Shown piece after piece: positions 1 through 64,000 of a stretch of 64,000 nucleotides of DNA (positions are counted from its first letter, which is position 1; each line of letters opens with the position of its first letter). The stretch is from Litoreibacter halocynthiae (GTDB lineage: Bacteria > Pseudomonadota > Alphaproteobacteria > Rhodobacterales > Rhodobacteraceae). Position numbers and translations under genes: made by a program. The notes under the pieces were generated by a model. The model made no database searches, was not told the origin of the DNA, and saw only the letters and a list, made by a program, of their open reading frames with translations. The DNA lies in NCBI RefSeq assembly GCF_004365635.1, contig NZ_SOBH01000001.1, positions 186,001 through 250,000 of the forward strand, given 5' to 3'.

Positions 1-302
1 AACGGCTTTTTCAGGACGGGAGCGGTGCGGATCAGCTCCGGCTCGAACACAAGTGCGCAGCGGCGGATGCCGTCCTCGCCGATAACTTCATCCAGACGCA
101 GCAATTTCTGGCGGGCCTGCACCACGCCTTTGATGACCCAATAGATGGAGCCGCCGTCCAGTAGTTCGGCTTCGCGCTTGGGCCACATGCGGGTGATGTG
201 GCGGGGCAGGCCATCGGGACCTTTCGGGCGCGGTGAATTGTGCCACGCTTGCAGGCTTTCTACCGATTCTGTGCCAACGCTTAGCTTGATGAGATTGATC
301 AT
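1..302 (-). CDS. DUF1489 family protein (3' end beyond window)
   Basis: The reverse strand encodes an open frame from an ATG at 302 that runs off the left edge. It starts MINLIKLSVGTESVESLQ and continues through a conserved-looking region (RMWPKREAELLDGGSIYWV, then VQARQKLLRLDEV). This matches my recollection of the DUF1489 family, small cytoplasmic proteins of unknown function that are widespread in Alphaproteobacteria. About 100 residues are visible. The gene is divergent from nrdJ with only 63 bases between the two starts, so they share a control region, and the NrdR-like site lies at this gene's start codon. The function is unknown. The family call is by recall, without a search. Confidence 0.75.
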   Translation of the reverse strand, partial: MINLIKLSVGTESVESLQAWHNSPRPKGPDGLPRHITRMWPKREAELLDGGSIYWVIKGVVQARQKLLRLDEVIGEDGIRRCALVFEPELIRTAPVLKKP

Positions 303-317
303 ATCTATATATTGTAT
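302..317. promoter_or_regulatory. Candidate NrdR box
   Basis: The core CTATATATTG at 305-314 fits the NrdR consensus CwAtATaTwG and sits in AT-rich flanks, about 50 bases before the nrdJ start. NrdR is the ATP-cone repressor of ribonucleotide reductase genes. Only one box is visible; paired boxes at a fixed helical spacing are usual, so this could be a half-occupied or weak site. It overlaps the start codon of the DUF1489 gene, so binding could affect both genes. Confidence 0.5.
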
Positions 318-365
318 GCTTCCCGCTCCCGACTTCAATGCGATTCCAACCCCTAGGATGCCGAT

Positions 366-2639
366 ATGACCGCTTTCGCCGCCCCCATTGCCGAGCAAAT
401 CTGGGACATGAAGTACCGTTTTAAGGATGCGGATGGCACTCCGGTTGACGAAACCGTCGAGGACACATGGCGGCGGATTGCCCGTGATCTGGCGAAGGTC
501 GAGGATAACCCTGCGCAGTGGGAAGAGACATTCTACGACGCGCTTGCTGACTTCAAATACCTGCCCGCCGGACGCATCATCGCGGGTGCTGGCACCAAGC
601 GGTCTGTGACGCTGTTCAACTGCTTCGTGATGGGCACGATTCCAGATGACATGGGCGGAATCTTCCAGATGCTGAAAGAGGCGGCGCTGACAATGCAGCA
701 AGGTGGCGGGATCGGCTACGACTTCTCCACTATCCGGCCCAAGGGCGCAGATGTGAAGGGCGTGGCTGCGGACGCCTCAGGCCCGTTGTCATTTATGGAT
801 GTGTGGGACGCGATGTGCCGCACGATCATGTCCGCAGGCTCGCGCCGCGGCGCGATGATGGCCACGATGCGGTGCGACCACCCCGATGTGGAACAGTTTA
901 TCGCAGCCAAGCAGGACGCCGCGCGGCTGCGCATGTTCAACCTGTCCGTGCTGATCACAGATGATTTCATGGAAGCCGTGAAGGCGGGCGGCCCGTGGGA
1001 ATTAGTCTTCGACGGTAAGGTCTACAAGACCGTGCAGGCGCTTGATTTGTGGAACAAGATCATGCGCGGCACCTATGATTATGCCGAGCCGGGCGTGATT
1101 TTCATCGACCGGATCAATCAGGCCAACAACCTGTCCTATGTCGAGCAGATCGCGGCCACCAACCCGTGTGGCGAGCAGCCTTTGCCGCCCTATGGGGCGT
1201 GCCTGCTGGGCTCGATCAACCTAGCTCGGCTGGTGGATCGCCCGTTTGAAGAGGGCGCCGACCTGGATGTTGCAAAACTGACAGAATTGGTCGCTGTAGC
1301 TGTGCGGATGATGGATAATGTAGTCGATGCGTCCAAGTTTCCGTTGGAGGCGCAGGCTCGGGAAGCAGCCGCGAAACGGCGGATCGGGCTGGGTGTGACC
1401 GGCTTGGCCGACGCGCTTCTCATGGTCGGCTCGCGCTATGGCTCCGAGGAGGCGGCGCGTCTGACCGAGCGATGGCTGCACGCGGTCGCCCGCGCCGCAT
1501 ATCTGGCCTCGGTGGATTTGGCGAAGGAGAAAGGAGCGTTTCCGCTCTTTGATGCGGAGGCCTATCTGGCGTCCGGCACCATGCAGGCGATGGACGCGGA
1601 CGTGCGCGACGCGATCCGCGAACACGGTATCCGCAACGCGCTTCTGACCTCGATCGCGCCGACGGGGACTATCTCGCTTTACGCGGGCAACGTCTCGTCG
1701 GGGATCGAGCCGGTGTTCGCCTATGCCTACACCCGCAAGGTCTTGCAGAAAGACGGCTCGCGCACAGAAGAAGAGGTGGTCGACTACGCCGTGCAAATGT
1801 GGCGCGACAAGTTCGGTGACGCCGAGTTGCCGGAATATTTCGTCAACGCCCAAACCCTCGCCCCGTTGGACCATGTGCGTATGCAAGCGGCGGCGCAGAA
1901 ATGGGTGGATTCGTCGATCTCGAAGACCATCAACTGCCCCGAGGATATCAGCTTTAACGATTTCAAAGATGTTTACATGGAAGCGTGGGATACGGGTTGC
2001 AAAGGCTGCACAACCTATCGGCCCAACGCGGTAACCGGATCGGTTTTGAGCGTGTCGGAGAGCGCCGATACCACACCATCTGAAAACCCGGAAACTGCGA
2101 CGGACGGCGATGTCATTTATATGTCCGAGCCGCTGGACCGCCCCGCAGAACTAGAAGGCCAAACTTACAAGGTGAAGTGGCCGGACAGCGAGCACGCTAT
2201 TTACATTACCATAAACGACATCGTTTTGAACGGCCATCGACGCCCGTTCGAGGTGTTCATCAACTCCAAGAACATGGAACATTTCGCGTGGACTGTGGCG
2301 CTGACCCGCATGATCTCGGCCGTGTTCCGGCGCGGGGGTGACGTGTCCTTTGTGGTGGAGGAGCTGAAGGCCGTTTTCGACCCCCGTGGCGGTGCGTGGA
2401 TGAATGGCAAATACATCCCCTCCATTTTGGCGGCGATTGGGGGCGTGATCGAGAAACACATGATCGCCACGGGCTTTATCGCGGGCGAGGGGATGGGGCT
2501 GAAGACCGACCCTCACGCGCAAGTTGTGAACCTCAGCGGCAATCGTGGCCCGGCGTGCCCAAGCTGCGGCCAGTATGATTTGCGTATGGTCGAAGGGTGT
2601 ATGACTTGCGGATCATGCGGCCACTCCAAATGCGGCTAA
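366..2639 (+). CDS. nrdJ: Adenosylcobalamin-dependent (class II) ribonucleoside-diphosphate reductase
   Basis: Reduces ribonucleotides to deoxyribonucleotides using a radical made from coenzyme B12, with or without oxygen. The 757-residue product has the family hallmarks. C86 lies in LFNCFVMG. The active-site stretch N266-P-C268-G-E270 carries the thiyl-radical cysteine, and C279 follows 11 residues later as the redox partner of C86. Near the C-terminus, after a TSCPD-like region (about 590-720), is a cysteine-rich tail with C731, C734, C745, C748, C751 and C756, likely for zinc binding and re-reduction. No ATP-cone is evident at the N-terminus, which begins directly with the catalytic domain. 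Divergent from DUF1489 and preceded by an NrdR-like box. B12 dependence fits the B12-type dehalogenase found elsewhere in this window. Confidence 0.95.
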   Translation: MTAFAAPIAEQIWDMKYRFKDADGTPVDETVEDTWRRIARDLAKVEDNPAQWEETFYDALADFKYLPAGRIIAGAGTKRSVTLFNCFVMGTIPDDMGGIFQMLKEAALTMQQGGGIGYDFSTIRPKGADVKGVAADASGPLSFMDVWDAMCRTIMSAGSRRGAMMATMRCDHPDVEQFIAAKQDAARLRMFNLSVLITDDFMEAVKAGGPWELVFDGKVYKTVQALDLWNKIMRGTYDYAEPGVIFIDRINQANNLSYVEQIAATNPCGEQPLPPYGACLLGSINLARLVDRPFEEGADLDVAKLTELVAVAVRMMDNVVDASKFPLEAQAREAAAKRRIGLGVTGLADALLMVGSRYGSEEAARLTERWLHAVARAAYLASVDLAKEKGAFPLFDAEAYLASGTMQAMDADVRDAIREHGIRNALLTSIAPTGTISLYAGNVSSGIEPVFAYAYTRKVLQKDGSRTEEEVVDYAVQMWRDKFGDAELPEYFVNAQTLAPLDHVRMQAAAQKWVDSSISKTINCPEDISFNDFKDVYMEAWDTGCKGCTTYRPNAVTGSVLSVSESADTTPSENPETATDGDVIYMSEPLDRPAELEGQTYKVKWPDSEHAIYITINDIVLNGHRRPFEVFINSKNMEHFAWTVALTRMISAVFRRGGDVSFVVEELKAVFDPRGGAWMNGKYIPSILAAIGGVIEKHMIATGFIAGEGMGLKTDPHAQVVNLSGNRGPACPSCGQYDLRMVEGCMTCGSCGHSKCG

Positions 2640-2664
2640 CGGGCTGACGGTCGAACCGCCACGC

Positions 2665-3771
2665 TTAGGTGGTGGAGGTATCTCCAAGTTCGGGAACGCC
2701 GCCGTAGGTGCGGGGCGCGCCGTGGATGACTGGTGCGGGAGCAGGGATCGAGACAGGCCCGTTGGGTGTTTGCACAGTGATCCGCCGCAAATGCGGATGC
2801 GAGGACAGGCCCGCCATATCGTTCACATTGGCCAAAGCGACATCCGAGCGCAGCAAAGCTTGCGTCACCTCATCAACGGTCATTTCGGAGAACTTGGCCG
2901 CTATGAGCACGTCGGTTTTCGCGCGGTTTTTAACCCGTGCCACATTTGTCGCAAATAGTGGATCAACGCCCAAGCGCTCGTCGCCTAAGAATTCGCGACA
3001 CAGGCGTCGCCATTCCCTGTCACTTTGCACGGAGATCAGAACGAGCTTTCCGTCTTTGGTCTCAAACACGCCGTAGGGGGCAATTGACGGATGCATCATA
3101 CCCTGCCGGGTCGGGCTATTACCGCCTTCATGATTGAGCAACGGGACGGTTAGCCATTCGGCAATCACGTCAAACATCGATACGGAAATGCTGGCGCCCT
3201 TGCCGGTGATGCCACGCTGAATCAATGCCTCAAGGATGGCGGCATGGGCGGTGGCACCCGTGGCGATATCGACGACGGAAAGACCCACGCGGGACGGCTC
3301 TGACGGGCCACCAGTGATGGAACAGAGGCCCGATTCAGCTTGTATCAGCAGATCATAGGCCTTGCGCTCCGCCATGGGCCCGCGTTCGCCATAGCCGTTG
3401 ATTGAGCAGGAAATCAGGTGGGGGTAGGTCTTCGCCAATCGCTCCGTGCCGAAGCCCAGCCGGTTCAGCGCATTGTGTTTCAGGTTCTGGATCAGGACGT
3501 CTGCCGTACCAAGAAGTTCCTCCAAGGCGGTTTTACCTGCGTCCGTCGCCAAGTCGCAAACCAGTGAGGTTTTGCCACGGTTGAGCCACACGAAATAGCT
3601 GGACTGGCCCGCCGCGGCGGTATCGTATCCGCGCGCAAAATCGCCCTCGGGGCGTTCAATCTTGATGACCTCCGCCCCCGCATCTGCAAGGCGGGCAGAG
3701 GCGAACGGGGCCGCCACCGCTTGCTCGATCGCGATGACTTTAAGACCCGTTAGCGGTAGTTTCTGCGTCAT
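2665..3771 (-). CDS. CaiB/BaiF family (class III) CoA-transferase
   Basis: Moves CoA between carboxylic acids in the style of formyl-CoA or carnitine CoA-transferase. The N-terminal PLTGLKVIAIEQAVAAPFA and the DAGAEVIKIERPEGD segment are typical Rossmann-part signatures. Asp140 in KAYDLLIQAESG is the likely catalytic residue that forms the acyl-anhydride. At 368 residues it is slightly shorter than most members (about 380-410). The ATG at 3771 overlaps the acyl-CoA dehydrogenase stop codon (TGATG), so the two genes are translationally coupled. It probably activates the acid substrate that the dehydrogenase then oxidises. The substrate cannot be read from sequence. Confidence 0.88.
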   Translation of the reverse strand: MTQKLPLTGLKVIAIEQAVAAPFASARLADAGAEVIKIERPEGDFARGYDTAAAGQSSYFVWLNRGKTSLVCDLATDAGKTALEELLGTADVLIQNLKHNALNRLGFGTERLAKTYPHLISCSINGYGERGPMAERKAYDLLIQAESGLCSITGGPSEPSRVGLSVVDIATGATAHAAILEALIQRGITGKGASISVSMFDVIAEWLTVPLLNHEGGNSPTRQGMMHPSIAPYGVFETKDGKLVLISVQSDREWRRLCREFLGDERLGVDPLFATNVARVKNRAKTDVLIAAKFSEMTVDEVTQALLRSDVALANVNDMAGLSSHPHLRRITVQTPNGPVSIPAPAPVIHGAPRTYGGVPELGDTSTT

Positions 3772-4934
3772 CAAAACGACCTCGGCATGCCTAGCACATG
3801 CTCGGCGACATAGGACAGGATCAGGTTGGTTGAGATTGGCGCAACCTGATACAGCCGCGTCTCGCGGAATTTGCGTTCGATGTCATATTCGCAGGCAAAA
3901 CCGAAGCCGCCGTGGAATTGTAGGCACGCATTGGCGGCCTCCCATGATGCTTTCGCAGCAAGGTACTTCGCCATATTGGCCTGCGCACCACAGTCCTCGC
4001 CCGCGTCATAGCGGCGGCACGCGTCGTAGCGCATCAGATTGGCCGCCTCGATTTCGATGAAAGCTTCCGCGATTGGAAATTGAACCCCTTGGTTTTGCCC
4101 GATGGGGCGCCCGAAAACGGTGCGTTCGCTGACATATTTGGTCACGCGGTCTGTGAACCAGTAGCCGTCCCCGATACATTCCGCCGCGATCAATGTGCGT
4201 TCGGCGTTCAGGCCGGTCAGGATATACTTGAAGCCCTTGCCTTCCTCGCCGATCAGGTTTTCCTCGGGGATTTCCAGATTGTCGAAGAACAGCTCGTTGG
4301 TCTCGTGATTCACCATATTCAGGATGGGCCGCACGGACATGCCGTTTTGCATCGCGTCTTTGATATCGACGAGGAAGATCGACAGACCTTCGGATTTCTT
4401 CTTTACCTCTGACAACGGTGTCGTTCGGGCCAGCAGGATCATCAGGTCCGAGTGCTGCACACGGCTGATCCAAACCTTCTGCCCGTTAATCACATAGCGG
4501 TCGCCTTTCTTGACAGCGGTGGTCTTGAGCTGCGTCGTATCTGTTCCGGTTGTGGGCTCGGTCACACCCATGGATTGCAACCGCAACTCGCCGGAGGCAA
4601 TGCGGGGCAGGTATTTCTGGCGCTGCTCTTCCGAACCATGACGCACCAAGGTGTTCATATTATACATCTGGCCATGGCACGCGCCGGAATTGCCGCCTGC
4701 GCGGTTGATTTCTTCCATGATGACGGAGGCTTCCGTTAGCCCAAGCCCCGAGCCTCCGTATTGTTCAGGGATCAAAGCCGCCATCCAGCCCGCCTTAGTC
4801 AGCGCATCGACGAATGCTTCGGGGTATCCGCGCTGTTCGTCGATTTTGCGGTGGTATTCGTCGGGAAACTCGGCGCAAAGCGCGCGTATCGCGTCCCGTA
4901 TATCTTCAAATTCGTCAGTGGTGTGTTGAAGCAT
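3771..4934 (-). CDS. Acyl-CoA dehydrogenase (FAD-dependent)
   Basis: A 387-residue acyl-CoA dehydrogenase. It has the helical N-domain, the FAD/substrate segment GVTEPTTGTDTTQL, the beta-domain INGQKVWISR, and the C-terminal helical domain with FHGGFGFACEYDIERKFRE. These enzymes form an alpha,beta double bond in an acyl-CoA and pass electrons to ETF. The start chosen is the ATG at 4934, preceded by GAGAG; upstream in-frame starts are non-ATG and lack a ribosome site. First gene of a two-gene operon with the CoA-transferase, divergent from the SDR gene. The pair suggests CoA activation followed by oxidation of a small, possibly branched or cyclic acid. Confidence 0.92.
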   Translation of the reverse strand: MLQHTTDEFEDIRDAIRALCAEFPDEYHRKIDEQRGYPEAFVDALTKAGWMAALIPEQYGGSGLGLTEASVIMEEINRAGGNSGACHGQMYNMNTLVRHGSEEQRQKYLPRIASGELRLQSMGVTEPTTGTDTTQLKTTAVKKGDRYVINGQKVWISRVQHSDLMILLARTTPLSEVKKKSEGLSIFLVDIKDAMQNGMSVRPILNMVNHETNELFFDNLEIPEENLIGEEGKGFKYILTGLNAERTLIAAECIGDGYWFTDRVTKYVSERTVFGRPIGQNQGVQFPIAEAFIEIEAANLMRYDACRRYDAGEDCGAQANMAKYLAAKASWEAANACLQFHGGFGFACEYDIERKFRETRLYQVAPISTNLILSYVAEHVLGMPRSF

Positions 4935-4965
4935 GATCACTCTCGTCAACAAGGGGGCTGAAATT

Positions 4966-4977
4966 CGCAAGCTTGCG
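4966..4977. promoter_or_regulatory. Perfect 12-bp palindrome in divergent promoter region
   Basis: CGCAAGCTTGCG is a perfect palindrome, 32 bases upstream of the acyl-CoA dehydrogenase start and about 120 bases upstream of the SDR start. A second inverted repeat, ATAGC-TTTGC-GCTAT, lies at 5041-5055 just before the SDR. These are candidate operators for a shared regulator of the two divergent units. No regulator gene is adjacent; the LysR at 10743-11660 is the nearest in the block. The function is inferred from position and symmetry only. Confidence 0.35.
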
Positions 4978-5097
4978 TATGGGGATCACTATGGCCCCCA
5001 CCATTCTGATACTGCAAACATATAAAACCATCGGCACGTTATAGCTTTGCGCTATCGGCTGTCGGCATATAAAATCCACCCGACAAGGAGATTTATC

Positions 5098-5865
5098 ATG
5101 GAATTGAAAACAGGCATGTCAGCGGTTGTGACCGGTGGCGGATCAGGTTTGGGCGAAGCGACGGCACGCGCATTGGCGGCCAAGGGTTTGAAGGTCGCAA
5201 TCTTTGACCGCAATGCGGAGGCCGGGCAGGCTGTCGCCTCTGATATTGGTGGCCTGTTTTGTAACGCCGACGTCACCGACAATGAGAGCATGGTCGCAGC
5301 GTTTGAGGCCGCACGTCTTGCCCATGGGCAGGAACGTGTGTTGGTCTCTTGTGCGGGCATCGCACCGGGGGCGAAAACTGCCTCAAAGGGACAGCCGCAT
5401 GACGCGCAACTTTTTCGCACGGCGTTGGATGTAAACTTGTTCGGCGTTTTTATGGCCTCGTCTTTGGCCGCCGCTGGAATGTCCGAAGCAAACGCTTTGA
5501 ATGACGATGGCGAGCGGGGGGTGATCATCAATACGGCCTCAATCGCGGCCTTTGACGGGCAGGTCGGGCAGATTGCCTATGCGGCGTCTAAAGCAGGTAT
5601 CGTGGGGATGACTCTGCCGATGGCGCGCGATCTAAGCCGCTCCGGTATTCGCGTCATGGCCATCGCGCCGGGGCTGTTCATGACGCCGATGATGAAAGGG
5701 CTACCACAAGACGTGCAAGACTCCTTAGGCGGGCAAACACCCTTTCCTCAACGGCTAGGCGATCCAGCAGAATTTGCGGCGCTCGTCTGCTCCATCTGCG
5801 AAAATGTGATGATGAACGGCGAAGTCATCCGGCTGGACGGCGCAATTCGTATGGGGCCTAGGTAA
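5098..5865 (+). CDS. SDR family oxidoreductase (3-hydroxyacyl-CoA dehydrogenase type II-like)
   Basis: A 255-residue short-chain dehydrogenase. The cofactor loop TGGGSGLGEA is near residue 13, and the N-A-G equivalent is SCAGIAPG. The active site is Y161-x3-K165 (YAASK), with the serine in NTASIAAF. The overall pattern, including the C-terminal GEVIRLDGAIRMGPR, resembles 3-hydroxyacyl-CoA dehydrogenases of the HSD10 type, which oxidise 2-methyl-3-hydroxybutyryl-CoA and similar substrates. The ATG at 5098 is preceded by AAGGAG at proper distance. Divergent from the acyl-CoA dehydrogenase operon. Together they could run a short beta-oxidation-like sequence; the hydratase between them is not in this window. 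Confidence 0.88.
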   Translation: MELKTGMSAVVTGGGSGLGEATARALAAKGLKVAIFDRNAEAGQAVASDIGGLFCNADVTDNESMVAAFEAARLAHGQERVLVSCAGIAPGAKTASKGQPHDAQLFRTALDVNLFGVFMASSLAAAGMSEANALNDDGERGVIINTASIAAFDGQVGQIAYAASKAGIVGMTLPMARDLSRSGIRVMAIAPGLFMTPMMKGLPQDVQDSLGGQTPFPQRLGDPAEFAALVCSICENVMMNGEVIRLDGAIRMGPR

Positions 5866-5873
5866 CTGCGCAT

Positions 5874-5912
5874 CTTCGACCGTCAAACGGTCTAGGTCGC
5901 GACCGGTCGAAG
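5874..5912. terminator. Inverted repeat between convergent SDR and BKACE genes
   Basis: CTTCGACCG at 5874-5882 pairs with CGGTCGAAG at 5904-5912, giving a 9-bp stem with a 21-base loop. It sits just after the SDR stop and covers the BKACE stop. There is no T-run, so it is a weak candidate for a bidirectional, possibly Rho-independent-like stop. Confidence 0.3.
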
Positions 5913-6728
5913 TCCTAGAATTTCACGGGATTGCTGCCAAGTCGCGACAGGGCGGTCGTATTTTTCGCACAGCCCGACGGCGCGTTGCACCAAGGCTGCG
6001 TTCGACGGGGCGAGGGTCTCGCGATCCCAGCGGATGTTGTCCTCCAAGCCGGTTCGCGTATGTCCACCTTGCGCGATTGACCATTCATTGACCTGAACTT
6101 GTGCCGGTCCAACGCCTGCCGCGCACCACTCTGCGTCAGGGGCGAGGCGGTTTAGCGTTTCAATGTAGAAATCGAAAATTCGCTTGTCGGCAGGCATCGC
6201 ATTCTTCACGCCCATCACGAATTGCACATATAGAGGCCCCTTTAGCCGTCCGTCGGCGGCCATGCGTGTGGCCTGAACAATATGGCTGAGGTCAAAGGCC
6301 TCGATCTCTGGTTTCACATCATATTTCAGCATCTCGGCTGCCAGCCAATTCACCAGATCGGGGCTGTTTTCGTAGACGCGGGTCGGGAAGTTGTTAGACC
6401 CCACGGATAGCGAGGCCATATCTGGCGCCAAGGGCAGCATCCCACCGCGGTCACGTCCCGAGCCAGAGCGCCCGCCGGTAGAGAGTTGGATAACCATGCC
6501 GGGGCAGTGCTTTTTTATACCTTCTTTCAGCCGCGCAAACCGTTCCGCGTCCGAGGTAGGTTTGCCTTGATCATCGCGAACATGACAATGCGCGATGGAG
6601 GCACCTGCCTCGAAAGACGCATGCGTGCTTTCGATCTGTTCGGTGATCGTGACGGGCACCGCAGGGTTGTCGGCTTGTGTTGGGACGGATCCGGTAATGG
6701 CCACGCAGATGATGCAGGGTTTAGACAT
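5892..6728 (-). CDS. BKACE family beta-keto acid cleavage enzyme (DUF849)
   Basis: 278 residues of the BKACE (3-keto-5-aminohexanoate cleavage, DUF849) family. These zinc TIM-barrel enzymes split a beta-keto acid with acetyl-CoA, giving acetoacetate and a new acyl-CoA. The zinc motif H47-C-H49 with R51 (HCHVRD) is clear, and KPEIEAFDLSHI carries the acidic ligand region. Known family substrates include 3-keto-5-aminohexanoate, dehydrocarnitine and beta-ketoadipate; which one applies here cannot be told. Downstream of hyuA-hyuB on the same strand with a 122-base gap, so probably part of the same catabolic unit. Confidence 0.88.
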   Translation of the reverse strand: MSKPCIICVAITGSVPTQADNPAVPVTITEQIESTHASFEAGASIAHCHVRDDQGKPTSDAERFARLKEGIKKHCPGMVIQLSTGGRSGSGRDRGGMLPLAPDMASLSVGSNNFPTRVYENSPDLVNWLAAEMLKYDVKPEIEAFDLSHIVQATRMAADGRLKGPLYVQFVMGVKNAMPADKRIFDFYIETLNRLAPDAEWCAAGVGPAQVQVNEWSIAQGGHTRTGLEDNIRWDRETLAPSNAALVQRAVGLCEKYDRPVATWQQSREILGLRPVAT

Positions 6729-6850
6729 TGTGGTGTTCCTCTACACGCCGATCAACAGGGCTATGCACTCGCCTCGGCGATTGCTGAAACGATAGGGGAT
6801 GGCCTCCCGTGATGCAATTAACGTCCCGTGGAAAGCCTCTAAAGGTTGAC

Positions 6851-8560
6851 CTAGACCGTGTCGCCCTTGCGCATCTTTTCTTGCACATCCGCGATGTCCG
6901 CATCGCTTAACGCATAATCGCGTTTGGCCGTCTCGGCGGTGATATAGCCTCGCAAAAGATCGCGTTTGACCAGATCAAGCGACCGTTCCGCCGGATCGCC
7001 ATAGCCCGCGCCCCCTGGCAGGGCGAGCATCACCTTACGCCCATGTGGCACGAATTGCTTGCCCTTGCCATACATCTTGGACCCGTCGTCTTGCGCGATG
7101 GTGGTGCAGGCCCCCGCATTGCCGCCGCGACGCCCGCGGGCGGGATGATCGACACGGTCAAACATGGCCTGAAAGTCGAACTCGTGCCCCTCGCGTGCGC
7201 CGACCTCCATATATTGCCCCAACCCGCCACGTTGCTTGCCAGCTCCGCCTGAATCGGGACGCAATTCCTTGCGCCAGATGATCACAGGCCCCGCATGCTC
7301 CGTGGCCTCGATCGGCATCGTCATAACTCCAGAAGGGAACGCCGTGGCGTTCAACCCGTCATGCTCGGGACGCGCGCCGGAGCCGCCGGAGTTGAACGTC
7401 AGCACCTCGGAGCGCACGGCGTCCGGTGGCGCTGGCGCGTCGGTGCGCGGGCGTAAAGAGACTTGGAAGTTGCACAGGCAGCCCGCACCTTCGGCGGGCA
7501 CCACGCCCGGCAGGATTTTATCCAAGGCGTCGTAGACCGTATCCGGCACGAAATGCCCCACGATATGGCGCAAGGCCACGGGGGCCGGGTGCACAGCGTT
7601 GACGATGGTGTTCTCCGGCGCTTCGATCTCGAACGGAGCCAGTGAGGCCGCGTTGTTCGGGATCTCCGGCGCGATGGCGCATTTCAGCGCGTAGCAGGCA
7701 TAGGCCTTGGCGTAGACCAGCGGGCAGTTGATGCCCTTCTTGTCGACGCCGGAGGTACCCGTGAAGTCCGACACGATCCGGTCCTCCTTGATCGTCAGTT
7801 TGACCTTCAGCGTGATTGGGGTGGCGAAGCCGTCGACGGTCATCTCGCCCTCTGCGCTGGTGCGGGGCAGGGCGGCGATACGCTCCAACGTGGCGCGGCG
7901 GGAGTTGTCCAAGATGAACGCGGCGATGCCGTCCAGATCGTCCAGCCCGAACTCCTCCATCATCTCGATCAGACGGCGGTGACCGATCTCGTTACACGTC
8001 GCCAGCGCATACATGTCGCCGATCAACTGATCCGGCTCGCGCACATTGCCGCGCACGATGCGCACTAAGGTGTCGTCCACGTCGCCACGCTCCGCGAATT
8101 TCATGATGGGGATGTAGAGCCCTTCCTCATAGACACTCGCCGCATCCGCCCCGAAGCCGCGCCCGCCAATATCCACGATATGCGCGGTGCAGGCGAAGAA
8201 GCCGACCAGAACGCCGTTATGGAAAGAGGGCGTCACCATCGTGATATCGTGCAGGTGGCCGGTGCCTTCCCAAGGGTCGTTGGTCAGGTAGACGTCGCCT
8301 TCAAAGATGTTCTGCCGCCCGATGCGCCGGATGAAATGCGCCACCGCGTCTGCCATGGCGTTGACGTGGCCGGGCGTGCCGGTGACCGCTTGTGCCAACA
8401 TTCGACCATGGGTGTCGTATACCCCTGCGGACAAGTCGCCCGCTTCGCGCACGGAGGTCGAGAACGCGGTGCGCACTAGGGCTTGCGCCTGCTCTTCGAC
8501 GACCGAGATCAGACGGTTCCACATGACCTGATAGGCGACGTTGGACTGTGACTGTGCCAT
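6851..8560 (-). CDS. hyuB: Hydantoinase B / 5-oxoprolinase beta-type subunit
   Basis: 569 residues of the HyuB/oxoprolinase beta family. The start (YQVMWNRLISVVEEQAQALV), the segment VREAGDLSAGVYDTHGRMLAQ and the TNDPWEGTGHLHDIT motif are all characteristic. It forms the second half of ATP-dependent enzymes that open hydantoin or 5-oxoproline rings, and is also related to acetone/acetophenone carboxylase subunits. It lies 5 bases after hyuA, so both subunits are made together at matched levels. Length and motifs are intact. The particular substrate is not predictable, since the family covers N-methylhydantoinase, oxoprolinase and carboxylase activities. Confidence 0.9.
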   Translation of the reverse strand: MAQSQSNVAYQVMWNRLISVVEEQAQALVRTAFSTSVREAGDLSAGVYDTHGRMLAQAVTGTPGHVNAMADAVAHFIRRIGRQNIFEGDVYLTNDPWEGTGHLHDITMVTPSFHNGVLVGFFACTAHIVDIGGRGFGADAASVYEEGLYIPIMKFAERGDVDDTLVRIVRGNVREPDQLIGDMYALATCNEIGHRRLIEMMEEFGLDDLDGIAAFILDNSRRATLERIAALPRTSAEGEMTVDGFATPITLKVKLTIKEDRIVSDFTGTSGVDKKGINCPLVYAKAYACYALKCAIAPEIPNNAASLAPFEIEAPENTIVNAVHPAPVALRHIVGHFVPDTVYDALDKILPGVVPAEGAGCLCNFQVSLRPRTDAPAPPDAVRSEVLTFNSGGSGARPEHDGLNATAFPSGVMTMPIEATEHAGPVIIWRKELRPDSGGAGKQRGGLGQYMEVGAREGHEFDFQAMFDRVDHPARGRRGGNAGACTTIAQDDGSKMYGKGKQFVPHGRKVMLALPGGAGYGDPAERSLDLVKRDLLRGYITAETAKRDYALSDADIADVQEKMRKGDTV

Positions 8561-8565
8561 GTGAT

Positions 8566-10650
8566 TCAGGCCCCCTTCTTGGTGGTGATGTCGATGCAGC
8601 CGTCCGGCTGGCGGATGGCTTTACGGGACGACGGGACGATGATCGTCGTCTCATCCTCGGTGATGGCGGCCGGGCCTGTGACCTCTGCGCCCTCGATCAT
8701 GTCCTCGCGTAACACGACGGAGGCTTGCGTGAAATTCGCAGTGGCCGGATCGAATAGCGAGCGCGAGCCGTGGATCGGGGCGGCACCAATGGGATTGGCG
8801 GGCGCGATCTTCACTACTTTTTCGGGCGGTGTCGTGGCATTGACGGACCAGACGGTGATTTCGATATCCATGCCTGTAACTGCGCGGCCGAACAGCTTGG
8901 TGTAATCCTCGACAAACCGCGCCTCGAAGGTTGCGGCGTCGGGGTTCATCGCCTGCGCTTCGGTCAGGGCGATCGGGATTTCCCAGCCTTGGCCCGTGTA
9001 GCGCATGTAGACCTTGAACTCTGACAGAATGTCGCTCTCCGCATCGCAGTTGCGCACAAAGCCCGTTGCCTCGGCCTTCAAGTCACTCAACAACGCCTTG
9101 ATCTTGTCCGCGTCGAAGTCCGACAGCTTCATATAGACCGAGCGGTTGGCCTCGAAGCTGAACGGCGCGCGCAGGAAACCGATGGCAGAGCCGACACCCG
9201 CGCCGGGCGGCACCAGCAGGCGCTCTACCCCCAGTTTTTCGCACAAGCGTCCCGCGTGCAGCGGTGCCGCGCCGCCGAATGCGATCATGGTGTATTCGCT
9301 CAGGTCCTCGCCGTTTTCCACTGCATGCACCCGCGCTGCGTTCGCCATGTTTTCGTCTACAACTTCGGCCAAGCCGAAGGCCGAGGTCGCGGCGTCCATG
9401 TCCAGCACGTCACCCAGAACGGCGCTTAACGCGGCTTCAGACGCGGAGGTTTCCAGCTTGATCGAGCCGCCCGCGAAGTTGTCAGGGTCCAGCTTGCCCA
9501 GCACAAGGTCGGCGTCTGTCACCGCAGGCTTGTCGCCGCCGCGCCCGTAGCAGGCGGGGCCGGGCTCGGAGCCCGCGCTTTCCGGCCCGACGCGGATCTG
9601 GCGCATCGCATCAACATGGGCCAGCGAGCCGCCACCAGCGCCGATTTCTACCATGTCGATCACCGGGATCGAAATCGGCATTCCCGACCCCTTTTTGAAG
9701 CGATACGTTCGCGCCACTTCGAAAACCCGCGACGTTTTTGGCGTCTGATCCTTGATCAGACAAATCTTGGCCGTGGTCCCGCCCATATCGAAGGACAGCA
9801 CCTTGTCCAACCCATACCGCGCGGCGATATTGGCGGCGAACACTGCGCCACCTGCGGGGCCGGATTCGACCAGACGCACGGGGAACTCCGCTGCATTCTC
9901 CAGCGATATAATCCCCCCGCCCGAGTGCATGAGGAAGATGTTGCATCCCACGCCCTCGTCGCGCAGGCGGCCTTCCAGACGGCCCAGATAGGACTTCATC
10001 AGCGGCTTGATATAGGCGTTCGCCACGACAGTATTGAACCGTTCATATTCGCGCATCTGCGGGCTGACTTCGGACGACAGCGATATCATCACGTCCGGCA
10101 AGCGCTTCACCAGCACGTCGCGCACCAGTTTTTCGTGCGTGTCGTTGAGGTAAGAGTGGATCAACCCGATGGCGACACTGTCATATCCGGCCTCCGCGAT
10201 GGCCTCGACTACTGGCGCAATATCCGCCTCGGTCAGCGGCATAAGTTCCGCCCCCGTCGCATCAATCCGCCCCGGCACGGTGTAGCGGCATTGGCGGGGC
10301 AGCAAGGGTTCGGGGATGTTGAGGTTCAGGTCATACTGCTCGAACCGCGATTCCGTGCGCATTTCGATCACGTCGCGGAAACCTTCGGTGGTGATCAGCG
10401 CGGTCTTCGCGCCGCGCCGCTCGATCAGGGCGTTGGTGGCGAGGGTCGTGCCATGGATAATTTGCCCGATATCGGCGGGCGTCACATCGGCCTTGACGCA
10501 GACCTGCTGCATCCCGTCGATGATGGCATTCTCGGGCGCTATGTAGGTGGTCAGCACCTTGGTCGAGAACGACGCGCCGTCCACCTCCAGCACCACGTCG
10601 GTAAACGTGCCGCCAATGTCTACACCAAGTCGAATCGAGGAAGTTTTCAT
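8566..10650 (-). CDS. hyuA: Hydantoinase A / 5-oxoprolinase alpha-type ATPase subunit
   Basis: 694 residues of the HyuA family. The N-terminus LGVDIGGTFTDVVLEVDG is the ASKHA-type phosphate-binding loop that makes the subunit ATP-dependent. GTTLATNALIERRGAKTALIT, SEVSPQMREYERFNT and the DMGGTTAKICLI segment follow in the usual order. The ATG at 10650 is chosen; the short GTG extension upstream adds only MIC. Pairs with HyuB immediately downstream. A LysR gene lies upstream in the same orientation, and an AT-rich, LysR-box-like repeat sits in between, so LysR control is plausible. Confidence 0.9.
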   Translation of the reverse strand: MKTSSIRLGVDIGGTFTDVVLEVDGASFSTKVLTTYIAPENAIIDGMQQVCVKADVTPADIGQIIHGTTLATNALIERRGAKTALITTEGFRDVIEMRTESRFEQYDLNLNIPEPLLPRQCRYTVPGRIDATGAELMPLTEADIAPVVEAIAEAGYDSVAIGLIHSYLNDTHEKLVRDVLVKRLPDVMISLSSEVSPQMREYERFNTVVANAYIKPLMKSYLGRLEGRLRDEGVGCNIFLMHSGGGIISLENAAEFPVRLVESGPAGGAVFAANIAARYGLDKVLSFDMGGTTAKICLIKDQTPKTSRVFEVARTYRFKKGSGMPISIPVIDMVEIGAGGGSLAHVDAMRQIRVGPESAGSEPGPACYGRGGDKPAVTDADLVLGKLDPDNFAGGSIKLETSASEAALSAVLGDVLDMDAATSAFGLAEVVDENMANAARVHAVENGEDLSEYTMIAFGGAAPLHAGRLCEKLGVERLLVPPGAGVGSAIGFLRAPFSFEANRSVYMKLSDFDADKIKALLSDLKAEATGFVRNCDAESDILSEFKVYMRYTGQGWEIPIALTEAQAMNPDAATFEARFVEDYTKLFGRAVTGMDIEITVWSVNATTPPEKVVKIAPANPIGAAPIHGSRSLFDPATANFTQASVVLREDMIEGAEVTGPAAITEDETTIIVPSSRKAIRQPDGCIDITTKKGA

Positions 10651-10697
10651 ACAGATCACCCAAGGAGTTTTGAGAAGAGTAGGTGAAGTTGGAGGAT

Positions 10698-10710
10698 ATA
10701 ATCCAATTAT
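10698..10710. promoter_or_regulatory. Candidate LysR-type operator upstream of hyuA
   Basis: ATAAT-CCA-ATTAT is a 5-bp inverted repeat with 3-base spacer inside a T-N11-A frame (T10697 to A10709), the general form of LysR-type boxes. It lies 48 bases upstream of the hyuA start in an AT-rich stretch (10690-10740) that stands out from the GC-rich surroundings. The assignment rests on shape and on the neighbouring LysR gene. Confidence 0.35.
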
Positions 10711-10742
10711 TTATATATATTCTAGTGATAGATTTTAGTTAT

Positions 10743-11660
10743 CTAGCGTTTGCTGCTTTCCCTGAAATCTGTTGCGGTTTCTTCGGCAATGCGGGCGGCA
10801 TGCAATACGAACCTCGCCACTTTCTCGGCATGGTAGCGCGCGCAGAAGCGTAAAGGGTTGGGGGTCCAATCCACGCAGAGATGTACCAGCTTCCCGACGG
10901 CTATATCCTTGGCCACCATTGCTTCCGGCAACAAAGACACCCCCATTCCGTCTAGCGTCATTTGCAAACAGGAGGACATCGAACTTGAAGGCACGAAGCC
11001 TGCCTTTGGCAAGGCATTGGCGTCTGCATGGTCCGACAATTCGGTGAAGGCCTGCGTGTGGCGGGCATGCGTTAGCAAGGTGTGAGGGATCAAATCCTTC
11101 ACGGTCAGTTTAGTCGGAAGCTCCGCTGCAATTTCGGAGGAGGCCACCCATGCATAAGGGTACTCTCCAAGCTCGATCTGGCCTGTCACAGTGGTTGCGA
11201 AGGGGGCGGTTTGCAGTGTCAGGTCCAGCTCGTTGAGAGCCAACGCGCGGTCCAGAGTGCGGGACAAATCTACGGTTAACTCGAAGGAAACCTCGGGATA
11301 GGCCGCTTTTAGACGCCGCAGATATTCATGCAGCCAAGTCGCCGCGACCAGCTCGGTGACGCCAAGCCGTAAACGGTTCTGCACAAGGTCAGGGCGGGCT
11401 GCAACTTCGATCAGCTCTTCTGCCTGACGCAGGACCGCACGGGCGGCTTGCAGGATTTCGTGGCCCTTATCTGTAAGTCTCACCGACCCGGCATCGCGCT
11501 GCATCAGAATTGTTCCGAGCGTGGATTCAAGGCTCGCAATACGCGACGAGATGTTGGGCTGGGTGGTATTCAGATGTCGGGCAGCTTTGCGAAAGCTGCC
11601 CAAATCGGCCACCCAGACAAGGGCTTCGAGTTGTTTAAGGGTGAATGTGTTGCCGAGCAT
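10743..11660 (-). CDS. LysR-family transcriptional regulator
   Basis: 305 residues. The N-terminal winged helix-turn-helix is obvious (LKQLEALVWVADLGSFRKAA, then LNTTQPNISSRIASLE, about residues 7-50), followed by a long linker helix and a periplasmic-binding-protein-like effector domain (about 90-300). Lies directly upstream of hyuA-hyuB-BKACE on the same strand, so it probably controls them in response to a pathway intermediate. On its other side the znuA stop is only 10 bases away, but zinc uptake has its own Zur regulator. The effector is unknown. Confidence 0.9.
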   Translation of the reverse strand: MLGNTFTLKQLEALVWVADLGSFRKAARHLNTTQPNISSRIASLESTLGTILMQRDAGSVRLTDKGHEILQAARAVLRQAEELIEVAARPDLVQNRLRLGVTELVAATWLHEYLRRLKAAYPEVSFELTVDLSRTLDRALALNELDLTLQTAPFATTVTGQIELGEYPYAWVASSEIAAELPTKLTVKDLIPHTLLTHARHTQAFTELSDHADANALPKAGFVPSSSMSSCLQMTLDGMGVSLLPEAMVAKDIAVGKLVHLCVDWTPNPLRFCARYHAEKVARFVLHAARIAEETATDFRESSKR

Positions 11661-11669
11661 AGTCTGCGT

Positions 11670-12590
11670 TTAGCATTCTGCGATTGCCTTCGCCATGCCG
11701 AGCAACATTGCGGTGTAAAGCGACTGTCCGATTGTAAGCGTTGACCCCAGCGGGTCCAAAACAGCGACGCGGGCATCTGTACCTTCTAGCACAGTCGCCA
11801 CCAGCCCTTCCGAAAACTGCGGTTCAGAGAACGCGCAGGATACACCCTTTTCGCGCACCAATTCTTGGATGTGTTCAACCCGAGCCGGACCGGGCGCAGT
11901 TGCATCTCCAAGCGAAATCGCTGCGCTGGCTTCGACATCAAAACGCGCTTCGAAGTAATGAAAAGCGTCGTGGAAGACGATGAATGTTTTCCCTTTGGCC
12001 GGAGCCAGAATGCGCTCGATTTCGACCGTTGACGCGTGAAGGTCGGCCTCGGCGCGTTGCGCATTCGCTGCATATTTATCTGCGTTCTCAGGATCGAGGA
12101 CGGAAAGTTCAGACGCGATGATTGAAAGCCAAACCGCCGCGTTATCCGGGTCTAACCATGCGTGCGGGTCAACATCGGAATGAGCGTCATGATCGTCATG
12201 GCCATCATGATCGCCGTGGTCATGCCCATCGGCCTCGAAGGCGGCATCGGTGCGAAATTCCAGAGTTTCGGTTTCGGGCAGGTGCAAAAGTTCAATGTCT
12301 TTGGCATTCGGTGCAATACGGTCCAGAAGCGGTTCGAGCCATGGCGTCAAGCCGCCGCCGACCCAGAACACGGCTTGCGCTTGCTCCAATGCACCAGCTT
12401 GAGATGGCCTTAGGGAGAAACTGTGCGGAGAGGCGTTGGCCGTGACAAGCAATTCCGGCGTGCCCAAATCCCCCATAACCTGCGCGACGAGGGAATGGAT
12501 GGGGGCAATGTCAGTGACGACGCGAGGGGTCTCGGCAAGAGCAACTTGCGGGAGCGAAAGAAGAAGGGAAGCAAGAGCGGGGCGCAGCAT
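11670..12590 (-). CDS. znuA: Zinc ABC transporter substrate-binding protein ZnuA
   Basis: Periplasmic zinc-binding lipocalin-like cluster A-I solute-binding protein, 306 residues, with a signal peptide of about 19 residues (LLLSLPQVALA then ETPR). Metal ligands recognisable from the family are H56 (ASPHSF), H143 (DPHAWLDP) and H207 (VFHDAFHYFE). Between them, residues 123-137 form the histidine/aspartate-rich loop HDHGDHDGHDDHDAH that collects zinc and marks the protein as ZnuA rather than a manganese binder. Divergent from zur-znuC-znuB. The two Zur-like boxes lie in the shared promoter region. Confidence 0.95.
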   Translation of the reverse strand: MLRPALASLLLSLPQVALAETPRVVTDIAPIHSLVAQVMGDLGTPELLVTANASPHSFSLRPSQAGALEQAQAVFWVGGGLTPWLEPLLDRIAPNAKDIELLHLPETETLEFRTDAAFEADGHDHGDHDGHDDHDAHSDVDPHAWLDPDNAAVWLSIIASELSVLDPENADKYAANAQRAEADLHASTVEIERILAPAKGKTFIVFHDAFHYFEARFDVEASAAISLGDATAPGPARVEHIQELVREKGVSCAFSEPQFSEGLVATVLEGTDARVAVLDPLGSTLTIGQSLYTAMLLGMAKAIAEC

Positions 12591-12601
12591 AGGTCACCTA
12601 T

Positions 12602-12619
12602 GTGATTGTATAACATATC
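12602..12619. promoter_or_regulatory. Zur-box-like site 1 (znuA side)
   Basis: The half-site TAACATATC at 12611-12619 with a degenerate left arm (GTGATTGTA) forms an imperfect 18-base palindrome of the type GATATGTTA-TAACATATC reported for Zur in Alphaproteobacteria. It lies 12 bases upstream of the znuA start. Its centre is 32 bases, close to three helical turns, from the second site. Confidence 0.55.
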
Positions 12620-12633
12620 GCGCTTTGATAAAC

Positions 12634-12651
12634 GTTACTTTATAACACATC
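12634..12651. promoter_or_regulatory. Zur-box-like site 2 (zur side)
   Basis: GTTACTTTA-TAACACATC matches the same 18-base palindrome in about 14 of 18 positions. It ends 23 bases before the zur start. Two sites on the same helical face fit co-repression of both divergent units when zinc is plentiful. Confidence 0.5.
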
Positions 12652-12674
12652 AACCCCATGTTTCAGGAGTCCCC

Positions 12675-13154
12675 ATGGAATCGCTCGGTTTCAAGCATCA
12701 TGATCATTCCAGTTGCATTTCAGGCGGTGTTGCAGCGGTTGCGCAGACCTGCGCCGATGAGGGGCTGCAATTCACCCCTGTCCGCAAGCGTGTGTTGGAA
12801 ATTCTGCTGGAAAGGCACCGCGCAATCGGGGCCTATGAAATTCTGGACGTTTTGCGCGAAGAAGGCATGGGGTCTCAGCCACCCGTTGCCTACCGCGCGC
12901 TGGATTTCCTGGTGAAATACGGGTTTGCCCACAAGATCGAGCGCTTGAACGCTTTCATCGCGTGCTCCCATCCGGGTGACGCCCATGCTGCCGCTTTCTT
13001 GATTTGCCGCAGCTGCGATGCGGTCGCCGAGACCGCGACGGCACCGGCAGGAGGACGACTTGGGAAGGCCGCAGAAGAAACTGGGTTCACCATAGAACGC
13101 ACGGTTTTGGAGGCAGAAGGCGTGTGCCCGAATTGTCAGGGCAATTCCGAATGA
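12675..13154 (+). CDS. zur: Zur, zinc-responsive Fur-family repressor
   Basis: 159 residues with the Fur fold. The winged helix is at about 33-90 (TPVRKRVLEILLERHRAIGAYEIL and PPVAYRALDFLVKYG), followed by a dimerisation domain. Two CxxC pairs, C111-x2-C114 and C151-x2-C154, form the structural zinc site. The His-rich N-terminus (FKHHDHSSC) is Zur-like. The ATG at 12675 follows CAGGAG; an upstream in-frame extension would run through the operator and is rejected. The last codons overlap the znuC start (ATGA). Placed between its operators and the transporter genes, it is autoregulated by inference. Confidence 0.93.
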   Translation: MESLGFKHHDHSSCISGGVAAVAQTCADEGLQFTPVRKRVLEILLERHRAIGAYEILDVLREEGMGSQPPVAYRALDFLVKYGFAHKIERLNAFIACSHPGDAHAAAFLICRSCDAVAETATAPAGGRLGKAAEETGFTIERTVLEAEGVCPNCQGNSE

Positions 13155-13915
13155 ACGCTCTGGTAGAGTTCCAAGACGTGAACCTGAGCTATGGGGCTCA
13201 AAAGGTGCTCGATGACGTCAATCTGAGCATCGCACCCGGCGAGATTGTCACCATTGTTGGGCCAAACGGCTCTGGCAAGTCCTCGCTGCTGCGTGCGTTG
13301 ATTGGGGCGTTGAAGCCCGCGTCGGGGCAAATCAATCGCGCTTCAGGATTGCGCATCGGCTACGTGCCGCAAAAGCTGCATATCGACCCGACTCTCCCCA
13401 TGACCGTGAGGCGGTTCCTGAGCTTGCCTCTAAAAATAATCGATGCGGAAGCTGCGCAGGCATTGCAGCGAGCCGGTGTCTATGACCTTGGTCCGCGACA
13501 GATGTCGCTCCTGTCCGGCGGACAGTTTCAACGGGTGCTGCTTGCACGCGCCTTGCTTCACAAGCCGCAATTGTTGCTGTTGGACGAAGCCACTCAAGGT
13601 TTAGACCAACCCGGCTCCGCCGCGTTTTACCGCCATATCGAGAAGGTGCGGGACGAGCTGAACTGCGCCGTCCTGATGATCAGCCATGAGCTGCACGTTG
13701 TGATGAGCGCCTCCGACCGCGTGATCTGCCTGAACGGTCATGTCTGTTGCGAAGGCAAGCCCGATGTCGTCGCCTCTGCCCCCGAATACCGTGCGTTGTT
13801 CGGGACCGGCACAGGCGGGGCGTTGGCATTGTATCGCCACGATCATGATCACGCCCATGGCGACGGGTGCGACCACGACCATACCCACGATCCTGTTAAC
13901 GAGGCCGCCGACTGA
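13151..13915 (+). CDS. znuC: Zinc ABC transporter ATP-binding protein ZnuC
   Basis: 254 residues. Walker A is GPNGSGKSS (37-45), the signature is LSGGQFQRV, Walker B is LLLLDEATQGLD and the switch histidine is in ISHELHVV. The C-terminus carries a histidine/aspartate-rich tail (RHDHDHAHGDGCDHDHTHD), a feature known for ZnuC ATPases and likely to sense or bind zinc. The start overlaps the zur stop by 4 bases, and the stop overlaps the znuB start by 1 base (TGATG), so zur-znuC-znuB is one tightly coupled operon. Confidence 0.95.
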   Translation: MNALVEFQDVNLSYGAQKVLDDVNLSIAPGEIVTIVGPNGSGKSSLLRALIGALKPASGQINRASGLRIGYVPQKLHIDPTLPMTVRRFLSLPLKIIDAEAAQALQRAGVYDLGPRQMSLLSGGQFQRVLLARALLHKPQLLLLDEATQGLDQPGSAAFYRHIEKVRDELNCAVLMISHELHVVMSASDRVICLNGHVCCEGKPDVVASAPEYRALFGTGTGGALALYRHDHDHAHGDGCDHDHTHDPVNEAAD

Positions 13916-14703
13916 TGCTCGATAGTTTTCTTGTAAGGGCCGCGCTGGCGGGTCTTGGCGTGGCCTTGGCCGCAGCACCCTTGGGGTGCTTCGTCGTATG
14001 GCGGCGCATGGCCTATTTCGGTGACGCGACGGCCCACGCTTCGATCCTTGGCGTGGCGTTGGCGCTGAGTTTCAACATGTCCGTATTTGCGGGGGTTCTG
14101 GTCGTGGCGCTGATCATGGCGACGACAGTGTCAACTTTGTCAGGACGTGGCTATGCGATGGACACGTTGCTTGGTGTCTTGGCGCATTCGGCCATTGCTT
14201 TCGGATTGGTTGCCGTTTCTTTCCTTGAGGGTGTCCGCATCGACCTCATGGCCTATCTTTTCGGGGATATCCTTGCAGTTGGTCGTGTCGATCTGGCCGT
14301 GATCTGGGGGGGGGCGCTTCTGGTTCTGGCGCTGGTCGGATGGCGTTGGCAGCAACTTCTTACCGCCACGGTCAGCCCTGATCTGGCACATGCCAGCGGC
14401 ATTGATCCGAAACGGGAGCAGCTGATTTTGACGATTGCACTGGCTGTGGTGGTTGCTGTCGCAATCAAGGTCGTGGGCGTGCTACTGATTGCTGCGTTGT
14501 TGATCATCCCTGCCGCCGCCGCGAGACCGTTGTCCCAAACGCCGGAACGCATGGCCGCAATCGCCGCAGGCATTGGCGCGGCATCCGCAATTGGGGGGCT
14601 ACAACTGGCTTATGCTTTCGACACGCCTGCCGGCCCGACCATAGTGTGCGTCGCAGCGGCGGTGTTTGCACTGACGAGCCTGTTCAGCCTCATTCGGGAT
14701 TAG
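13915..14703 (+). CDS. znuB: Zinc ABC transporter permease ZnuB
   Basis: 262 residues, almost entirely hydrophobic with about 7-8 membrane helices, of the ABC-3 permease family (ZnuB/TroC). Family-typical segments include FVVWRRMAYFGDATAHASILG near the N-terminus and DPKREQLILTIALAVVVAVAIKVVGVLL in two parts in the middle. Last gene of the zur-znuC-znuB operon. Its 3' end overlaps the convergent SRPBCC gene by 14 bases. Confidence 0.94.
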   Translation: MLDSFLVRAALAGLGVALAAAPLGCFVVWRRMAYFGDATAHASILGVALALSFNMSVFAGVLVVALIMATTVSTLSGRGYAMDTLLGVLAHSAIAFGLVAVSFLEGVRIDLMAYLFGDILAVGRVDLAVIWGGALLVLALVGWRWQQLLTATVSPDLAHASGIDPKREQLILTIALAVVVAVAIKVVGVLLIAALLIIPAAAARPLSQTPERMAAIAAGIGAASAIGGLQLAYAFDTPAGPTIVCVAAAVFALTSLFSLIRD

Positions 14704-15229
14704 CTTCCATCCAGTCGCGAAAATCTTCAAGCTCCGCCTGCAACGGAGGCCGTTTCGAGCGGCTCATGAACCATCCCGAAATGCGCGACCATCCGCCAAG
14801 TCGCATCTCGGTTGTGACGCGCAACGTCGTGCCATCCCCTTCAGGGGTGAAGGTGGCTTCCAGAACACCCTCGGCGGGGAGTTTGCCGAAGATCGGGCTG
14901 TAATCGTCGCGCATGTCATAGGCCAAGGCAGGCATGACACCCTGCGTCATCTCATCGGGTGCCAAAGGAAGCACGCGGGTGATTTGCAGATGGCTCGCCA
15001 TGCGGTGCGGCGCATCGACTTCGATCACGGTTTCGATCATTTCGGTCTTCAGTTCAGGGTAGATAAACATCCAAACCGCCTGCGTGCCGGGCCCGTCATC
15101 CACGAGATTGGTGAATGTCACTTCGGTCCGGGTGGACGCATTGGCGGCAGTCAGTCGTGCATCCGTATAGCGGCGGTAGACCTGTTCTTGAGGCAGCGCG
15201 ATAAACACCTCGCCTGTCATGCGTGTCAC
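14690..15229 (-). CDS. SRPBCC (START-like) family protein, coupled to the reductive dehalogenase
   Basis: 179 residues with the length and strand pattern of the SRPBCC/polyketide-cyclase-like hydrophobic ligand-binding fold: an opening GEVFIALPQEQVYRRYTD, central beta strands (TRTEVTFTNLVDDGPGTQ, GVLEATFTPEGDGTTLRVTTE) and a long C-terminal helix (RPPLQAELEDFRDWMEANPE). The GTG start overlaps the stop of the reductive dehalogenase gene (GTGA), so the two are co-translated; an ATG three codons in is the alternative. It may bind the substrate or product of the dehalogenase, but it could also be an unrelated lipid-type binder. No catalytic residues are identified. Confidence 0.7.
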   Translation of the reverse strand: MTRMTGEVFIALPQEQVYRRYTDARLTAANASTRTEVTFTNLVDDGPGTQAVWMFIYPELKTEMIETVIEVDAPHRMASHLQITRVLPLAPDEMTQGVMPALAYDMRDDYSPIFGKLPAEGVLEATFTPEGDGTTLRVTTEMRLGGWSRISGWFMSRSKRPPLQAELEDFRDWMEANPE

Positions 15230-18200
15230 AGGTCAATCTCCAACAAACCATCCTTCTGAGCCGCGCGGGATTGGCACAAGATCAAGGATGTCGTGCGATC
15301 CGAGTTGGAAAGCACAAAGTCACGGTGCTCGACCTCTCCGGAAATCAAACCGCATTTGCACACGCCGCATAGCCCGTCAGAGCATTTGACATCCACATGC
15401 ACCCCCTCTCGCAGAAGGGCGTCGGTCGCGGCCTCGTCTTTGCGGACAGCGATGTCGCGTCCGGATTTGGCCAATCGCAAAACGAAATCGTGGTTCACGT
15501 AATCCGGCTGCTCGGGAACCGAGAAAAATTCCAGATGCCGCGCCTCCTCCGGGAAGCCGTTCGCCTCTGCCGTTTCCATCACCGAGGCCATGTAAACTTC
15601 CGGCCCACAGGTGTAGACATGCGCGCCGTCGCGGTGTTTCAGTGTCGCGGCAAGGTCGCAGCGCGATCCTTCATCGGAGAAGTGGTAGTGGACATTCTTC
15701 GCCCACGGCATCTTCGATAAATGCTCAAGAAATCCTGCGCCTGCCCGCGTTGAGCAGGAGTAGTGCAACGCGAACTCGGCGCCGACGGCGTGTAGCCTGT
15801 GGGCCATGGCGATCATCGGGGTCACCCCGATGCCGCCACCCATCAGGTAGGTGAACGACGCATCTTCATGTAGCGGGAAGTGGTTGATCGGCTTGGAAAT
15901 ATGCACCCGCCGGCCTTCCTCGAATATCCGGTGCAACAAGCGCGAACCGCCCCGCCCGTGATCCTCGCGCAGTACCGCGATCTGGTAGCGGGAGCGGTCG
16001 GCGGGGTCGCCGGACAGGGAGTATTGGCGCAGGAATTCGGGGGCGACGACAACGTCGATATGTGCGCCTGCCTCCACGGGAGGCATGTCAGAGCCGTCGG
16101 GCATGGCGAACTCGTATTTCGTCACTGTGTCGGTCATATGCTCGACCTTTGAGATCACCGCGCCCATGACGGGGCTGTCTTGCTGGTCGGCGGTGTAGAT
16201 ATGCTCGGGCGCTAACCCCTTGGCGCGACGGGCTTTATGCTCGGAGGCGGGGATCATTGCCTTGTAAGCCGCGATCCCGGCCTCGCGGTCCATCGGGTAG
16301 GGGTAGGCATAGGGCGGCGGGGCCAAAGGGGCGGGGTAGACGGCCAGTGTTTGGTCCTCGTAACGCAGGTCCAAACCCTTTTGCAGTCCGCGTGCGTTCA
16401 CCGGATGGGCGGAGGGGCGGTAGGCCCCGTCGTCGACCATTTCAAGATCCCACCACCACTTTTTGACGGGGTTTATTTCGCCTTGTCCTGCCAAATCATC
16501 CAGCTTTGCCAAGGCCTTGGCGGCTTTTGGTACGGTCATGGCCAGCTTGCGGAAGGGCGCTTCCGAGAACAGCCCCTCAAGGTTCCACGGGCAGGTTTTC
16601 ATGCAGCGCCCGCACATCGCGCCGTTCTTTTGGGCGACGCGGTAGGTCGTGCATTTCTGGCTGTCGGACTTCCATATCTCGTAGCCGTTGAACATCAGTT
16701 TCGGGCCTGCGGTGATCGCACCAGAGGGGCATTCGCGGGCGCATTTATTGCAGGCTTCGCAGAAGGTTTGAAGGCCAAAATCTATTGGTTTATCGTGGGT
16801 TAGCGGCATGTTGGTGGTGACCACGCCGGACTTAAGGCGGGGGCCTAGGAAGGGGTTCAGGATGACCTCGCCAATGCGGGAGACCTCGCCCAAGCCGGAC
16901 AAAAGCAACAGGGGCGGGTGCAGCACCTCGTCATCCATCACCGAATGGACGCGGGCGGTGTAGCCGAGGCGGCGGAGGTGTTCGGCCAGCACACCGCCCA
17001 GCAGCGAGAACCGCAGGTAGGCCCGCATGGATTGGGCGCAGGCAATCCAGTCGTCGCCGGAAGCGCCTTCCATGGTCTCGTGGCCCTGGTCGATAATCAT
17101 GGAAATCGCGTTGGAATGGTAGGGTGTGATCGGCTGACCTGCTGCGTCGTGGCTGTAATAAACCCAGTCGGGACAGGCGCTTAGGCCAACGGCATCTACC
17201 CCCAGCCAGTAGAGCGCAGCCTTGATGTTGGCGGCGTTGCGGTCGGGGTCTTGCGTGGACTCGTGGGCCTCGGCGGCCTCGCCGTCTTGCAGAAGAACGA
17301 AGGCGCCAAGGGAGGGGCGGAAGGCGAAAGCCGCCGCCGACTTGCGGACATAGTTGCCGTTTTTGGTGGCCTCCTGAACCGTTTTGCCCATGTCACCGAA
17401 CAGGCCCCGCGCGAACAGATTGGCGCGTTTCGGGACGCGGGCGACGTTGGGCTTGTCGATATAGGTGGTCGGGTCTTCAACCCGTTTCAGGGTCTCGAAC
17501 GGGTGCAGGCCGTCGCGGAATTTGCGTGTCTGAAAAGCGTCGGCTTTGCGTCTGCTTTTCGTATGGCCGGAAAGACCGACTGCCCATGACAGGCCGGGCT
17601 TGGCATTTGGTGCCAAGGGCCGGTCCGCAGACATCGCCAACGTCGTGGTGACCACGGCCAATCCGTAGCGGTTGCCCAGAAACGGATTTGCGCCGTCCGC
17701 ATGGTTCAGGCCCGACGCCACGGCCAGCTTGCCCAGATGCACGTCGCTCGCGGCCATGGAATGCGCCCGCGCATCGAAGCCCAACGTACGGATGTAGGAA
17801 GCGAGGGTCACGGCCGTCTCCATCCCGCGCAGGCAGGTGCGGTGGTCTTGGGCATCGATGATCCAGTCGCACCCGACCTCCTCCGCGTCGGGGTCGCGGG
17901 GCATGTCGTAGAGGAACACCAACGCGTGGGTATGGTGTTCGCAAGCCTGCGGCGGGGCGCGCATGCTCTCGCGCAGGCCCGCCATGATGACGTCGATGCC
18001 AGCGGCCAAGGTTTTGGGTTGCAAGGTGCGCAGCTTGTCGGCCAATCGGTCCACATCGGGGTTGACCAGTGGGGTGTCCAACCAAGCCTCGCGCGGTATC
18101 TCGCAGGTGCCGACCATGGAGGCGTCGCAATAGTAGCCGAACGCCTTGAGGTGGTTGGCCCGCTCCGTCAGGTCGTCCGGTATCTCGGCCAGTTCCTTTT

Positions 18201-18408
18201 TGACCAGCCCCTCGCGGGTGGCGTCGAGCATGGCCTGATACTCTTGCATCGCGTTGACGATGCTCAAAGGGTCTTCAGGCCGCCGAAAGCTGACATGCGC
18301 CATCTCGGGCACATGATCCAAAGCGGCACTATCTACCCGCTCCAGCTTTTCCAAGGGATAGGGTCCCAGATGGACGGGGCGATTGCGGTAGGAGAAGAGT
18401 TTTGTCAT
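15226..18408 (-). CDS. rdhA: Self-sufficient catabolic reductive dehalogenase fused to FMN/[2Fe-2S] reductase
   Basis: 1060 residues. Residues 1 to about 690 match cobalamin-dependent reductive dehalogenases of the catabolic NpRdhA/BhbA type. There are two 4Fe-4S motifs, C550-x2-C553-x2-C556-x3-C560-P and C586...C599-x2-C602-x3-C606-P. The first half is duplicated: NPFLG followed by a VVTT strand occurs at 241 and again at 518, which fits the degenerate plus working corrinoid-fold pair of this family. Residues about 740-970 are a phthalate-dioxygenase-reductase-like module (R794-QYS flavin motif, GGGIGVTP at 857-864, CGPEVYM at 934). Residues 980-1060 carry a plant-type 2Fe-2S (C1009, C1014, C1017, C1045). 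There is no Tat signal or membrane anchor, so it is cytoplasmic and non-respiratory, drawing electrons from NAD(P)H. The substrate, probably a halogenated aromatic, is unknown. Confidence 0.88.
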   Translation of the reverse strand: MTKLFSYRNRPVHLGPYPLEKLERVDSAALDHVPEMAHVSFRRPEDPLSIVNAMQEYQAMLDATREGLVKKELAEIPDDLTERANHLKAFGYYCDASMVGTCEIPREAWLDTPLVNPDVDRLADKLRTLQPKTLAAGIDVIMAGLRESMRAPPQACEHHTHALVFLYDMPRDPDAEEVGCDWIIDAQDHRTCLRGMETAVTLASYIRTLGFDARAHSMAASDVHLGKLAVASGLNHADGANPFLGNRYGLAVVTTTLAMSADRPLAPNAKPGLSWAVGLSGHTKSRRKADAFQTRKFRDGLHPFETLKRVEDPTTYIDKPNVARVPKRANLFARGLFGDMGKTVQEATKNGNYVRKSAAAFAFRPSLGAFVLLQDGEAAEAHESTQDPDRNAANIKAALYWLGVDAVGLSACPDWVYYSHDAAGQPITPYHSNAISMIIDQGHETMEGASGDDWIACAQSMRAYLRFSLLGGVLAEHLRRLGYTARVHSVMDDEVLHPPLLLLSGLGEVSRIGEVILNPFLGPRLKSGVVTTNMPLTHDKPIDFGLQTFCEACNKCARECPSGAITAGPKLMFNGYEIWKSDSQKCTTYRVAQKNGAMCGRCMKTCPWNLEGLFSEAPFRKLAMTVPKAAKALAKLDDLAGQGEINPVKKWWWDLEMVDDGAYRPSAHPVNARGLQKGLDLRYEDQTLAVYPAPLAPPPYAYPYPMDREAGIAAYKAMIPASEHKARRAKGLAPEHIYTADQQDSPVMGAVISKVEHMTDTVTKYEFAMPDGSDMPPVEAGAHIDVVVAPEFLRQYSLSGDPADRSRYQIAVLREDHGRGGSRLLHRIFEEGRRVHISKPINHFPLHEDASFTYLMGGGIGVTPMIAMAHRLHAVGAEFALHYSCSTRAGAGFLEHLSKMPWAKNVHYHFSDEGSRCDLAATLKHRDGAHVYTCGPEVYMASVMETAEANGFPEEARHLEFFSVPEQPDYVNHDFVLRLAKSGRDIAVRKDEAATDALLREGVHVDVKCSDGLCGVCKCGLISGEVEHRDFVLSNSDRTTSLILCQSRAAQKDGLLEIDL

Positions 18409-18522
18409 TCAGGGCTGCTTTAAAGTTCTGCCGGCACGCGGCGCATAGCGCTTGTTCTCGTTGCTCATACTCGTCAGTGTCACGGAGCATTCATAGCGGG
18501 TCAAGAGAGGAACGGGCTGGAT

Positions 18523-19221
18523 ATGACAGGGCAGATCAAAGGCTTGCTGTTCGACAAGGATGGCACGTTACTGGATTTCGACGCGACTTGGGGCCAATGG
18601 GCTGCCGGATTCTTTGACGATTTGGCGCAGGGCGATGTGGGACTGAGTGCGCGCATGGCGGATGCGGCCGGATTCGATGCGGCGACCAGAACCTTCCACC
18701 CCGACAGTCCGGTGATTGCCGATACCGCAGATATGGTGATTGATCTGTTGCTGCCTTTCGTTCCGCATTGGGAGCGGCAGGCCTTGCTGGAATATGGCAA
18801 TGAGAAAGCGGCGCAGGCCGAATTGGTGACCCCGTGTGCCTTGCCCGAGCTGTTTGACCGGTTCGATGCCATGGGGCTGCCGTTGGGGATTGCGACGAAC
18901 GACGCCGAAAGCTCTGCGCATGCACATATGCGCGCTTTGGGGGTCGAGACGCGGTTCGCGCGCATTTTGGGATTTGATTCCGGCTTTGGCGGAAAGCCCG
19001 CGCCGGAGATGCTTCTGGCGTTCTCGGACCATTGCGGATTTGCCCCGTCGGAGGTGGCGATGGTTGGCGACAGCACCCATGACCTTCACGCCGGCCGCAA
19101 CGCGGGAATGATTTGCGTGGGCGTGCTGACCGGCCCCGCAAGCCGCGCTGATCTGGAGCCGCATGCGGATGTCGTTTTGGACAGCATTGCCGATATTCCG
19201 CACTGGTTGGCCGCGCGGTAG
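18523..19221 (+). CDS. HAD-superfamily phosphatase (phosphoglycolate phosphatase-like)
   Basis: 232 residues with all HAD motifs. Nucleophile D11 and D13 lie in LLFDKDGTLLDF, motif II is the ATND segment (GIATNDAESS), and motif IV is VAMVGDSTHDLHAGRNAG. The helical cap (about 18-90) is of the subclass I type, as in phosphoglycolate phosphatase (Gph) and beta-phosphoglucomutase. Metabolite phosphatase, substrate uncertain. Divergent from the reductive dehalogenase and followed by the MttB-like gene 100 bases downstream on the same strand. The ATG at 18523 follows AGAGAGGAACGGG. Confidence 0.85.
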   Translation: MTGQIKGLLFDKDGTLLDFDATWGQWAAGFFDDLAQGDVGLSARMADAAGFDAATRTFHPDSPVIADTADMVIDLLLPFVPHWERQALLEYGNEKAAQAELVTPCALPELFDRFDAMGLPLGIATNDAESSAHAHMRALGVETRFARILGFDSGFGGKPAPEMLLAFSDHCGFAPSEVAMVGDSTHDLHAGRNAGMICVGVLTGPASRADLEPHADVVLDSIADIPHWLAAR

Positions 19222-19321
19222 CCTTGCGCCAAAAGCGACGTAACCGGTCGGTAACTGCCAAACCTGCCCTTGGGGCGCGGTGCAAGCTGGGGAGGCAGCT
19301 AACACCGGAGGTCACAGCGAC

Positions 19322-20878
19322 ATGGCAGATGAACCCAGCAAACGTAAGCGCGGCGGTGGCCGTGCGGGGAACGCCAGACGCACGACCTCCAAGCTGCCGG
19401 AGCAGATGCCGTGGCGCATTCCTGTTAATGTGGACAAACCTACCGAGCCATTGGACGAAGACGGCGTTCACGCCATCCACAAAGGTGCGATGCGCATACT
19501 GTCCGAGATCGGCATTGAATTCCTGAACCCTGACGCGTGCGAGATTCTGAAAGGCGCGGGCTGCAAGGTCGACGGCACCAACGTGCGGATGGACGAGGAT
19601 TTCGTGATGGAGATGCTGGGCCATGCGCCAGCGGAGTTCACCATCACCCCGCGCAACCCCAACCGTGCGATCCCGATGGGGGGCAAGCATATTCTGTTCG
19701 GCAACGTGTCCTCTCCGCCGAATATGTGGGATCTGAAACGCGGCAAGCGCACCGGCGATTTCGAGGGGTACAAGGAGTTCATCAAGCTCACCCAGTTCTT
19801 CAATTGCATCCATTTTGCGGGCGGCTATCCGGTAGAGCCCATCGACATTCACGCCCGCGAACGACATCTCGACTGCCTGTTTGAGAAGCTGACCCTGACG
19901 GACAAGGTGGTTCACGCCTATTCACTGGGCAAGGAGCGGGTGGAGGACGTGATGGAGATGGTGCGCATCGCGGGGGGCATGACGCGCGAGGAGTTCGACG
20001 CCAAGCCGCATATGTATACCAACATCAACTCGGTCTCGCCCTTGAAGCACGACTTCCCGATGCTTGAGGGCGCGATGATCCATGCGCGGCGCAACCAGCC
20101 GGTGATCGTCACGCCCTTTACCTTGGCGGGGGCCATGGCGCCCGTGACCATGTCGGGGGCGGTCACGCTTTCGCTGGCCGAAGGGTTGGCGGCGATTGTG
20201 CTGCTGCAAGTCATCAATCCGGGCGCCCCTTGTGCCATCGGGACGTTCACCTCCAACGTGGACATGAAAACCGGCGCACCTGCGTTCGGGACGCCGGAAT
20301 ATATGCGCGCGACGCAGATGACGGGGCAGATGGGGCGGTTTTATGGTTTGCCGATCCGCTCGTCCGGCGTGTGCGCCGCGAATGTGCCGGACGGGCAGGC
20401 GATGTGGGAGACGTCGAATTCCCTTTGGGCCGCCGTGCAATCTGGCACGAACGTGGTCTACCACGCGGCTGGCTGGCTGGAGGGCGGGCTGATCGCGAGC
20501 CCCGAGAAGTTCGTCATGGATTGCGACGTGATCCAGCAAATCCAGCGTTATATGGAGCCTGCCACCTATGCGACCACGCCGGAGGATATCGCCGTGGAGG
20601 CCATCCGCGAGGTTGGCCCCAACGGGCATTACTTCGGCTGCCAGCACACGCAGGACCGGTATGAGGATGCGTTCTATTCGCCGCTGATCTCCGACTGGTC
20701 GAACTACGAGGCGTGGGAGCTGAATGGCGGGGTCTGGACCGCCGAGCGGGCGCATGAGATGTATAAAGGCATCATCGAGGAGTTCGAGGCCCCGCCTTTG
20801 GATATCGCCATTCGCGACGAGTTGGCGGACTTCGTGGCGCGGCGGAAGGCCGAAGGCGGGGTGCCGACGGATTTCTAG
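19322..20878 (+). CDS. MttB-family (trimethylamine methyltransferase-like) corrinoid methyltransferase, non-pyrrolysine
   Basis: 518 residues of the MttB superfamily, TIM-barrel enzymes that move a methyl group from a quaternary amine or related compound to a corrinoid protein. The basic N-terminus (DEPSKRKRGGGRAGNARRT) is followed by typical blocks such as GAMRILSEIGIEFLNPDACE, HILFGNVSSPPNMWDLKRG and SGVCAANVPDGQAMWE. There is no in-frame amber codon, so this is a pyrrolysine-free member like glycine betaine methyltransferase MtgB. The ATG at 19322 follows GGAGG. No corrinoid protein gene or MtvA/MetH-type partner is adjacent. Roseobacters often carry several such paralogues; the substrate is unknown (betaine, proline betaine or carnitine are candidates). 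Confidence 0.85.
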   Translation: MADEPSKRKRGGGRAGNARRTTSKLPEQMPWRIPVNVDKPTEPLDEDGVHAIHKGAMRILSEIGIEFLNPDACEILKGAGCKVDGTNVRMDEDFVMEMLGHAPAEFTITPRNPNRAIPMGGKHILFGNVSSPPNMWDLKRGKRTGDFEGYKEFIKLTQFFNCIHFAGGYPVEPIDIHARERHLDCLFEKLTLTDKVVHAYSLGKERVEDVMEMVRIAGGMTREEFDAKPHMYTNINSVSPLKHDFPMLEGAMIHARRNQPVIVTPFTLAGAMAPVTMSGAVTLSLAEGLAAIVLLQVINPGAPCAIGTFTSNVDMKTGAPAFGTPEYMRATQMTGQMGRFYGLPIRSSGVCAANVPDGQAMWETSNSLWAAVQSGTNVVYHAAGWLEGGLIASPEKFVMDCDVIQQIQRYMEPATYATTPEDIAVEAIREVGPNGHYFGCQHTQDRYEDAFYSPLISDWSNYEAWELNGGVWTAERAHEMYKGIIEEFEAPPLDIAIRDELADFVARRKAEGGVPTDF

Positions 20879-20943
20879 AACTCGGCGTAAGATGTGCCAG
20901 TTGGCTGTGCTTGGATTTGCAGATCGGAAGCCGGTTAATTGCA

Positions 20944-20959
20944 ACTTATTGCTATAAGT
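20944..20959. repeat. Inverted repeat in the mttB-like / H-NOX intergenic region
   Basis: ACTTAT-TGCT-ATAAGT, a 6-bp perfect stem in the 195-base gap 20879-21073. It could be an operator of the H-NOX operon or part of a stop for the upstream gene. No T-run follows and no other structure is seen in this gap. Confidence 0.3.
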
Positions 20960-21073
20960 CGTCCATAAACGAATATCCAAGCCCGCTCACTTTAGCGAAT
21001 TCGTAAGGTTTCCTTGGCGTTTCCTTAATCGTTTTGCGTCAGACCTGTCTCTAGGTTTGGCAAAAGGCATCTT

Positions 21074-21676
21074 ATGTACGGCTTGGTTCATCGCGCGTTG
21101 CAGTGTTTTTCACAAGACACCTATGGGGACGTGGTGTGGAACAAGGTGGTCGCGGAAGCGGGCGTTCAGGTTCATGAATACGAGGCGATGCTGTTCTACC
21201 CGGATCATCATTTGGATGATGTTCTACTGGCGCTTTCCAATCATTTGGACAAAACACCTGCGCAGGTGTCCGAAGATGTCGGCGCATATCTGGTCACACA
21301 TCAGCGGATGGAGGCCGTGCGCAGATTGCTGCGCTTCGGAGGCGCAACCTTCGAGGAGTTTGTGCTGTCTCTTGATGAACTCCATGACCGTGTGAAGCTG
21401 GCTTTGCCGGAACTGGACCTTCCCGAACTCGAAGTGGAGGCGCATTCAGGCTCTTCGTTTAGCGTGTTGGTGAAATCTGAACATCACAGGTTCGGGGCAG
21501 TTCTGCTTGGCATACTGCGTGCGATGGCTGACGATTTTGGAACCCTTGTCATGCTGGACCTTGGAAGGTCCACACAGGGAAGCGACGATGTCGAGCGCGC
21601 AACGATCGAGTTGTTCGAGACCGATTTTGCGACTGGCCGCGGCTTTGGCTTGGTGGCGGAGGAGTCCGGCAGATGA
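21074..21676 (+). CDS. H-NOX (heme NO-binding, HNOB) sensor protein
   Basis: 200 residues starting MYGLVHRALQ, the standard opening of H-NOX proteins. The proximal heme ligand is H104 (LDELHDR). The fold length (about 180) is standard. The usual Y-x-S-x-R heme-propionate motif aligns with V133-K-S135-E-H137, so only the serine is kept; Tyr and Arg are replaced by Val and His. Bacterial H-NOX proteins bind NO at ferrous heme and control a partner encoded next to them. Here the partner is a HNOBA-GGDEF protein whose start overlaps this stop (ATGA). NO or redox control of cyclic-di-GMP is therefore likely. Whether heme is held normally is open given the changed motif. Confidence 0.88.
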   Translation: MYGLVHRALQCFSQDTYGDVVWNKVVAEAGVQVHEYEAMLFYPDHHLDDVLLALSNHLDKTPAQVSEDVGAYLVTHQRMEAVRRLLRFGGATFEEFVLSLDELHDRVKLALPELDLPELEVEAHSGSSFSVLVKSEHHRFGAVLLGILRAMADDFGTLVMLDLGRSTQGSDDVERATIELFETDFATGRGFGLVAEESGR

Positions 21677-22791
21677 AGGATGACGCGGCTCCGTCTGTTC
21701 CAACGACTGCTGTGCCGTTTGATCCAGGCGCGCTTGGGGCATTGATGCCGATGCATCTTCATGTGTCACCCACGGGCCATGTCCTGTCTGTCGGGCCAAC
21801 ACTGGCGAAATTGCGACCGAATGAAACCCTTGTAGGACAGCGTTTTCTGGAGCTATTCGAGGTTAAGCGCCCGATGCATATCCATCAGTTTGGCGATTTG
21901 CTAAACCATGGGAGCTGTTTGATCCGCACGAAATTCCGTACAGGACACCGGCTTGGCCTGAAGGGGCTGTTCGTCCCGCTTGCGGCCCAGCATCCTTTGC
22001 TTCCTGACAGGCGCCGATCGGGAGCAGCACGACCCGTTCTGCGCCCGAACCCGCAAACCGTGGCTGACCCGCAACCCGCGTTCAGCGGCGCGCTGATCAA
22101 CCTGTCGCTTGGGGTCAATGTGGTGGAGGCCGTACAACGCTACAGCTTGAGCAGTGCGGATTTTGCGCCGGCTGATCCCACCGTAGATATGTTGTATCTG
22201 ATAGAGGCCAAGTCTGTAGCACTGGAAGAATCCAAACGGTTGAATGCGCGTCTGGAAGGCGCGCGGGTCGAGGCCGAAACGCAGGCCTACACCGACACGC
22301 TGACGGGCCTTCAAAACCGTCGCAGCATGGATAGTTTGCTGCATCAGCTGGAACGGTCCGGAGAGCCGTTTGGCTTAATGCATCTGGATTTGGACTATTT
22401 CAAGCAGGTCAACGACACGTTCGGCCATGGCGCAGGGGACTATGTGCTGAAACGTGTCTCGGCGGTGTTGCAAGACGAAACCCGCGCCAGTGATCTGGTT
22501 GCGCGGGTCGGCGGGGACGAATTCGTGCTCGTCTTTCGAGGTTGCGTGAATCTGACAATACTCGAAGGCATCGCATTGCGCATCATCACACGTTTGGAAG
22601 AACCGATCGCCTATAACGGCCACCAGTGCCGAATCTCGGCGAGCATAGGGACGACATTGTCGAGCTTTTACCAAATTCCGGCAGCGGATCGTATGCTGCA
22701 TGACGCGGATCAGGCTTTGTATAAGTCAAAAGACAGAGGACGGGCACGTCATACGGTTTTCGATCCCGAACAACGTGACGCGCGCAGCTAG
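21673..22791 (+). CDS. HNOBA-domain diguanylate cyclase (GGDEF), H-NOX partner
   Basis: 372 residues. The N-terminal half (about 20-190) fits the heme-NO-binding-associated (HNOBA) sensor fold, with FLELFEVKRPMHIHQFGDL and FSGALINLSLGVNVVEAVQ. It is followed by a short coiled coil (about 190-215: IEAKSVALEESKRLNARLE). The C-terminal GGDEF domain is intact: TDTLTGLQNRRSMD, LDYFKQVNDTFGHGAGD and G280-G-D-E-F284. The inhibitory I-site R271-x-x-D274 sits five residues before GGDEF, so c-di-GMP feedback is expected. It makes c-di-GMP from two GTP and probably takes its signal from the overlapping H-NOX. There is no EAL domain, unlike some H-NOX partners that both make and break the messenger. Confidence 0.9.
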   Translation: MKDDAAPSVPTTAVPFDPGALGALMPMHLHVSPTGHVLSVGPTLAKLRPNETLVGQRFLELFEVKRPMHIHQFGDLLNHGSCLIRTKFRTGHRLGLKGLFVPLAAQHPLLPDRRRSGAARPVLRPNPQTVADPQPAFSGALINLSLGVNVVEAVQRYSLSSADFAPADPTVDMLYLIEAKSVALEESKRLNARLEGARVEAETQAYTDTLTGLQNRRSMDSLLHQLERSGEPFGLMHLDLDYFKQVNDTFGHGAGDYVLKRVSAVLQDETRASDLVARVGGDEFVLVFRGCVNLTILEGIALRIITRLEEPIAYNGHQCRISASIGTTLSSFYQIPAADRMLHDADQALYKSKDRGRARHTVFDPEQRDARS

Positions 22792-22845
22792 AGCCTGCAT
22801 GTGTGGGCTTAACCGACGGGCGGGTTCAATATTGGGGAAACGAAA

Positions 22846-22921
22846 GTGGTACTCCCTAGGGGAATCGAACCCCTCTTTTCAGGTTGAAAACCTGACGTCC
22901 TAACCGATAGACGAAGGGAGC
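22846..22921 (-). tRNA. tRNA-Glu (anticodon UUC)
   Basis: On the minus strand a 76-nt cloverleaf reads GCTCCCT at the 5' end, pairing with AGGGAGT before discriminator A and an encoded CCA. The anticodon arm is TCAGG-TTTTCAA-CCTGA, giving anticodon TTC. The T-arm is GAGGGG-TTCGATT-CCCCT. Located between the diguanylate cyclase and recJ. Confidence 0.97.
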
Positions 22922-23023
22922 ACCGGGATCGTGAGGGGCTATTTAGGCAAGGCGCGGCGCGCTGGCAAGAGGAAAATGCCCCGTTGGAGTGGAAAAATTT
23001 TAGCAGCCCGAAGCGTAAGGCTG

Positions 23024-24778
23024 TCAGGCTGGCGCTGCGACCAGCGCTGCATCTTCCAAACGAAGTTGAGCCGACCGTCGTCCCTGCCAGCTGTTGATTT
23101 CGACCCGCCCGGCCAAATGGAATCGCCGCCCCGCATGCGCTTCCAGCGTTGGTCCCAACGCCGAGTTGAATGCGCCGAATGCGATGGCATCCAGCTTCTC
23201 GACCCCGCCTTCGCCAAAGCTGATTTTCAAGTGCCCCTCGCCAACCGGTTTGGTGAACAAAATCCTCTGGTCGGGGAAGACAAACCGTGGCCCCGCAGCC
23301 CCTGCGCCAAAGGGGCCTGCCTGCTCGATCAATTCGATCAGCTCGACGGAGGCCGCTGCGGGCATCATGAGCCCGTCCAGCCGCAAATCCGACGGTCCTA
23401 GCAACCCCGCGCCCTGTTTTTCCATCATCTCGGTCAGCCGCGCCATGGCGGGTTCAAGCATGTCTCGGGCAACGGTCAAACCCGCCGCCATCTTGTGCCC
23501 GCCGCCTTTAATCAGAAGACCCTCGGCCGCCAGCTTTTGTATTTGCGCCCCGAGGTCGATGCCGGAGACGGAGCGGGCGGAGCCCTTGCCCTCGTCGCCC
23601 TCCAACCCGATCACCACGGCGGGGCGGTTACTGGCTTCCTTTAGCCGCGCCGCGACGATGCCGACCACCCCCGGATGCCAGCCTTCGCCCGCCGCCCAGA
23701 CCAGTGGGGCATTGAGCCCGCGCTCCTCGGCCTGTGCCAGTGCGGCTTCGCGCACAGCCGCCTCGATTTCGCGGCGTTCGGAGTTGAGCGTATCCAGTCG
23801 CTCCGCCAAAGCCTGCGCTTCGTGTTCCTGATCGGTCGAGAGAAGCCGCGCCCCCAAATCGGGTGCGCCGATACGGCCACCTGCGTTGATGCGCGGCCCC
23901 AGCAGGAACCCCAGATGATAGGAGGTCGGGGCGGTGTCCATCCGTGCGACGTCCGACAACACGCGCAAGCCGATGCGCTGCCGTGTGGCCATCACCTTCA
24001 AGCCTTGGCGGACCAAGGCACGGTTGACGCCCACCAGCGGTGCGACGTCCGCAACGGTCGCCAAGGCGACCAAATCCAGAATCGCCATCAGGTCGGGCAC
24101 GGTCCGCTCGGACCGCATGGCCCTGTTGGTTGCGACCAACAGCAGAAAGACCACGCCAGCGGCGCAGAGATGTGCGAGCGAGCCGTCCTCGTCCTGCCGG
24201 TTGGGGTTCACGACGGCCACAGCGGGCGGCAGCGTTTCGCCGCCCAAATGGTGGTCCAGCACGACGACGTCCGCAGCAGTTGCTGCCGACAGCGCGTCAT
24301 GGGACAGCGTTCCGCAATCGACGCAGAGGATCAGGTCGTGATCTGCCGCCAAGCCTGCCATAGCGGGAGCGTTCGGGCCGTAGCCCTCGTCGATGCGGTC
24401 GGGGATATACAGTGTCGCCGCCAGCCCCATGTCGCGCAGCCAGCAGATCAGCAGAGCCGCCGACGCGCCGCCATCCACGTCATAATCTGCGAAAATGGCG
24501 ATCTTCTCGCGGTTGCGCACGGCGTCGGCCACGCGATTTGCCGCGATGTCCATGTCTTTCAATACCGACGGGTCTGGCAACAGGTCGCGCAGGGCGGGGT
24601 TGAGGTACCGCTCCGCCGCGTCGACGGGCACGCCTAAGCGCGCCAGCGTGGCGCAAAGGGGGCGGGGCAGTTCGGTTTGCTGGGCCATGGCTTCCGCATG
24701 GCGGTCTTGCTCCACCGACAAGCCGACCCAGCGGCGCCCTGTCAGAGAAGTTTCTACGCCAAGGAAAGCTTGCGTCAT
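23024..24778 (-). CDS. recJ: Single-stranded-DNA-specific exonuclease RecJ
   Basis: 5'-3' ssDNA exonuclease of recombination and mismatch repair, 584 residues, a normal RecJ length. DHH-family motifs are clear: IFADYDVDGGASAAL (motif I), CVDCGT, and VVLDHHLGG (the DHH motif). The DHHA1 part has the GGGHKMAAGLTV segment. The C-terminal OB-fold ends with a short acidic/Ala-rich tail. The start codon overlaps the glpX stop by one base (TAATG), so recJ is the last gene of hom-glpX-recJ. Confidence 0.96.
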   Translation of the reverse strand: MTQAFLGVETSLTGRRWVGLSVEQDRHAEAMAQQTELPRPLCATLARLGVPVDAAERYLNPALRDLLPDPSVLKDMDIAANRVADAVRNREKIAIFADYDVDGGASAALLICWLRDMGLAATLYIPDRIDEGYGPNAPAMAGLAADHDLILCVDCGTLSHDALSAATAADVVVLDHHLGGETLPPAVAVVNPNRQDEDGSLAHLCAAGVVFLLLVATNRAMRSERTVPDLMAILDLVALATVADVAPLVGVNRALVRQGLKVMATRQRIGLRVLSDVARMDTAPTSYHLGFLLGPRINAGGRIGAPDLGARLLSTDQEHEAQALAERLDTLNSERREIEAAVREAALAQAEERGLNAPLVWAAGEGWHPGVVGIVAARLKEASNRPAVVIGLEGDEGKGSARSVSGIDLGAQIQKLAAEGLLIKGGGHKMAAGLTVARDMLEPAMARLTEMMEKQGAGLLGPSDLRLDGLMMPAAASVELIELIEQAGPFGAGAAGPRFVFPDQRILFTKPVGEGHLKISFGEGGVEKLDAIAFGAFNSALGPTLEAHAGRRFHLAGRVEINSWQGRRSAQLRLEDAALVAAPA

Positions 24779-25746
24779 TAGCTGATCGGGTTGCGATACG
24801 TCATGCGACGCACAGAGCCGGTTTTGGACCGCATAAGGATCGTCTCGGCGGTCAGGTAGCCGACTTCTCGGCGGATGCCCTTCAGGATCGACCCGTCGGT
24901 CACGCCGGTTGCGGCAAAAATCACGTCATTGGTGACCATCTCGTCGCGGTTGTAGATCTTGTCCAGATCGGTGATGCCCGCCTTGGCCGCGCGGCCACGT
25001 TCGTCATCATTGCGGAAAAGCAAGCGGCCATACATCTGCCCGCCCATGCATTTCAGCGCCGCCGCCGCCAGCACCCCTTCGGGCGCGCCGCCTTCGCCCA
25101 TATACATATCGATGCCGGTCGTCGCGGCCTCGGCGCAGTGCATCACGCCTGCGACGTCGCCGTCGGTGATCAGGCGGATTGCAGCACCGGTGGAGCGGAT
25201 ATCCGCGATGATCTGCTCGTGACGCGGGCGCTCCAGTACGCAGACGGTGATGTCGTCCGCCTTGCAGCCCTTGGCCTTGGCCAGTGCAGCCACACGCTCT
25301 TTCACCGACATGTCCAGCGTTACTGTGTCGGTTGGATATCCCGGCCCGATCGCCAGCTTGTCCATATAGACGTCCGGCGCGTGCAGCATGGAGCCGCGCG
25401 GCCCCATGGCAATCACGGTCAGCGCGTTGGGCATGTCCTTTGCGGTCAGCGTGGTGCCTTCCAGCGGGTCGAGCGCGATGTCCACGCCGGGGCCGTTGCC
25501 TGTGCCGACTTCTTCACCGATGAACAGCATCGGGGCCTCGTCACGCTCGCCCTCGCCGATGACCACGACGCCGGCGATATCCAGCAAGTTCAGCTGCTCG
25601 CGCATGGCGTTGACAGCGGCTTGGTCGGCGGCTTTTTCGTCACCACGCCCGATCAGCTTGGCGGAGGCCAATGCGGCGGCCTCGGAGACGCGGGCGAGCC
25701 CGAGGGACAACATGCGGTCCTGAAACTGGTCGGTGGAGACGGTCAT
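24778..25746 (-). CDS. glpX: Class II fructose-1,6-bisphosphatase GlpX
   Basis: Removes the 1-phosphate of fructose-1,6-bisphosphate in gluconeogenesis and, in some bacteria, sedoheptulose bisphosphate. 322 residues. Metal and substrate motifs are GEGERDEAPM and the DPLEGTT block (ALDPLEGTTLTAKDM), plus GEGGAPEGVLAA. The ATG at 25746 is preceded by AAGGAT at good spacing; an in-frame ATG nine codons upstream has no ribosome site. Sits between hom and recJ as in many Rhodobacterales. Confidence 0.95.
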   Translation of the reverse strand: MTVSTDQFQDRMLSLGLARVSEAAALASAKLIGRGDEKAADQAAVNAMREQLNLLDIAGVVVIGEGERDEAPMLFIGEEVGTGNGPGVDIALDPLEGTTLTAKDMPNALTVIAMGPRGSMLHAPDVYMDKLAIGPGYPTDTVTLDMSVKERVAALAKAKGCKADDITVCVLERPRHEQIIADIRSTGAAIRLITDGDVAGVMHCAEAATTGIDMYMGEGGAPEGVLAAAALKCMGGQMYGRLLFRNDDERGRAAKAGITDLDKIYNRDEMVTNDVIFAATGVTDGSILKGIRREVGYLTAETILMRSKTGSVRRMTYRNPIS

Positions 25747-25821
25747 GGGAAAATCCTTAAATGGCAGTTGCATCCCGTTTAGCGGGGGCGGGTTCGGGGA
25801 TCAAGGACGGCAGGCGGTGCC

Positions 25822-27105
25822 TTAGACCTCTTCGATACGCAGGGCGACGGGGTCCGAGGCCAGAACGCCGGTTTTCGGCAACTTCGCCAGCGCCGCATCC
25901 AGCGCGTCGCGCGAGGTTGTGTGGGTCACGATCAGCACGGGGGCCTTGTCGTCGAGATGGTCATATTGGCGCATCCGGTGGATCGACACGCCTGCATCGC
26001 CAAGACAGGTGGCGACTTTCGCCAGCGCACCCGGTTTGTCGTGCAGCGTCATGCGCAGGTAGTACGGCGCGGGCGTTCCGGAATTGGCGGAGGGCGCGGT
26101 TTTCAGTGTGTCGGCGGGCTGGCCGAAGGTCGGCAGACGCAAACCGCGCGCAATGTCGATGATGTCGGACAGCACGGCGGAGGCGGTGGGGCCTTCGCCA
26201 GCGCCTGCACCGCGTAGCACGATCTGGCCCACATGGTCGCCTTCCAGGACGACCATGTTGGTGCCGCCTTCAAGCTGTCCAAGAGGGGAGGTCGCGGGGA
26301 CAAGGCACGGCGTCATGGATTGCACCAGCCCGCGTCCCGTCATCTGGGCGGTGCCCAGCAGCTTGATCTTGTAGCCCATGTCGGCGGCTTGGTGGATGTC
26401 TTCGATGCTGACGCAGCCGATGCCCTCCAGTTGCACGCCGTCGAATTTGACCTGCGTTCCGAACGAAATCGCCGCCAGCAGCGCCAGCTTGTGCGCCGCG
26501 TCGATGCCGCCCACGTCAAGTTCGGGATCGGCTTCCAGATAGCCCAGCCCGTCGGCCTCATCGAAGGCCTCCTGATAGGTGAGGTTGGCGTTTTCCATGC
26601 GGGTCAGAATGTAGTTGCACGAGCCGTTCATCACCCCCATCACGCGGGTAATGTCGTTGCCTGCCAGCCCTTCGGTCAGTGCCTTGATGACGGGGATGCC
26701 GCCTGCGACCGCTGCCTCGAAGCGCAACACGCGGTCCTCGCCTTCGGCCAGCAGCGCCAGCTCTTGGCCGTGTTCCGCCAGCATGGCCTTGTTGGCCGTC
26801 ACCACGTCCTTGCCCGCTTTCAACGCGGCCTCGGTGGCGTCCTTGGCGGGGCCGGTGGCGCCGCCCATGAGTTCCACGAACACGTCCACGTCGTCGCGGG
26901 TTGCCAGTTTCACCGGATCGTCTTCCCACGCATAGTCGTCCAGCGGCACGCCGCGGTCTTTCTGGGAGCGGGCGGATACGGCGGAGATTTCAATCTTGCG
27001 GCCTGTTCGCGCCTCTAGTTGGGCGGCTTTCTGGCGGATGATGCGCACGACGCCCACGCCCACGGTGCCCAGTCCTGCGATGCCAAGGCGAAGGGGGTCA
27101 GACAT
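25822..27105 (-). CDS. hom: Homoserine dehydrogenase
   Basis: Reduces aspartate semialdehyde to homoserine for threonine, methionine and isoleucine synthesis. 427 residues: N-terminal NAD(P) fold (GIAGLGTVGVGVV, about 7-20), substrate domain with VMNGSCNYILTRME and LGYLEADPELDVGGIDAAHK, and a C-terminal ACT domain (about 345-427, MTLHDKPGALAKVATCLGDA) for threonine feedback. First gene of the hom-glpX-recJ unit. Confidence 0.96.
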   Translation of the reverse strand: MSDPLRLGIAGLGTVGVGVVRIIRQKAAQLEARTGRKIEISAVSARSQKDRGVPLDDYAWEDDPVKLATRDDVDVFVELMGGATGPAKDATEAALKAGKDVVTANKAMLAEHGQELALLAEGEDRVLRFEAAVAGGIPVIKALTEGLAGNDITRVMGVMNGSCNYILTRMENANLTYQEAFDEADGLGYLEADPELDVGGIDAAHKLALLAAISFGTQVKFDGVQLEGIGCVSIEDIHQAADMGYKIKLLGTAQMTGRGLVQSMTPCLVPATSPLGQLEGGTNMVVLEGDHVGQIVLRGAGAGEGPTASAVLSDIIDIARGLRLPTFGQPADTLKTAPSANSGTPAPYYLRMTLHDKPGALAKVATCLGDAGVSIHRMRQYDHLDDKAPVLIVTHTTSRDALDAALAKLPKTGVLASDPVALRIEEV

Positions 27106-27178
27106 AGGGGTGCTCCGTCAAAATAAGGTGTTGCGCGCTCGTTAGCGCGTATCGTGTGAGGGTGCAATGCGGGGAAGC

Positions 27179-27478
27179 TTATGCAGGGCGATCCTTGACC
27201 GCGTTCAACAGCCTCAACCGTGTCGCGCCGTCGATGATGCTACGGCCTTTCAAGGCGCGGGCGCGGGCTTTCAGGCGGGCGACACGGACGGCAAGCGCTT
27301 CGGTCTGCACTTCGATGGTACTTCCTGCGGAGGCGCGGGAAATCAGTTCCGGGAGGGGCTGCAAGGCTGGATAATCGGCGTCGCGCGCCTCTTGACTGAT
27401 GGTGTCATCAATGGACGGCAGGTTCGCGGTGCAGGCAGATAGCAGCACAAAAGCTATGAAAAGTGGGGTGCAGCGCAT
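27179..27478 (-). CDS. Small predicted lipoprotein, function unknown
   Basis: 99 residues from an ATG at 27478. The N-terminal stretch MRCTPLFIAFVLLSAC is a lipoprotein signal with lipobox LLSA-C, so the mature protein would be acylated at Cys16. The rest is a short hydrophilic chain with a basic C-terminal helix (VARLKARARALKGRSIIDGA). No family recognised. A longer in-frame extension upstream would delete the promoter/operator of the tetR gene and is rejected. Divergent from tetR, so the palindrome at 27557-27576 might affect both genes. Confidence 0.65.
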   Translation of the reverse strand: MRCTPLFIAFVLLSACTANLPSIDDTISQEARDADYPALQPLPELISRASAGSTIEVQTEALAVRVARLKARARALKGRSIIDGATRLRLLNAVKDRPA

Positions 27479-27556
27479 GAGGCCCGATCCGGTGTGATTT
27501 CTCCGGCGCACAATAGGGGGCAGGGGCAGGGCCGTCCAGCGCCACATATAGGGTTG

Positions 27557-27576
27557 ATCTGAACACGTGTTCAGAT
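27557..27576. promoter_or_regulatory. Perfect 20-bp palindrome, probable TetR operator
   Basis: ATCTGAACAC-GTGTTCAGAT is perfectly symmetrical. It lies 11 bases before the tetR start codon and about 80 bases upstream of the divergent lipoprotein gene. A dyad this long with no mismatch, beside a TetR gene, is typical of an autoregulatory operator. Confidence 0.75.
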
Positions 27577-27587
27577 AGCATGCGGGT

Positions 27588-28235
27588 ATGGCACGTAAAA
27601 TCGGTTCACACTCCGACATCACCGGTCCCCGCGTTCGCGCGGCGGCGCTAAAGCTGTTTGCCGCGCATGGCTTCGCCGCCGTCTCCATGAGGCAAATCGC
27701 GGCGGAGGTTGGCGTTCAGGCCGGCGCGCTTTACCTTTACACACCTGACAAACAGTCGCTGCTGTTCGATTTGTTGCGCGACCATATGCAAGAAGTATTG
27801 GATGCGTGGAGCGCAGAGGAAAAGCCGGAAGGTCCGGTTCAGCACCTTGAAGCTTTTTCGCGGTTCCACATCCGCTTTCATCTTGAGCGCCCCGAGCAGG
27901 TGTTTATCTCCTACATGGAGCTGCGCAATCTGGAGCCTGACAACTTCAAAACGCTAGAGAATATGCGCCGTCAATATGAGGACGCGCTCGAATCCATCCT
28001 CAAGCAGGGACAGGACGAGGGTGTGTTTGATGTGGACGACACCAAGCTAACCACGCTGGCGCTGATTGCCATGCTGAACGGGGTGACCAGCTGGTATAAG
28101 CCCGATGGTCGCCTGTCTTTGGCGCGGGTCGAGGCGATCTATTCCGACATGGCAGGCAAAGCGGTCCGAATGCCACGCTGGAAAGAACGGCAACGCAAGC
28201 TAGAGGCGGAGCAAGCCGCCGCGGCAGCCGAGTAA
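27588..28235 (+). CDS. TetR/AcrR-family transcriptional regulator
   Basis: 215 residues. The N-terminal helix-turn-helix is standard (VRAAALKLFAAHGFAAVSMR, then IAAEVGVQAGALYLYTPDKQ, residues about 14-60). The C-terminal domain is of the type found in fatty-acid and acyl-CoA responsive regulators (TetR_C, with RFHIRFHLERPEQVFISYME), which is only suggestive. The tail is basic and alanine-rich. A perfect palindrome lies just upstream. Target genes beyond itself are not evident; the four-gene operon downstream is on the other strand. Confidence 0.88.
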   Translation: MARKIGSHSDITGPRVRAAALKLFAAHGFAAVSMRQIAAEVGVQAGALYLYTPDKQSLLFDLLRDHMQEVLDAWSAEEKPEGPVQHLEAFSRFHIRFHLERPEQVFISYMELRNLEPDNFKTLENMRRQYEDALESILKQGQDEGVFDVDDTKLTTLALIAMLNGVTSWYKPDGRLSLARVEAIYSDMAGKAVRMPRWKERQRKLEAEQAAAAAE

Positions 28236-28239
28236 TTAA

Positions 28240-28256
28240 AGGCGCTTCCGGCGCCT
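28240..28256. terminator. Short hairpin between convergent tetR and VOC genes
   Basis: AGGCGC-TTCCG-GCGCCT forms a 6-bp GC stem five bases after the tetR stop and overlapping the VOC gene stop. No long T-run follows, so it is a modest terminator candidate. Confidence 0.4.
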
Positions 28257-29136
28257 AGTTTGACAGAAATCTCAGGAGCGTATTTGCCGTCAAGGCTGGG
28301 TCAGTTAACGCAAAGCCGTTGCGGATTGAGCGATAGCCGAGCTTTGATATGTTGAGGAACTTTAGCAGCATATCCGGATCGCGCATGGTCAAATCCATTC
28401 CGGCAATACAAGGCAGGGTTTCTTGCGCCAGATCGTTCGGCAACGGCCCAATCTCCCGCTCAAACGCGTCAGCAGTCATCACCCGCAGGGTGCCGTTGGC
28501 GGTCTGGAACTCGAACCCACCTTTGAGTTCCGCGAGCCCTGTATACAATCCACCGAAACGGGCCTTCAGGTCTGCGTGAAACGAGGTCTCCGCCAGAATG
28601 TTCACGCCACAAATACCGCTCACGCTATTTGGATGCTTGAGCCACTCCGGCACATAGATCAAATCGGGGCGGTGTTGCTGGCACAGAAAAAATGAGAGCC
28701 TCGGGAACTGCGCATCTGGCAGCAAGGCAAGGGTGGTTTTTGTCCGCCCCGCGGTTCCGTCGGGAAGGGTGACATCGCGCCCGAATTCCAAATGCCCTGC
28801 GACGGTGAAACCTGCGTGTTCTGCGGTCAGCGCATCTTTCACCGTGTCGGTGCTATGCAGGGCCGACAACGCCACGCCTTCGCGTTGTTGTAAGTGTTCG
28901 TAAACATGCCGCCCGAAACGGAAATGCCCGGCGGGAATTTCATCTAGCAGGGTGTCGTCATAGATGCCCATGATCTCGACCAGACACCCGTTGAACATGG
29001 CCAGACTTGTGCTTGTCCCCCATGGATGTTTGCCGATGGCGGTCATGTTGAAGCCAAGCGAGATAAGGCGGTCGCGCAAGGCGTTGATGTCCTTGGTTGC
29101 CAGAAGCGGGTGGTCGATGCCGAAAGATGCGTTCAT
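28255..29136 (-). CDS. VOC-superfamily (glyoxalase-like) protein
   Basis: 293 residues of the glyoxalase_3-like VOC group. The N-terminal IDHPLLATKDINALRDRLIS is typical, and a second module follows (GICGVNILAETSFHADL). These metal-binding folds include isomerases and dioxygenases; an H10 near the N-terminus and later acidic residues could be ligands, but the site is not assigned. The start overlaps the serine acetyltransferase stop by 4 bases (ATGA), making it the last gene of a four-gene operon. The function within that operon is unknown. Confidence 0.75.
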   Translation of the reverse strand: MNASFGIDHPLLATKDINALRDRLISLGFNMTAIGKHPWGTSTSLAMFNGCLVEIMGIYDDTLLDEIPAGHFRFGRHVYEHLQQREGVALSALHSTDTVKDALTAEHAGFTVAGHLEFGRDVTLPDGTAGRTKTTLALLPDAQFPRLSFFLCQQHRPDLIYVPEWLKHPNSVSGICGVNILAETSFHADLKARFGGLYTGLAELKGGFEFQTANGTLRVMTADAFEREIGPLPNDLAQETLPCIAGMDLTMRDPDMLLKFLNISKLGYRSIRNGFALTDPALTANTLLRFLSN

Positions 29137-29861
29137 TTTCGTGTCCCCTCGCGTTCGACGAAGCTTACTTGAGCGTCGCCCCGCACGGTCGCTTTGGCCC
29201 CCACAACAAGCGCATTTTGCGCGACGTCTTGGACGACAACGGCACCTGCGGCGATATTGGCATGGGCCCCGATCTTGATATTGCCCAGCAATATCGCACC
29301 CGCCCCGATGACCGCACCGGTCCCGATATGCGGATGCCTGCGCGGACCGCTGTTGGTTAATGTGCTACCAAGGGTGACGTTGTGCCAGATCGAGACATCT
29401 TCCTCGATGATCGACGTTTCCCCCACCACAAACCCCAATCCGTGGTCGAGCCATAGACCCGCGCCGATCTGCGCTGCGGGGTGGATATCGGTAGAAAACG
29501 CACGCCCGAACGCGGCTTTCAGGGCCAGTGCCATAGTCGTGTTGCCATCGACCCAATACTTGTGCGCCACGCGGTGCCCCATGATCGCCTGCACCCCGCG
29601 CGAGAACAGCAGAGCGGATGCCGCTCCGCCGGGCTCGAAGTTGCGGCGGGCCGTCTCGGTGATGTCATAGGCCGTCATCTCTGCAAGCGCATTGTCGCGG
29701 TAGGCTTCCGTCACGGCTTGGTTAAGTGCAGGGGTTTTGCACAGGCTGGACAACAATCCACCTGCCAGGTCGTGAAACCCTTCGAACGGGCCAAGCCCAA
29801 GGATTGCCGCCACCTCGGGGGAGGCTTCCAGAACAGCGCGGACGTCATCAACCAGTTTCAT
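29133..29861 (-). CDS. cysE: Serine O-acetyltransferase (CysE/SrpH type)
   Basis: Acetylates L-serine with acetyl-CoA for cysteine synthesis. 242 residues: helical N-domain (about 1-110), then the left-handed beta-helix with hexapeptide repeats. The active-site block DIHPAAQIGAGLWLDHGLG and VVGETSIIEEDVSIWHNVT match the family. The end lacks the usual GVPARIVG tail that gives cysteine feedback; instead it runs ALVVGAKATVRGDAQVSF. Unusually it sits inside an operon with an aldehyde dehydrogenase and a HIBADH-like enzyme. It may be a second, specialised SAT, or it may acetylate another hydroxy compound. Confidence 0.85.
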   Translation of the reverse strand: MKLVDDVRAVLEASPEVAAILGLGPFEGFHDLAGGLLSSLCKTPALNQAVTEAYRDNALAEMTAYDITETARRNFEPGGAASALLFSRGVQAIMGHRVAHKYWVDGNTTMALALKAAFGRAFSTDIHPAAQIGAGLWLDHGLGFVVGETSIIEEDVSIWHNVTLGSTLTNSGPRRHPHIGTGAVIGAGAILLGNIKIGAHANIAAGAVVVQDVAQNALVVGAKATVRGDAQVSFVEREGTRK

Positions 29862-29870
29862 CGGGAATCC

Positions 29871-31379
29871 TCAAGACACATAGCCAAAGGCGATCCTTGG
29901 TTTCGGGGCGCTGTCAAGCCAGACGCTTTTGGCGGAGGTGTATTCCATCAACGCATCCGTGCCGCTTGATCGCCCGAAACCCGAATTCAACGAGCCGCCA
30001 AAGGGTGACGAAACATGGATCGCTTTGTAGCTGTTGATCCAGAATGTACCTGCGCGAACGGCCTCCGCCATACGGTGGGCGCGGCCCACGTCGGAGGTCC
30101 AAACGGCCCCTGCCAGCCCGAACGAGGTGTCGTTGGCCAGCGCGATGGCGTCCGCCTCATCCTCGAACGGTATGGCGGTGACGACTGGCCCGAAAATCTC
30201 TTCCTGCGCGGTTTTTGAGCTGTTCGGCAAACCGCGCAGGACTGTTGGAGGCACAAAATACCCTTTCGTAAGTGTGTCGGAGCGAGTCAGCACCGACGCG
30301 CCCGCGCTGGCGGCCTGATCAATCATGCCGGTGACATGCTTGAATTGGCGGGCATTGCTGATCGGGCCGATCTCGGTGTTCTCGTCCAGCGGGTCGCCTA
30401 GCTTGATGTTTTTCATGCCAGTCGAGAGCATTTCGACCAGTTCATCGTGGATTGATTTCTGAACCAGCAGCCGTGATCCCGCCACGCAGCTTTGCCCCGC
30501 GCCCGAGAAGATAGCCGCCTGTGCGCCAAGACAGGCATGTTCCAGATTGGCGTCGTCAAACACGATGTTGGCGGACTTACCGCCCAGTTCCAGCACGGCT
30601 GGTTTCAGGGCGGCAGCGGCGGCCATGGCAACGCGACGGCCCGTTTCGGGGGAGCCCACAAAGACCACCTTGCGCACCGCCATATGTTCAATCGCCGCTT
30701 GCCCGGTCGTCGGGCCAAGCCCGCTCAACACGTTCACAAGCCCATGTGGAAGCCCCGCTTCCTCGGCCAGCTTCACAAGGGCCACTGTGGTAATCGGAGT
30801 CAGTTCGCTGGGTTTAATGACCACCCCATTGCCGGTGGCGATGGCAGGAGCGATTTGCCAGCCTGCGGTGAAGATCGGCGCGTTCCAAGGCGTAATCTGG
30901 AACACCACCCCGAGCGGCTCGCGCAGCGTGTAGTTTAGGTGGCCCGACGGTACGGGAATGACCTCGCCATGCAGTTTGTCTGCCCAGCCCGCGTAATAGG
31001 CGAACATCTCCGCCACTTTGGCGACCTCGATGCGGCAGTCGCGGATGGGTTTGCCTGCGACGATTGCCTCGATGGTGGCCAGCGGTTCGACATTCGCGAA
31101 AACGGCCCGCGAAATATCCTGCATGACCTGACCGCGCGCCGCGGCTGAAATGTCCTTGGCCCACTCAGGTTGCGCCTTTTGCGCGGCGTCGCAGGCTTTA
31201 ATCGCCAGCGCGGTATCTGCGTCCTTGTAGGTTAGCAAAACCTGTTCAGTGAACGGGTCCACCAACGCCACATCCGCACCTGCGCCGTCAACGAGCTTTC
31301 CGCCGATGATGCTTTGCGGTCTGTCGCCGAGGCCAAGCGCCGCCATTGCTCCCAGTAACTTTTGTGTACGATCAGACAT
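29871..31379 (-). CDS. NAD(P)-dependent aldehyde dehydrogenase
   Basis: 502 residues of the ALDH superfamily. The motif PWNAPIFTAGWQIAPAIATG with the KPSELTPIT loop binds the cofactor. The general base is in VLELGGKSANIVFDDA, and the catalytic cysteine is in FSGAGQSCVAGSRLLV. The C-terminal part has the EEIFGPVVTAIPFEDE motif. Substrate not predictable. Overlaps the upstream dehydrogenase stop by 8 bases and is followed 9 bases later by cysE. It probably oxidises the aldehyde made by the neighbouring HIBADH-like enzyme. Confidence 0.9.
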   Translation of the reverse strand: MSDRTQKLLGAMAALGLGDRPQSIIGGKLVDGAGADVALVDPFTEQVLLTYKDADTALAIKACDAAQKAQPEWAKDISAAARGQVMQDISRAVFANVEPLATIEAIVAGKPIRDCRIEVAKVAEMFAYYAGWADKLHGEVIPVPSGHLNYTLREPLGVVFQITPWNAPIFTAGWQIAPAIATGNGVVIKPSELTPITTVALVKLAEEAGLPHGLVNVLSGLGPTTGQAAIEHMAVRKVVFVGSPETGRRVAMAAAAALKPAVLELGGKSANIVFDDANLEHACLGAQAAIFSGAGQSCVAGSRLLVQKSIHDELVEMLSTGMKNIKLGDPLDENTEIGPISNARQFKHVTGMIDQAASAGASVLTRSDTLTKGYFVPPTVLRGLPNSSKTAQEEIFGPVVTAIPFEDEADAIALANDTSFGLAGAVWTSDVGRAHRMAEAVRAGTFWINSYKAIHVSSPFGGSLNSGFGRSSGTDALMEYTSAKSVWLDSAPKPRIAFGYVS

Positions 31380-32241
31380 CCTGGGCCTCCTTCCCGTCGA
31401 ACTTTACAATCTCGTTGAAATCCGCGCTGTTCGGCACATCGCGCGATGCGTTCAGCCAAATATCAGCGATGCCGGAAAAGCCGGAGATATCGACATCGCT
31501 CGCCTTCGCCAGATCAAGCGCAAGGCCCACATCCTTGCGCATCAATCCCATGGTGAAGCCTGAATCGAACGCGTCGTTCAGGACCCATTTCGGGAAGTTC
31601 ACCTCACTCACGCCGCTACGCCCTGATCCTGCATTGATCCCTTCCAGCAGGTATTCCGGATCAACGCCCGCGGCCTTGCCCAAGCGCACGGCTTCACCGA
31701 CCAACACAAGGTTGGCGGCGCAGAGCATGTTGTTTGCGATCTTTGCGGCATGACCCGCACCGGAGCCGCCAACGGTCACGGTTTTGGCGGTCAGAATTTC
31801 CAGAGTGGGCCGCAGTCGCGCGATTGCATCGAGAGAGCCGCCCAAAAGCATGGTCATCGTTCCGCTATTGGCTGCGGTAGGCCCGCCACTGACGGGGCCG
31901 TCGACGAAAGAGAATCCCTGCGCGTCGCCCAATTTGGCCATTGCTTGCGAGGTGACCGGCTCTGACGTGGAGGTATCCAGAACGATTGCCCCGTCCTGAA
32001 TGTCAGGCAGCATATCGCGCATGACGGCGTCAACCACAGACGCTTTGGGCAGGGACAGGATGATGATGTCCGCAACGCGGGCGAGTGCGGTGGGTGAGGC
32101 AGCAATGTCTGCACCCAACTCTGCCATTTTGGCGCGGGTGTCGGGGTTCGGGTCATAGCAGGTCAGGCTGCGCCCGTTGGCAAGCAATTGCGCACCCATG
32201 CCGCCGCCCATGTTTCCGCATCCAATCAGGCCGATATGCAT
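31372..32241 (-). CDS. NAD(P)-dependent beta-hydroxyacid dehydrogenase (HIBADH-like)
   Basis: 289 residues with the 3-hydroxyisobutyrate/tartronate semialdehyde dehydrogenase pattern. The start IGLIGCGNMGGGMGAQLL is the dinucleotide loop, FVDGPVSGGPTAANSGTM is the substrate motif, and GSGAGHAAKIANNML carries the catalytic lysine. The ATG at 32241 follows AAGGGGA; the longer in-frame extension is unlikely. First gene of the operon HIBADH-like, ALDH, cysE, VOC. Substrate unknown. Confidence 0.9.
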   Translation of the reverse strand: MHIGLIGCGNMGGGMGAQLLANGRSLTCYDPNPDTRAKMAELGADIAASPTALARVADIIILSLPKASVVDAVMRDMLPDIQDGAIVLDTSTSEPVTSQAMAKLGDAQGFSFVDGPVSGGPTAANSGTMTMLLGGSLDAIARLRPTLEILTAKTVTVGGSGAGHAAKIANNMLCAANLVLVGEAVRLGKAAGVDPEYLLEGINAGSGRSGVSEVNFPKWVLNDAFDSGFTMGLMRKDVGLALDLAKASDVDISGFSGIADIWLNASRDVPNSADFNEIVKFDGKEAQDV

Positions 32242-32332
32242 GGCCGTTCCCCTTCCCTGCAAATGAGTCGCGGGAACCATGCACTATTCGGCGCGGGCGT
32301 GAAATGACGGTGTTTCGAGTTGCTTCACCCCG

Positions 32333-32365
32333 AAAAAAAAGGCCTCCGATCCGAAGGCCTTTTTT
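32333..32365 (-). terminator. glyA intrinsic terminator
   Basis: On the minus strand an A-run, the stem GGCCT...AGGCC and an 8-base T-run follow the glyA stop by 18 bases. The flanking A and T runs let it work for both directions, but it lies at the glyA end. Confidence 0.85.
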
Positions 32366-32382
32366 AACTTTTGTCGTGTTGC

Positions 32383-33678
32383 TTAAAGCTCGGGATAGAT
32401 CGGGAACTTGCCGCATAAATCCAGCACCTTGGCCTTCACGGCCTCTTCCACGGCGGCGTTGCCTTCTTCGCCATTCGCTGCGAGACCGTCGACCACTTCC
32501 ACAATCAGATCGGCGATCTGGCGGAACTCGGCCTCCATGAAGCCGCGCGTGGTTCCCGCAGGGGAGCCGAGGCGGATACCGGAGGTGATCGTCGGCTTTT
32601 CGTCATCGAACGGGATGCCGTTCTTGTTGCAGGTGATGTAAGCGCGGCCCAAGGCTTTCTCGGTCGCGTTGCCCTTCACGTTCTTTGGACGCAGGTCGAC
32701 AAGCATCACATGGGTGTCGGTTCCGCCTGTGACGATGTCCAAGCCGCCTTTGATCAATTGGTCCGCCATAGCTTGCGCGTTAAGCACGACCTGCTTTTGG
32801 TACTCTTTAAACTCGGGGCGCAGCGCCTCGCCAAAGGCCACGGCCTTGCCAGCGATCACATGCATCAGCGGCCCGCCTTGGATGCCGGGGAAGATCGCGG
32901 AGTTCACTTTTTTCGCGATTGCCTCGTCATTGGTCAGGATCATGCCGCCGCGTGGCCCGCGCAGGGTCTTGTGCGTCGTGGTCGTCGCCACATGCGCGTG
33001 CGGGAACGGGGAGGGGTGCTGACCACCAGCCACGAGGCCCGCGAAATGTGCCATATCCACCAGCAGGAACGCGCCGACCTTGTCGGCAATCTCGCGCATT
33101 TTGGCGAAGTTGATCTGACGCGGAATGGCGGAGCCACCGGCGATGATCAGCTGTGGTTTGTGCTCCAGCGCCAGCGCTTCAACCTGGTCGTAGTCCAGTT
33201 CCAGCGTGTCAGCGCGCACGCCGTATTGGATCGGGTTGAACCACTTGCCCGACTGGTTCGGCTTCGCGCCGTGGGTCAGGTGGCCGCCTGCATCCAACGA
33301 CATGCCCAGAATGGTGTCGCCGGGTTTGATCAGCGCCTGAAACACGCCTTGGTTCGCCTGCGAGCCGGAGTTCGGCTGCACATTGGCAAACTCGCAGCCG
33401 AACAGTTCTTTCGCACGATCAATCGCCAAATTTTCGGCGATATCAACATATTGGCACCCGCCATAGTAACGGCGACCGGGATAGCCTTCGGCGTATTTGT
33501 TGGTCAGCACGGAGCCTTGGGCTTCCATGACCGCACGGCTCACGATGTTTTCGGAGGCGATCAGCTCGATCTCGTCGCGCTGGCGGCCCAGCTCTTTGGT
33601 GATGGCGCCGAACAGTTCGGCGTCGCGGGTCTCGAGGCTTTCGGTGAAAAAGCCGTCATCACGGTGAGTGGCGTTCAT
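32383..33678 (-). CDS. glyA: Serine hydroxymethyltransferase
   Basis: PLP enzyme that interconverts serine and glycine with tetrahydrofolate. 431 residues, with [20 protein letters not shown], the [12 protein letters not shown] block, [13 protein letters not shown] and the PLP lysine in [13 protein letters not shown]. The start [13 protein letters not shown] at 33678 follows a purine-rich GGAAGGAAAA. Single gene with its own terminator; convergent toward the HIBADH-like operon promoter region. Confidence 0.97.
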
Positions 33679-33862
33679 TGGGTTTTCCTTCCCTAAGAGG
33701 CAGCGCAAGAATTGTGCGCCTTTTAGGGGGATTTTATCAGGATCGGAAGCGGTCAAAGCGACACGCTTGCGCTCTCTTGCGTCCTGCTGTTGCCGATGAT
33801 GTACTTGTGTTTCCTGCTTTCCCACGCGAAGGTCTTGGAAAGACTTGGAAACTTGCCCTTAG

Positions 33863-34630
33863 ATGCTCGACGTTAACAAAATATCTTTTCTGGCTTCGGA
33901 CACGGATGTGGCCTGTGAAGCCCGCGCTGCCATGGTCGACAGCTATGGCGATACACCTTTGGAAGAGGCAGGAGTCATCGTGGCCTTGGGCGGTGACGGT
34001 TTCATGCTGCAAACGCTGCATGCGACCCAACATCTCGACACGCCGGTCTATGGGATGAACTGCGGCACCGTCGGGTTTTTGATGAACGAATACCACGAAC
34101 CCAAATTGCGGGATCGGCTGGCCGAGGCCGTCGAGGAGGACATAAATCCGCTGCGTATGAAGGCCATTCGCGAAGACGGGACTGTCCACGAGGCGTTGGC
34201 CATTAACGAGGTATCTTTGCTGCGCGCAGGCTCCCAAGCGGCCAAGTTGAGAATTTTCGTTGACGGGCGCGAGCGGCTGGAAGAGCTGGTTTGCGACGGG
34301 GCGCTGGTCTCTACTCCCGCAGGCTCGACCGCTTATAACTACTCGGCTCACGGACCTATTTTACCCATCGGGTCAGAGGTTTTGGCCCTAACGGCTATGT
34401 CCGCATTCCGCCCACGCCGCTGGCGCGGTGCATTGTTGCCGAAATCCGCAAAGGTGCGTTTCGATGTGCTGCAGCCGAAGAAGCGCCCTGTCATGGCTGA
34501 CGCTGACGGGCGGTCTGCTGGAAATGTCGTATCGGTTGAAATCACCTCCGAGCCTAGAGTGACCCACCGCATCCTTTTCGATCCCGGTCACGGGCTTGAG
34601 GAACGTTTGATCCGCGAACAATTTGCCTGA
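33863..34630 (+). CDS. nadK: NAD kinase
   Basis: Phosphorylates NAD to NADP. 255 residues. Motif GGDG at 43-46 (VALGGDGFMLQTLH), then NCGTVGFLMNEY, the NE motif (AINEVSLLR) and the substrate segment LVSTPAGSTAYNYSAHGPIL. The shortened N-terminus is usual in alphaproteobacterial NadK. The 183-base gap to glyA (33679-33862) holds no visible gene or RNA. Followed by a small gene 64 bases on. Confidence 0.95.
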   Translation: MLDVNKISFLASDTDVACEARAAMVDSYGDTPLEEAGVIVALGGDGFMLQTLHATQHLDTPVYGMNCGTVGFLMNEYHEPKLRDRLAEAVEEDINPLRMKAIREDGTVHEALAINEVSLLRAGSQAAKLRIFVDGRERLEELVCDGALVSTPAGSTAYNYSAHGPILPIGSEVLALTAMSAFRPRRWRGALLPKSAKVRFDVLQPKKRPVMADADGRSAGNVVSVEITSEPRVTHRILFDPGHGLEERLIREQFA

Positions 34631-34694
34631 TTTCGGGAACTTCGCGCTTCGAAAGTCGTTAACCTCTGAACGCAACACCATCAGGAGGTTTCCA

Positions 34695-34865
34695 GTGACA
34701 CAGAACAAAACATCCGATCCCGCCCTTATGAACGATGCGCAGCGGTATGAATTGCGTGAATTGGCGATTCTACATGAAATGCCGTTTAGCGACGATCTGA
34801 CGATGGAAGAGGCCGAAAAGCGGTTGAAAGAACTCCGCGCGCGCGACGTGCCAAACCAAGCATGA
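34695..34865 (+). CDS. Small DUF3072-like protein
   Basis: 56 residues from a GTG at 34695 with an AGGAGG site 6 bases before it, a much better start than the in-frame upstream codons. The body (LMNDAQRYELRELAILHEMP, then FSDDLTMEEAEKRLKELRAR) resembles DUF3072, small helical proteins of unknown function. The call is from memory. Its stop directly abuts the convergent cupin gene, with no gap. Confidence 0.6.
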   Translation: MTQNKTSDPALMNDAQRYELRELAILHEMPFSDDLTMEEAEKRLKELRARDVPNQA

Positions 34866-35942
34866 TTAGTGCGTTTTGAAGACGCCCGGCAATGACACTT
34901 CCAAAAGCTCAAGATCATCGGACGCGTCGGCGTATTTGGTCTTCATGCCCGGTGGAATTACAAACGCATCGCCCGCTTCCAGCGCGTAGGACTTCTTGCC
35001 CTCGCCGTGCAGGACCATCGTGCCGTCCATTACAAATGTGAACAGAATATCGGCGTCGTGGCTGGACCAATCGGCAACGCCGTCTTTCTTCACAACCTGA
35101 ACGCCCGCAACATTGCGGGTGTTTTGCGCAATCGTGGTATCGCGGCAGGTGAAGCCACCCATTCGGAACGGTTGCCAAGTTGCGTCTTCGGCTTTGTGAT
35201 GCACGAATTTTTGCCCCTGAAAGTCGCGGTTGGGATTGGCTGGGCCGTTTGGCAGTTCCATCTCATGGTCAATTGTCGTGACATGTTCAGCTGGAACGCC
35301 GATCTCTATAACTTCAATATTTTCAGACGCATATAACACCCGATGCCGGATTTCCGGCGGCTGGATCACGCAGTTGCCCGCGTGCAGCCGGAAGGGCTCG
35401 CCCTGATCCTCGTAGACCAAATCCACCCAACCGCGATAACAGAAAATCAGCTGAAACCCGACCGTGTGATAATGTACCATGTCCGGCACCGGCCCTCCGT
35501 CTGGAATGCGGATATGCGACGCGATGATCGAGCCGCCAAGGCGGTCGGGGATCAGATCACGATACTGCATTCCCGCCCGACCGATGACCCATGGGGCCTG
35601 ATCGGCAAGACGTCGCACGACAAATGCGTGCTGCGTTTCCGGCATGACAAGTGGCGGATTGAGCTCTGCGATTTCGATCCGTGTGCCGTTTGGCGCAACC
35701 AAGTCACGCTGCCCGTCGGCGAACCCGTCTGGGTCGTCGGTCAGGATGCGCAATGTGCCCGCAGGGTCCGGCACGCCCCGTTCGATGCGCAGCCGTAATC
35801 CGTATCCGGAAAACACCGCAACGGTGGGGTCATCAGCTGGAAAGATCATGTCCATCCGCATACCCAGAATCTTGGTGAAAAATTGAATGTCATCACGCAG
35901 TTTCTGCGTAGGTAGGCGAATTTCCGCAATGATGTCTGGCAT
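34866..35942 (-). CDS. VOC-bicupin fusion protein
   Basis: 358 residues. The first 110 look like half a glyoxalase/VOC module (IAEIRLPTQKLRDDIQFFTK, then VAVFSGYGLRLRIERG). Then come two cupin barrels: one with MVHYHTVGFQLIFCYRGWVD and GNCVIQPPEIRHRVL (about 165-240), the second with DADILFTFVMDGTMVLHGEG and AGDAFVIPPGMKTKY (about 285-350). The first barrel keeps HYH and a late His, so it may bind metal; the second lacks the first histidines and may be structural. Divergent from maeB. It may be a dioxygenase- or isomerase-like enzyme acting on a keto acid, or a sensor; the substrate is unknown. Confidence 0.75.
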   Translation of the reverse strand: MPDIIAEIRLPTQKLRDDIQFFTKILGMRMDMIFPADDPTVAVFSGYGLRLRIERGVPDPAGTLRILTDDPDGFADGQRDLVAPNGTRIEIAELNPPLVMPETQHAFVVRRLADQAPWVIGRAGMQYRDLIPDRLGGSIIASHIRIPDGGPVPDMVHYHTVGFQLIFCYRGWVDLVYEDQGEPFRLHAGNCVIQPPEIRHRVLYASENIEVIEIGVPAEHVTTIDHEMELPNGPANPNRDFQGQKFVHHKAEDATWQPFRMGGFTCRDTTIAQNTRNVAGVQVVKKDGVADWSSHDADILFTFVMDGTMVLHGEGKKSYALEAGDAFVIPPGMKTKYADASDDLELLEVSLPGVFKTH

Positions 35943-36008
35943 GATCCCCCCGTTTTAGCGCAGAGTGGGCGGAGAGAATGCAATATGCAACACTTGCCTT
36001 ACGCTACG

Positions 36009-36057
36009 TTTTGCGTCACATAACGGGCAAAATGCGAAATAGTTTAACATTAAACTA
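36009..36057. promoter_or_regulatory. Two inverted repeats upstream of maeB
   Basis: TTTTGC at 36009-36014 pairs with GCAAAA at 36027-36032. Then TAGTTTAA-CA-TTAAACTA at 36040-36057 forms an 8-bp dyad 22 bases before the maeB start, just ahead of the AGGAG-type ribosome site. Both are candidate operators in the 136-base divergent region between the VOC-bicupin gene and maeB. Confidence 0.4.
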
Positions 36058-36078
36058 ATTTATTCTAGGAGAATTGCC

Positions 36079-38373
36079 ATGTCAGACGAGCGTACCGAAA
36101 AAGACCGCCAACAGTCGCTTCGTCAGGCTGCCTTGGACTATCACCGTTATCCCAAACCCGGGAAGCTGGAAATCCGAGCGACCAAGCCGTTGGCCAACGG
36201 GCGTGACTTGTCGCGTGCTTATTCCCCCGGCGTTGCCGAGGCCTGCCTTGAGATCAAGGCCGAACCTGACACGGCCCGCGACTATACCTCCCGCGGCAAT
36301 CTTGTCGGCGTGGTCACCAATGGTACTGCGGTCCTTGGTCTTGGCAATATCGGTGCGCTCGCTTCCAAACCGGTGATGGAAGGCAAGGCGGTGTTGTTCA
36401 AGAAATTTGCCAATATCGACTGTTTCGATATCGAGCTGGACGAGAAAGACCCCGAGAAGCTGGCCGAAATCGTGTGCGCGCTCGGCCCGACTTTCGGCGC
36501 GATTAACCTTGAGGATATCAAGGCCCCTGACTGCTTTATCGTTGAGGATATTTGCCGTGAGCGCATGGATATCCCCGTCTTTCACGACGACCAGCACGGC
36601 ACCGCGATTGTTGTAGGTGCTGCGGCAACCAACGCGCTGCGGGTTGCAGGAAAGAAATTCGAGGACATCAAGATCGTCTCCACCGGCGGTGGCGCTGCGG
36701 GCATCGCTTGCCTCAACATGCTGTTGAAGCTGGGTGTAAAGCGCGAGAATGTTTGGCTCTGCGACATCGCGGGGTTGGTCTATGAGGGCCGCACCGAGGA
36801 GATGACACCGCAGAAAGCCGACTTCGCGCAAAAATCCGACTTGCGCAGCCTCGATGAGGTGATCGAAGGTGCGGACCTGTTCCTTGGCTTGTCGGGGCCG
36901 GGTGTGTTGAAACCCGAAATGGTCGCAAAAATGGCCTCAACGCCGATCATTTTCGCGCTGGCCAACCCGACGCCGGAAATCATGCCGGACGACGCCCGCA
37001 AGGTCGCCCCCGATGCAATCATTGCCACGGGGCGCAGCGACTATCCGAACCAAGTGAACAACGTGCTTTGCTTTCCGTTCATCTTCCGTGGGGCGCTGGA
37101 TGTGGGTGCGACCACGATCAATGACGAGATGAAAATCGGCTGCGTCGAAGGCATCGCGGCTCTTGCACGCGCCACCACCTCTGCCGAGGCTGCCGCCGCG
37201 TATCAAGGCGAGCAACTGACCTTTGGCGCAGATTACCTGATTCCCAAACCATTTGACCCGCGTTTGATTGGTGTGGTGGCTTCCGCCGTGGCCAAGGCTG
37301 CGATGGAGAGCGGTGTGGCGAAGCGCCCGTTGGAAGATCTTGAAAGCTACAAGGCGGAGCTCGATGGTTCTGTCTTCAAATCCGCCATGATCATGCGCCC
37401 TGTGTTCGAGGCCGCCCGCACTGTGACGCGGAAGATCGTCTTTACCGAAGGCGAGAGCGAGCGCGTGCTGCGCGCCGCCAATGCGATGCTGGAGGATACG
37501 ACCGACAAGCCGATCCTCGTCGGTCGCCCTGAGGTGATCGAGCGTCGTGCCGAGCGGGCTGGACTATCAATCAAGCCGGGTCGCGATTTCGAGCTGGTGA
37601 ACCCCAACGACGATCCGCGTTACCGCGACTATTGGCAGACCTACCACGCGATCATGGCGCGTCGGGGTGTAACACCCGATCTGGCGCGTGCGATCATGCG
37701 CACCAACACCACCGCCATCGGCGCGGTGATGGTGCATCGCGGAGAGGCAGACAGCCTGATTTGCGGCACGTTCGGGCAGTTCCTGTGGCATCTCAATTAC
37801 GTCACGCAGGTCTTGGGAGGGAAGGAATTGCATCCGGTCGGTGCGCTTTCTTTGATGATCCTTGAAGACGGCCCGCTTTTTGTTGCAGACACCCATGTGC
37901 ATGCCGAGCCTACAGCGGAGCAAATTGCCGAAACCGTTATCGCCGCCGCCCGCCATGTGCGCCGCTTCGGTGTGACACCAAAAATCGCGCTCTGTTCCAA
38001 TTCGCAATTTGGCAATCTTGACAGCATTACGGGCCAACGGATGCGCGGGGCGCTTGATATTCTCGACTCCACGCCGCGTGACTTCGCTTATGAGGGTGAG
38101 ATGCATACCGATGCGGCGCTGGATCAGGAATTGCGCGCGCGCATCATGCCTGAGAGCCGTTTTGAAGGTGCGGCTAACGTGTTGGTCTTTGCCAATACAG
38201 ACGCGGCATCGGGGGTTCGCAACATCTTGAAAATGAAGGCAGGCGGGCTTGAGGTCGGCCCGATCCTGATGGGCATGGGCAACAAGGCGCATATCGTCAC
38301 CCCGTCGATTACCGCGCGGGGGTTGCTGAACATGTCGGCCATCGCCGGCACGCCCGTCGCCCACTACGGATGA
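36079..38373 (+). CDS. maeB: NADP-dependent malic enzyme with C-terminal phosphotransacetylase-like domain
   Basis: Decarboxylates malate to pyruvate with NADP. 764 residues: the malic domain (about 1-170, with [17 protein letters not shown] and [14 protein letters not shown]), the NAD-binding domain (about 170-430, [17 protein letters not shown]) and a PTA-like domain (about 440-764, [20 protein letters not shown]) that is regulatory, not catalytic, in MaeB enzymes. The ATG at 36079 follows AGGAGAATTGCC. It supplies pyruvate and NADPH when growing on C4 acids. Confidence 0.95.
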
Positions 38374-38410
38374 GGTGATCTAACGGAGCCTTCGGCCCGA
38401 CATTGTTTGG

Positions 38411-38431
38411 GTCGGGGGTTGCACCCCCGAC
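38411..38431. terminator. Strong GC hairpin between convergent maeB and tyrS
   Basis: GTCGGGGGT-TGC-ACCCCCGAC is a 9-bp perfect stem with a 3-base loop, 37 bases after the maeB stop. An upstream CCCGAC (38397-38402) can pair with the same GTCGGG, so two hairpins compete. No T-run, but the position between convergent genes fits a bidirectional stop. Confidence 0.55.
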
Positions 38432-38446
38432 CGGCACGTTGCAACG

Positions 38447-39697
38447 CTAGCTTAAAGTCACCAAAGCGTGGCGCTTTTTGCCTGCCGACAGCTTGATCGG
38501 CTGCGCCAACTGGTCGGCCGTGATGAACAGTCCGGCGTCACTCAGCGCTTCGTCATTCATCTTCGCGCCGTTCTCCGAAATCAGGCGCTTTGCCTCTTTG
38601 CCTGACCCGGCAAGTCCGGAGCGTACGATCAGCTGAACGATCGAAATCCCGTCGCCCAACTCCTCCGCCGTCAAGGCCAGCGTCGGCAAATCGTCACCAG
38701 TGCCACCTTTTTCAAACACGTCATGCGCGGTGGCTTCCGCCGTCCGCGCGGCGTCTTCGCCATGCAGCAATGTTGTGACCGCGTTCGCCAGAATGACCTT
38801 GGCCGCGTTGATGTCGGAGCCTTCAAGCGCCCCCAAGCGATCGCACTCTGGCACCGGAAGTTCAGTGAACAGTTTCAAGAACTTGCCGGTGTCGGCGTCC
38901 GTCGTGTTGCGCCAGAATTGCCAGAACTCATAAGGGCTGAGCATGTCGCCGTTCAGCCAGATTGCCCCGCCTTGCGACTTGCCCATTTTGCGTCCGTCAG
39001 ATGTGGTCAGCAAAGGGGTCGTCAGGCCGTAGATCTCGTGATCCAGCACCCGCCGTGTCAGGTCGATACCGTTCACGATATTGCCCCACTGGTCCGATCC
39101 GCCCATCTGCAACAGGCAACCGTAGCGGCGGTTCAGCTCAAGAAAATCATAGGCTTGCAGGATCATGTAATTGAATTCGAGAAAGCTCAGGCTTTGCTCG
39201 CGGTCCAACCGTGACTTGACCGAATCGAAGCTGAGCATCCTGTTCACCGAAAAATGCCGCCCGATGTCGCGCAGGAATTCGAGGTAGTTCAACCCGTCCA
39301 GCCATTCGGCGTTATTGAGCATAATTGCGTCGGTGTCGCCGTCACCATAGGAGAGGTATTTGGAGAAGACCTGCTGCATGCCGTCGATATTGGCGTCAAT
39401 CGCGGCATCGTCGAGCAACGGGCGCTCGTCCGCGCGGAAGCTGGGATCACCAACCTTCGTGGTGCCGCCGCCCATAAGGGTGATCGGCTTGCCGCCGGTC
39501 TTCTGGAACCAGCGCAGCACCATGATGTTCATCAAGTGGCCGACATGTAACGATTTCGCCGTTGCGTCGTAGCCGATATAGGCAGGGACCACACCTTTGA
39601 TCAAAGCCTCGTCCAGCCCTTGATAGTCGGTACAATCGGCCAGAAAGCCACGCTCTATCATCACGGTCAGAAATTCGGATTTGGCATGGTAGGTCAT
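38447..39697 (-). CDS. tyrS: Tyrosyl-tRNA synthetase
   Basis: Class I aminoacyl-tRNA synthetase, 416 residues. The HIGH-type motif is SLHVGHLMN, and the tyrosine pocket and tRNA part include [21 protein letters not shown] appears as [10 protein letters not shown]. The C-terminal S4 RNA-binding domain is at about 350-416 ([20 protein letters not shown]). The start MTYHAKSEF at 39697 is chosen; a long upstream extension overlaps the divergent anmK gene. Confidence 0.96.
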
Positions 39698-39764
39698 TGG
39701 GGTATCGTCCCTGCAAAACAGTGTTTCGCGCCTTATAGGCGTGAGGGCGGCGAAGGGAAAGCCA

Positions 39765-40877
39765 TTGAAGATCACCGGTCCAATTTGGGCGCTTGGCGCG
39801 ATGTCCGGCACATCCCTTGACGGGGTGGATGCAGCGCTGCTGCGTACCGACGGCGAAACCATCGCGGTTTTCGGTGCCAGCGCGTATCGCGCTTACTCCG
39901 AGGACGAGCGCGCGCGCATCGCCCAAGCGCTTGGCCAATGGCATGATGGCGCGGACGTGGCTCAGGCCGCCGAGACGGTTGAAACGGTGCACGCAGCCCT
40001 TCTGTCACGCATGATGACAATCGAGTCAGACCAATCGCCGGTGCTGATTGGCTTCCACGGCCAAACCCTTGCCCATGACCCCGACAATCAGCGCACGCAT
40101 CAAACGGGTGACGGGGCGCTGTTGGCTGAAATTCTGCAATGTCCTGTGGTTTGGGATTTTCGCAGCGCTGATGTTCAGCTGGGCGGGCAGGGCGCACCGC
40201 TTGCGCCATTCTTCCATTTTGCCTGTGCGAAATATCTATCGCTAGATACGCCCACCGCGTTCCTGAACCTTGGTGGCGTGGGCAATGTGACCTATATCGA
40301 CCCTAGCCATGACAAACCGCAGGCAGAGGGCGCGCTTCTGGCTTTCGACACGGGTCCTGCCAACGCACCGATAAACGACTTGATGCAAACCCGTTTGAAC
40401 AAGTCCTATGACCGAGACGGGGGTCTTGCGGGAAAAGGCACAGCCAATGCGCAGATCGTCGAGAAATTTCTGAATCAGGCCTACTTCCATAAAATACCAC
40501 CCAAGTCGCTGGACCGTGACGACTTCACGCAATTGTCGCATGACGTAGCAGACCTTGCCGACGCCGATGCCGCCGCGACGCTGAGCGAATGCTGCGCCGC
40601 TGCTGTCGCTCGTGCGATGGAGCATATGCCGAAGAAACCCACCCGAATTCTGGTCTGCGGCGGCGGACGGCGGAACACCCATATCATGGCGCGCCTTAAA
40701 GCCCTGACAGGGCTGCAAATTGACGACATCGACGATCACGGTCTCGACGGCGATATGCTGGAGGCGCAGGCCTTTGCCTACCTCGCCGTGCGGGTGGCGC
40801 GCGGGTTGCCCACCAGTTGCCCCAGCACGACGGGTGTGGGTGCAAATGTCGGTGGTGGAACGGTCAGTCACCCCTAG
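39765..40877 (+). CDS. anmK: Anhydro-N-acetylmuramic acid kinase
   Basis: Phosphorylates and opens 1,6-anhydro-MurNAc in cell-wall recycling. About 370 residues. ATP loop [19 protein letters not shown], then [14 protein letters not shown], and [14 protein letters not shown]; the C-terminal [15 protein letters not shown] is typical. The best start is a TTG at 39765 ([11 protein letters not shown]) with GAAGGGAAAG before it; a GTG at 39741 is possible. Divergent from tyrS. The 3' end overlaps the convergent cupin gene by 14 bases. Confidence 0.93.
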
Positions 40878-41292
40878 GGATGTCAAAGCCGGGCGCGGCC
40901 AGCTCGAACCCGTCAAACGTAAACCCTGGCGACACGGTGCAGCCGACTAGGGCCCACCCATTGGGTGCAGAGGCCGCTTGCCATTCGCCAGCCTCAACAA
41001 CGATTTGTGGTCGCTGTCCTGCTTCGAAATCGGGCCCTAAAATGTGGTCGGTGGCGGGTCCCGTGTGACTTGGAGATATCGACAAAACCAGCGGCGTGCC
41101 CGCGTAAAAGTGCCATATCTCACCCGCATCCACGCGGTGCCAATGACTCCGCTCACCCTGTTTGAGCAGGAAATATATGCACGTGCCGGAGGGCCTCCCG
41201 TCACCATCTGCGACCCATGTCTGGCGATACCAGCCGCCTTCGGGGTGGGGTTGAAGGTCTAGGTGTTTGATCAGGGTGTCAGCGTCACTCAT
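40864..41292 (-). CDS. Cupin DUF985-family protein
   Basis: 142 residues, a single cupin barrel of the DUF985 type: [17 protein letters not shown], then [20 protein letters not shown] with the metal-type histidines, and the C-terminal [19 protein letters not shown] block. Function not established; a sugar-nucleotide or unknown small-molecule role is possible. Follows the membrane gene 4 bases away on the same strand, so it is the end of an eno-membrane protein-cupin unit. Confidence 0.85.
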
Positions 41293-41296
41293 CTGG

Positions 41297-43533
<2,237 letters not shown>

Positions 43534-43569
43534 TCAACAATCTTTAGCAAGGTGGTTAGAGCGAGCTAT

Positions 43570-45114
43570 TCAAGACTGATCGGTGCGCGCACCCAAGCCT
43601 GCCAAAAGCGGACCCAGATGGGCTTCGTAGTTCCGCCATGCCTCCGAGCTTCCTTGATACATTTCTTGCCGAACCTGACCTGTGGAGGCCGTTTGAACAG
43701 CGCGCTTGGTCTTGTGGAAACTCAAACAGTTATCTTCCCACTCGAGACCGGCAAAATCCAGAATGCGCCGGGTTTCGCGTTCCTGATTTTCAGTCAAAAG
43801 CTCATAATCCATATCCAGAACTCGACCGGGAAAACGTTCGTGCCAGAATGACATAAGATCCTGATACAGATGATAAAATTGCGCGATATTCTCCTGCGAG
43901 TAACGGTAGTCATTGCCCGATGTCACAAAGCTGTGTCGATAGATCGACCAGCAAACTGCCCGCGCGTCCCGCGTACAATGGATCACTTTGGCTTCCGGCA
44001 GGGCTTTAAGAATGAATCCGATCCAGCGGAAGTTCAGCGGAAGCTTATCGGTGATCACTGATGAATCCGTCTCGGCGTCGGCCAGCCCGCCTAAATATCC
44101 CGCACGGATTTCTCGCAGCAACGCTTCGCTCATCGGCTGGTTCAATGCGTTGGTGCGGCCCAACACATTGTTTAAAAGCCCCAATTCTCCAGCACCATAG
44201 ACCTTCGAATGACTTGCCAGAATTTGTTCGGTCAGCGATGTGCCGGAGCGGGGCATGCCCAAAACGAAGATTGGCCGACGTCTGGCAACCGGAACCGAAA
44301 GTTCGGGCACGGATTCCGAGAATATCCCTTTTATGCGTTTGAATAGCTTTTGATCGGCGGTCGCGTCGTAAGGCGTCACTGCGCCCCGCGCATGGTTGGC
44401 GGCGTCGAAATGTTTGAATGCGCGGTCATATTCGCCAATGTCGTCATAGGCTTTGCCCAACGCGAAATTCAGACGCATCTCCGCCTCGGCCTCCAATCCG
44501 CCGGTGGTCAAAAGCGCTTCCATTTCTTTGATATGGGGATCACCCGCAGTGTAGCGCCGACATTCGGCAAGGTTTTGGTGGGCGACAACAAATCCGGGGT
44601 TCAGTTCCAAACTGCGCCGAAAGCACGTCGCCGCCGCCTCCCGATCCCCAAGATGCATCAACACGTCACCCTTGTTGCACACCGCTTCAACGTAATCGGG
44701 TGCAATTGCAATCGCGCGATCAAACAGGGCCAACGCATCCGCATTGCGATCCATGTCTTTCATCAGGCAGCCCAGATTATTGAGCGCTTCTACATAGTCG
44801 GGCTTCTGGTCAATCGCCGCCAGATAATGCTTGGCGGCGTCTTTGAAGTGCCCCAAATCACTCAACACGATGCCCAGGTTGTTTTGCGCTTCGGCGTAGT
44901 CCGGGCGTTGCTTGACCGCAGCACGCAGTGGCACAAGCGCGTCTTCCAAGCGCCCCATCTCCTTCAGGATCAGACCTGTGAGGTTTTGCGTGATGGGAAA
45001 ATCCGGAAAGTCCTGATCCAGCTCTTGAGCTTTCGACAGCGCAGCTTCAAGCTCACCTCTCTGAAAAGGCTCAACAATTTCCATCAGTTGCTCTTGAGTG
45101 GGTCGCTCGCTCAT
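43570..45114 (-). CDS. TPR-repeat sulfotransferase
   Basis: 514 residues. The N-terminal 1-180 is a row of about five TPR repeats (AEAQNNLGIVLSDLGHFKDA, VEALNNLGCLMKDMDRNADA). After a linker, a sulfotransferase domain starts near 280 with the PAPS phosphate loop G286-MPRSGTS293. Further pieces are SSVITDKLPLNFRWIGFI and the 3'-phosphate site region VIHCTRDARAVCWSIYRHSF. It moves sulfate from PAPS to an unknown acceptor, with the TPR part as docking platform, as in tyrosylprotein-sulfotransferase-like enzymes. No signal peptide, so probably cytoplasmic. Its start overlaps the Fur-family gene stop by 4 bases. Downstream is the 177-base eno promoter region. Confidence 0.88.
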   Translation of the reverse strand: MSERPTQEQLMEIVEPFQRGELEAALSKAQELDQDFPDFPITQNLTGLILKEMGRLEDALVPLRAAVKQRPDYAEAQNNLGIVLSDLGHFKDAAKHYLAAIDQKPDYVEALNNLGCLMKDMDRNADALALFDRAIAIAPDYVEAVCNKGDVLMHLGDREAAATCFRRSLELNPGFVVAHQNLAECRRYTAGDPHIKEMEALLTTGGLEAEAEMRLNFALGKAYDDIGEYDRAFKHFDAANHARGAVTPYDATADQKLFKRIKGIFSESVPELSVPVARRRPIFVLGMPRSGTSLTEQILASHSKVYGAGELGLLNNVLGRTNALNQPMSEALLREIRAGYLGGLADAETDSSVITDKLPLNFRWIGFILKALPEAKVIHCTRDARAVCWSIYRHSFVTSGNDYRYSQENIAQFYHLYQDLMSFWHERFPGRVLDMDYELLTENQERETRRILDFAGLEWEDNCLSFHKTKRAVQTASTGQVRQEMYQGSSEAWRNYEAHLGPLLAGLGARTDQS

Positions 45115-45518
45115 GTGTCTTTGACTCCGTAAAGTTCCAAGCGGTGTCCCTTCAATTTGTAGCCTAGGCGTTTGGCAATCCTCTCTTGAAGTTCTTCGAT
45201 CTCGGGGTCGACAAACTCGATCACCTCACCGGTTTGCATGTCGATGAGGTGGTCATGATGGTCACGCTCTGCGTCTTCATAGCGCGCGCGCCCGTCGCCG
45301 AATTCCAGTCGTTCCAACAGTCCGGCTTCCTCAAACAACTTTACCGTTCGGTACACTGTGGCGATCGAAATTCCCGCGTCCAAAGCCGACGCGCGTGCAT
45401 GGAGTTCTTCCACGTCGGGGTGGTCGTCCGCTTCCTCCAGCACTTGCGCAATCACACGGCGCTGTCCGGTCATGCGCAGCCCGCGTTCTGCCGAGCGGCT
45501 GATGATGGATTTTCCCAT
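45111..45518 (-). CDS. fur: Fur-family metalloregulator (Fur/Mur type)
   Basis: 135 residues with the Fur fold: winged helix (LRMTGQRRVIAQVLEEADDH, ISIATVYRTVKLFEEAGLLE) and dimerisation/metal part (RDHHDHLIDMQTGEVIEFVD). The protein has no cysteine at all, so it lacks the CxxC structural zinc sites of E. coli Fur. This is usual for alphaproteobacterial Fur/Mur proteins that respond to manganese or iron. The HHDH sequence is the metal site. Not the Irr type, as the heme regulatory motif is missing. Overlaps the TPR-sulfotransferase gene by 4 bases. Confidence 0.88.
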   Translation of the reverse strand: MGKSIISRSAERGLRMTGQRRVIAQVLEEADDHPDVEELHARASALDAGISIATVYRTVKLFEEAGLLERLEFGDGRARYEDAERDHHDHLIDMQTGEVIEFVDPEIEELQERIAKRLGYKLKGHRLELYGVKDT

Positions 45519-45717
45519 AGGTCGTGGCCCCCTTCGTCGTTACCATGCATTTTAGGCACGGCACCGCCAAGCCTCCAGCCCAAATAGCGCCTAAGGCTTG
45601 ACTTATCGTCCCTCAGGGCGCATTTGCCCCTCAAGCCTGCGCACTTATGGTGCCGCGTGAGCTTTGCAAATCCAGCAAAGCACTGCACCGCCGCAGCACA
45701 CACGTTCCCGATATTCA

Positions 45718-45765
45718 CGCGAATGGGTCCGGTGGAGGAAACGCCTCCACGACCATTTTAACGCG
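45718..45765 (+). ncRNA. Structured 5' leader of the DEAD-box helicase mRNA (candidate cis-regulatory RNA)
   Basis: In the 298-base gap before the helicase, a long stem-loop can form in three stacked parts. CGCG 45718-45721 pairs with CGCG 45762-45765. AATGG(G)TC 45722-45729 pairs with GACCATT 45751-45757, with one bulged G. GTGGAGG 45732-45738 pairs with CCTCCAC 45744-45750, with loop AAACG. The hairpin ends about 50 bases before the helicase start codon. The rest of the gap has no gene. A leader that responds to cold or RNA helicase level is plausible, by analogy with other helicase mRNAs. Confidence 0.5.
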
Positions 45766-45816
45766 ACCTCACCGCCGATTCAGGCGTGGGGCCCACATGT
45801 CACGAGAGGACATGAC

Positions 45817-47145
45817 TTGAACAAATTTGAAGCTTTGGGGATCTCCCCGAAAATTGCCGAGAAACTTACAGAGAACGGCATTACGAACCCGACCCCGATC
45901 CAAGAAGAAGCGATCCCGATTATCCTGACCGGCCGCGACGTTATGGGGCTGGCCCAAACCGGCACCGGCAAGACCGCAGCTTTCGGGCTGCCGATGATCC
46001 ACAACCTGATCAAAGTTGGCACCAAGCCGGCCCCGCGCACCGTGCGCGGCCTGATCCTTGCGCCGACCCGCGAGCTTGCCAAGCAAATCTGCGACAACCT
46101 GAAAATGTTCCAAGGTGGTGGCCACCTGAAGATCAACATGGTGGTCGGCGGTGTGTCGATTAACCCGCAAAAGAAGGCGCTTGAGCGCGGCACAGATATT
46201 CTGGTCGCGACGCCGGGTCGCCTGATCGACCTGCTGCAGCAAAAAGCTGTGGTGTTGGGCGATGCGAAGTATCTGGTGCTTGATGAAGCCGACCAAATGC
46301 TGGACATGGGCTTCATCCATGCCCTGCGCCAGATTGCACCGCTGCTTCCCAAAGAGCGCCAGACGCTGTGTTTCTCGGCCACCATGCCGAAGCTGATGGA
46401 AGAGCTGGCCGCGACCTATCTTGACCATCCGCGCCGCGTGCAAGTCGCCGCGCCGGGCAAGACTGCTGACAAGATCACTCAATCGGTTCACTACATCGCC
46501 AAAGCCGCGAAGAACGATCTGCTGATCGAGTTGATGGACAAGCACCGTGACGATCTTGCGCTGGTTTTCTGCCGCACCAAGCATGGTGCCGAAAAGCTGA
46601 TGAAGCTGCTTGATAGCAAGGGCTTCGCCGCAGGTTCCATCCATGGCAACAAGTCGCAAAACCATCGTGACCGCTCGTTGGCGCAGTTCAAGTCCGGTCA
46701 GCTGCGGGTCTTGGTGGCCACCGACGTGGCGGCCCGTGGCATCGACATTCCGGGGGTGGGCTTCGTGTATAACTACGATCTGCCAAACGTCCCTGAAAGC
46801 TACGTGCACCGCATTGGCCGGACCGCGCGTGCGGGCCGTGAAGGAGAGGCAATCGCCTTCTGTGCGCCGGACGAAATGGGTGAATTGAAAGACATCGAGA
46901 AGATGTTGAAGATCACCATTCCTGTCGCGGGTGGCCGCCGCTGGGCGCCACATGAAGAAGAGAAAAAGCCCGCGCGCGGTGGTGGCGGTAACCGTGGCGG
47001 TGGCCGTCCCGGTGGTGGTGGCGGCGGACGTCGCGGCCAAGGGAAGCCAAAAGCGGCAGGTGGCGAGGCCCCATCCGGTGGCGCGCCAAAGCGCAAGCGC
47101 AATCGCCGTCGTCGGGGCCAAGGCCCGTCTTCCGCCGCGGCGTAG
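45817..47145 (+). CDS. rhlE: DEAD-box ATP-dependent RNA helicase (RhlE type)
   Basis: About 442 residues from a TTG at 45817 (LNKFEALGISPKI) with GAGAGGA before it; upstream in-frame frames start in the leader and look non-coding. Helicase motifs are complete: Q motif (ITNPTPIQEEAIP), I (AQTGTGKTAAF), Ia (PTRELAKQ), II (VLDEADQMLD), III (SATMP), IV-VI ending in HRIGRTARAG. The C-terminal 60 residues are a Gly/Arg-rich tail (GGGGNRGGGRPGGGGGGRRG) followed by a lysine-rich end, for RNA contact. Unwinds structured RNA, in ribosome assembly or decay. A small membrane gene starts directly after the stop. Confidence 0.93.
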   Translation: MNKFEALGISPKIAEKLTENGITNPTPIQEEAIPIILTGRDVMGLAQTGTGKTAAFGLPMIHNLIKVGTKPAPRTVRGLILAPTRELAKQICDNLKMFQGGGHLKINMVVGGVSINPQKKALERGTDILVATPGRLIDLLQQKAVVLGDAKYLVLDEADQMLDMGFIHALRQIAPLLPKERQTLCFSATMPKLMEELAATYLDHPRRVQVAAPGKTADKITQSVHYIAKAAKNDLLIELMDKHRDDLALVFCRTKHGAEKLMKLLDSKGFAAGSIHGNKSQNHRDRSLAQFKSGQLRVLVATDVAARGIDIPGVGFVYNYDLPNVPESYVHRIGRTARAGREGEAIAFCAPDEMGELKDIEKMLKITIPVAGGRRWAPHEEEKKPARGGGGNRGGGRPGGGGGGRRGQGKPKAAGGEAPSGGAPKRKRNRRRRGQGPSSAAA

Positions 47146-47418
47146 ATGCAAGCGGGTCGACTAAAGCGTGTGATGGCCGTGACCATGACCGTTCTCACAG
47201 CCTGCTTTGGCGGGTTGTGGGTCTTCGGGTACATGTATGTCTCGGCCATGGCTTGCGCGTTCTCGACCAGCGGAAAGTGCCGCACAAAGATGCCTTGGCA
47301 AATGTCGGGGGAGGACTTGCAACTTTTCGTGCTTGTCCCGGGTGCGATTTTTCTGGTGCTGCTCTTGGGAACCGTTTTGCTGTGGCGCAAGCGGCCGGAA
47401 AGTAAGTCCAAGACATGA
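47146..47418 (+). CDS. Small two-helix membrane protein
   Basis: 90 residues; the ATG immediately follows the helicase stop codon, so it is co-transcribed. Two hydrophobic helices, about 9-32 (MAVTMTVLTACFGGLWVFGY) and 58-80 (LQLFVLVPGAIFLVLLLGTV), are separated by a cysteine-containing loop (C37, C45). The end is charged (WRKRPESKSKT). No family recognised. Terminator just after. Confidence 0.7.
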   Translation: MQAGRLKRVMAVTMTVLTACFGGLWVFGYMYVSAMACAFSTSGKCRTKMPWQMSGEDLQLFVLVPGAIFLVLLLGTVLLWRKRPESKSKT

Positions 47419-47446
47419 AAAAAAGGGGCCCGACGGGCCCCTTTTT
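47418..47446. terminator. Bidirectional intrinsic terminator
   Basis: A-run, GGGGCCC-GAC-GGGCCCC stem (7 bp) and T5 run lie between the small membrane gene (plus) and ssb (minus). Both strands read as an intrinsic terminator. Confidence 0.9.
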
Positions 47447-47465
47447 AATGATTGTTCTTAATGAT

Positions 47466-47975
47466 CTAAAACGGGATTTCGTCGTCGATATCGCTCGACG
47501 GGCTGGATTGGCCACCGCCACCGCCAGATGGACCGCTGTCATAGCCGCCACCCATAGGGTCGCCGCCGTAGCTTCCGCCGCCGCCACCACCGCCGTAGTT
47601 GCCACCACCGCCGCCGCCGCCACTAGGGCCGTCGAGCATGGTCAGGTTGCCGCCATATCCTTGGAGCACCACTTCGGTGGAGTAGCGGTCAGCACCGCTT
47701 TGGTCCTGCCATTTGCGGGTTTGCAAGGCACCTTCAATATAAACTTTGGAGCCTTTTTTCAGGTATTGCTCGGCGATGCGAACCAGACCTTCCTGAAAGA
47801 TCGCCACCGAGTGCCACTCGGTTTTCTCACGACGCTCGCCGGTGTTTTTGTCTTTCCACGTCTCGGATGTGGCAATCCGCAGGTTGCATACCTTGCCACC
47901 GTTTTGGAACGTGCGGACTTCGGGATCGCGCCCGAGGTTGCCGATAAGAATGACTTTGTTAACTGAACCGGCCAT
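47466..47975 (-). CDS. ssb: Single-stranded DNA-binding protein
   Basis: 169 residues. OB-fold N-terminus ([38 protein letters not shown]), then a glycine-rich disordered linker and the conserved acidic tip DIDDEIPF that docks repair and replication partners. The ATG at 47975 begins MAGSVNK; earlier in-frame codons are not supported. The 170-base gap to the next gene (47976-48145) has a GCGCA-TATT-TGCGC inverted repeat at about 48064. Confidence 0.97.
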
Positions 47976-48145
47976 GTGCGTGCGTCTCCCGAATCTTGCT
48001 TTGGTGCTCTTATATCGTCGGTATTTGGTTAATGGGAGACTTACAACCACACTCTATGGTAGGCGCATATTTGCGCAGGGGGTGGCGAATGTCGATTATT
48101 CGACTATATTGCGCACAGTTTAATGCGGTGACGGGATTGGTGTAA

Positions 48146-48757
48146 ATGCGTAAGCTCTTGGTAGCATTGGCGGCATTCTCTGTAATGGTGCCGTCATTCC
48201 CACAGGTTGCAGTGGCCGAGGGGCTCGCGTCATCAGGCTCGACCAGCAACCGGTCAAAGATTTTCAGCTCGCAAGCCCGGCTCCTCGACGGACGTTTGTC
48301 GTCGCAATACAAAGCCTCCACAAAATTGCAGCCGGGGACAAAGAAGATTTCCTACGGCGTCTCCACGGCGATTCCACGCTATCGCGGCTCGTATAAAGGC
48401 GTCTACCTTGAAGACGCGAAAAGTGCTGCGCGCAAGCATGGAATTCCTACGGATTTGTTCCTGCGGCTTGTGCAGCAGGAAAGCGGCTGGAAACCTCACG
48501 CGGTTTCCCATGCGGGCGCGATCGGTCTGGCGCAATTGATGCCCGGAACGGCGCGCAAGCTGCGGGTGAACCCGCGTGACCCGAAACAGAACCTTGAGGG
48601 TGGGGCGCGGTATCTCAAGCTGATGTACCGCAAGTTCGGAAGCTGGCGTTTAGCGCTTGCCGCCTATAACGCAGGGCCGGGCGCTGTTGAAAAGCATGGT
48701 GGTGTGCCGCCGTATCGTGAAACACGCAATTACGTGCGTGTGATTTTAGGCAGCTGA
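48146..48757 (+). CDS. Lytic transglycosylase (SLT/GEWL family)
   Basis: 203 residues with a signal peptide (about 24 residues, [21 protein letters not shown]). The SLT catalytic domain is in the C-terminal half: [20 protein letters not shown] with the catalytic glutamate E112, [13 protein letters not shown], and the [20 protein letters not shown] block. It cleaves the MurNAc-GlcNAc bond in peptidoglycan, forming anhydro-MurNAc, the substrate recycled via AnmK (also encoded in this window). Confidence 0.92.
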
Positions 48758-48760
48758 TTT

Positions 48761-48778
48761 GTGGGGGCCAGCCCCCAC
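48761..48778. terminator. GTGGGGGC hairpin, roseobacter-type
   Basis: GTGGGGGC-CA-GCCCCCAC follows the transglycosylase stop by 3 bases and is succeeded by ACACCCCCGAGGTATTTTTG. This arrangement is a recurring intergenic terminator-like element in Rhodobacterales as I recall it. It lies between convergent genes. Confidence 0.6.
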
Positions 48779-48810
48779 ACCCCCGAGGTATTTTTGAAGC
48801 AATGATAGGG

Positions 48811-49926
48811 CTAGGTGAGCGCTTCGTGTAACACGCGACGCACGGTATCGGTGTCGACATCGGATGTGACGAAGGCCTCGCCAATGCCACGCGCCATGAT
48901 GTAGTTCAGCGTGCCTTGCGTGACCTTCTTGTCTTGCCCCATAAGCGCCAATAGCCCGTCGGCATCCGGCAGGTCGCCTTCAATATCGCTCAGGTCTGTT
49001 TTCATGCCCATCGCCTTGAGATGCGCGCGGACGCGGCTGGGGTCTTCTTGCGAACACAGGCCAAGGCGCGACGAGACCTCGAAAGCCAGCGCACAGCCGA
49101 TGGCAACACCCTCTCCGTGGAGCAAGCGATCCGAATACCCCGTTGCGGCCTCCAATGCGTGACCGAAGGTGTGGCCGAGATTGAGCAAGGCGCGGTCGCC
49201 TTGTTCGGTTTCGTCCCGCGCGACAATGTCGGCTTTCATCTGACAGGACCAGCGGACAGCTTCGATACGCTTGGCGACGTCTCCGGCGGCCAGCGTCGGG
49301 GCGTTGATCTCAAGCCACTCAAAGAACGACGCGTCCCCCAACAGCCCGTATTTCACCACCTCGCCATATCCCGCAAGAAAATCGCGCCCGGTTAAGGTGC
49401 CAAGGACGGCGACATCGGCCAGGACCAAAGACGGCTGGTGAAACGACCCGATCAGGTTTTTGCCATGCGGCGAGTTGATCGCCGTTTTTCCGCCGACAGA
49501 ACTGTCCACCTGCGCCAGCAGGGACGTGGGAATTTGCACAAACCGCACACCCCTACGCAGAATAGCGGCGGCGAATCCGACCAGATCACCAATGACGCCC
49601 CCTCCGAAGGCGACGACCATATCGCCGCGCTCTACTTTTTGCTCCAGCAGCCACTCGACGGTCTCAGAGAGGTAGCGCCAGCATTTTGTCGCCTCGCCGG
49701 CGGGCAGGGTGAGATGCGTCATCTCTATCCCCTCGACGGCCAACCCGTCGCGCAAGCTGTCCAGATGAAGCGGGCCGACCGTGCTATCGGTGACGACGGC
49801 CACACGAGGGCGACTCAGCAGAGGGGAAATCCATGCGCCGGAGTTTGCCAGCACCCCGTGACCAATCTCGATGCGGTAACTACGGTCGCCCAAGGCGACG
49901 TGAACGGTCTCGTGCGGATGTGTCAC
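48811..49926 (-). CDS. aroB: 3-dehydroquinate synthase
   Basis: Second step of the shikimate pathway: DAHP to 3-dehydroquinate. 371 residues. NAD binding part GDMVVAFGGGVIGDLVGFAA, then LLAQVDSSVGGKTAINSPHG, and the metal histidines in LNLGHTFGHALEAATGYSD and LLHGEGVAIGCALAF. The start overlaps the aroK stop by 4 bases (ATGA). Confidence 0.96.
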   Translation of the reverse strand: MTHPHETVHVALGDRSYRIEIGHGVLANSGAWISPLLSRPRVAVVTDSTVGPLHLDSLRDGLAVEGIEMTHLTLPAGEATKCWRYLSETVEWLLEQKVERGDMVVAFGGGVIGDLVGFAAAILRRGVRFVQIPTSLLAQVDSSVGGKTAINSPHGKNLIGSFHQPSLVLADVAVLGTLTGRDFLAGYGEVVKYGLLGDASFFEWLEINAPTLAAGDVAKRIEAVRWSCQMKADIVARDETEQGDRALLNLGHTFGHALEAATGYSDRLLHGEGVAIGCALAFEVSSRLGLCSQEDPSRVRAHLKAMGMKTDLSDIEGDLPDADGLLALMGQDKKVTQGTLNYIMARGIGEAFVTSDVDTDTVRRVLHEALT

Positions 49927-50480
49927 GTGTTGGCTTCTTTCAGGAGGTTTGCGTTGTGCAATGTTGTGATGACTTGCTCTGCCATGTCGTCAATGGAGTA
50001 TTCGGGGCGGGCTTCGACGCTCAGTTGCGCCTGCGCGTAGATTGGATTTCGCGCCTCGTAGATTTCGGTGAGCGTGGCGAACGGGTCGGCCGTGCGCAGC
50101 AAAGGCCGGGTGGTTTTATGCCGAACGCGGGACCATAGCAGGGACAATTCGGCGCGCAGCCAGACCGACACTGCCTTCTCGTCGATTAATGCGCGGTTGG
50201 CCTCGCTCAGGAACGCGCCGCCACCTGTGGACAGCACTGCCGGCTCGCCGTCCAGTAGGCGCGAGATCACTTCGGTCTCCCGTGCGCGGAAAAAAGCTTC
50301 GCCGTCGCGTTCGAAAATCTCGGCGATCGAGCGGTTGGCCGCACGCACCAGCTCTTCGTCACTGTCCAGAAACGGCACGCCCAACTTGCGGGCCACAGCT
50401 CCGCCAATGGCCGTTTTTCCGGCACCCATCATGCCCACAAGGACCAAGGGACGTGTCAGGGTCATGGCTTTGGGTGGCAT
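49923..50480 (-). CDS. aroK: Shikimate kinase
   Basis: Phosphorylates shikimate. 185 residues from an ATG at 50480; a TTG four codons earlier is possible. Walker A is VGMMGAGKTAIGG, the substrate motifs are FLDSDEELV and the VLSTGGGAFLSE glycine loop, and the lid arginine is in RTADPF. aroK-aroB is a standard alphaproteobacterial pair. Confidence 0.95.
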   Translation of the reverse strand: MPPKAMTLTRPLVLVGMMGAGKTAIGGAVARKLGVPFLDSDEELVRAANRSIAEIFERDGEAFFRARETEVISRLLDGEPAVLSTGGGAFLSEANRALIDEKAVSVWLRAELSLLWSRVRHKTTRPLLRTADPFATLTEIYEARNPIYAQAQLSVEARPEYSIDDMAEQVITTLHNANLLKEANT

Positions 50481-50606
50481 TCTCTCGCTCAATTTACTTA
50501 TTTCTGCTCTGAATGGAGTGAACTTGCCGAAAAAGCCATATATGAATCAATTAACAGGCGCAAAGGGCGACAACAAAAGTCGCCCCAGACAAAAGGCAGA
50601 TGCAGC

Positions 50607-50741
50607 GTGATACGGCTTTTAAAAGCTTTGATTTTCCTGATCGTGGTAGGAATTGTCGGGATCATCGGCTATGCCTATTTGGGCGACCTAACTCCAAGTC
50701 GGGTCGAGGTGAATCAACCGGTCACTCTGGATGCCAATTAG
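50607..50741 (+). CDS. 44-residue single-span membrane peptide
   Basis: Short GTG-started frame MIRLLKALIFLIVVGIVG, continuing IIGYAYLGDLTPSRVEVNQP and ending VTLDAN. One membrane helix (about 4-26), with the C-terminus outside. The stop overlaps the start of the secreted-protein gene by 11 bases, which supports a real, coupled gene. Similar small frames sit before the same large gene in other Rhodobacteraceae as I recall; the function is unknown. Confidence 0.65.
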   Translation: MIRLLKALIFLIVVGIVGIIGYAYLGDLTPSRVEVNQPVTLDAN

Positions 50742-52308
50742 TAATTTTGCCGTAGCCTTTGCTGTTTTGAGTTTTCTTGCGATGCCGCTTGAGCGGGCGC
50801 GCGCCGAAGAGCCGCTGTCCGCAATCGGCTGGCTGTCGAATGTGGTCGAGGCCCCGAAAACCGTAGCGCCGCCGAATTTTCCGCAAGCCAAAGCCGTAGA
50901 TGACGTGGCGCGCACTGCGACGCCCGCTTCGGTCGTGACGACGACTTTGGGGGCGCCCAGCCGTGACGCGGTGGGGTTGGTGCCAAGCTCTGTTACAGGA
51001 ATTCCCCCGCGGTTTTGGGGAACAACCAGCTCCAACACCCTCGCGGCTGCGTTAAGTGACTTGCGACCCGATCTGCCCCCGCCTTTGGCAGAGCTGATGC
51101 GTCGTCTGCTTCTGGCAGAGCTTGCACCGCCCATCGACAGCAGCAATGACGACATCTTGTTCCGCGCGCGGGTGGACGAGCTGCTGGCCTTGGGCGCGTT
51201 GGATCAGGCAAAAGCTTTGTTGGATCGTGCCGATCCGGGGACCGCGGCGTTGTTCCAGCGTTGGTTCGATGTCAGCTTGTTGACGGGGGAAGAGGACGCA
51301 GCTTGCACGCGGATGCTACGTCAGCCGGATTTGTCGCCGACATATCCCGCGCGCATCTTTTGCATGGCGCGGGCTGGCGATTGGGACGCAGCAAACCTGA
51401 CGCTCAACACCGCCAAGGCGCTCGATGTGATGACGCCTGCGGAAGATGCGCTGATGGCGCGGTTCCTTGATCCCGAATTGTTTGAGCGGGAAGCCCCGCT
51501 GCCGACACCCAACCGTGTCACGCCTCTCAATTTCCGGATGCATGAAGCCATTGGCGAGCCTCTGTCGCTTTCTGCACTGCCCAATGCCTTTGCCTTTGCC
51601 GCGCTGTCTGAAAACGGCGGTTGGAAACCCCGGATCACGGCGGCTGAGCGGCTGGCGCGTACCGGGGCGATTTTGCCGTCGCGCCTTTTGGCCATCTACA
51701 CGGAGCGTCAACCTGCGGCGTCTGGTGGCGTTTGGGATCGCGTGGACGCGGTTCAAGCGTTTGAGGCAGCGTTGAGGGCTCGTGATCCGAACGCGGTGGC
51801 CGCGCAATTGCCCGAAGCGGTGCGCGCGATGCGACGCGCGGGGCTGGAACCTGCCTTAGCCAGCATGTTCGGGGAGGCGCTGTTAGGGTTGCCGCTGCTC
51901 GACACCGTCCGCGACGACGCGACGCGGCTGGCGCTGCTGTCGCCCGCTTACGAGGCTGCTGCCAATTCCGATACGATCTCCGCTGACACGCCAGCATTAT
52001 GGCGCGCTGTTGCGCGGGGGGACGTGGCGACGATTGGTGAAGTGGCGCAATCCGGCAATCTGGACGCCTTGGAAGGGGCGGTCGCCGCGGCTTTCACGGC
52101 TGCAGGGCCTGCGAGTGATCTGGAACCCATGATCAAGAACGGCAATCTTGGGCTGGCAACATTGAAAGCCGTCAAAATGATGGAAGACGGGGCAAGCGCC
52201 GACCCGCTGGCCTTGGAGAACGGGCTTCGCACGCTTCGGCATCTGGGCTTTGCCGACATCGCACGCCGCATGGCGCTCTATGCATTGATAACCCGGCCGC
52301 GCAGTTGA
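50731..52308 (+). CDS. Large secreted protein of unknown function
   Basis: 525 residues with a signal peptide (NFAVAFAVLSFLAMPLERARA, cut near 25) and a proline/threonine-rich segment to about 85. An alpha-helical, alanine-rich body looks like a solenoid of helix pairs (LLALGALDQAKALLDRADPG, then DWDAANLTLNTAKALDVMTP). It may be a TPR/Sel1-like periplasmic scaffold, but no family is recognised. Overlaps the 44-residue peptide upstream and the XerD start downstream (TTGA), so the three genes form one unit. Confidence 0.75.
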   Translation: MPISNFAVAFAVLSFLAMPLERARAEEPLSAIGWLSNVVEAPKTVAPPNFPQAKAVDDVARTATPASVVTTTLGAPSRDAVGLVPSSVTGIPPRFWGTTSSNTLAAALSDLRPDLPPPLAELMRRLLLAELAPPIDSSNDDILFRARVDELLALGALDQAKALLDRADPGTAALFQRWFDVSLLTGEEDAACTRMLRQPDLSPTYPARIFCMARAGDWDAANLTLNTAKALDVMTPAEDALMARFLDPELFEREAPLPTPNRVTPLNFRMHEAIGEPLSLSALPNAFAFAALSENGGWKPRITAAERLARTGAILPSRLLAIYTERQPAASGGVWDRVDAVQAFEAALRARDPNAVAAQLPEAVRAMRRAGLEPALASMFGEALLGLPLLDTVRDDATRLALLSPAYEAAANSDTISADTPALWRAVARGDVATIGEVAQSGNLDALEGAVAAAFTAAGPASDLEPMIKNGNLGLATLKAVKMMEDGASADPLALENGLRTLRHLGFADIARRMALYALITRPRS

Positions 52309-53243
52309 GTTTGCCACCCGCCATGTCGCGCTGGATCGAGACGTTTCTGGACGCTCAAGCCGCCGAACTGGACGCGTCGGAGAACACGCTTTTGGCCTAT
52401 GGGCGTGACCTGATCGACTTCGCGGCATGGCTGAACGACCGCGGCCCGTCTTTCGAGACCGCATCGCGGGCGGATGTCGAAGATTATCTCATTCATTGCG
52501 ATGATCAGGGGCTCGCCCAATCCACCCGTGCACGGCGCCTGTCTGCGGTCAAACAGCTTTATCGTTTCGCCTATGAAGAGGGCTGGCGCGAGGGCAACCC
52601 CGCGATCCAGATCAAAGGGCCGGGGCGCAAGAAGTCGCTGCCCAAGACGTTGAGCGTCGAGGAAGTCGACCGCTTGCTAGGTGCTGCACAGACCTCGGCT
52701 CGCAGTCAGGAAGACCGGTTGCGAAATACCTGTCTGATGGAGCTGCTATATGCGACGGGCATGCGCGTAACCGAGCTGGTGACCTTGCCGGTATCAGCGG
52801 CGCGCGGTGATCCGAGGATGTTGCTGGTCAGGGGCAAAGGAGGCAAGGAACGCATGGTTCCGCTTGCCGCGTCGGCGCGCGATGCGGTGGCTGTCTGGAT
52901 TGAGACGCGCGACGAGATGGATGCCGCTGCCCAATCCAAGGGCAAGCCTGCGTCCAAATTCCTGTTCCCGTCGCGTGGCAAATCAGGCCACCTGACCCGC
53001 CACCGCTTCTATATGCTGATCAAGGAACTTGCCGTCACGGGCGGGGTGGACCCGTCAAAGGTGACCCCGCATACGTTGCGCCACGCTTTTGCCACCCATC
53101 TGCTTGCCAATGGCGCTGATCTGCGGGCCATTCAGACCCTGCTCGGGCATGCAGATATCTCAACAACCGAGATTTACACGCATGTACTGGACGAGCGTTT
53201 GAAAGAGCTGGTGATGGAGCATCACCCGTTGGCAAACGGTTAG
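52305..53243 (+). CDS. xerD: Tyrosine recombinase XerD
   Basis: Resolves chromosome dimers at dif with XerC. 312 residues from a TTG coupled to the upstream stop; an ATG at 52323 is the alternative. SAM-like N-domain, then the catalytic set R154 (YATGMRVTEL), K178 (RGKGGKER), H256 and R259 (HTLRHAFATHLL), H282 (LLGHADISTTE) and the nucleophile Y291. Spacings match E. coli XerD. No dif-like 28-base site was seen in the window. Confidence 0.93.
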   Translation: MSLPPAMSRWIETFLDAQAAELDASENTLLAYGRDLIDFAAWLNDRGPSFETASRADVEDYLIHCDDQGLAQSTRARRLSAVKQLYRFAYEEGWREGNPAIQIKGPGRKKSLPKTLSVEEVDRLLGAAQTSARSQEDRLRNTCLMELLYATGMRVTELVTLPVSAARGDPRMLLVRGKGGKERMVPLAASARDAVAVWIETRDEMDAAAQSKGKPASKFLFPSRGKSGHLTRHRFYMLIKELAVTGGVDPSKVTPHTLRHAFATHLLANGADLRAIQTLLGHADISTTEIYTHVLDERLKELVMEHHPLANG

Positions 53244-53247
53244 GCAT

Positions 53248-53627
53248 TTAACGCCTAAATGCTGCGGGCAGGATGTCCTCGCTGGGCCAGGTGCCGGACC
53301 TCAGCGCGGCCTCGTACCCTTGCACAAGTCCAGCCTGTTCCATTGCTTGCGCTGCCGCTTCAGCGTCATACCTTAACGCGTGGAAGCGCACTCCGTCCTC
53401 GGACAGAACGGCATAGCGGGTCTCAGGTCTGCCATCATGCGGCGCCATCCCGATGACGCCGGCGTTGATCCACGCTGTGCCGGATAGTACCCGTTCAAAT
53501 GGAACACCTGACTGCCGCGCGCTGACACAATCTCAATCAACGCGTCCAAGGCTTGCAGGTTGGAATAAACGCCACCAAACAGTATGACTTCGCCGGTCAG
53601 TTCGCCTAGATCGCGGATATTGGGCAT
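53248..53627 (-). pseudogene. Metallophosphoesterase remnant with internal deletion and frameshift
   Basis: From 53627, PNIRDLGELTGEVILFGG and VYSNLQALDALIEIVSARG match the N-terminus of a Rhodobacterales calcineurin-like phosphoesterase (about 230-250 residues). The frame then shifts, and the other frame gives SGVPFERVLSGTAWINAGV, IGMAPHDGRPETRYAVLSE and the family C-terminus up to DILPAAFRR. The whole middle, with the TGDxxAY and GNCE metal motifs (about 150 residues), is missing. The two shorter open frames are therefore fragments of one dead gene. Confidence 0.75.
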
Positions 53628-53704
53628 AGCGGTTTCCCTTGAAGCAGGGGGCTTGGCACCCCATAACACTCACTTAGCTTTCTTCTACAGGACCGAAAAC
53701 CAGA

Positions 53705-55012
53705 ATGGACGACACTTCGACGATCTTTGATACCGCTTTCTGGGTGACGTCAGGTGGCATTGTGGTGCTGCTTTTGTTGTCGGCGTTCTTTTCTGGCTCC
53801 GAGACAGCGCTGACGGCTGCGTCACGCGGCAAACTGCGCAGTCAGGCCGACAAAGGGTCGCCAGGGGCTGTGCGCGCGCTGAAGATTACCGAGGATAACG
53901 AGCGGCTGATCGGCTCGGTCTTGCTGGGCAACAATCTCGTGAACATTCTCGCGGCGTCTTTGGCAACTGCCTTGTTTACAAAGATTTTTGGCGAAAGTGG
54001 CGTGGCTTGGGCTACGCTGGTCATGACGCTATTGGTACTCGTCTTCGCCGAAGTGCTGCCCAAGACTTACGCGATTACCAATTCCGAGACGGCAGCTGCC
54101 AAAGTGTCAGGGCCTATATCGATCGTGGTCTTGGTCTTCGCCCCAATGGTAACCGCCGTTCGGGCTCTGGTGCGCGGCATGCTGAAACTGATCGGCGTCG
54201 AAACTGATCCCGATAGCCATATCTTGTCAGTCCACGAGGAAATCGCGGGAGCGTTGGCGCTCGGCCATGAGGAGGGTGTCGTTCATAAAGAACAGCGTGA
54301 CCGTCTGCTGGGTGCGCTGGACCTGAACGAGCGGGATGTGGAGGAGATCATGCTTCACAGGTCGGAAATCGAGATGATCAACGCCGAAGATGCGCCAGAG
54401 GCTATTATCAGCCAATGCTTGCGCAGCCCTCATACCCGCCTTCCTGTCTACCGCAACGAGCAGGAAAACATAGTGGGCGTTGTGCACGCCAAAGATTTGC
54501 TGCGCGCGGTGGACAAGACACTGCGCGGCCAAGACAGGGCTACTCGAAGCTTAAGCAATTTTGACATCATGGATGTCGTTCGTAAGCCGTACTTCGTACC
54601 GGAAACGACAGCCCTCGACGACCAGATGCGTCAGTTTTTGCGCCTACATACCCATTTCGCATTGGTCGTAGATGAATATGGCGCGTTACAGGGTCTAATT
54701 ACCCTTGAGGATATCCTTGAAGAAATTGTGGGTGAGATTACCGACGAATTCGACGTGGCCGAGGTTGAGGCGTTGAAGCCGGAAACAGATGGAAGTTATC
54801 TGGTCGAAGGAGCCATGACCATCCGCGACTTGAACCGCATGGCGGACTGGTCGCTGCCGGACGAAGAAGCCAACACCGTCGCGGGTCTGGTGATCCACGA
54901 GGCGCAATCCATTCCCACCAGAGGGCAAGTGTTCTCGTTCCACGGGTTCCGGTTCGAGGTGGTGGAGCGGTTGCATAACAGATTGACGAAGCTGAAAGTG
55001 AGACCGTTGTGA
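53705..55012 (+). CDS. HlyC/CorC (CNNM-type) transporter-like protein
   Basis: 435 residues: DUF21/CNNM membrane part with about four helices (1-190, with FFSGSETALTAASRGKLRSQ and FAEVLPKTYAITNSE), a CBS pair (about 200-330, with HTRLPVYRNEQENIVGVVHA and THFALVVDEYGALQGLITLE) and a CorC_HlyC domain (about 345-430). Members act in magnesium or other cation export and tolerance. First gene of a three-gene operon; its stop overlaps the nucleoside hydrolase start. Confidence 0.9.
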   Translation: MDDTSTIFDTAFWVTSGGIVVLLLLSAFFSGSETALTAASRGKLRSQADKGSPGAVRALKITEDNERLIGSVLLGNNLVNILAASLATALFTKIFGESGVAWATLVMTLLVLVFAEVLPKTYAITNSETAAAKVSGPISIVVLVFAPMVTAVRALVRGMLKLIGVETDPDSHILSVHEEIAGALALGHEEGVVHKEQRDRLLGALDLNERDVEEIMLHRSEIEMINAEDAPEAIISQCLRSPHTRLPVYRNEQENIVGVVHAKDLLRAVDKTLRGQDRATRSLSNFDIMDVVRKPYFVPETTALDDQMRQFLRLHTHFALVVDEYGALQGLITLEDILEEIVGEITDEFDVAEVEALKPETDGSYLVEGAMTIRDLNRMADWSLPDEEANTVAGLVIHEAQSIPTRGQVFSFHGFRFEVVERLHNRLTKLKVRPL

Positions 55013-55953
55013 GCATTCCGCGCAAGATCATCATCGACACCGATCCGGGGCAGGATGATGCCGTTGCAATTCTATTGGCTCTAGCCTCTCCCGAGGAGTT
55101 GGACGTGCTTGGCGTCACGGCGGTTGCAGGCAACGTTCCGCTCCCGCTGACCCAGAAGAACACACGTATCGTTTGCGAGTTGGCCGGCAAGCCCGACACC
55201 AAGGTGTTTTCGGGCTGCGACGCACCAATAGCCCGCAAGCTGGTCACGGCAGAGCATGTGCACGGTAAAACCGGCCTCGATGGTCCGGTGATGCCAGACC
55301 CGACGATGCCTCTGCAGGATCAGCATGCCGTCGACTTCATCATCGACACCCTGCGCGCGGAGCCCGCCGGAACTGTCACGCTGTGCCCGCTTGGCCCGCT
55401 GACCAACATTGCGACGGCATTCGAGCGCGCGCCGGACATCATTGGGAAAGTTCAGGAAATTGTGCTGATGGGTGGTGCCTATTTTCAGGTGGGCAACATC
55501 ACCCCAGCGGCCGAGTTCAACATCTATGTCGACCCCGAGGCCGCCAAGATAGTCTTTGCATCCGGTGTGCCGATTGTCGTCATGCCGCTGGACGTGACCC
55601 ACAAAGCGCTGACCAACCGCGTGCGTGTCGAGGCGTTTCGTAAGTTTGGCAATGAAGCTGGTCGCATGGTGGCCGAATGGACCGATTTTTTCGAGCGGTT
55701 CGACAAGGAGAAATACGGCTCCGAGGGCGCGCCACTGCATGACCCCTGCGTGATTGCCTATCTGCTGAAGCCGGACTTGTTCTCGGGGCGTCACGTCAAT
55801 GTCGAGATTGAAACAACGTCCGAACTGACTCTTGGCATGACCGTCGCCGACTGGTGGGGCGTGACTGACCGCACACCCAACGCGATGTTCATGGGCGATG
55901 TGGATGCGGAAGGGTTCTTTGCCCTGTTGAACGAGCGGATTGCGCGGCTTTGA
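55009..55953 (+). CDS. Inosine/uridine-preferring nucleoside hydrolase
   Basis: Splits ribonucleosides into base and ribose. 314 residues. The metal site [19 protein letters not shown] is near residue 10. The HGKTGLDGP and [19 protein letters not shown] motifs and the C-terminal [10 protein letters not shown] are all present. It is read by 4-base overlaps on both sides (GTGA with CorC, then with SelO). Works with cdd and deoA near the end of the window in nucleoside salvage. Confidence 0.93.
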
Positions 55954-57365
55954 CCTCCCCGAAGTTTGACAACTCCTACGCCCGATTGCCGGACAGGTTT
56001 TATACCAAGATGCCCCCGACACCTGTCGCGGCACCTTCCTTAATTGCGTTGAACGATGGCCTTGCCGACCAGATGGGATTGGATCTGGAGTGGCTCCGCT
56101 CTGACGCGGGACTCGCGATGCTGGCTGGCAACGCTATGCCGGATGGGGCAGAGCCGTTGGCTCAAGCCTATGCCGGCCACCAGTTCGGTGGCTGGTCACC
56201 GCAGCTTGGAGACGGGCGCGCCAATGTGCTGGGCGAAGTCGTGGGGCCGGATGGCGCCCGCTGGGACATCCAGCTGAAGGGCTCCGGTCCCACGCCTTAC
56301 TCAAGGATGGGTGACGGGCGGGCAGGGCTCGGTCCTGTGATGCGCGAGTATATCGTCAGCGAGGCTATGAATGCACTCGGCGTGCCGACGACACGGGCCT
56401 TGGCGGCAGTAAGCACGGGTGAAACAGTCATACGCGAAACCCTGCAACCGGGCGCGATCCTGACGCGGGCGGCGGGGTCGCATATTCGTGTCGGCACATT
56501 CCAATACTTTGCCGCGCGCCAAGACCATGAGGCGCTTGATCTGTTGTTGAACCACGCGATCGGCCGCCATTACCCGCATGTTGCCGAAGGTGACGGACTT
56601 GGGTTCCTGAACGCCGTGATCGCCTCACAAGCCGAACTGGTCGCCAAATGGATGGGGCTAGGTTTCATCCACGGGGTAATGAACACCGACAACACCCATG
56701 TGGGTGGCCTGACGATAGACTACGGCCCTTGCGCTTTCATGGATGCCTATCACCCCGCCACAGTGTTTTCGTCCATCGACCAAGGCGGGCGCTACGTCTA
56801 TCAGGGCCAGCCCGAGGTCTTGGTCTGGAACCTTGCTCAACTGGCCTCGTGCGTGTTGCCGTTTATTGACAGCGACAAGGACAAGGCTATCGCCGCGGCG
56901 CAAGACGCGCTGGCCACGTTCGGGGATCATTACACAAAGGCATGGAAACGCGTGTTCTTCGCCAAGATCGGATACAAGATTGGTGGTGATGCGCAAGTGA
57001 CGCTGGTGCAAGACCTGCTCACCCGCATGGCGGATAACCAAGCTGATTTCACGCGCGTCTTTCGTGCTATGTCGCGCGGACAGGGCGCCCGCGACGAGTT
57101 CGTGGACCCGACCAGTTTCGATGAATGGGAGCGTGACTGGGACGGCGGAGACACCACGATCATGCGCACGGCCAACCCGGCGATCATCCCGCGCAACCAT
57201 CGTGTTGAAGAGGCGATCCAAGCAGGTTTGCAAGGCGATCATGCACCTTTCCACCGACTGAATGCCGCTTTGGAAAACCCGTTTGCCGATAGCTCCGAGT
57301 TTGGCGACTTGGAAGCTGCACCCACCCAACAACAAATGGTGCGTCAGACGTTCTGTGGCACCTGA
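55950..57365 (+). CDS. selO: SelO/YdiU family protein AMPylase
   Basis: Pseudokinase that moves AMP from ATP to proteins in redox stress. 471 residues. Motifs: [19 protein letters not shown], the [20 protein letters not shown] loop, and [19 protein letters not shown] with the metal/catalytic Asp. C261 (YGPCAFMD) and C469 near the very C-terminus (TFCGT) match the disulfide pair C272-C476 known in E. coli SelO, the latter at the Sec position of mammalian SelO. Its 3' end overlaps the convergent DMT gene by 22 bases. Confidence 0.92.
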
Positions 57366-58249
57366 ACTTTTGGCGTGCGGTTGATCAACACGATGCCGGC
57401 GGCCACCAAGGCGAGCGCACCAAGAACCGAGACGCCGACCATTTCGTCCAGCAAGAGCCAGCCCAGTAGCACTGACAGCACCGGTGACAGAAACGAAAAG
57501 CTTGCCACGCCCGACGCGGGGTAGATCGATATGAGCCAAAGCCAGAAAATAAAGCCGAAGGTCACGACCACCACTATCTGAAACGCCAGCGCCAGATAGT
57601 GGATAGGGTGCGGATCTCGGAACAGCGGGCCGAATAGCGGTGCCACCGCAAGCAGCACCACCGCAGAAACAGCGACTTGGTAAAACAGCTGTACTTCAGG
57701 ACGCACGGTTCTAAGCGGAGTTGCTTTGACCAGTAACGCGGTCGCCGCCCAACCCATCGCCGCACCCAACGCGCACAGATCACCCAGCAGCGACGCTTCG
57801 CCACCGTCACTGCGATCAAGTATGGCCCACGCGACACCAGTAAAGGCAAGAACAAGTCCCAAAGTCTTTCGCGGGGTAAGCCTGTCTCCGGGAATGAGGA
57901 AATGGGCGGACAGGGCCAACCAAAGCGGCATGGAGTAAAAGATCACCGAGGCGCGTGACACCGTCGTCAGGTCCAACGCCGTGAAGAGCAACAGAAACTC
58001 GACCGAGAAAACGACTCCGATCAGCAGCGCGGATGGCACCACCGTGCGGGGCAAGACCAACTTCACCCCTCGCCACTTCATCCAAAGCAGGATGCAGAAA
58101 ACGGCCCCCGCCGATCGTGCTCCTGCAAAGAAGACGGGTTGGAATGCGTCGTTGGCCACCTTGATCACCACCTGATTGATGGCAAGCAACAGGGCGAGCC
58201 CCACGAGAGAGACCGCTCCGAACGTGTCGATATGAGTTTTGGGCGGCAT
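57344..58249 (-). CDS. EamA/DMT-family transporter
   Basis: 301 residues with ten predicted membrane helices in two EamA halves (about 7-138 and 150-290). First helix [20 protein letters not shown]; second half [20 protein letters not shown]. These proteins mainly export amino acids or metabolites. The start at 58249 is preceded by a weak site; earlier in-frame start codons run into the divergent antiporter promoter. Substrate unknown. Confidence 0.85.
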
Positions 58250-58433
58250 GCTGGCTCCAAAGGGGTTGCTACGGCCTTGGCGTTTTCTTCGGCTTCTGTC
58301 AATCGAAGGGCAGACGCGCCTGTTCTCGCAGGTCCAATGCGATTGCGGCTGGCTTGAGGTGCGGAATAAGATAAGTTGGCCGAAATCGCCCCGCGAGAGG
58401 GCCAGGCACTCGGACAGTGAGACGGAGCACCAT

Positions 58434-59696
58434 ATGGACATTCTGCAAATCGCATCGCTGCTGCTGGTATTGGCGGCGGTTTTCGGCACGGTGAACTATC
58501 TGGTTCTCAAACTCCCATCCTCAATTGGCATCTTGATCGTGGCGTTGTTGGCTTCGTTGGGAGTCATGGCTGTCGATTTTCTTGCACCGCAACTGGGTGT
58601 GGCCAACGAAGTTCGCTCGGTCGTAAAGTCCATCGATTTTTCGGAGGCTCTGCTCGAAGGCATGCTCGGGCTGCTGCTGTTTGCGGGCGCTTTGCATGTG
58701 AAGCTGGCCGATTTGCGCAGCGAATGGCGGGTTGTCGCCCTGATGGCAACGCTTGGGGTCGGGTTGTCCACAGTTGTCGCGGGCTTCGGCTTTTCGTGGA
58801 TCACCGGCATGCCGATAATGATCGCACTGGTGTTTGGGGCGTTGATATCACCGACCGACCCTGTGGCTGTGCTGGGCGTTCTGCGCCAAGCCAACCTGAA
58901 GAAAAGCATGGAAACCAAGATCGCAGGCGAAAGCCTTTTCAATGACGGCGTCGGCTACGTGGTCTTCTTGGTGTTGGTCGGTGTCGCATTTCCGGCCGTG
59001 GATGCACATGGCGAGGCGCATGGCGGCGGCGGATTGATGGCAGCAGCCCAGTTGTTTTTGCAAGAAGCCGTGGGCGGCGCGTTGCTTGGCGTTGTTCTGG
59101 GATGGCTGACCTTCCGTGTGATGCGCCATATCGACGACTACTCCCTTGAAGTTCTGATCACCCTCGCGCTGGCCTTTGGCGGCTATTCGCTGGCGGTCTA
59201 TCTGCACCTCTCTGGTCCTGTAATGGCTGTTTGTGCGGGGCTTTTGATCGGGGATGTCGGCGCGAAATACGGCATGTCCGAGATTACCCGCCGCTATGTC
59301 GACGGGTTCTGGAAGCTGATTGACGAGATTTTGAATGCGGTCTTGTTCCTGCTCATCGGGGTCGAGGTCTTTGCGGTCGCATTCTCGATGGACGGGATGG
59401 TGGCAGGGGTTCTTTCCATCGGGTTGGCTCTGTTTGCGAGGCTCGTAGCCGTTTCTGTCCCGATCCTGCTGCTGCGCCCGTTCCGTGAATTCTCGAAAGG
59501 CGTGATCCCGATTATGACTTGGGGAGGCCTGAAAGGCGGTATTTCCGTCGCTCTGGCGCTGTCACTGCCCGACAACGAATGGAAACCGCTGATCCTGACG
59601 GCGACTTACGTGGTCGTGATTTTTTCGATCATCGTACAAGGGCTGACCGTTGCCCCACTGGCCACACGTTTGGGACGTGAGCCGGAACTGGTCTGA
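58434..59696 (+). CDS. CPA1-family Na+/H+ antiporter (NhaP type)
   Basis: 420 residues with about 12 helices. CPA1 signature ALISPTDPVAVLGVLRQAN (the ND/SPTDP motif), the second motif KIAGESLFNDGVGYVVFLVL, then WGGLKGGISVALALSLPDN. A histidine/glycine-rich stretch DAHGEAHGGGG lies in a loop at about 184-194. It exchanges sodium for protons across the inner membrane, suited to a marine host. The ATG at 58434 follows GGAG. Confidence 0.9.
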   Translation: MDILQIASLLLVLAAVFGTVNYLVLKLPSSIGILIVALLASLGVMAVDFLAPQLGVANEVRSVVKSIDFSEALLEGMLGLLLFAGALHVKLADLRSEWRVVALMATLGVGLSTVVAGFGFSWITGMPIMIALVFGALISPTDPVAVLGVLRQANLKKSMETKIAGESLFNDGVGYVVFLVLVGVAFPAVDAHGEAHGGGGLMAAAQLFLQEAVGGALLGVVLGWLTFRVMRHIDDYSLEVLITLALAFGGYSLAVYLHLSGPVMAVCAGLLIGDVGAKYGMSEITRRYVDGFWKLIDEILNAVLFLLIGVEVFAVAFSMDGMVAGVLSIGLALFARLVAVSVPILLLRPFREFSKGVIPIMTWGGLKGGISVALALSLPDNEWKPLILTATYVVVIFSIIVQGLTVAPLATRLGREPELV

Positions 59697-59787
59697 CTTT
59701 CCCCCTAGACGTATGGGTGTGACGCCCCCATTCTCTTAAGGGAAGGGCCCCGTTGCGGCGGCCTGCTGCCAATACGGAGAACACACT

Positions 59788-60528
59788 ATGTCATTGATGA
59801 ATATGGTCACCAAAGTTGCCATCGGTTTTGCTGTCGCCAAGGGGATGCAAAAGGTTCAACAGGCCGGAGGTATCGGTAAGGTTATGGACAGCCTGAAAGG
59901 CGGCGGTAGCAGCGCGTCTGCCGATGGCACTGCCAGCACTGGCGGCTTGGGTGGAATACTTGGTGGAATGGCGGGTGGGGCCGGTGGCTCTGGCGGCCTC
60001 GGCGGCATGTTGGGCGGCCTTACAGGTGGCGCTTCTGGCGGCACGGGTGGTTTGGCAGGAGGCCTTGGCGGTATCGGCGGATTGCTTGGCGGGCTGGCTT
60101 CGGCACGCGGTGGCTCCGGCGGCTCGCTGGAAGACCTGCTAAGTCAGGATAATCCCGTTGAAGAGCCTGACGAAGAAGACACCGCAGGTCTGATGATCCG
60201 CGCGATGGTCATGGCGGCACGCTGTGACGGAGAAATTGACCAAACCGAGCGAGAAACCCTGATGGCCACCATCGGCGAGGACGCCACCGAGGCCGACATG
60301 GCATTCGTGCGCAAAGCCATGAGCGAGCCGGTTGATGCCGCGGCAATCGCCAATGACACACCCGAAGGTTTGGAGACGCAGGTTTACTCCATGTCTGTGA
60401 TGTCCATCGAGCCGGATAACCGCGAAGAGGCCAAGTATCTGCACGAACTGGCAACCGCTCTGGGCATCGGCCAAGCCACTGCAAACGAGATTCACGACAG
60501 TTTCGGCGTGCAGCGGCTTTACAGCTGA
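59788..60528 (+). CDS. TerB-like / DUF533 protein with glycine-rich linker
   Basis: 246 residues. N-terminal helix (MVTKVAIGFAVAKGMQKVQQ), then about 75 residues of Gly-rich repeats (GGLGGILGGMAGGAGGSGG), and a C-terminal TerB-type helical domain (about 130-246, LMIRAMVMAARCDGEIDQTE and IGEDATEADMAFVRKAMSEP). Similar to E. coli YebE. TerB-like domains bind metal, but function here is unknown; probably membrane-associated. Single gene with a proper site upstream. Confidence 0.85.
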   Translation: MSLMNMVTKVAIGFAVAKGMQKVQQAGGIGKVMDSLKGGGSSASADGTASTGGLGGILGGMAGGAGGSGGLGGMLGGLTGGASGGTGGLAGGLGGIGGLLGGLASARGGSGGSLEDLLSQDNPVEEPDEEDTAGLMIRAMVMAARCDGEIDQTERETLMATIGEDATEADMAFVRKAMSEPVDAAAIANDTPEGLETQVYSMSVMSIEPDNREEAKYLHELATALGIGQATANEIHDSFGVQRLYS

Positions 60529-60610
60529 TAGCGCAAACTGTGGCATAGTGTTACTTGCACCCTTCTCGTTCTGACGCTTAAGTCGCATCAAGAATGAGGA
60601 GGGACCCCAA

Positions 60611-62506
60611 ATGAACTATGCCGAAATCTACAAACGCTCGCTTGATGATCCGGAAGGGTTCTGGATGGAGCAGGCGGATGCCATTGATTGGGTAAAGCCC
60701 CCGTCCAAGGCGCTCTTCTCGGACAATGCCCCCCTTTACGAGTGGTTCAAGGATGCTCAGGTCAACACCTGCTACAATGCCGTGGACCGTCATGTCGAAG
60801 CCGGGAACGGTGACCGTGTGGCCATCATCTACGACAGCCCCGTCACCCATACCAAGCATGAAATCACCTATGCCGAGCTGCAAACCCGTGTGGCGTCCCT
60901 CGCGGGTGCTCTAAAGGCCAAGGGCATCGAGGCAGGTGATCGTGTAATCATCTACATGCCAATGGTTCCCGAAGCGCTTGAAGCCATGCTGGCGTGTGCG
61001 CGGCTCGGCGCAATCCATTCCGTCGTGTTCGGCGGGTTCGCGGCCAATGAGCTGGCCGTGCGCATCGACGACGCGACACCCAAGGCGATCATCGCAGGCT
61101 CCTGCGGGATCGAGCCGGGTCGGGTGGTGCATTACAAGCCGCTGCTAGACGGCGCAATTGAACTGTCCAAGCACAAGCCCGATTTCTGCGTGATCTTCCA
61201 GCGCGAGCAGGAAGTCGCCGAACTTATCGAGGGCCGCGATTATGACTGGCACGCCTTCCAGTTCGGCGTGGAGCCTGCCGACTGCGTCCCCGTCTCGGGC
61301 GACCACCCAGCCTATATCCTTTACACCTCCGGCACCACGGGCCAGCCCAAAGGCGTGATCCGCGCAACCGCGGGGCATCTGGTGGCGCTGAACTGGACGA
61401 TGAAGAACATCTACGACGTGGAGCCGGGCGAAGTGTTCTGGGCCGCCTCTGACGTGGGCTGGGTCGTCGGCCACAGCTACATTTGCTATGCGCCGCTGAT
61501 CCACGGGAACACCACCGTGGTATTTGAGGGCAAGCCGGTCGGCACCCCTGATGCGGGCACGTTCTGGCGGGTCATTCAGGAGCATAAGGTCAAAAGCTTC
61601 TTCACCGCCCCGACCGCTTTCCGCGCGGTGAAGCGTGTCGATCCGGATGGCGATTTCATCAAGAAATACGACTTGTCCTGCCTGAAGACCGTGTATCTGG
61701 CAGGCGAGCGGGCCGATCCCGACACCATCGAATGGATGCAGGAGCATCTCAAAAAACCGATCATCGACCACTGGTGGCAGACAGAAACCGGCTACACCAT
61801 CGCGGGCAACCCGATGGGTATCGAGCCGATGAAAGTCAAAATCGGCTCTCCCACCGTGGCGATGCCGGGCTACGATGTGCAGATCCTCGACGAGGGCGGG
61901 CATCAGATGAAGGCGGGTGAGCTGGGTGCGATTGCAATCAAGCTGCCCTTGCCACCGGGCACGTTGCCGAACCTGTGGAACGCCGAGGAGCGCTTCATCA
62001 AAAGCTACCTCACTCACTTCCCAGGCTACTACGAAACGGGCGATGCGGGCATGATCGACAAGGACGGCTATCTCTACATCATGGCGCGCACCGATGACGT
62101 GATCAACGTGGCGGGCCACCGTCTGTCCACGGGCGGCATGGAGGAGGTTCTGGCGGGTCATCCTGACGTTGCTGAATGCGCCGTTATCGGTGTCAGCGAC
62201 GAGTTGAAGGGCCAGTTGCCCATGGGCTTCCTCTGCCTCAGCAACGGGGTGAACCGTCCCCATGACGAGATCGTCAAAGAGGTCGTAAAGCGCGTCCGCG
62301 ACCAGATCGGCCCTGTGGCCGCGTTCAAGCTGGCTTGCGTGGTCGACCGGCTGCCAAAAACGCGGTCCGGCAAGATTTTGCGCGCCACGATGGTGGCGAT
62401 TGCCGACGGCAAGGATTTCAAAATGCCCGCAACGATCGACGATCCGGCGATCCTTGACGAGATTGCAGAGGCGCTGAAAACCTTGGGCTACCCGCACGGG
62501 TCTTGA
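60611..62506 (+). CDS. prpE: Propionyl-CoA synthetase PrpE
   Basis: Activates propionate with ATP and CoA. 631 residues: N-term YAEIYKRSLDDPEGFWMEQA, ATP loop YTSGTTGQPKGVIRATA, the core motif WWQTETGYTIAGNPMG, the hinge YYETGDAGMIDKDGYLYIMA, and the acetylatable lysine in KTRSGKILRATM. Uses GAGGAGGGACC as ribosome site. Together with the malic enzyme it points to growth on short-chain acids. Confidence 0.95.
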   Translation: MNYAEIYKRSLDDPEGFWMEQADAIDWVKPPSKALFSDNAPLYEWFKDAQVNTCYNAVDRHVEAGNGDRVAIIYDSPVTHTKHEITYAELQTRVASLAGALKAKGIEAGDRVIIYMPMVPEALEAMLACARLGAIHSVVFGGFAANELAVRIDDATPKAIIAGSCGIEPGRVVHYKPLLDGAIELSKHKPDFCVIFQREQEVAELIEGRDYDWHAFQFGVEPADCVPVSGDHPAYILYTSGTTGQPKGVIRATAGHLVALNWTMKNIYDVEPGEVFWAASDVGWVVGHSYICYAPLIHGNTTVVFEGKPVGTPDAGTFWRVIQEHKVKSFFTAPTAFRAVKRVDPDGDFIKKYDLSCLKTVYLAGERADPDTIEWMQEHLKKPIIDHWWQTETGYTIAGNPMGIEPMKVKIGSPTVAMPGYDVQILDEGGHQMKAGELGAIAIKLPLPPGTLPNLWNAEERFIKSYLTHFPGYYETGDAGMIDKDGYLYIMARTDDVINVAGHRLSTGGMEEVLAGHPDVAECAVIGVSDELKGQLPMGFLCLSNGVNRPHDEIVKEVVKRVRDQIGPVAAFKLACVVDRLPKTRSGKILRATMVAIADGKDFKMPATIDDPAILDEIAEALKTLGYPHGS

Positions 62507-62513
62507 TGCTGCA

Positions 62514-62535
62514 CGGGCGGGGGTAACCTCGCCCG
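62514..62535. terminator. prpE downstream hairpin
   Basis: CGGGCG at 62514-62519 pairs with CGCCCG at 62530-62535, extended by GG/CC pairs with a small bulge. It lies 8 bases after the prpE stop. A T-run is absent, so confidence is moderate. Confidence 0.45.
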
Positions 62536-62647
62536 CAATCCATACTTTTCGAAAATTTAACCGACCCCGTGCTTTTCCCCGTAACCGAGGCATTGAAACT
62601 CCGCGCCGCGCGCTTCACTATCGGCTGAAACGTCTTGGGGGACATTC

Positions 62648-63037
62648 ATGTCTGATTTGCTGCCACACGCGCTGTCTGTTCGCGAGAACGCGCACGCGCC
62701 GTATTCCAAATTTCAGGTCGGAGCAGCGCTGCGCACGAAATCCGGATCGGTCTTTGTCGGTTGCAATGTCGAAAATGTCGCCTTTCCCGAAGGCACCTGT
62801 GCCGAAGCCGGAGCCATCGCCGCCATGGTCGCGGCAGGCGAGCGCGAGATCGCGGAGGTTTGCGTCGTCGCCGGATCTCCGACCCCTGTGCCGCCCTGTG
62901 GCGGCTGTCGCCAAAAGCTGGCCGAGTTTGCCGCAGGTGACGTGCGGGTGACGCTGGCCACCACGGCGGGAACGCTCGAACACACCACCGTGGCTGCCTT
63001 GCTGCCCGGCGCGTTTGACGCGGGGCATATGGCATAA
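62648..63037 (+). CDS. cdd: Cytidine deaminase
   Basis: Deaminates cytidine and deoxycytidine. 129 residues, the short tetrameric type. The zinc ligands are three cysteines, C51 (GTCAEAG, with proton shuttle E53), C84 and C87 (PPCGGCRQ). The N-terminal HAPYSKFQVGAAL and the NVENVAFPEG block bind the nucleoside. Followed 2 bases later by deoA, so one salvage operon. Confidence 0.95.
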   Translation: MSDLLPHALSVRENAHAPYSKFQVGAALRTKSGSVFVGCNVENVAFPEGTCAEAGAIAAMVAAGEREIAEVCVVAGSPTPVPPCGGCRQKLAEFAAGDVRVTLATTAGTLEHTTVAALLPGAFDAGHMA

Positions 63038-63039
63038 TT

Positions 63040-64000
63040 ATGGACGCGGCACAGATCATAGGCAAAATTCGGACCCGCCAGCCCGTCAGCGCGGCGGAAT
63101 GCCGTTGGTTCGGCAAGGCCTTGGCCGAGCAATCTGGCGTGAGTGACGCGCAAGCAGGTGCTTTCGCAATGGCCGTAGCGATGGAAGGTCTTGGGGCGGA
63201 CGGGCGCGTGGGCTTGACCGAAGGCATGCGTGACAGCGGCGAGGTGTTGCGCTGGAAGCTTCCTGGCCCGGTGCTTGACAAGCATTCAACAGGCGGCGTC
63301 GGTGATCCGGTCTCGATGGTCTTGGCCCCCGCCTTGGCGGTGTGTGGTGCCTACGTTCCGATGGTGTCGGGGAGGGGCTTGGGGCACACGGGTGGAACGC
63401 TCGACAAGTTGGAGGCCATTCCGGGCTATACCAGCAACGTCAGCACATCGAAGTTGCAACATGTTGTCCGTGAGATTGGGTGTGCCATCGTTGGTGCCTC
63501 GGGGCAGGTTGCCCCCGCCGACCGTCGCCTTTACGCGATCCGTGACGTGACTGCGACGGTGGACAGTATAGACCTGATCACTGCCTCGATCCTCGCCAAG
63601 AAGCTGGCGGCGGGCCTGCAAGGGTTGGTGCTGGATGTGAAGACCGGCAACGGTGCAATCCTGCAAGACGCGGCACAAGCCAAACGGCTGGCATACTCGT
63701 TGGTAGAGGTTGCCTCGGGTGCGGGCTGCCCGACAACCGCCCTGATCACCGACATGTCGCAGCCATTGGCAACCGCTGCGGGCAATGCCGTTGAAATTCG
63801 CGCTGTGATGGAAGCCCTCAGCGGTACCGGACAAAAACGATTGCGGGAAGTAGCGCTCGCTTTAGGGGCAGAGCTTCTGGGCAACAACAAGCACATGAAG
63901 GTCGACGCCGAGGCAGCTTGGGTCATGCTCAACGATGCCATCACATCCGGCGCTGCGATGGAGCAGTTTTGCCGCATGGTCGCCTATCTGGGCGGCCCCA
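63040..64000 (+). CDS. deoA: Thymidine phosphorylase (3' end beyond window)
   Basis: Splits thymidine to thymine and deoxyribose-1-phosphate. Only the first 320 residues are in the window. Start MDAAQIIGKIRTRQPVSAAE; the phosphate motif DKHSTGGVGDPVSM is at about residues 80-93; SGRGLGHTGGTLDKLEAIPG is the family signature. Then ITASILAKKLAAGLQGLVLD. Coupled to cdd, with 2 bases between stop and start. Confidence 0.95.
   Translation, partial: MDAAQIIGKIRTRQPVSAAECRWFGKALAEQSGVSDAQAGAFAMAVAMEGLGADGRVGLTEGMRDSGEVLRWKLPGPVLDKHSTGGVGDPVSMVLAPALAVCGAYVPMVSGRGLGHTGGTLDKLEAIPGYTSNVSTSKLQHVVREIGCAIVGASGQVAPADRRLYAIRDVTATVDSIDLITASILAKKLAAGLQGLVLDVKTGNGAILQDAAQAKRLAYSLVEVASGAGCPTTALITDMSQPLATAAGNAVEIRAVMEALSGTGQKRLREVALALGAELLGNNKHMKVDAEAAWVMLNDAITSGAAMEQFCRMVAYLGGP

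Follow-up and report, generated by a model that had tools for sequence, protein, structure and literature searches.

A predicted self-sufficient reductive dehalogenase of Litoreibacter halocynthiae and the pocket cysteine of its clade

A single gene in the window, a 64,000-nucleotide stretch of the Litoreibacter halocynthiae genome, encodes with high confidence a cytoplasmic, self-sufficient catabolic reductive dehalogenase, predicted to use NADPH and cobalamin to remove bromine or iodine from phenolic compounds and to be active in air. Positions 15226–18408 form one open reading frame of 1060 amino acids on the minus strand, with an ATG start, and frame 1 of the plus strand over the same stretch is interrupted by stops. 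What appears somewhat new is that this enzyme belongs to a supported clade with cysteine at the position of the second-halogen pocket, as opposed to valine in the sister clade. The gene, the parts of its product and its neighbours lie as follows.

14690..15229, minus strand: SRPBCC-type gene (Polyketide_cyc2) that begins with GTG and has a 4-base overlap with the rdhA stop
15226..18408, minus strand: rdhA, an RdhA–PDOR fusion gene of 1060 residues
15241..16173, minus strand: phthalate-dioxygenase-reductase-like flavin/NAD(P) module and C-terminal plant-type 2Fe-2S domain (residues 746–1056)
16591..16761, minus strand: two 4Fe-4S motifs, with Arg590 among them (residues 550–606)
16777..17268, minus strand: catalytic cobalamin core with S460, M461, Y464, K526 and the clade-typical Cys457 (residues 381–544)
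17608..18192, minus strand: vestigial duplicate of the cobalamin-binding domain (residues 73–267; hhalign, TIGR02486)
18523..19221, plus strand: divergent HAD-superfamily hydrolase gene, a neighbour in 46 of the 72 named loci of the query's clade
19280..20878, plus strand: MttB-family methyltransferase gene, a neighbour in 40 of the same 72 loci

The chain thus consists of a vestigial B12-like domain, a catalytic RdhA core that carries both 4Fe-4S motifs, and a phthalate-dioxygenase-reductase (PDOR) module with a plant-type 2Fe-2S motif. An earlier note on this DNA had placed the dehalogenase core, both 4Fe-4S clusters, the reductase and the 2Fe-2S cluster on one chain, and profile searches bear this out. 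The protein scored 192.5 bits against NCBIfam TIGR02486 (reductive dehalogenase; cut-off 160.35), Pfam placed Fer4_7/Fer4_16 at residues 549–608 and Fer2 at 980–1048, over cut-off, and a PDB sequence search matched residues 743–1056 to phthalate dioxygenase reductase (2pia, E 3.9e-53). PF13486 (Dehalogenase) had no match in the protein at E ≤ 0.1 in the Pfam search and none in a search of the genome, but the genome search was equally silent in 14 control genomes, so it is not proof of absence, and PF13486 was dropped as a family probe.

The internal duplication claimed in the same note also holds. The NPFLG...VVTT block occurs at N241 and again at N518, and hhalign matched residues 60–330 to residues 370–620 with a probability of 99.6 (E 1.1e-24; 159 columns, pairing 73–267 with 381–544). 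The repeat goes beyond chance, because either half aligned with the reductase module, as a control, gave a probability of 0.1. TIGR02486 matched both halves, with 161.7 and 30 bits. In the hhalign pairing, the vestigial domain carries Cys192 in place of the catalytic Tyr464 and Gly249 in place of Lys526.

To read individual residues we used an alignment of 114 rows, comprising 113 homologue rows (query included) and NpRdhA; four of 116 loci (L025, L067, L095 and L116), in which the ORF caller missed the RdhA frame, lie outside the residue and positional counts. Each of the eight 4Fe-4S cysteine positions (550, 553, 556 and 560; 586, 599, 602 and 606) holds Cys in all 114 rows, and the four of the plant-type 2Fe-2S motif (1009, 1014, 1017 and 1045) do so in 110–113 of 114, the remainder being gaps. 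Tyr426, Lys488 and Arg552 of NpRdhA correspond to Y464, K526 and R590, which are invariant (113/113 homologue rows); the proton-donor Tyr/Lys pair is therefore kept. The AlphaFold model has pLDDT below 50 at residues 493–524 and 545–721, covering much of the B12 site, and active-site superposition was dropped because confidence there was too low. With this weak model, the first 14 Foldseek matches were all NpRdhA chains, yet with an rmsd of about 15 Å.

We then considered which class of cobalamin enzyme this is. The first 60 residues contain a single RR pair (FRRPEDP, residues 42–43) and, by inspection, no Tat motif or hydrophobic stretch after it, and a simple hydropathy scan of 12501–21500 found no RdhB candidate, that is, no frame of 55–140 amino acids with at least two hydrophobic segments. 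With neither a Tat-like signal nor a nearby RdhB candidate found, in line with the earlier note, a respiratory reductive dehalogenase was rejected. Some other reaction on the RdhA fold, such as one like that of epoxyqueuosine reductase or another cobalamin reductase, is very improbable: although fold and clusters are common to class III B12 enzymes, according to PMC10463259, and TIGR00276 (epoxyqueuosine reductase) gives a weak match of 23.6 bits (cut-off 200), TIGR02486 is over its cut-off, the catalytic residues equal those of NpRdhA, and QueG is already encoded elsewhere in the genome by a separate gene (448 bits to TIGR00276). Epoxyqueuosine reductase identity was accordingly discarded. 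That QueG reached 39.7 BLAST bits against the Litoreibacter protein (25% over 129 residues) compared with 560.8 phmmer bits for NpRdhA, scores from two different programs, agrees with the closer relation to NpRdhA. Sequence similarity, kept catalytic residues and the missing Tat signal and RdhB place the protein in the NpRdhA/BhbA catabolic group, where it had first been put.

Among solved structures, NpRdhA of Nitratireductor pacificus was the best relative in the PDB sequence search (4ras, E 6.2e-167). NpRdhA (4RAS, 6ZXU) shares 45.4% identity over 665 aligned residues and the same catalytic residues, but lacks a fused reductase, has Ala419 where the Litoreibacter enzyme has Cys457, and has only 9 residues in place of the roughly 51 of the 105–156 insertion. 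BhbA, from plasmid pBHB of Comamonas sp. 7D-2, is likewise a full-length fusion, with 50–51% identity over the whole length and equal catalytic residues; it has Ser at position 457 and Leu/Ile at 94/156, whereas the Litoreibacter enzyme has Cys at all three. The same build has been purified from Jhaorihella thermophila, which like Litoreibacter is marine and belongs to the order Rhodobacterales. As described in PMC10463259, JtRdhA (WP_104007082) is an NADPH-dependent, air-tolerant debrominase and deiodinase, a soluble RdhA–PDOR fusion with no Tat signal and with a duplicated vestigial domain, and its catalytic residues, compared by description rather than by sequence, equal those found here. 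With NADPH it dehalogenates 3,5-dibromo-4-hydroxybenzoate and 3-bromo-4-hydroxyphenylacetate at near-equal rates, acts well on iodophenols and shows zero activity on the chlorinated compounds tested; ‘419’, the number of the pocket residue, is absent from that text (PMC10463259). Because an enzyme of this build has already been purified and studied, the Litoreibacter protein is a further example rather than a new kind of enzyme, and the group is better characterized than the earlier statement that few members had been studied would suggest. Ros_A3X954 of Roseobacter sp. MED193 is also a marine-roseobacter debrominating reductive dehalogenase without a Tat signal, but the positions of its motifs (PF13486 at 174–269, cluster motifs at 283–294 and 337–345) indicate a smaller protein, and it is reported to be highly oxygen-sensitive (PMC13101508).

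By homology with these enzymes we infer the cofactors, electron path, air tolerance and Br/I preference of the Litoreibacter enzyme, which very probably carries out NADPH-driven ortho-dehalogenation. NAD(P)H would reduce the reductase module's flavin by hydride transfer, and single electrons would then move through the 2Fe-2S cluster and both 4Fe-4S clusters to reach base-off cobalamin. The cobalt would engage the ortho halogen of a phenolic substrate, with bromine or iodine preferred over chlorine as in JtRdhA, while Lys526, Arg590 and Ser460 would hold the substrate hydroxyl and Tyr464/Lys526 would supply a proton. The released phenol would enter aerobic degradation, perhaps via homogentisate in Litoreibacter, a fate that would indicate a substrate of the halogenated tyrosine, 4-hydroxyphenylpyruvate or 4-hydroxyphenylacetate type.

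The genome (99.99% complete) encodes CobS of cobalamin synthesis and carries hmgA, maiA and a fumarylacetoacetase gene, all over cut-off, in one cluster that also encodes a TRAP transporter and a PRK08132-subfamily FAD-dependent oxidoreductase. Across the family Rhodobacteraceae, RdhA (E ≤ 1e-60) was found in 150 of 394 sampled genomes and 149 of 393 sampled genera, so that the enzyme is common rather than rare. Ignoring phylogeny and genome size, HmgA (E ≤ 1e-120) occurred in 132/150 genomes with RdhA and 134/244 without (odds ratio 6.0), and PobA, at the same threshold, in 118/150 and 145/244 (odds ratio 2.5); PobA and HmgA are themselves associated across genomes, a confounding factor. A homogentisate-linked substrate, of the tyrosine, 4-hydroxyphenylpyruvate or 4-hydroxyphenylacetate type, is tentatively our leading guess, at somewhat less than even confidence and weakly inferred.

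Gene neighbours name no substrate: the HAD, MttB and SRPBCC genes were considered for this and set aside, and no aromatic-pathway gene lies among the frames read around rdhA at 8000–26000 of the window. The SRPBCC-type gene recurs in 3 of 115 other loci (L031, L032 and L083, all Litoreibacter), besides two remote 31% matches. In one relative (L150), genes for RdhA, a MarR-like protein and a divergent hmgA adjoin, an order that favours the homogentisate link.

The same enzyme might instead act on brominated 4-hydroxybenzoate, as BhbA does, and release 4-hydroxybenzoate. Gene order elsewhere speaks for such a substrate: bhbA adjoins protocatechuate 4,5-dioxygenase genes on pBHB, pobA and extradiol dioxygenase genes lie about 5 kb or less from the homologue of Nitratireductor OM-1, and in the sister clade pobA lies 12 bases from rdhA in L148, divergently in L147 and 89 bases away in L149 (there from homology search alone, as an open frame overlapping rdhA and not in the ORF caller's list), so that hydroxybenzoates are suggested for that clade. 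For Litoreibacter the substrate is improbable, and the route doubtful, because the genome has the homogentisate cluster but no PobA over cut-off (best 42 bits against 538.7), HpaB or intradiol dioxygenase, in searches that covered these enzymes and the homogentisate genes; a 4-hydroxybenzoate product may still have another fate, such as meta-cleavage. Of the 150 genomes with RdhA, moreover, HmgA is present and PobA absent in 24, and both are missing from 8. Brominated phenolics, as the earlier note proposed, remain the best substrate class, whereas a hydroxybenzoate route finds no support in this genome. As to physiological role, detoxification, in which toxic bromophenols would lose their halogens and the cell would excrete what is left, seems unlikely. 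It fits the 8 genomes with neither pathway enzyme, and also the presence in 36 of 112 loci of a MarR-type gene directly upstream of rdhA in the same orientation; regulators of the MarR type often respond to phenolic compounds. JtRdhA also accepts 2,6-dibromophenol (7% of the best rate), bromoxynil (14%) and TBBPA, as given in PMC10463259. Against it stand the association of RdhA with HmgA, though confounded, and the absence of a MarR gene of that group directly upstream in the query and in 7 of 8 Litoreibacter loci examined.

In the RdhA tree, which leaves out L136, the Litoreibacter enzyme falls in the supported clade (B) with Cys457, equivalent to A419 of NpRdhA, a published second-halogen pocket position. 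Cys94 and Cys156, at the borders of the 105–156 insertion, are also clade-typical. Speculatively, and with a fairly low probability, clade B, common in marine roseobacters, may form a distinct specificity group in which Cys457 and Cys94/Cys156 alter the shape of the site in favour of tyrosine-derived phenols with one halogen (halotyrosine, or 4-hydroxyphenylacetate or 4-hydroxyphenylpyruvate brominated or iodinated at position 3), salvaged into homogentisate. If so, the clade B enzyme would be a bromo- and iodotyrosine recycling route of common marine heterotrophs. A B12-dependent debrominase/deiodinase of the air-tolerant type is no oddity within this family, one of the main marine bacterial families, and, given its presence in 149 of 393 sampled genera, may account for a large share of the aerobic turnover of organobromine and organoiodine compounds in the sea; a fixed clade difference at a residue that steers specificity would offer a direct handle on the marine substrate. 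Because C94, C102, C156 and C192 of the vestigial domain occur together with C412 and C457 in 70 of the 114 rows, these four cysteines were considered as a metal site. The idea was rejected since C102 and C192 disappear independently of each other, although C94 and C156 mostly co-occur.

The rdhA open reading frame (window 15226-18408, minus strand) encodes a protein of 1060 residues with these parts:

Residues 73-267 (-): vestigial copy of the cobalamin domain
Residues 381-544 (-): catalytic core
Residues 550-606 (-): two 4Fe-4S motifs
Residues 746-1056 (-): phthalate-dioxygenase-reductase module, including the 2Fe-2S domain

This layout bears out the earlier note, which had read a dehalogenase core with both 4Fe-4S motifs, a phthalate-dioxygenase-reductase-like module and a 2Fe-2S cluster from the sequence. 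TIGR02486 matched the protein with 192.5 bits, above its cut-off of 160.35, and a Pfam search gave no match to PF13486. Among solved structures searched by sequence, NpRdhA (4ras) was the best match to the first 730 residues (E 6.2e-167), and the remaining residues were matched best by 6kbh, a self-sufficient P450 (E 4.8e-54), and by 2pia, phthalate dioxygenase reductase (E 3.9e-53). The protein is identical to NpRdhA at 45.4% of 665 aligned residues and to BhbA at 50.9% of 1052. The closest named relatives are Litoreibacter ascidiaceicola (95%), L. meonggei (94%) and L. arenae (92%), which agrees with an origin of the window in or near Litoreibacter (Roseobacteraceae).

Residues F291, S422, M423, Y426, K488 and R552 of NpRdhA correspond to F332, S460, M461, Y464, K526 and R590 here, and all six, including the Tyr/Lys proton-donor pair, whose loss would have refuted the reading in the earlier note, were unchanged in 113/113 aligned rows, a set that counts the query twice and holds some near-duplicates. 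We also considered the protein as an epoxyqueuosine reductase and rejected this, as the QueG of the genome is a distinct gene with marginal similarity to it; the closer relation is to NpRdhA, as had been proposed. The protein is an intact-looking self-sufficient catabolic reductive dehalogenase, of a kind already known and partly characterised, and what novelty there is lies in a split between two clades and in the argument on substrate.

The internal duplication noticed earlier was recovered by comparing profiles of the two halves, which gave a probability of 99.6, with 0.1 for both controls. In this alignment Tyr464 falls opposite Cys192 and Lys526 opposite Gly249, so the first copy is without the proton-donor pair. 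The same vestigial duplication had already been reported for the catabolic enzymes (PMC10463259).

An AlphaFold model built from a 20-row alignment had a mean pLDDT of 65.3 (below 50 in the cluster region) and a pTM of 0.51. The first 14 chains in a Foldseek search with it were all NpRdhA (best E 3e-44; TM by target 0.62-0.64, yet rmsd about 15 Å), followed by a self-sufficient P450 and phthalate dioxygenase reductase, a ranking that, for a low-confidence model, is consistent with the sequence result and leaves the B12 cavity a prediction.

A maximum-likelihood tree of 44 rows resolved two clades with support of 100/95 and 100/99 and left Aminobacter, BhbA and NpRdhA outside both, although the long NpRdhA and BhbA branches may join falsely. 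In a quick tree of 121 rows, the clade of the query (clade B) held 96 rows, 82 of them distinct, and its sister (clade A) 20. Among the first 740 positions, 12 distinguish the clades at 90% or more. The position of NpRdhA A419 is Cys in 79/82 distinct clade B rows, the other three having Ser (two) or Thr (one), and Val in 20/20 clade A rows; BhbA has Ser there. Position 156, which closes an insertion relative to NpRdhA, has Cys in 80/82 clade B rows and Ile or Val in 20/20 of clade A. According to PMC7565698, A419 lines the second-halogen pocket of NpRdhA, and A419M shifts relative preference towards mono-halogenated substrates with absolute rates not raised.

Searching with the RdhA part alone (residues 1-740, E <= 1e-60) gave matches in 150/394 sampled family genomes, or 149/393 genera, 'family' being the grouping of the survey tool, within which named records are labelled Roseobacteraceae or Paracoccaceae. 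The whole protein matched 225/394, probably because it also catches lone reductase modules. In a phylum-wide sample, 18/398 genomes matched at E <= 1e-30, of which kinship labels place 15 in the same family and 3 in other families of the class. This distribution was already known in outline, since PMC13101508 states that putative bhbA homologues are widespread in the Roseobacter clade. On one plasmid, of Yoonia sp. SS1-5, the homologue (6001-9199) matched in two pieces and the record has no annotated gene there, so it may be broken or carry a sequencing error.

The genome (3.68 Mb, 99.99% complete, CobS present) carries a homogentisate cluster outside the window (C1:400000-419000) with hmgA, maiA and fumarylacetoacetase, together with a VOC protein, a TRAP transporter, an FAD-dependent oxidoreductase (PRK08132 subfamily) and a MarR-type gene. 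A second, short hmgA match in the same genome (G000:C3:686489-686803, locus L145; model positions 299-404, 144.6 bits) contains a stop and is probably a remnant. Searching the genome returned no PobA above cut-off, no HpaB and no intradiol dioxygenases. Across the 394 genomes, and without phylogenetic correction, HmgA was found in 132/150 genomes with RdhA versus 134/244 without (Fisher p 2.5e-12), PobA showed a weaker association (118/150 versus 145/244, p 7e-5), and the two markers were themselves associated (odds ratio 5.0). Examples from clade A among the matches listed, which do not give a rate, have rdhA 12 bases (L148) or 89 bases (L149) from pobA, divergent from it (L147), or adjoining a divergent hmgA and a MarR-like gene with weak HpaR and BilQ matches below cut-off (L150). 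Hydroxylases exist that turn 4-hydroxyphenylacetate into homogentisate. JtRdhA is reported to reach 99% of its highest rate with 3-bromo-4-hydroxyphenylacetate (PMC10463259). For L. arenae, a passage of PMC3910544 names a homogentisate dioxygenase and haloacid-type dehalogenases and no reductive dehalogenase. A limited literature search found nothing joining reductive dehalogenase, Rhodobacteraceae and homogentisate.

Among the genes around rdhA in the window are:

14690-15229 (-): SRPBCC-type gene, overlapping the rdhA stop codon by 4 bases
19280-20878 (+): MttB-family methyltransferase, kept near a divergent HAD gene and rdhA in 40/72 named clade B loci

Besides two 31% matches, the SRPBCC-type gene adjoins rdhA elsewhere only in three loci, all Litoreibacter (L031, L032, L083); L033 and L034 are without it. 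In 78 named loci, where short flanks make the counts minima, the flanks held the HAD group in at least 46/72 of clade B, MttB in at least 40/72 and the MarR group described next in at least 24/72, each versus 0/6 in clade A. A MarR-type gene (two group members confirmed by Pfam) lies directly upstream of rdhA on the same strand in 36/112 loci with a called RdhA frame, 35 of the 36 coming from the 90 loci of clade B whose upstream sequence reaches 1 kb or more; none lies directly upstream of rdhA here or in 7/8 Litoreibacter loci. On plasmid records of Jannaschia, Aminobacter and Yoonia, different MarR genes and TRAP transporters adjoin the homologues.

Further along the window, a Haem-NO-binding gene overlaps by 4 bases a gene with an HNOBA (heme-NO-binding-associated) region and a GGDEF domain (21074-22791, plus strand), likely an NO-to-c-di-GMP signalling pair. 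A zinc-uptake set occupies 11670-14703, with a ZnuA-type binding protein on the minus strand and a Fur-family regulator, an ATPase (assigned by eye) and an ABC-3 permease on the plus strand. At 6851-11660 (minus strand) are genes of hydantoinase B and A type, preceded on that strand by one for a LysR-type regulator.
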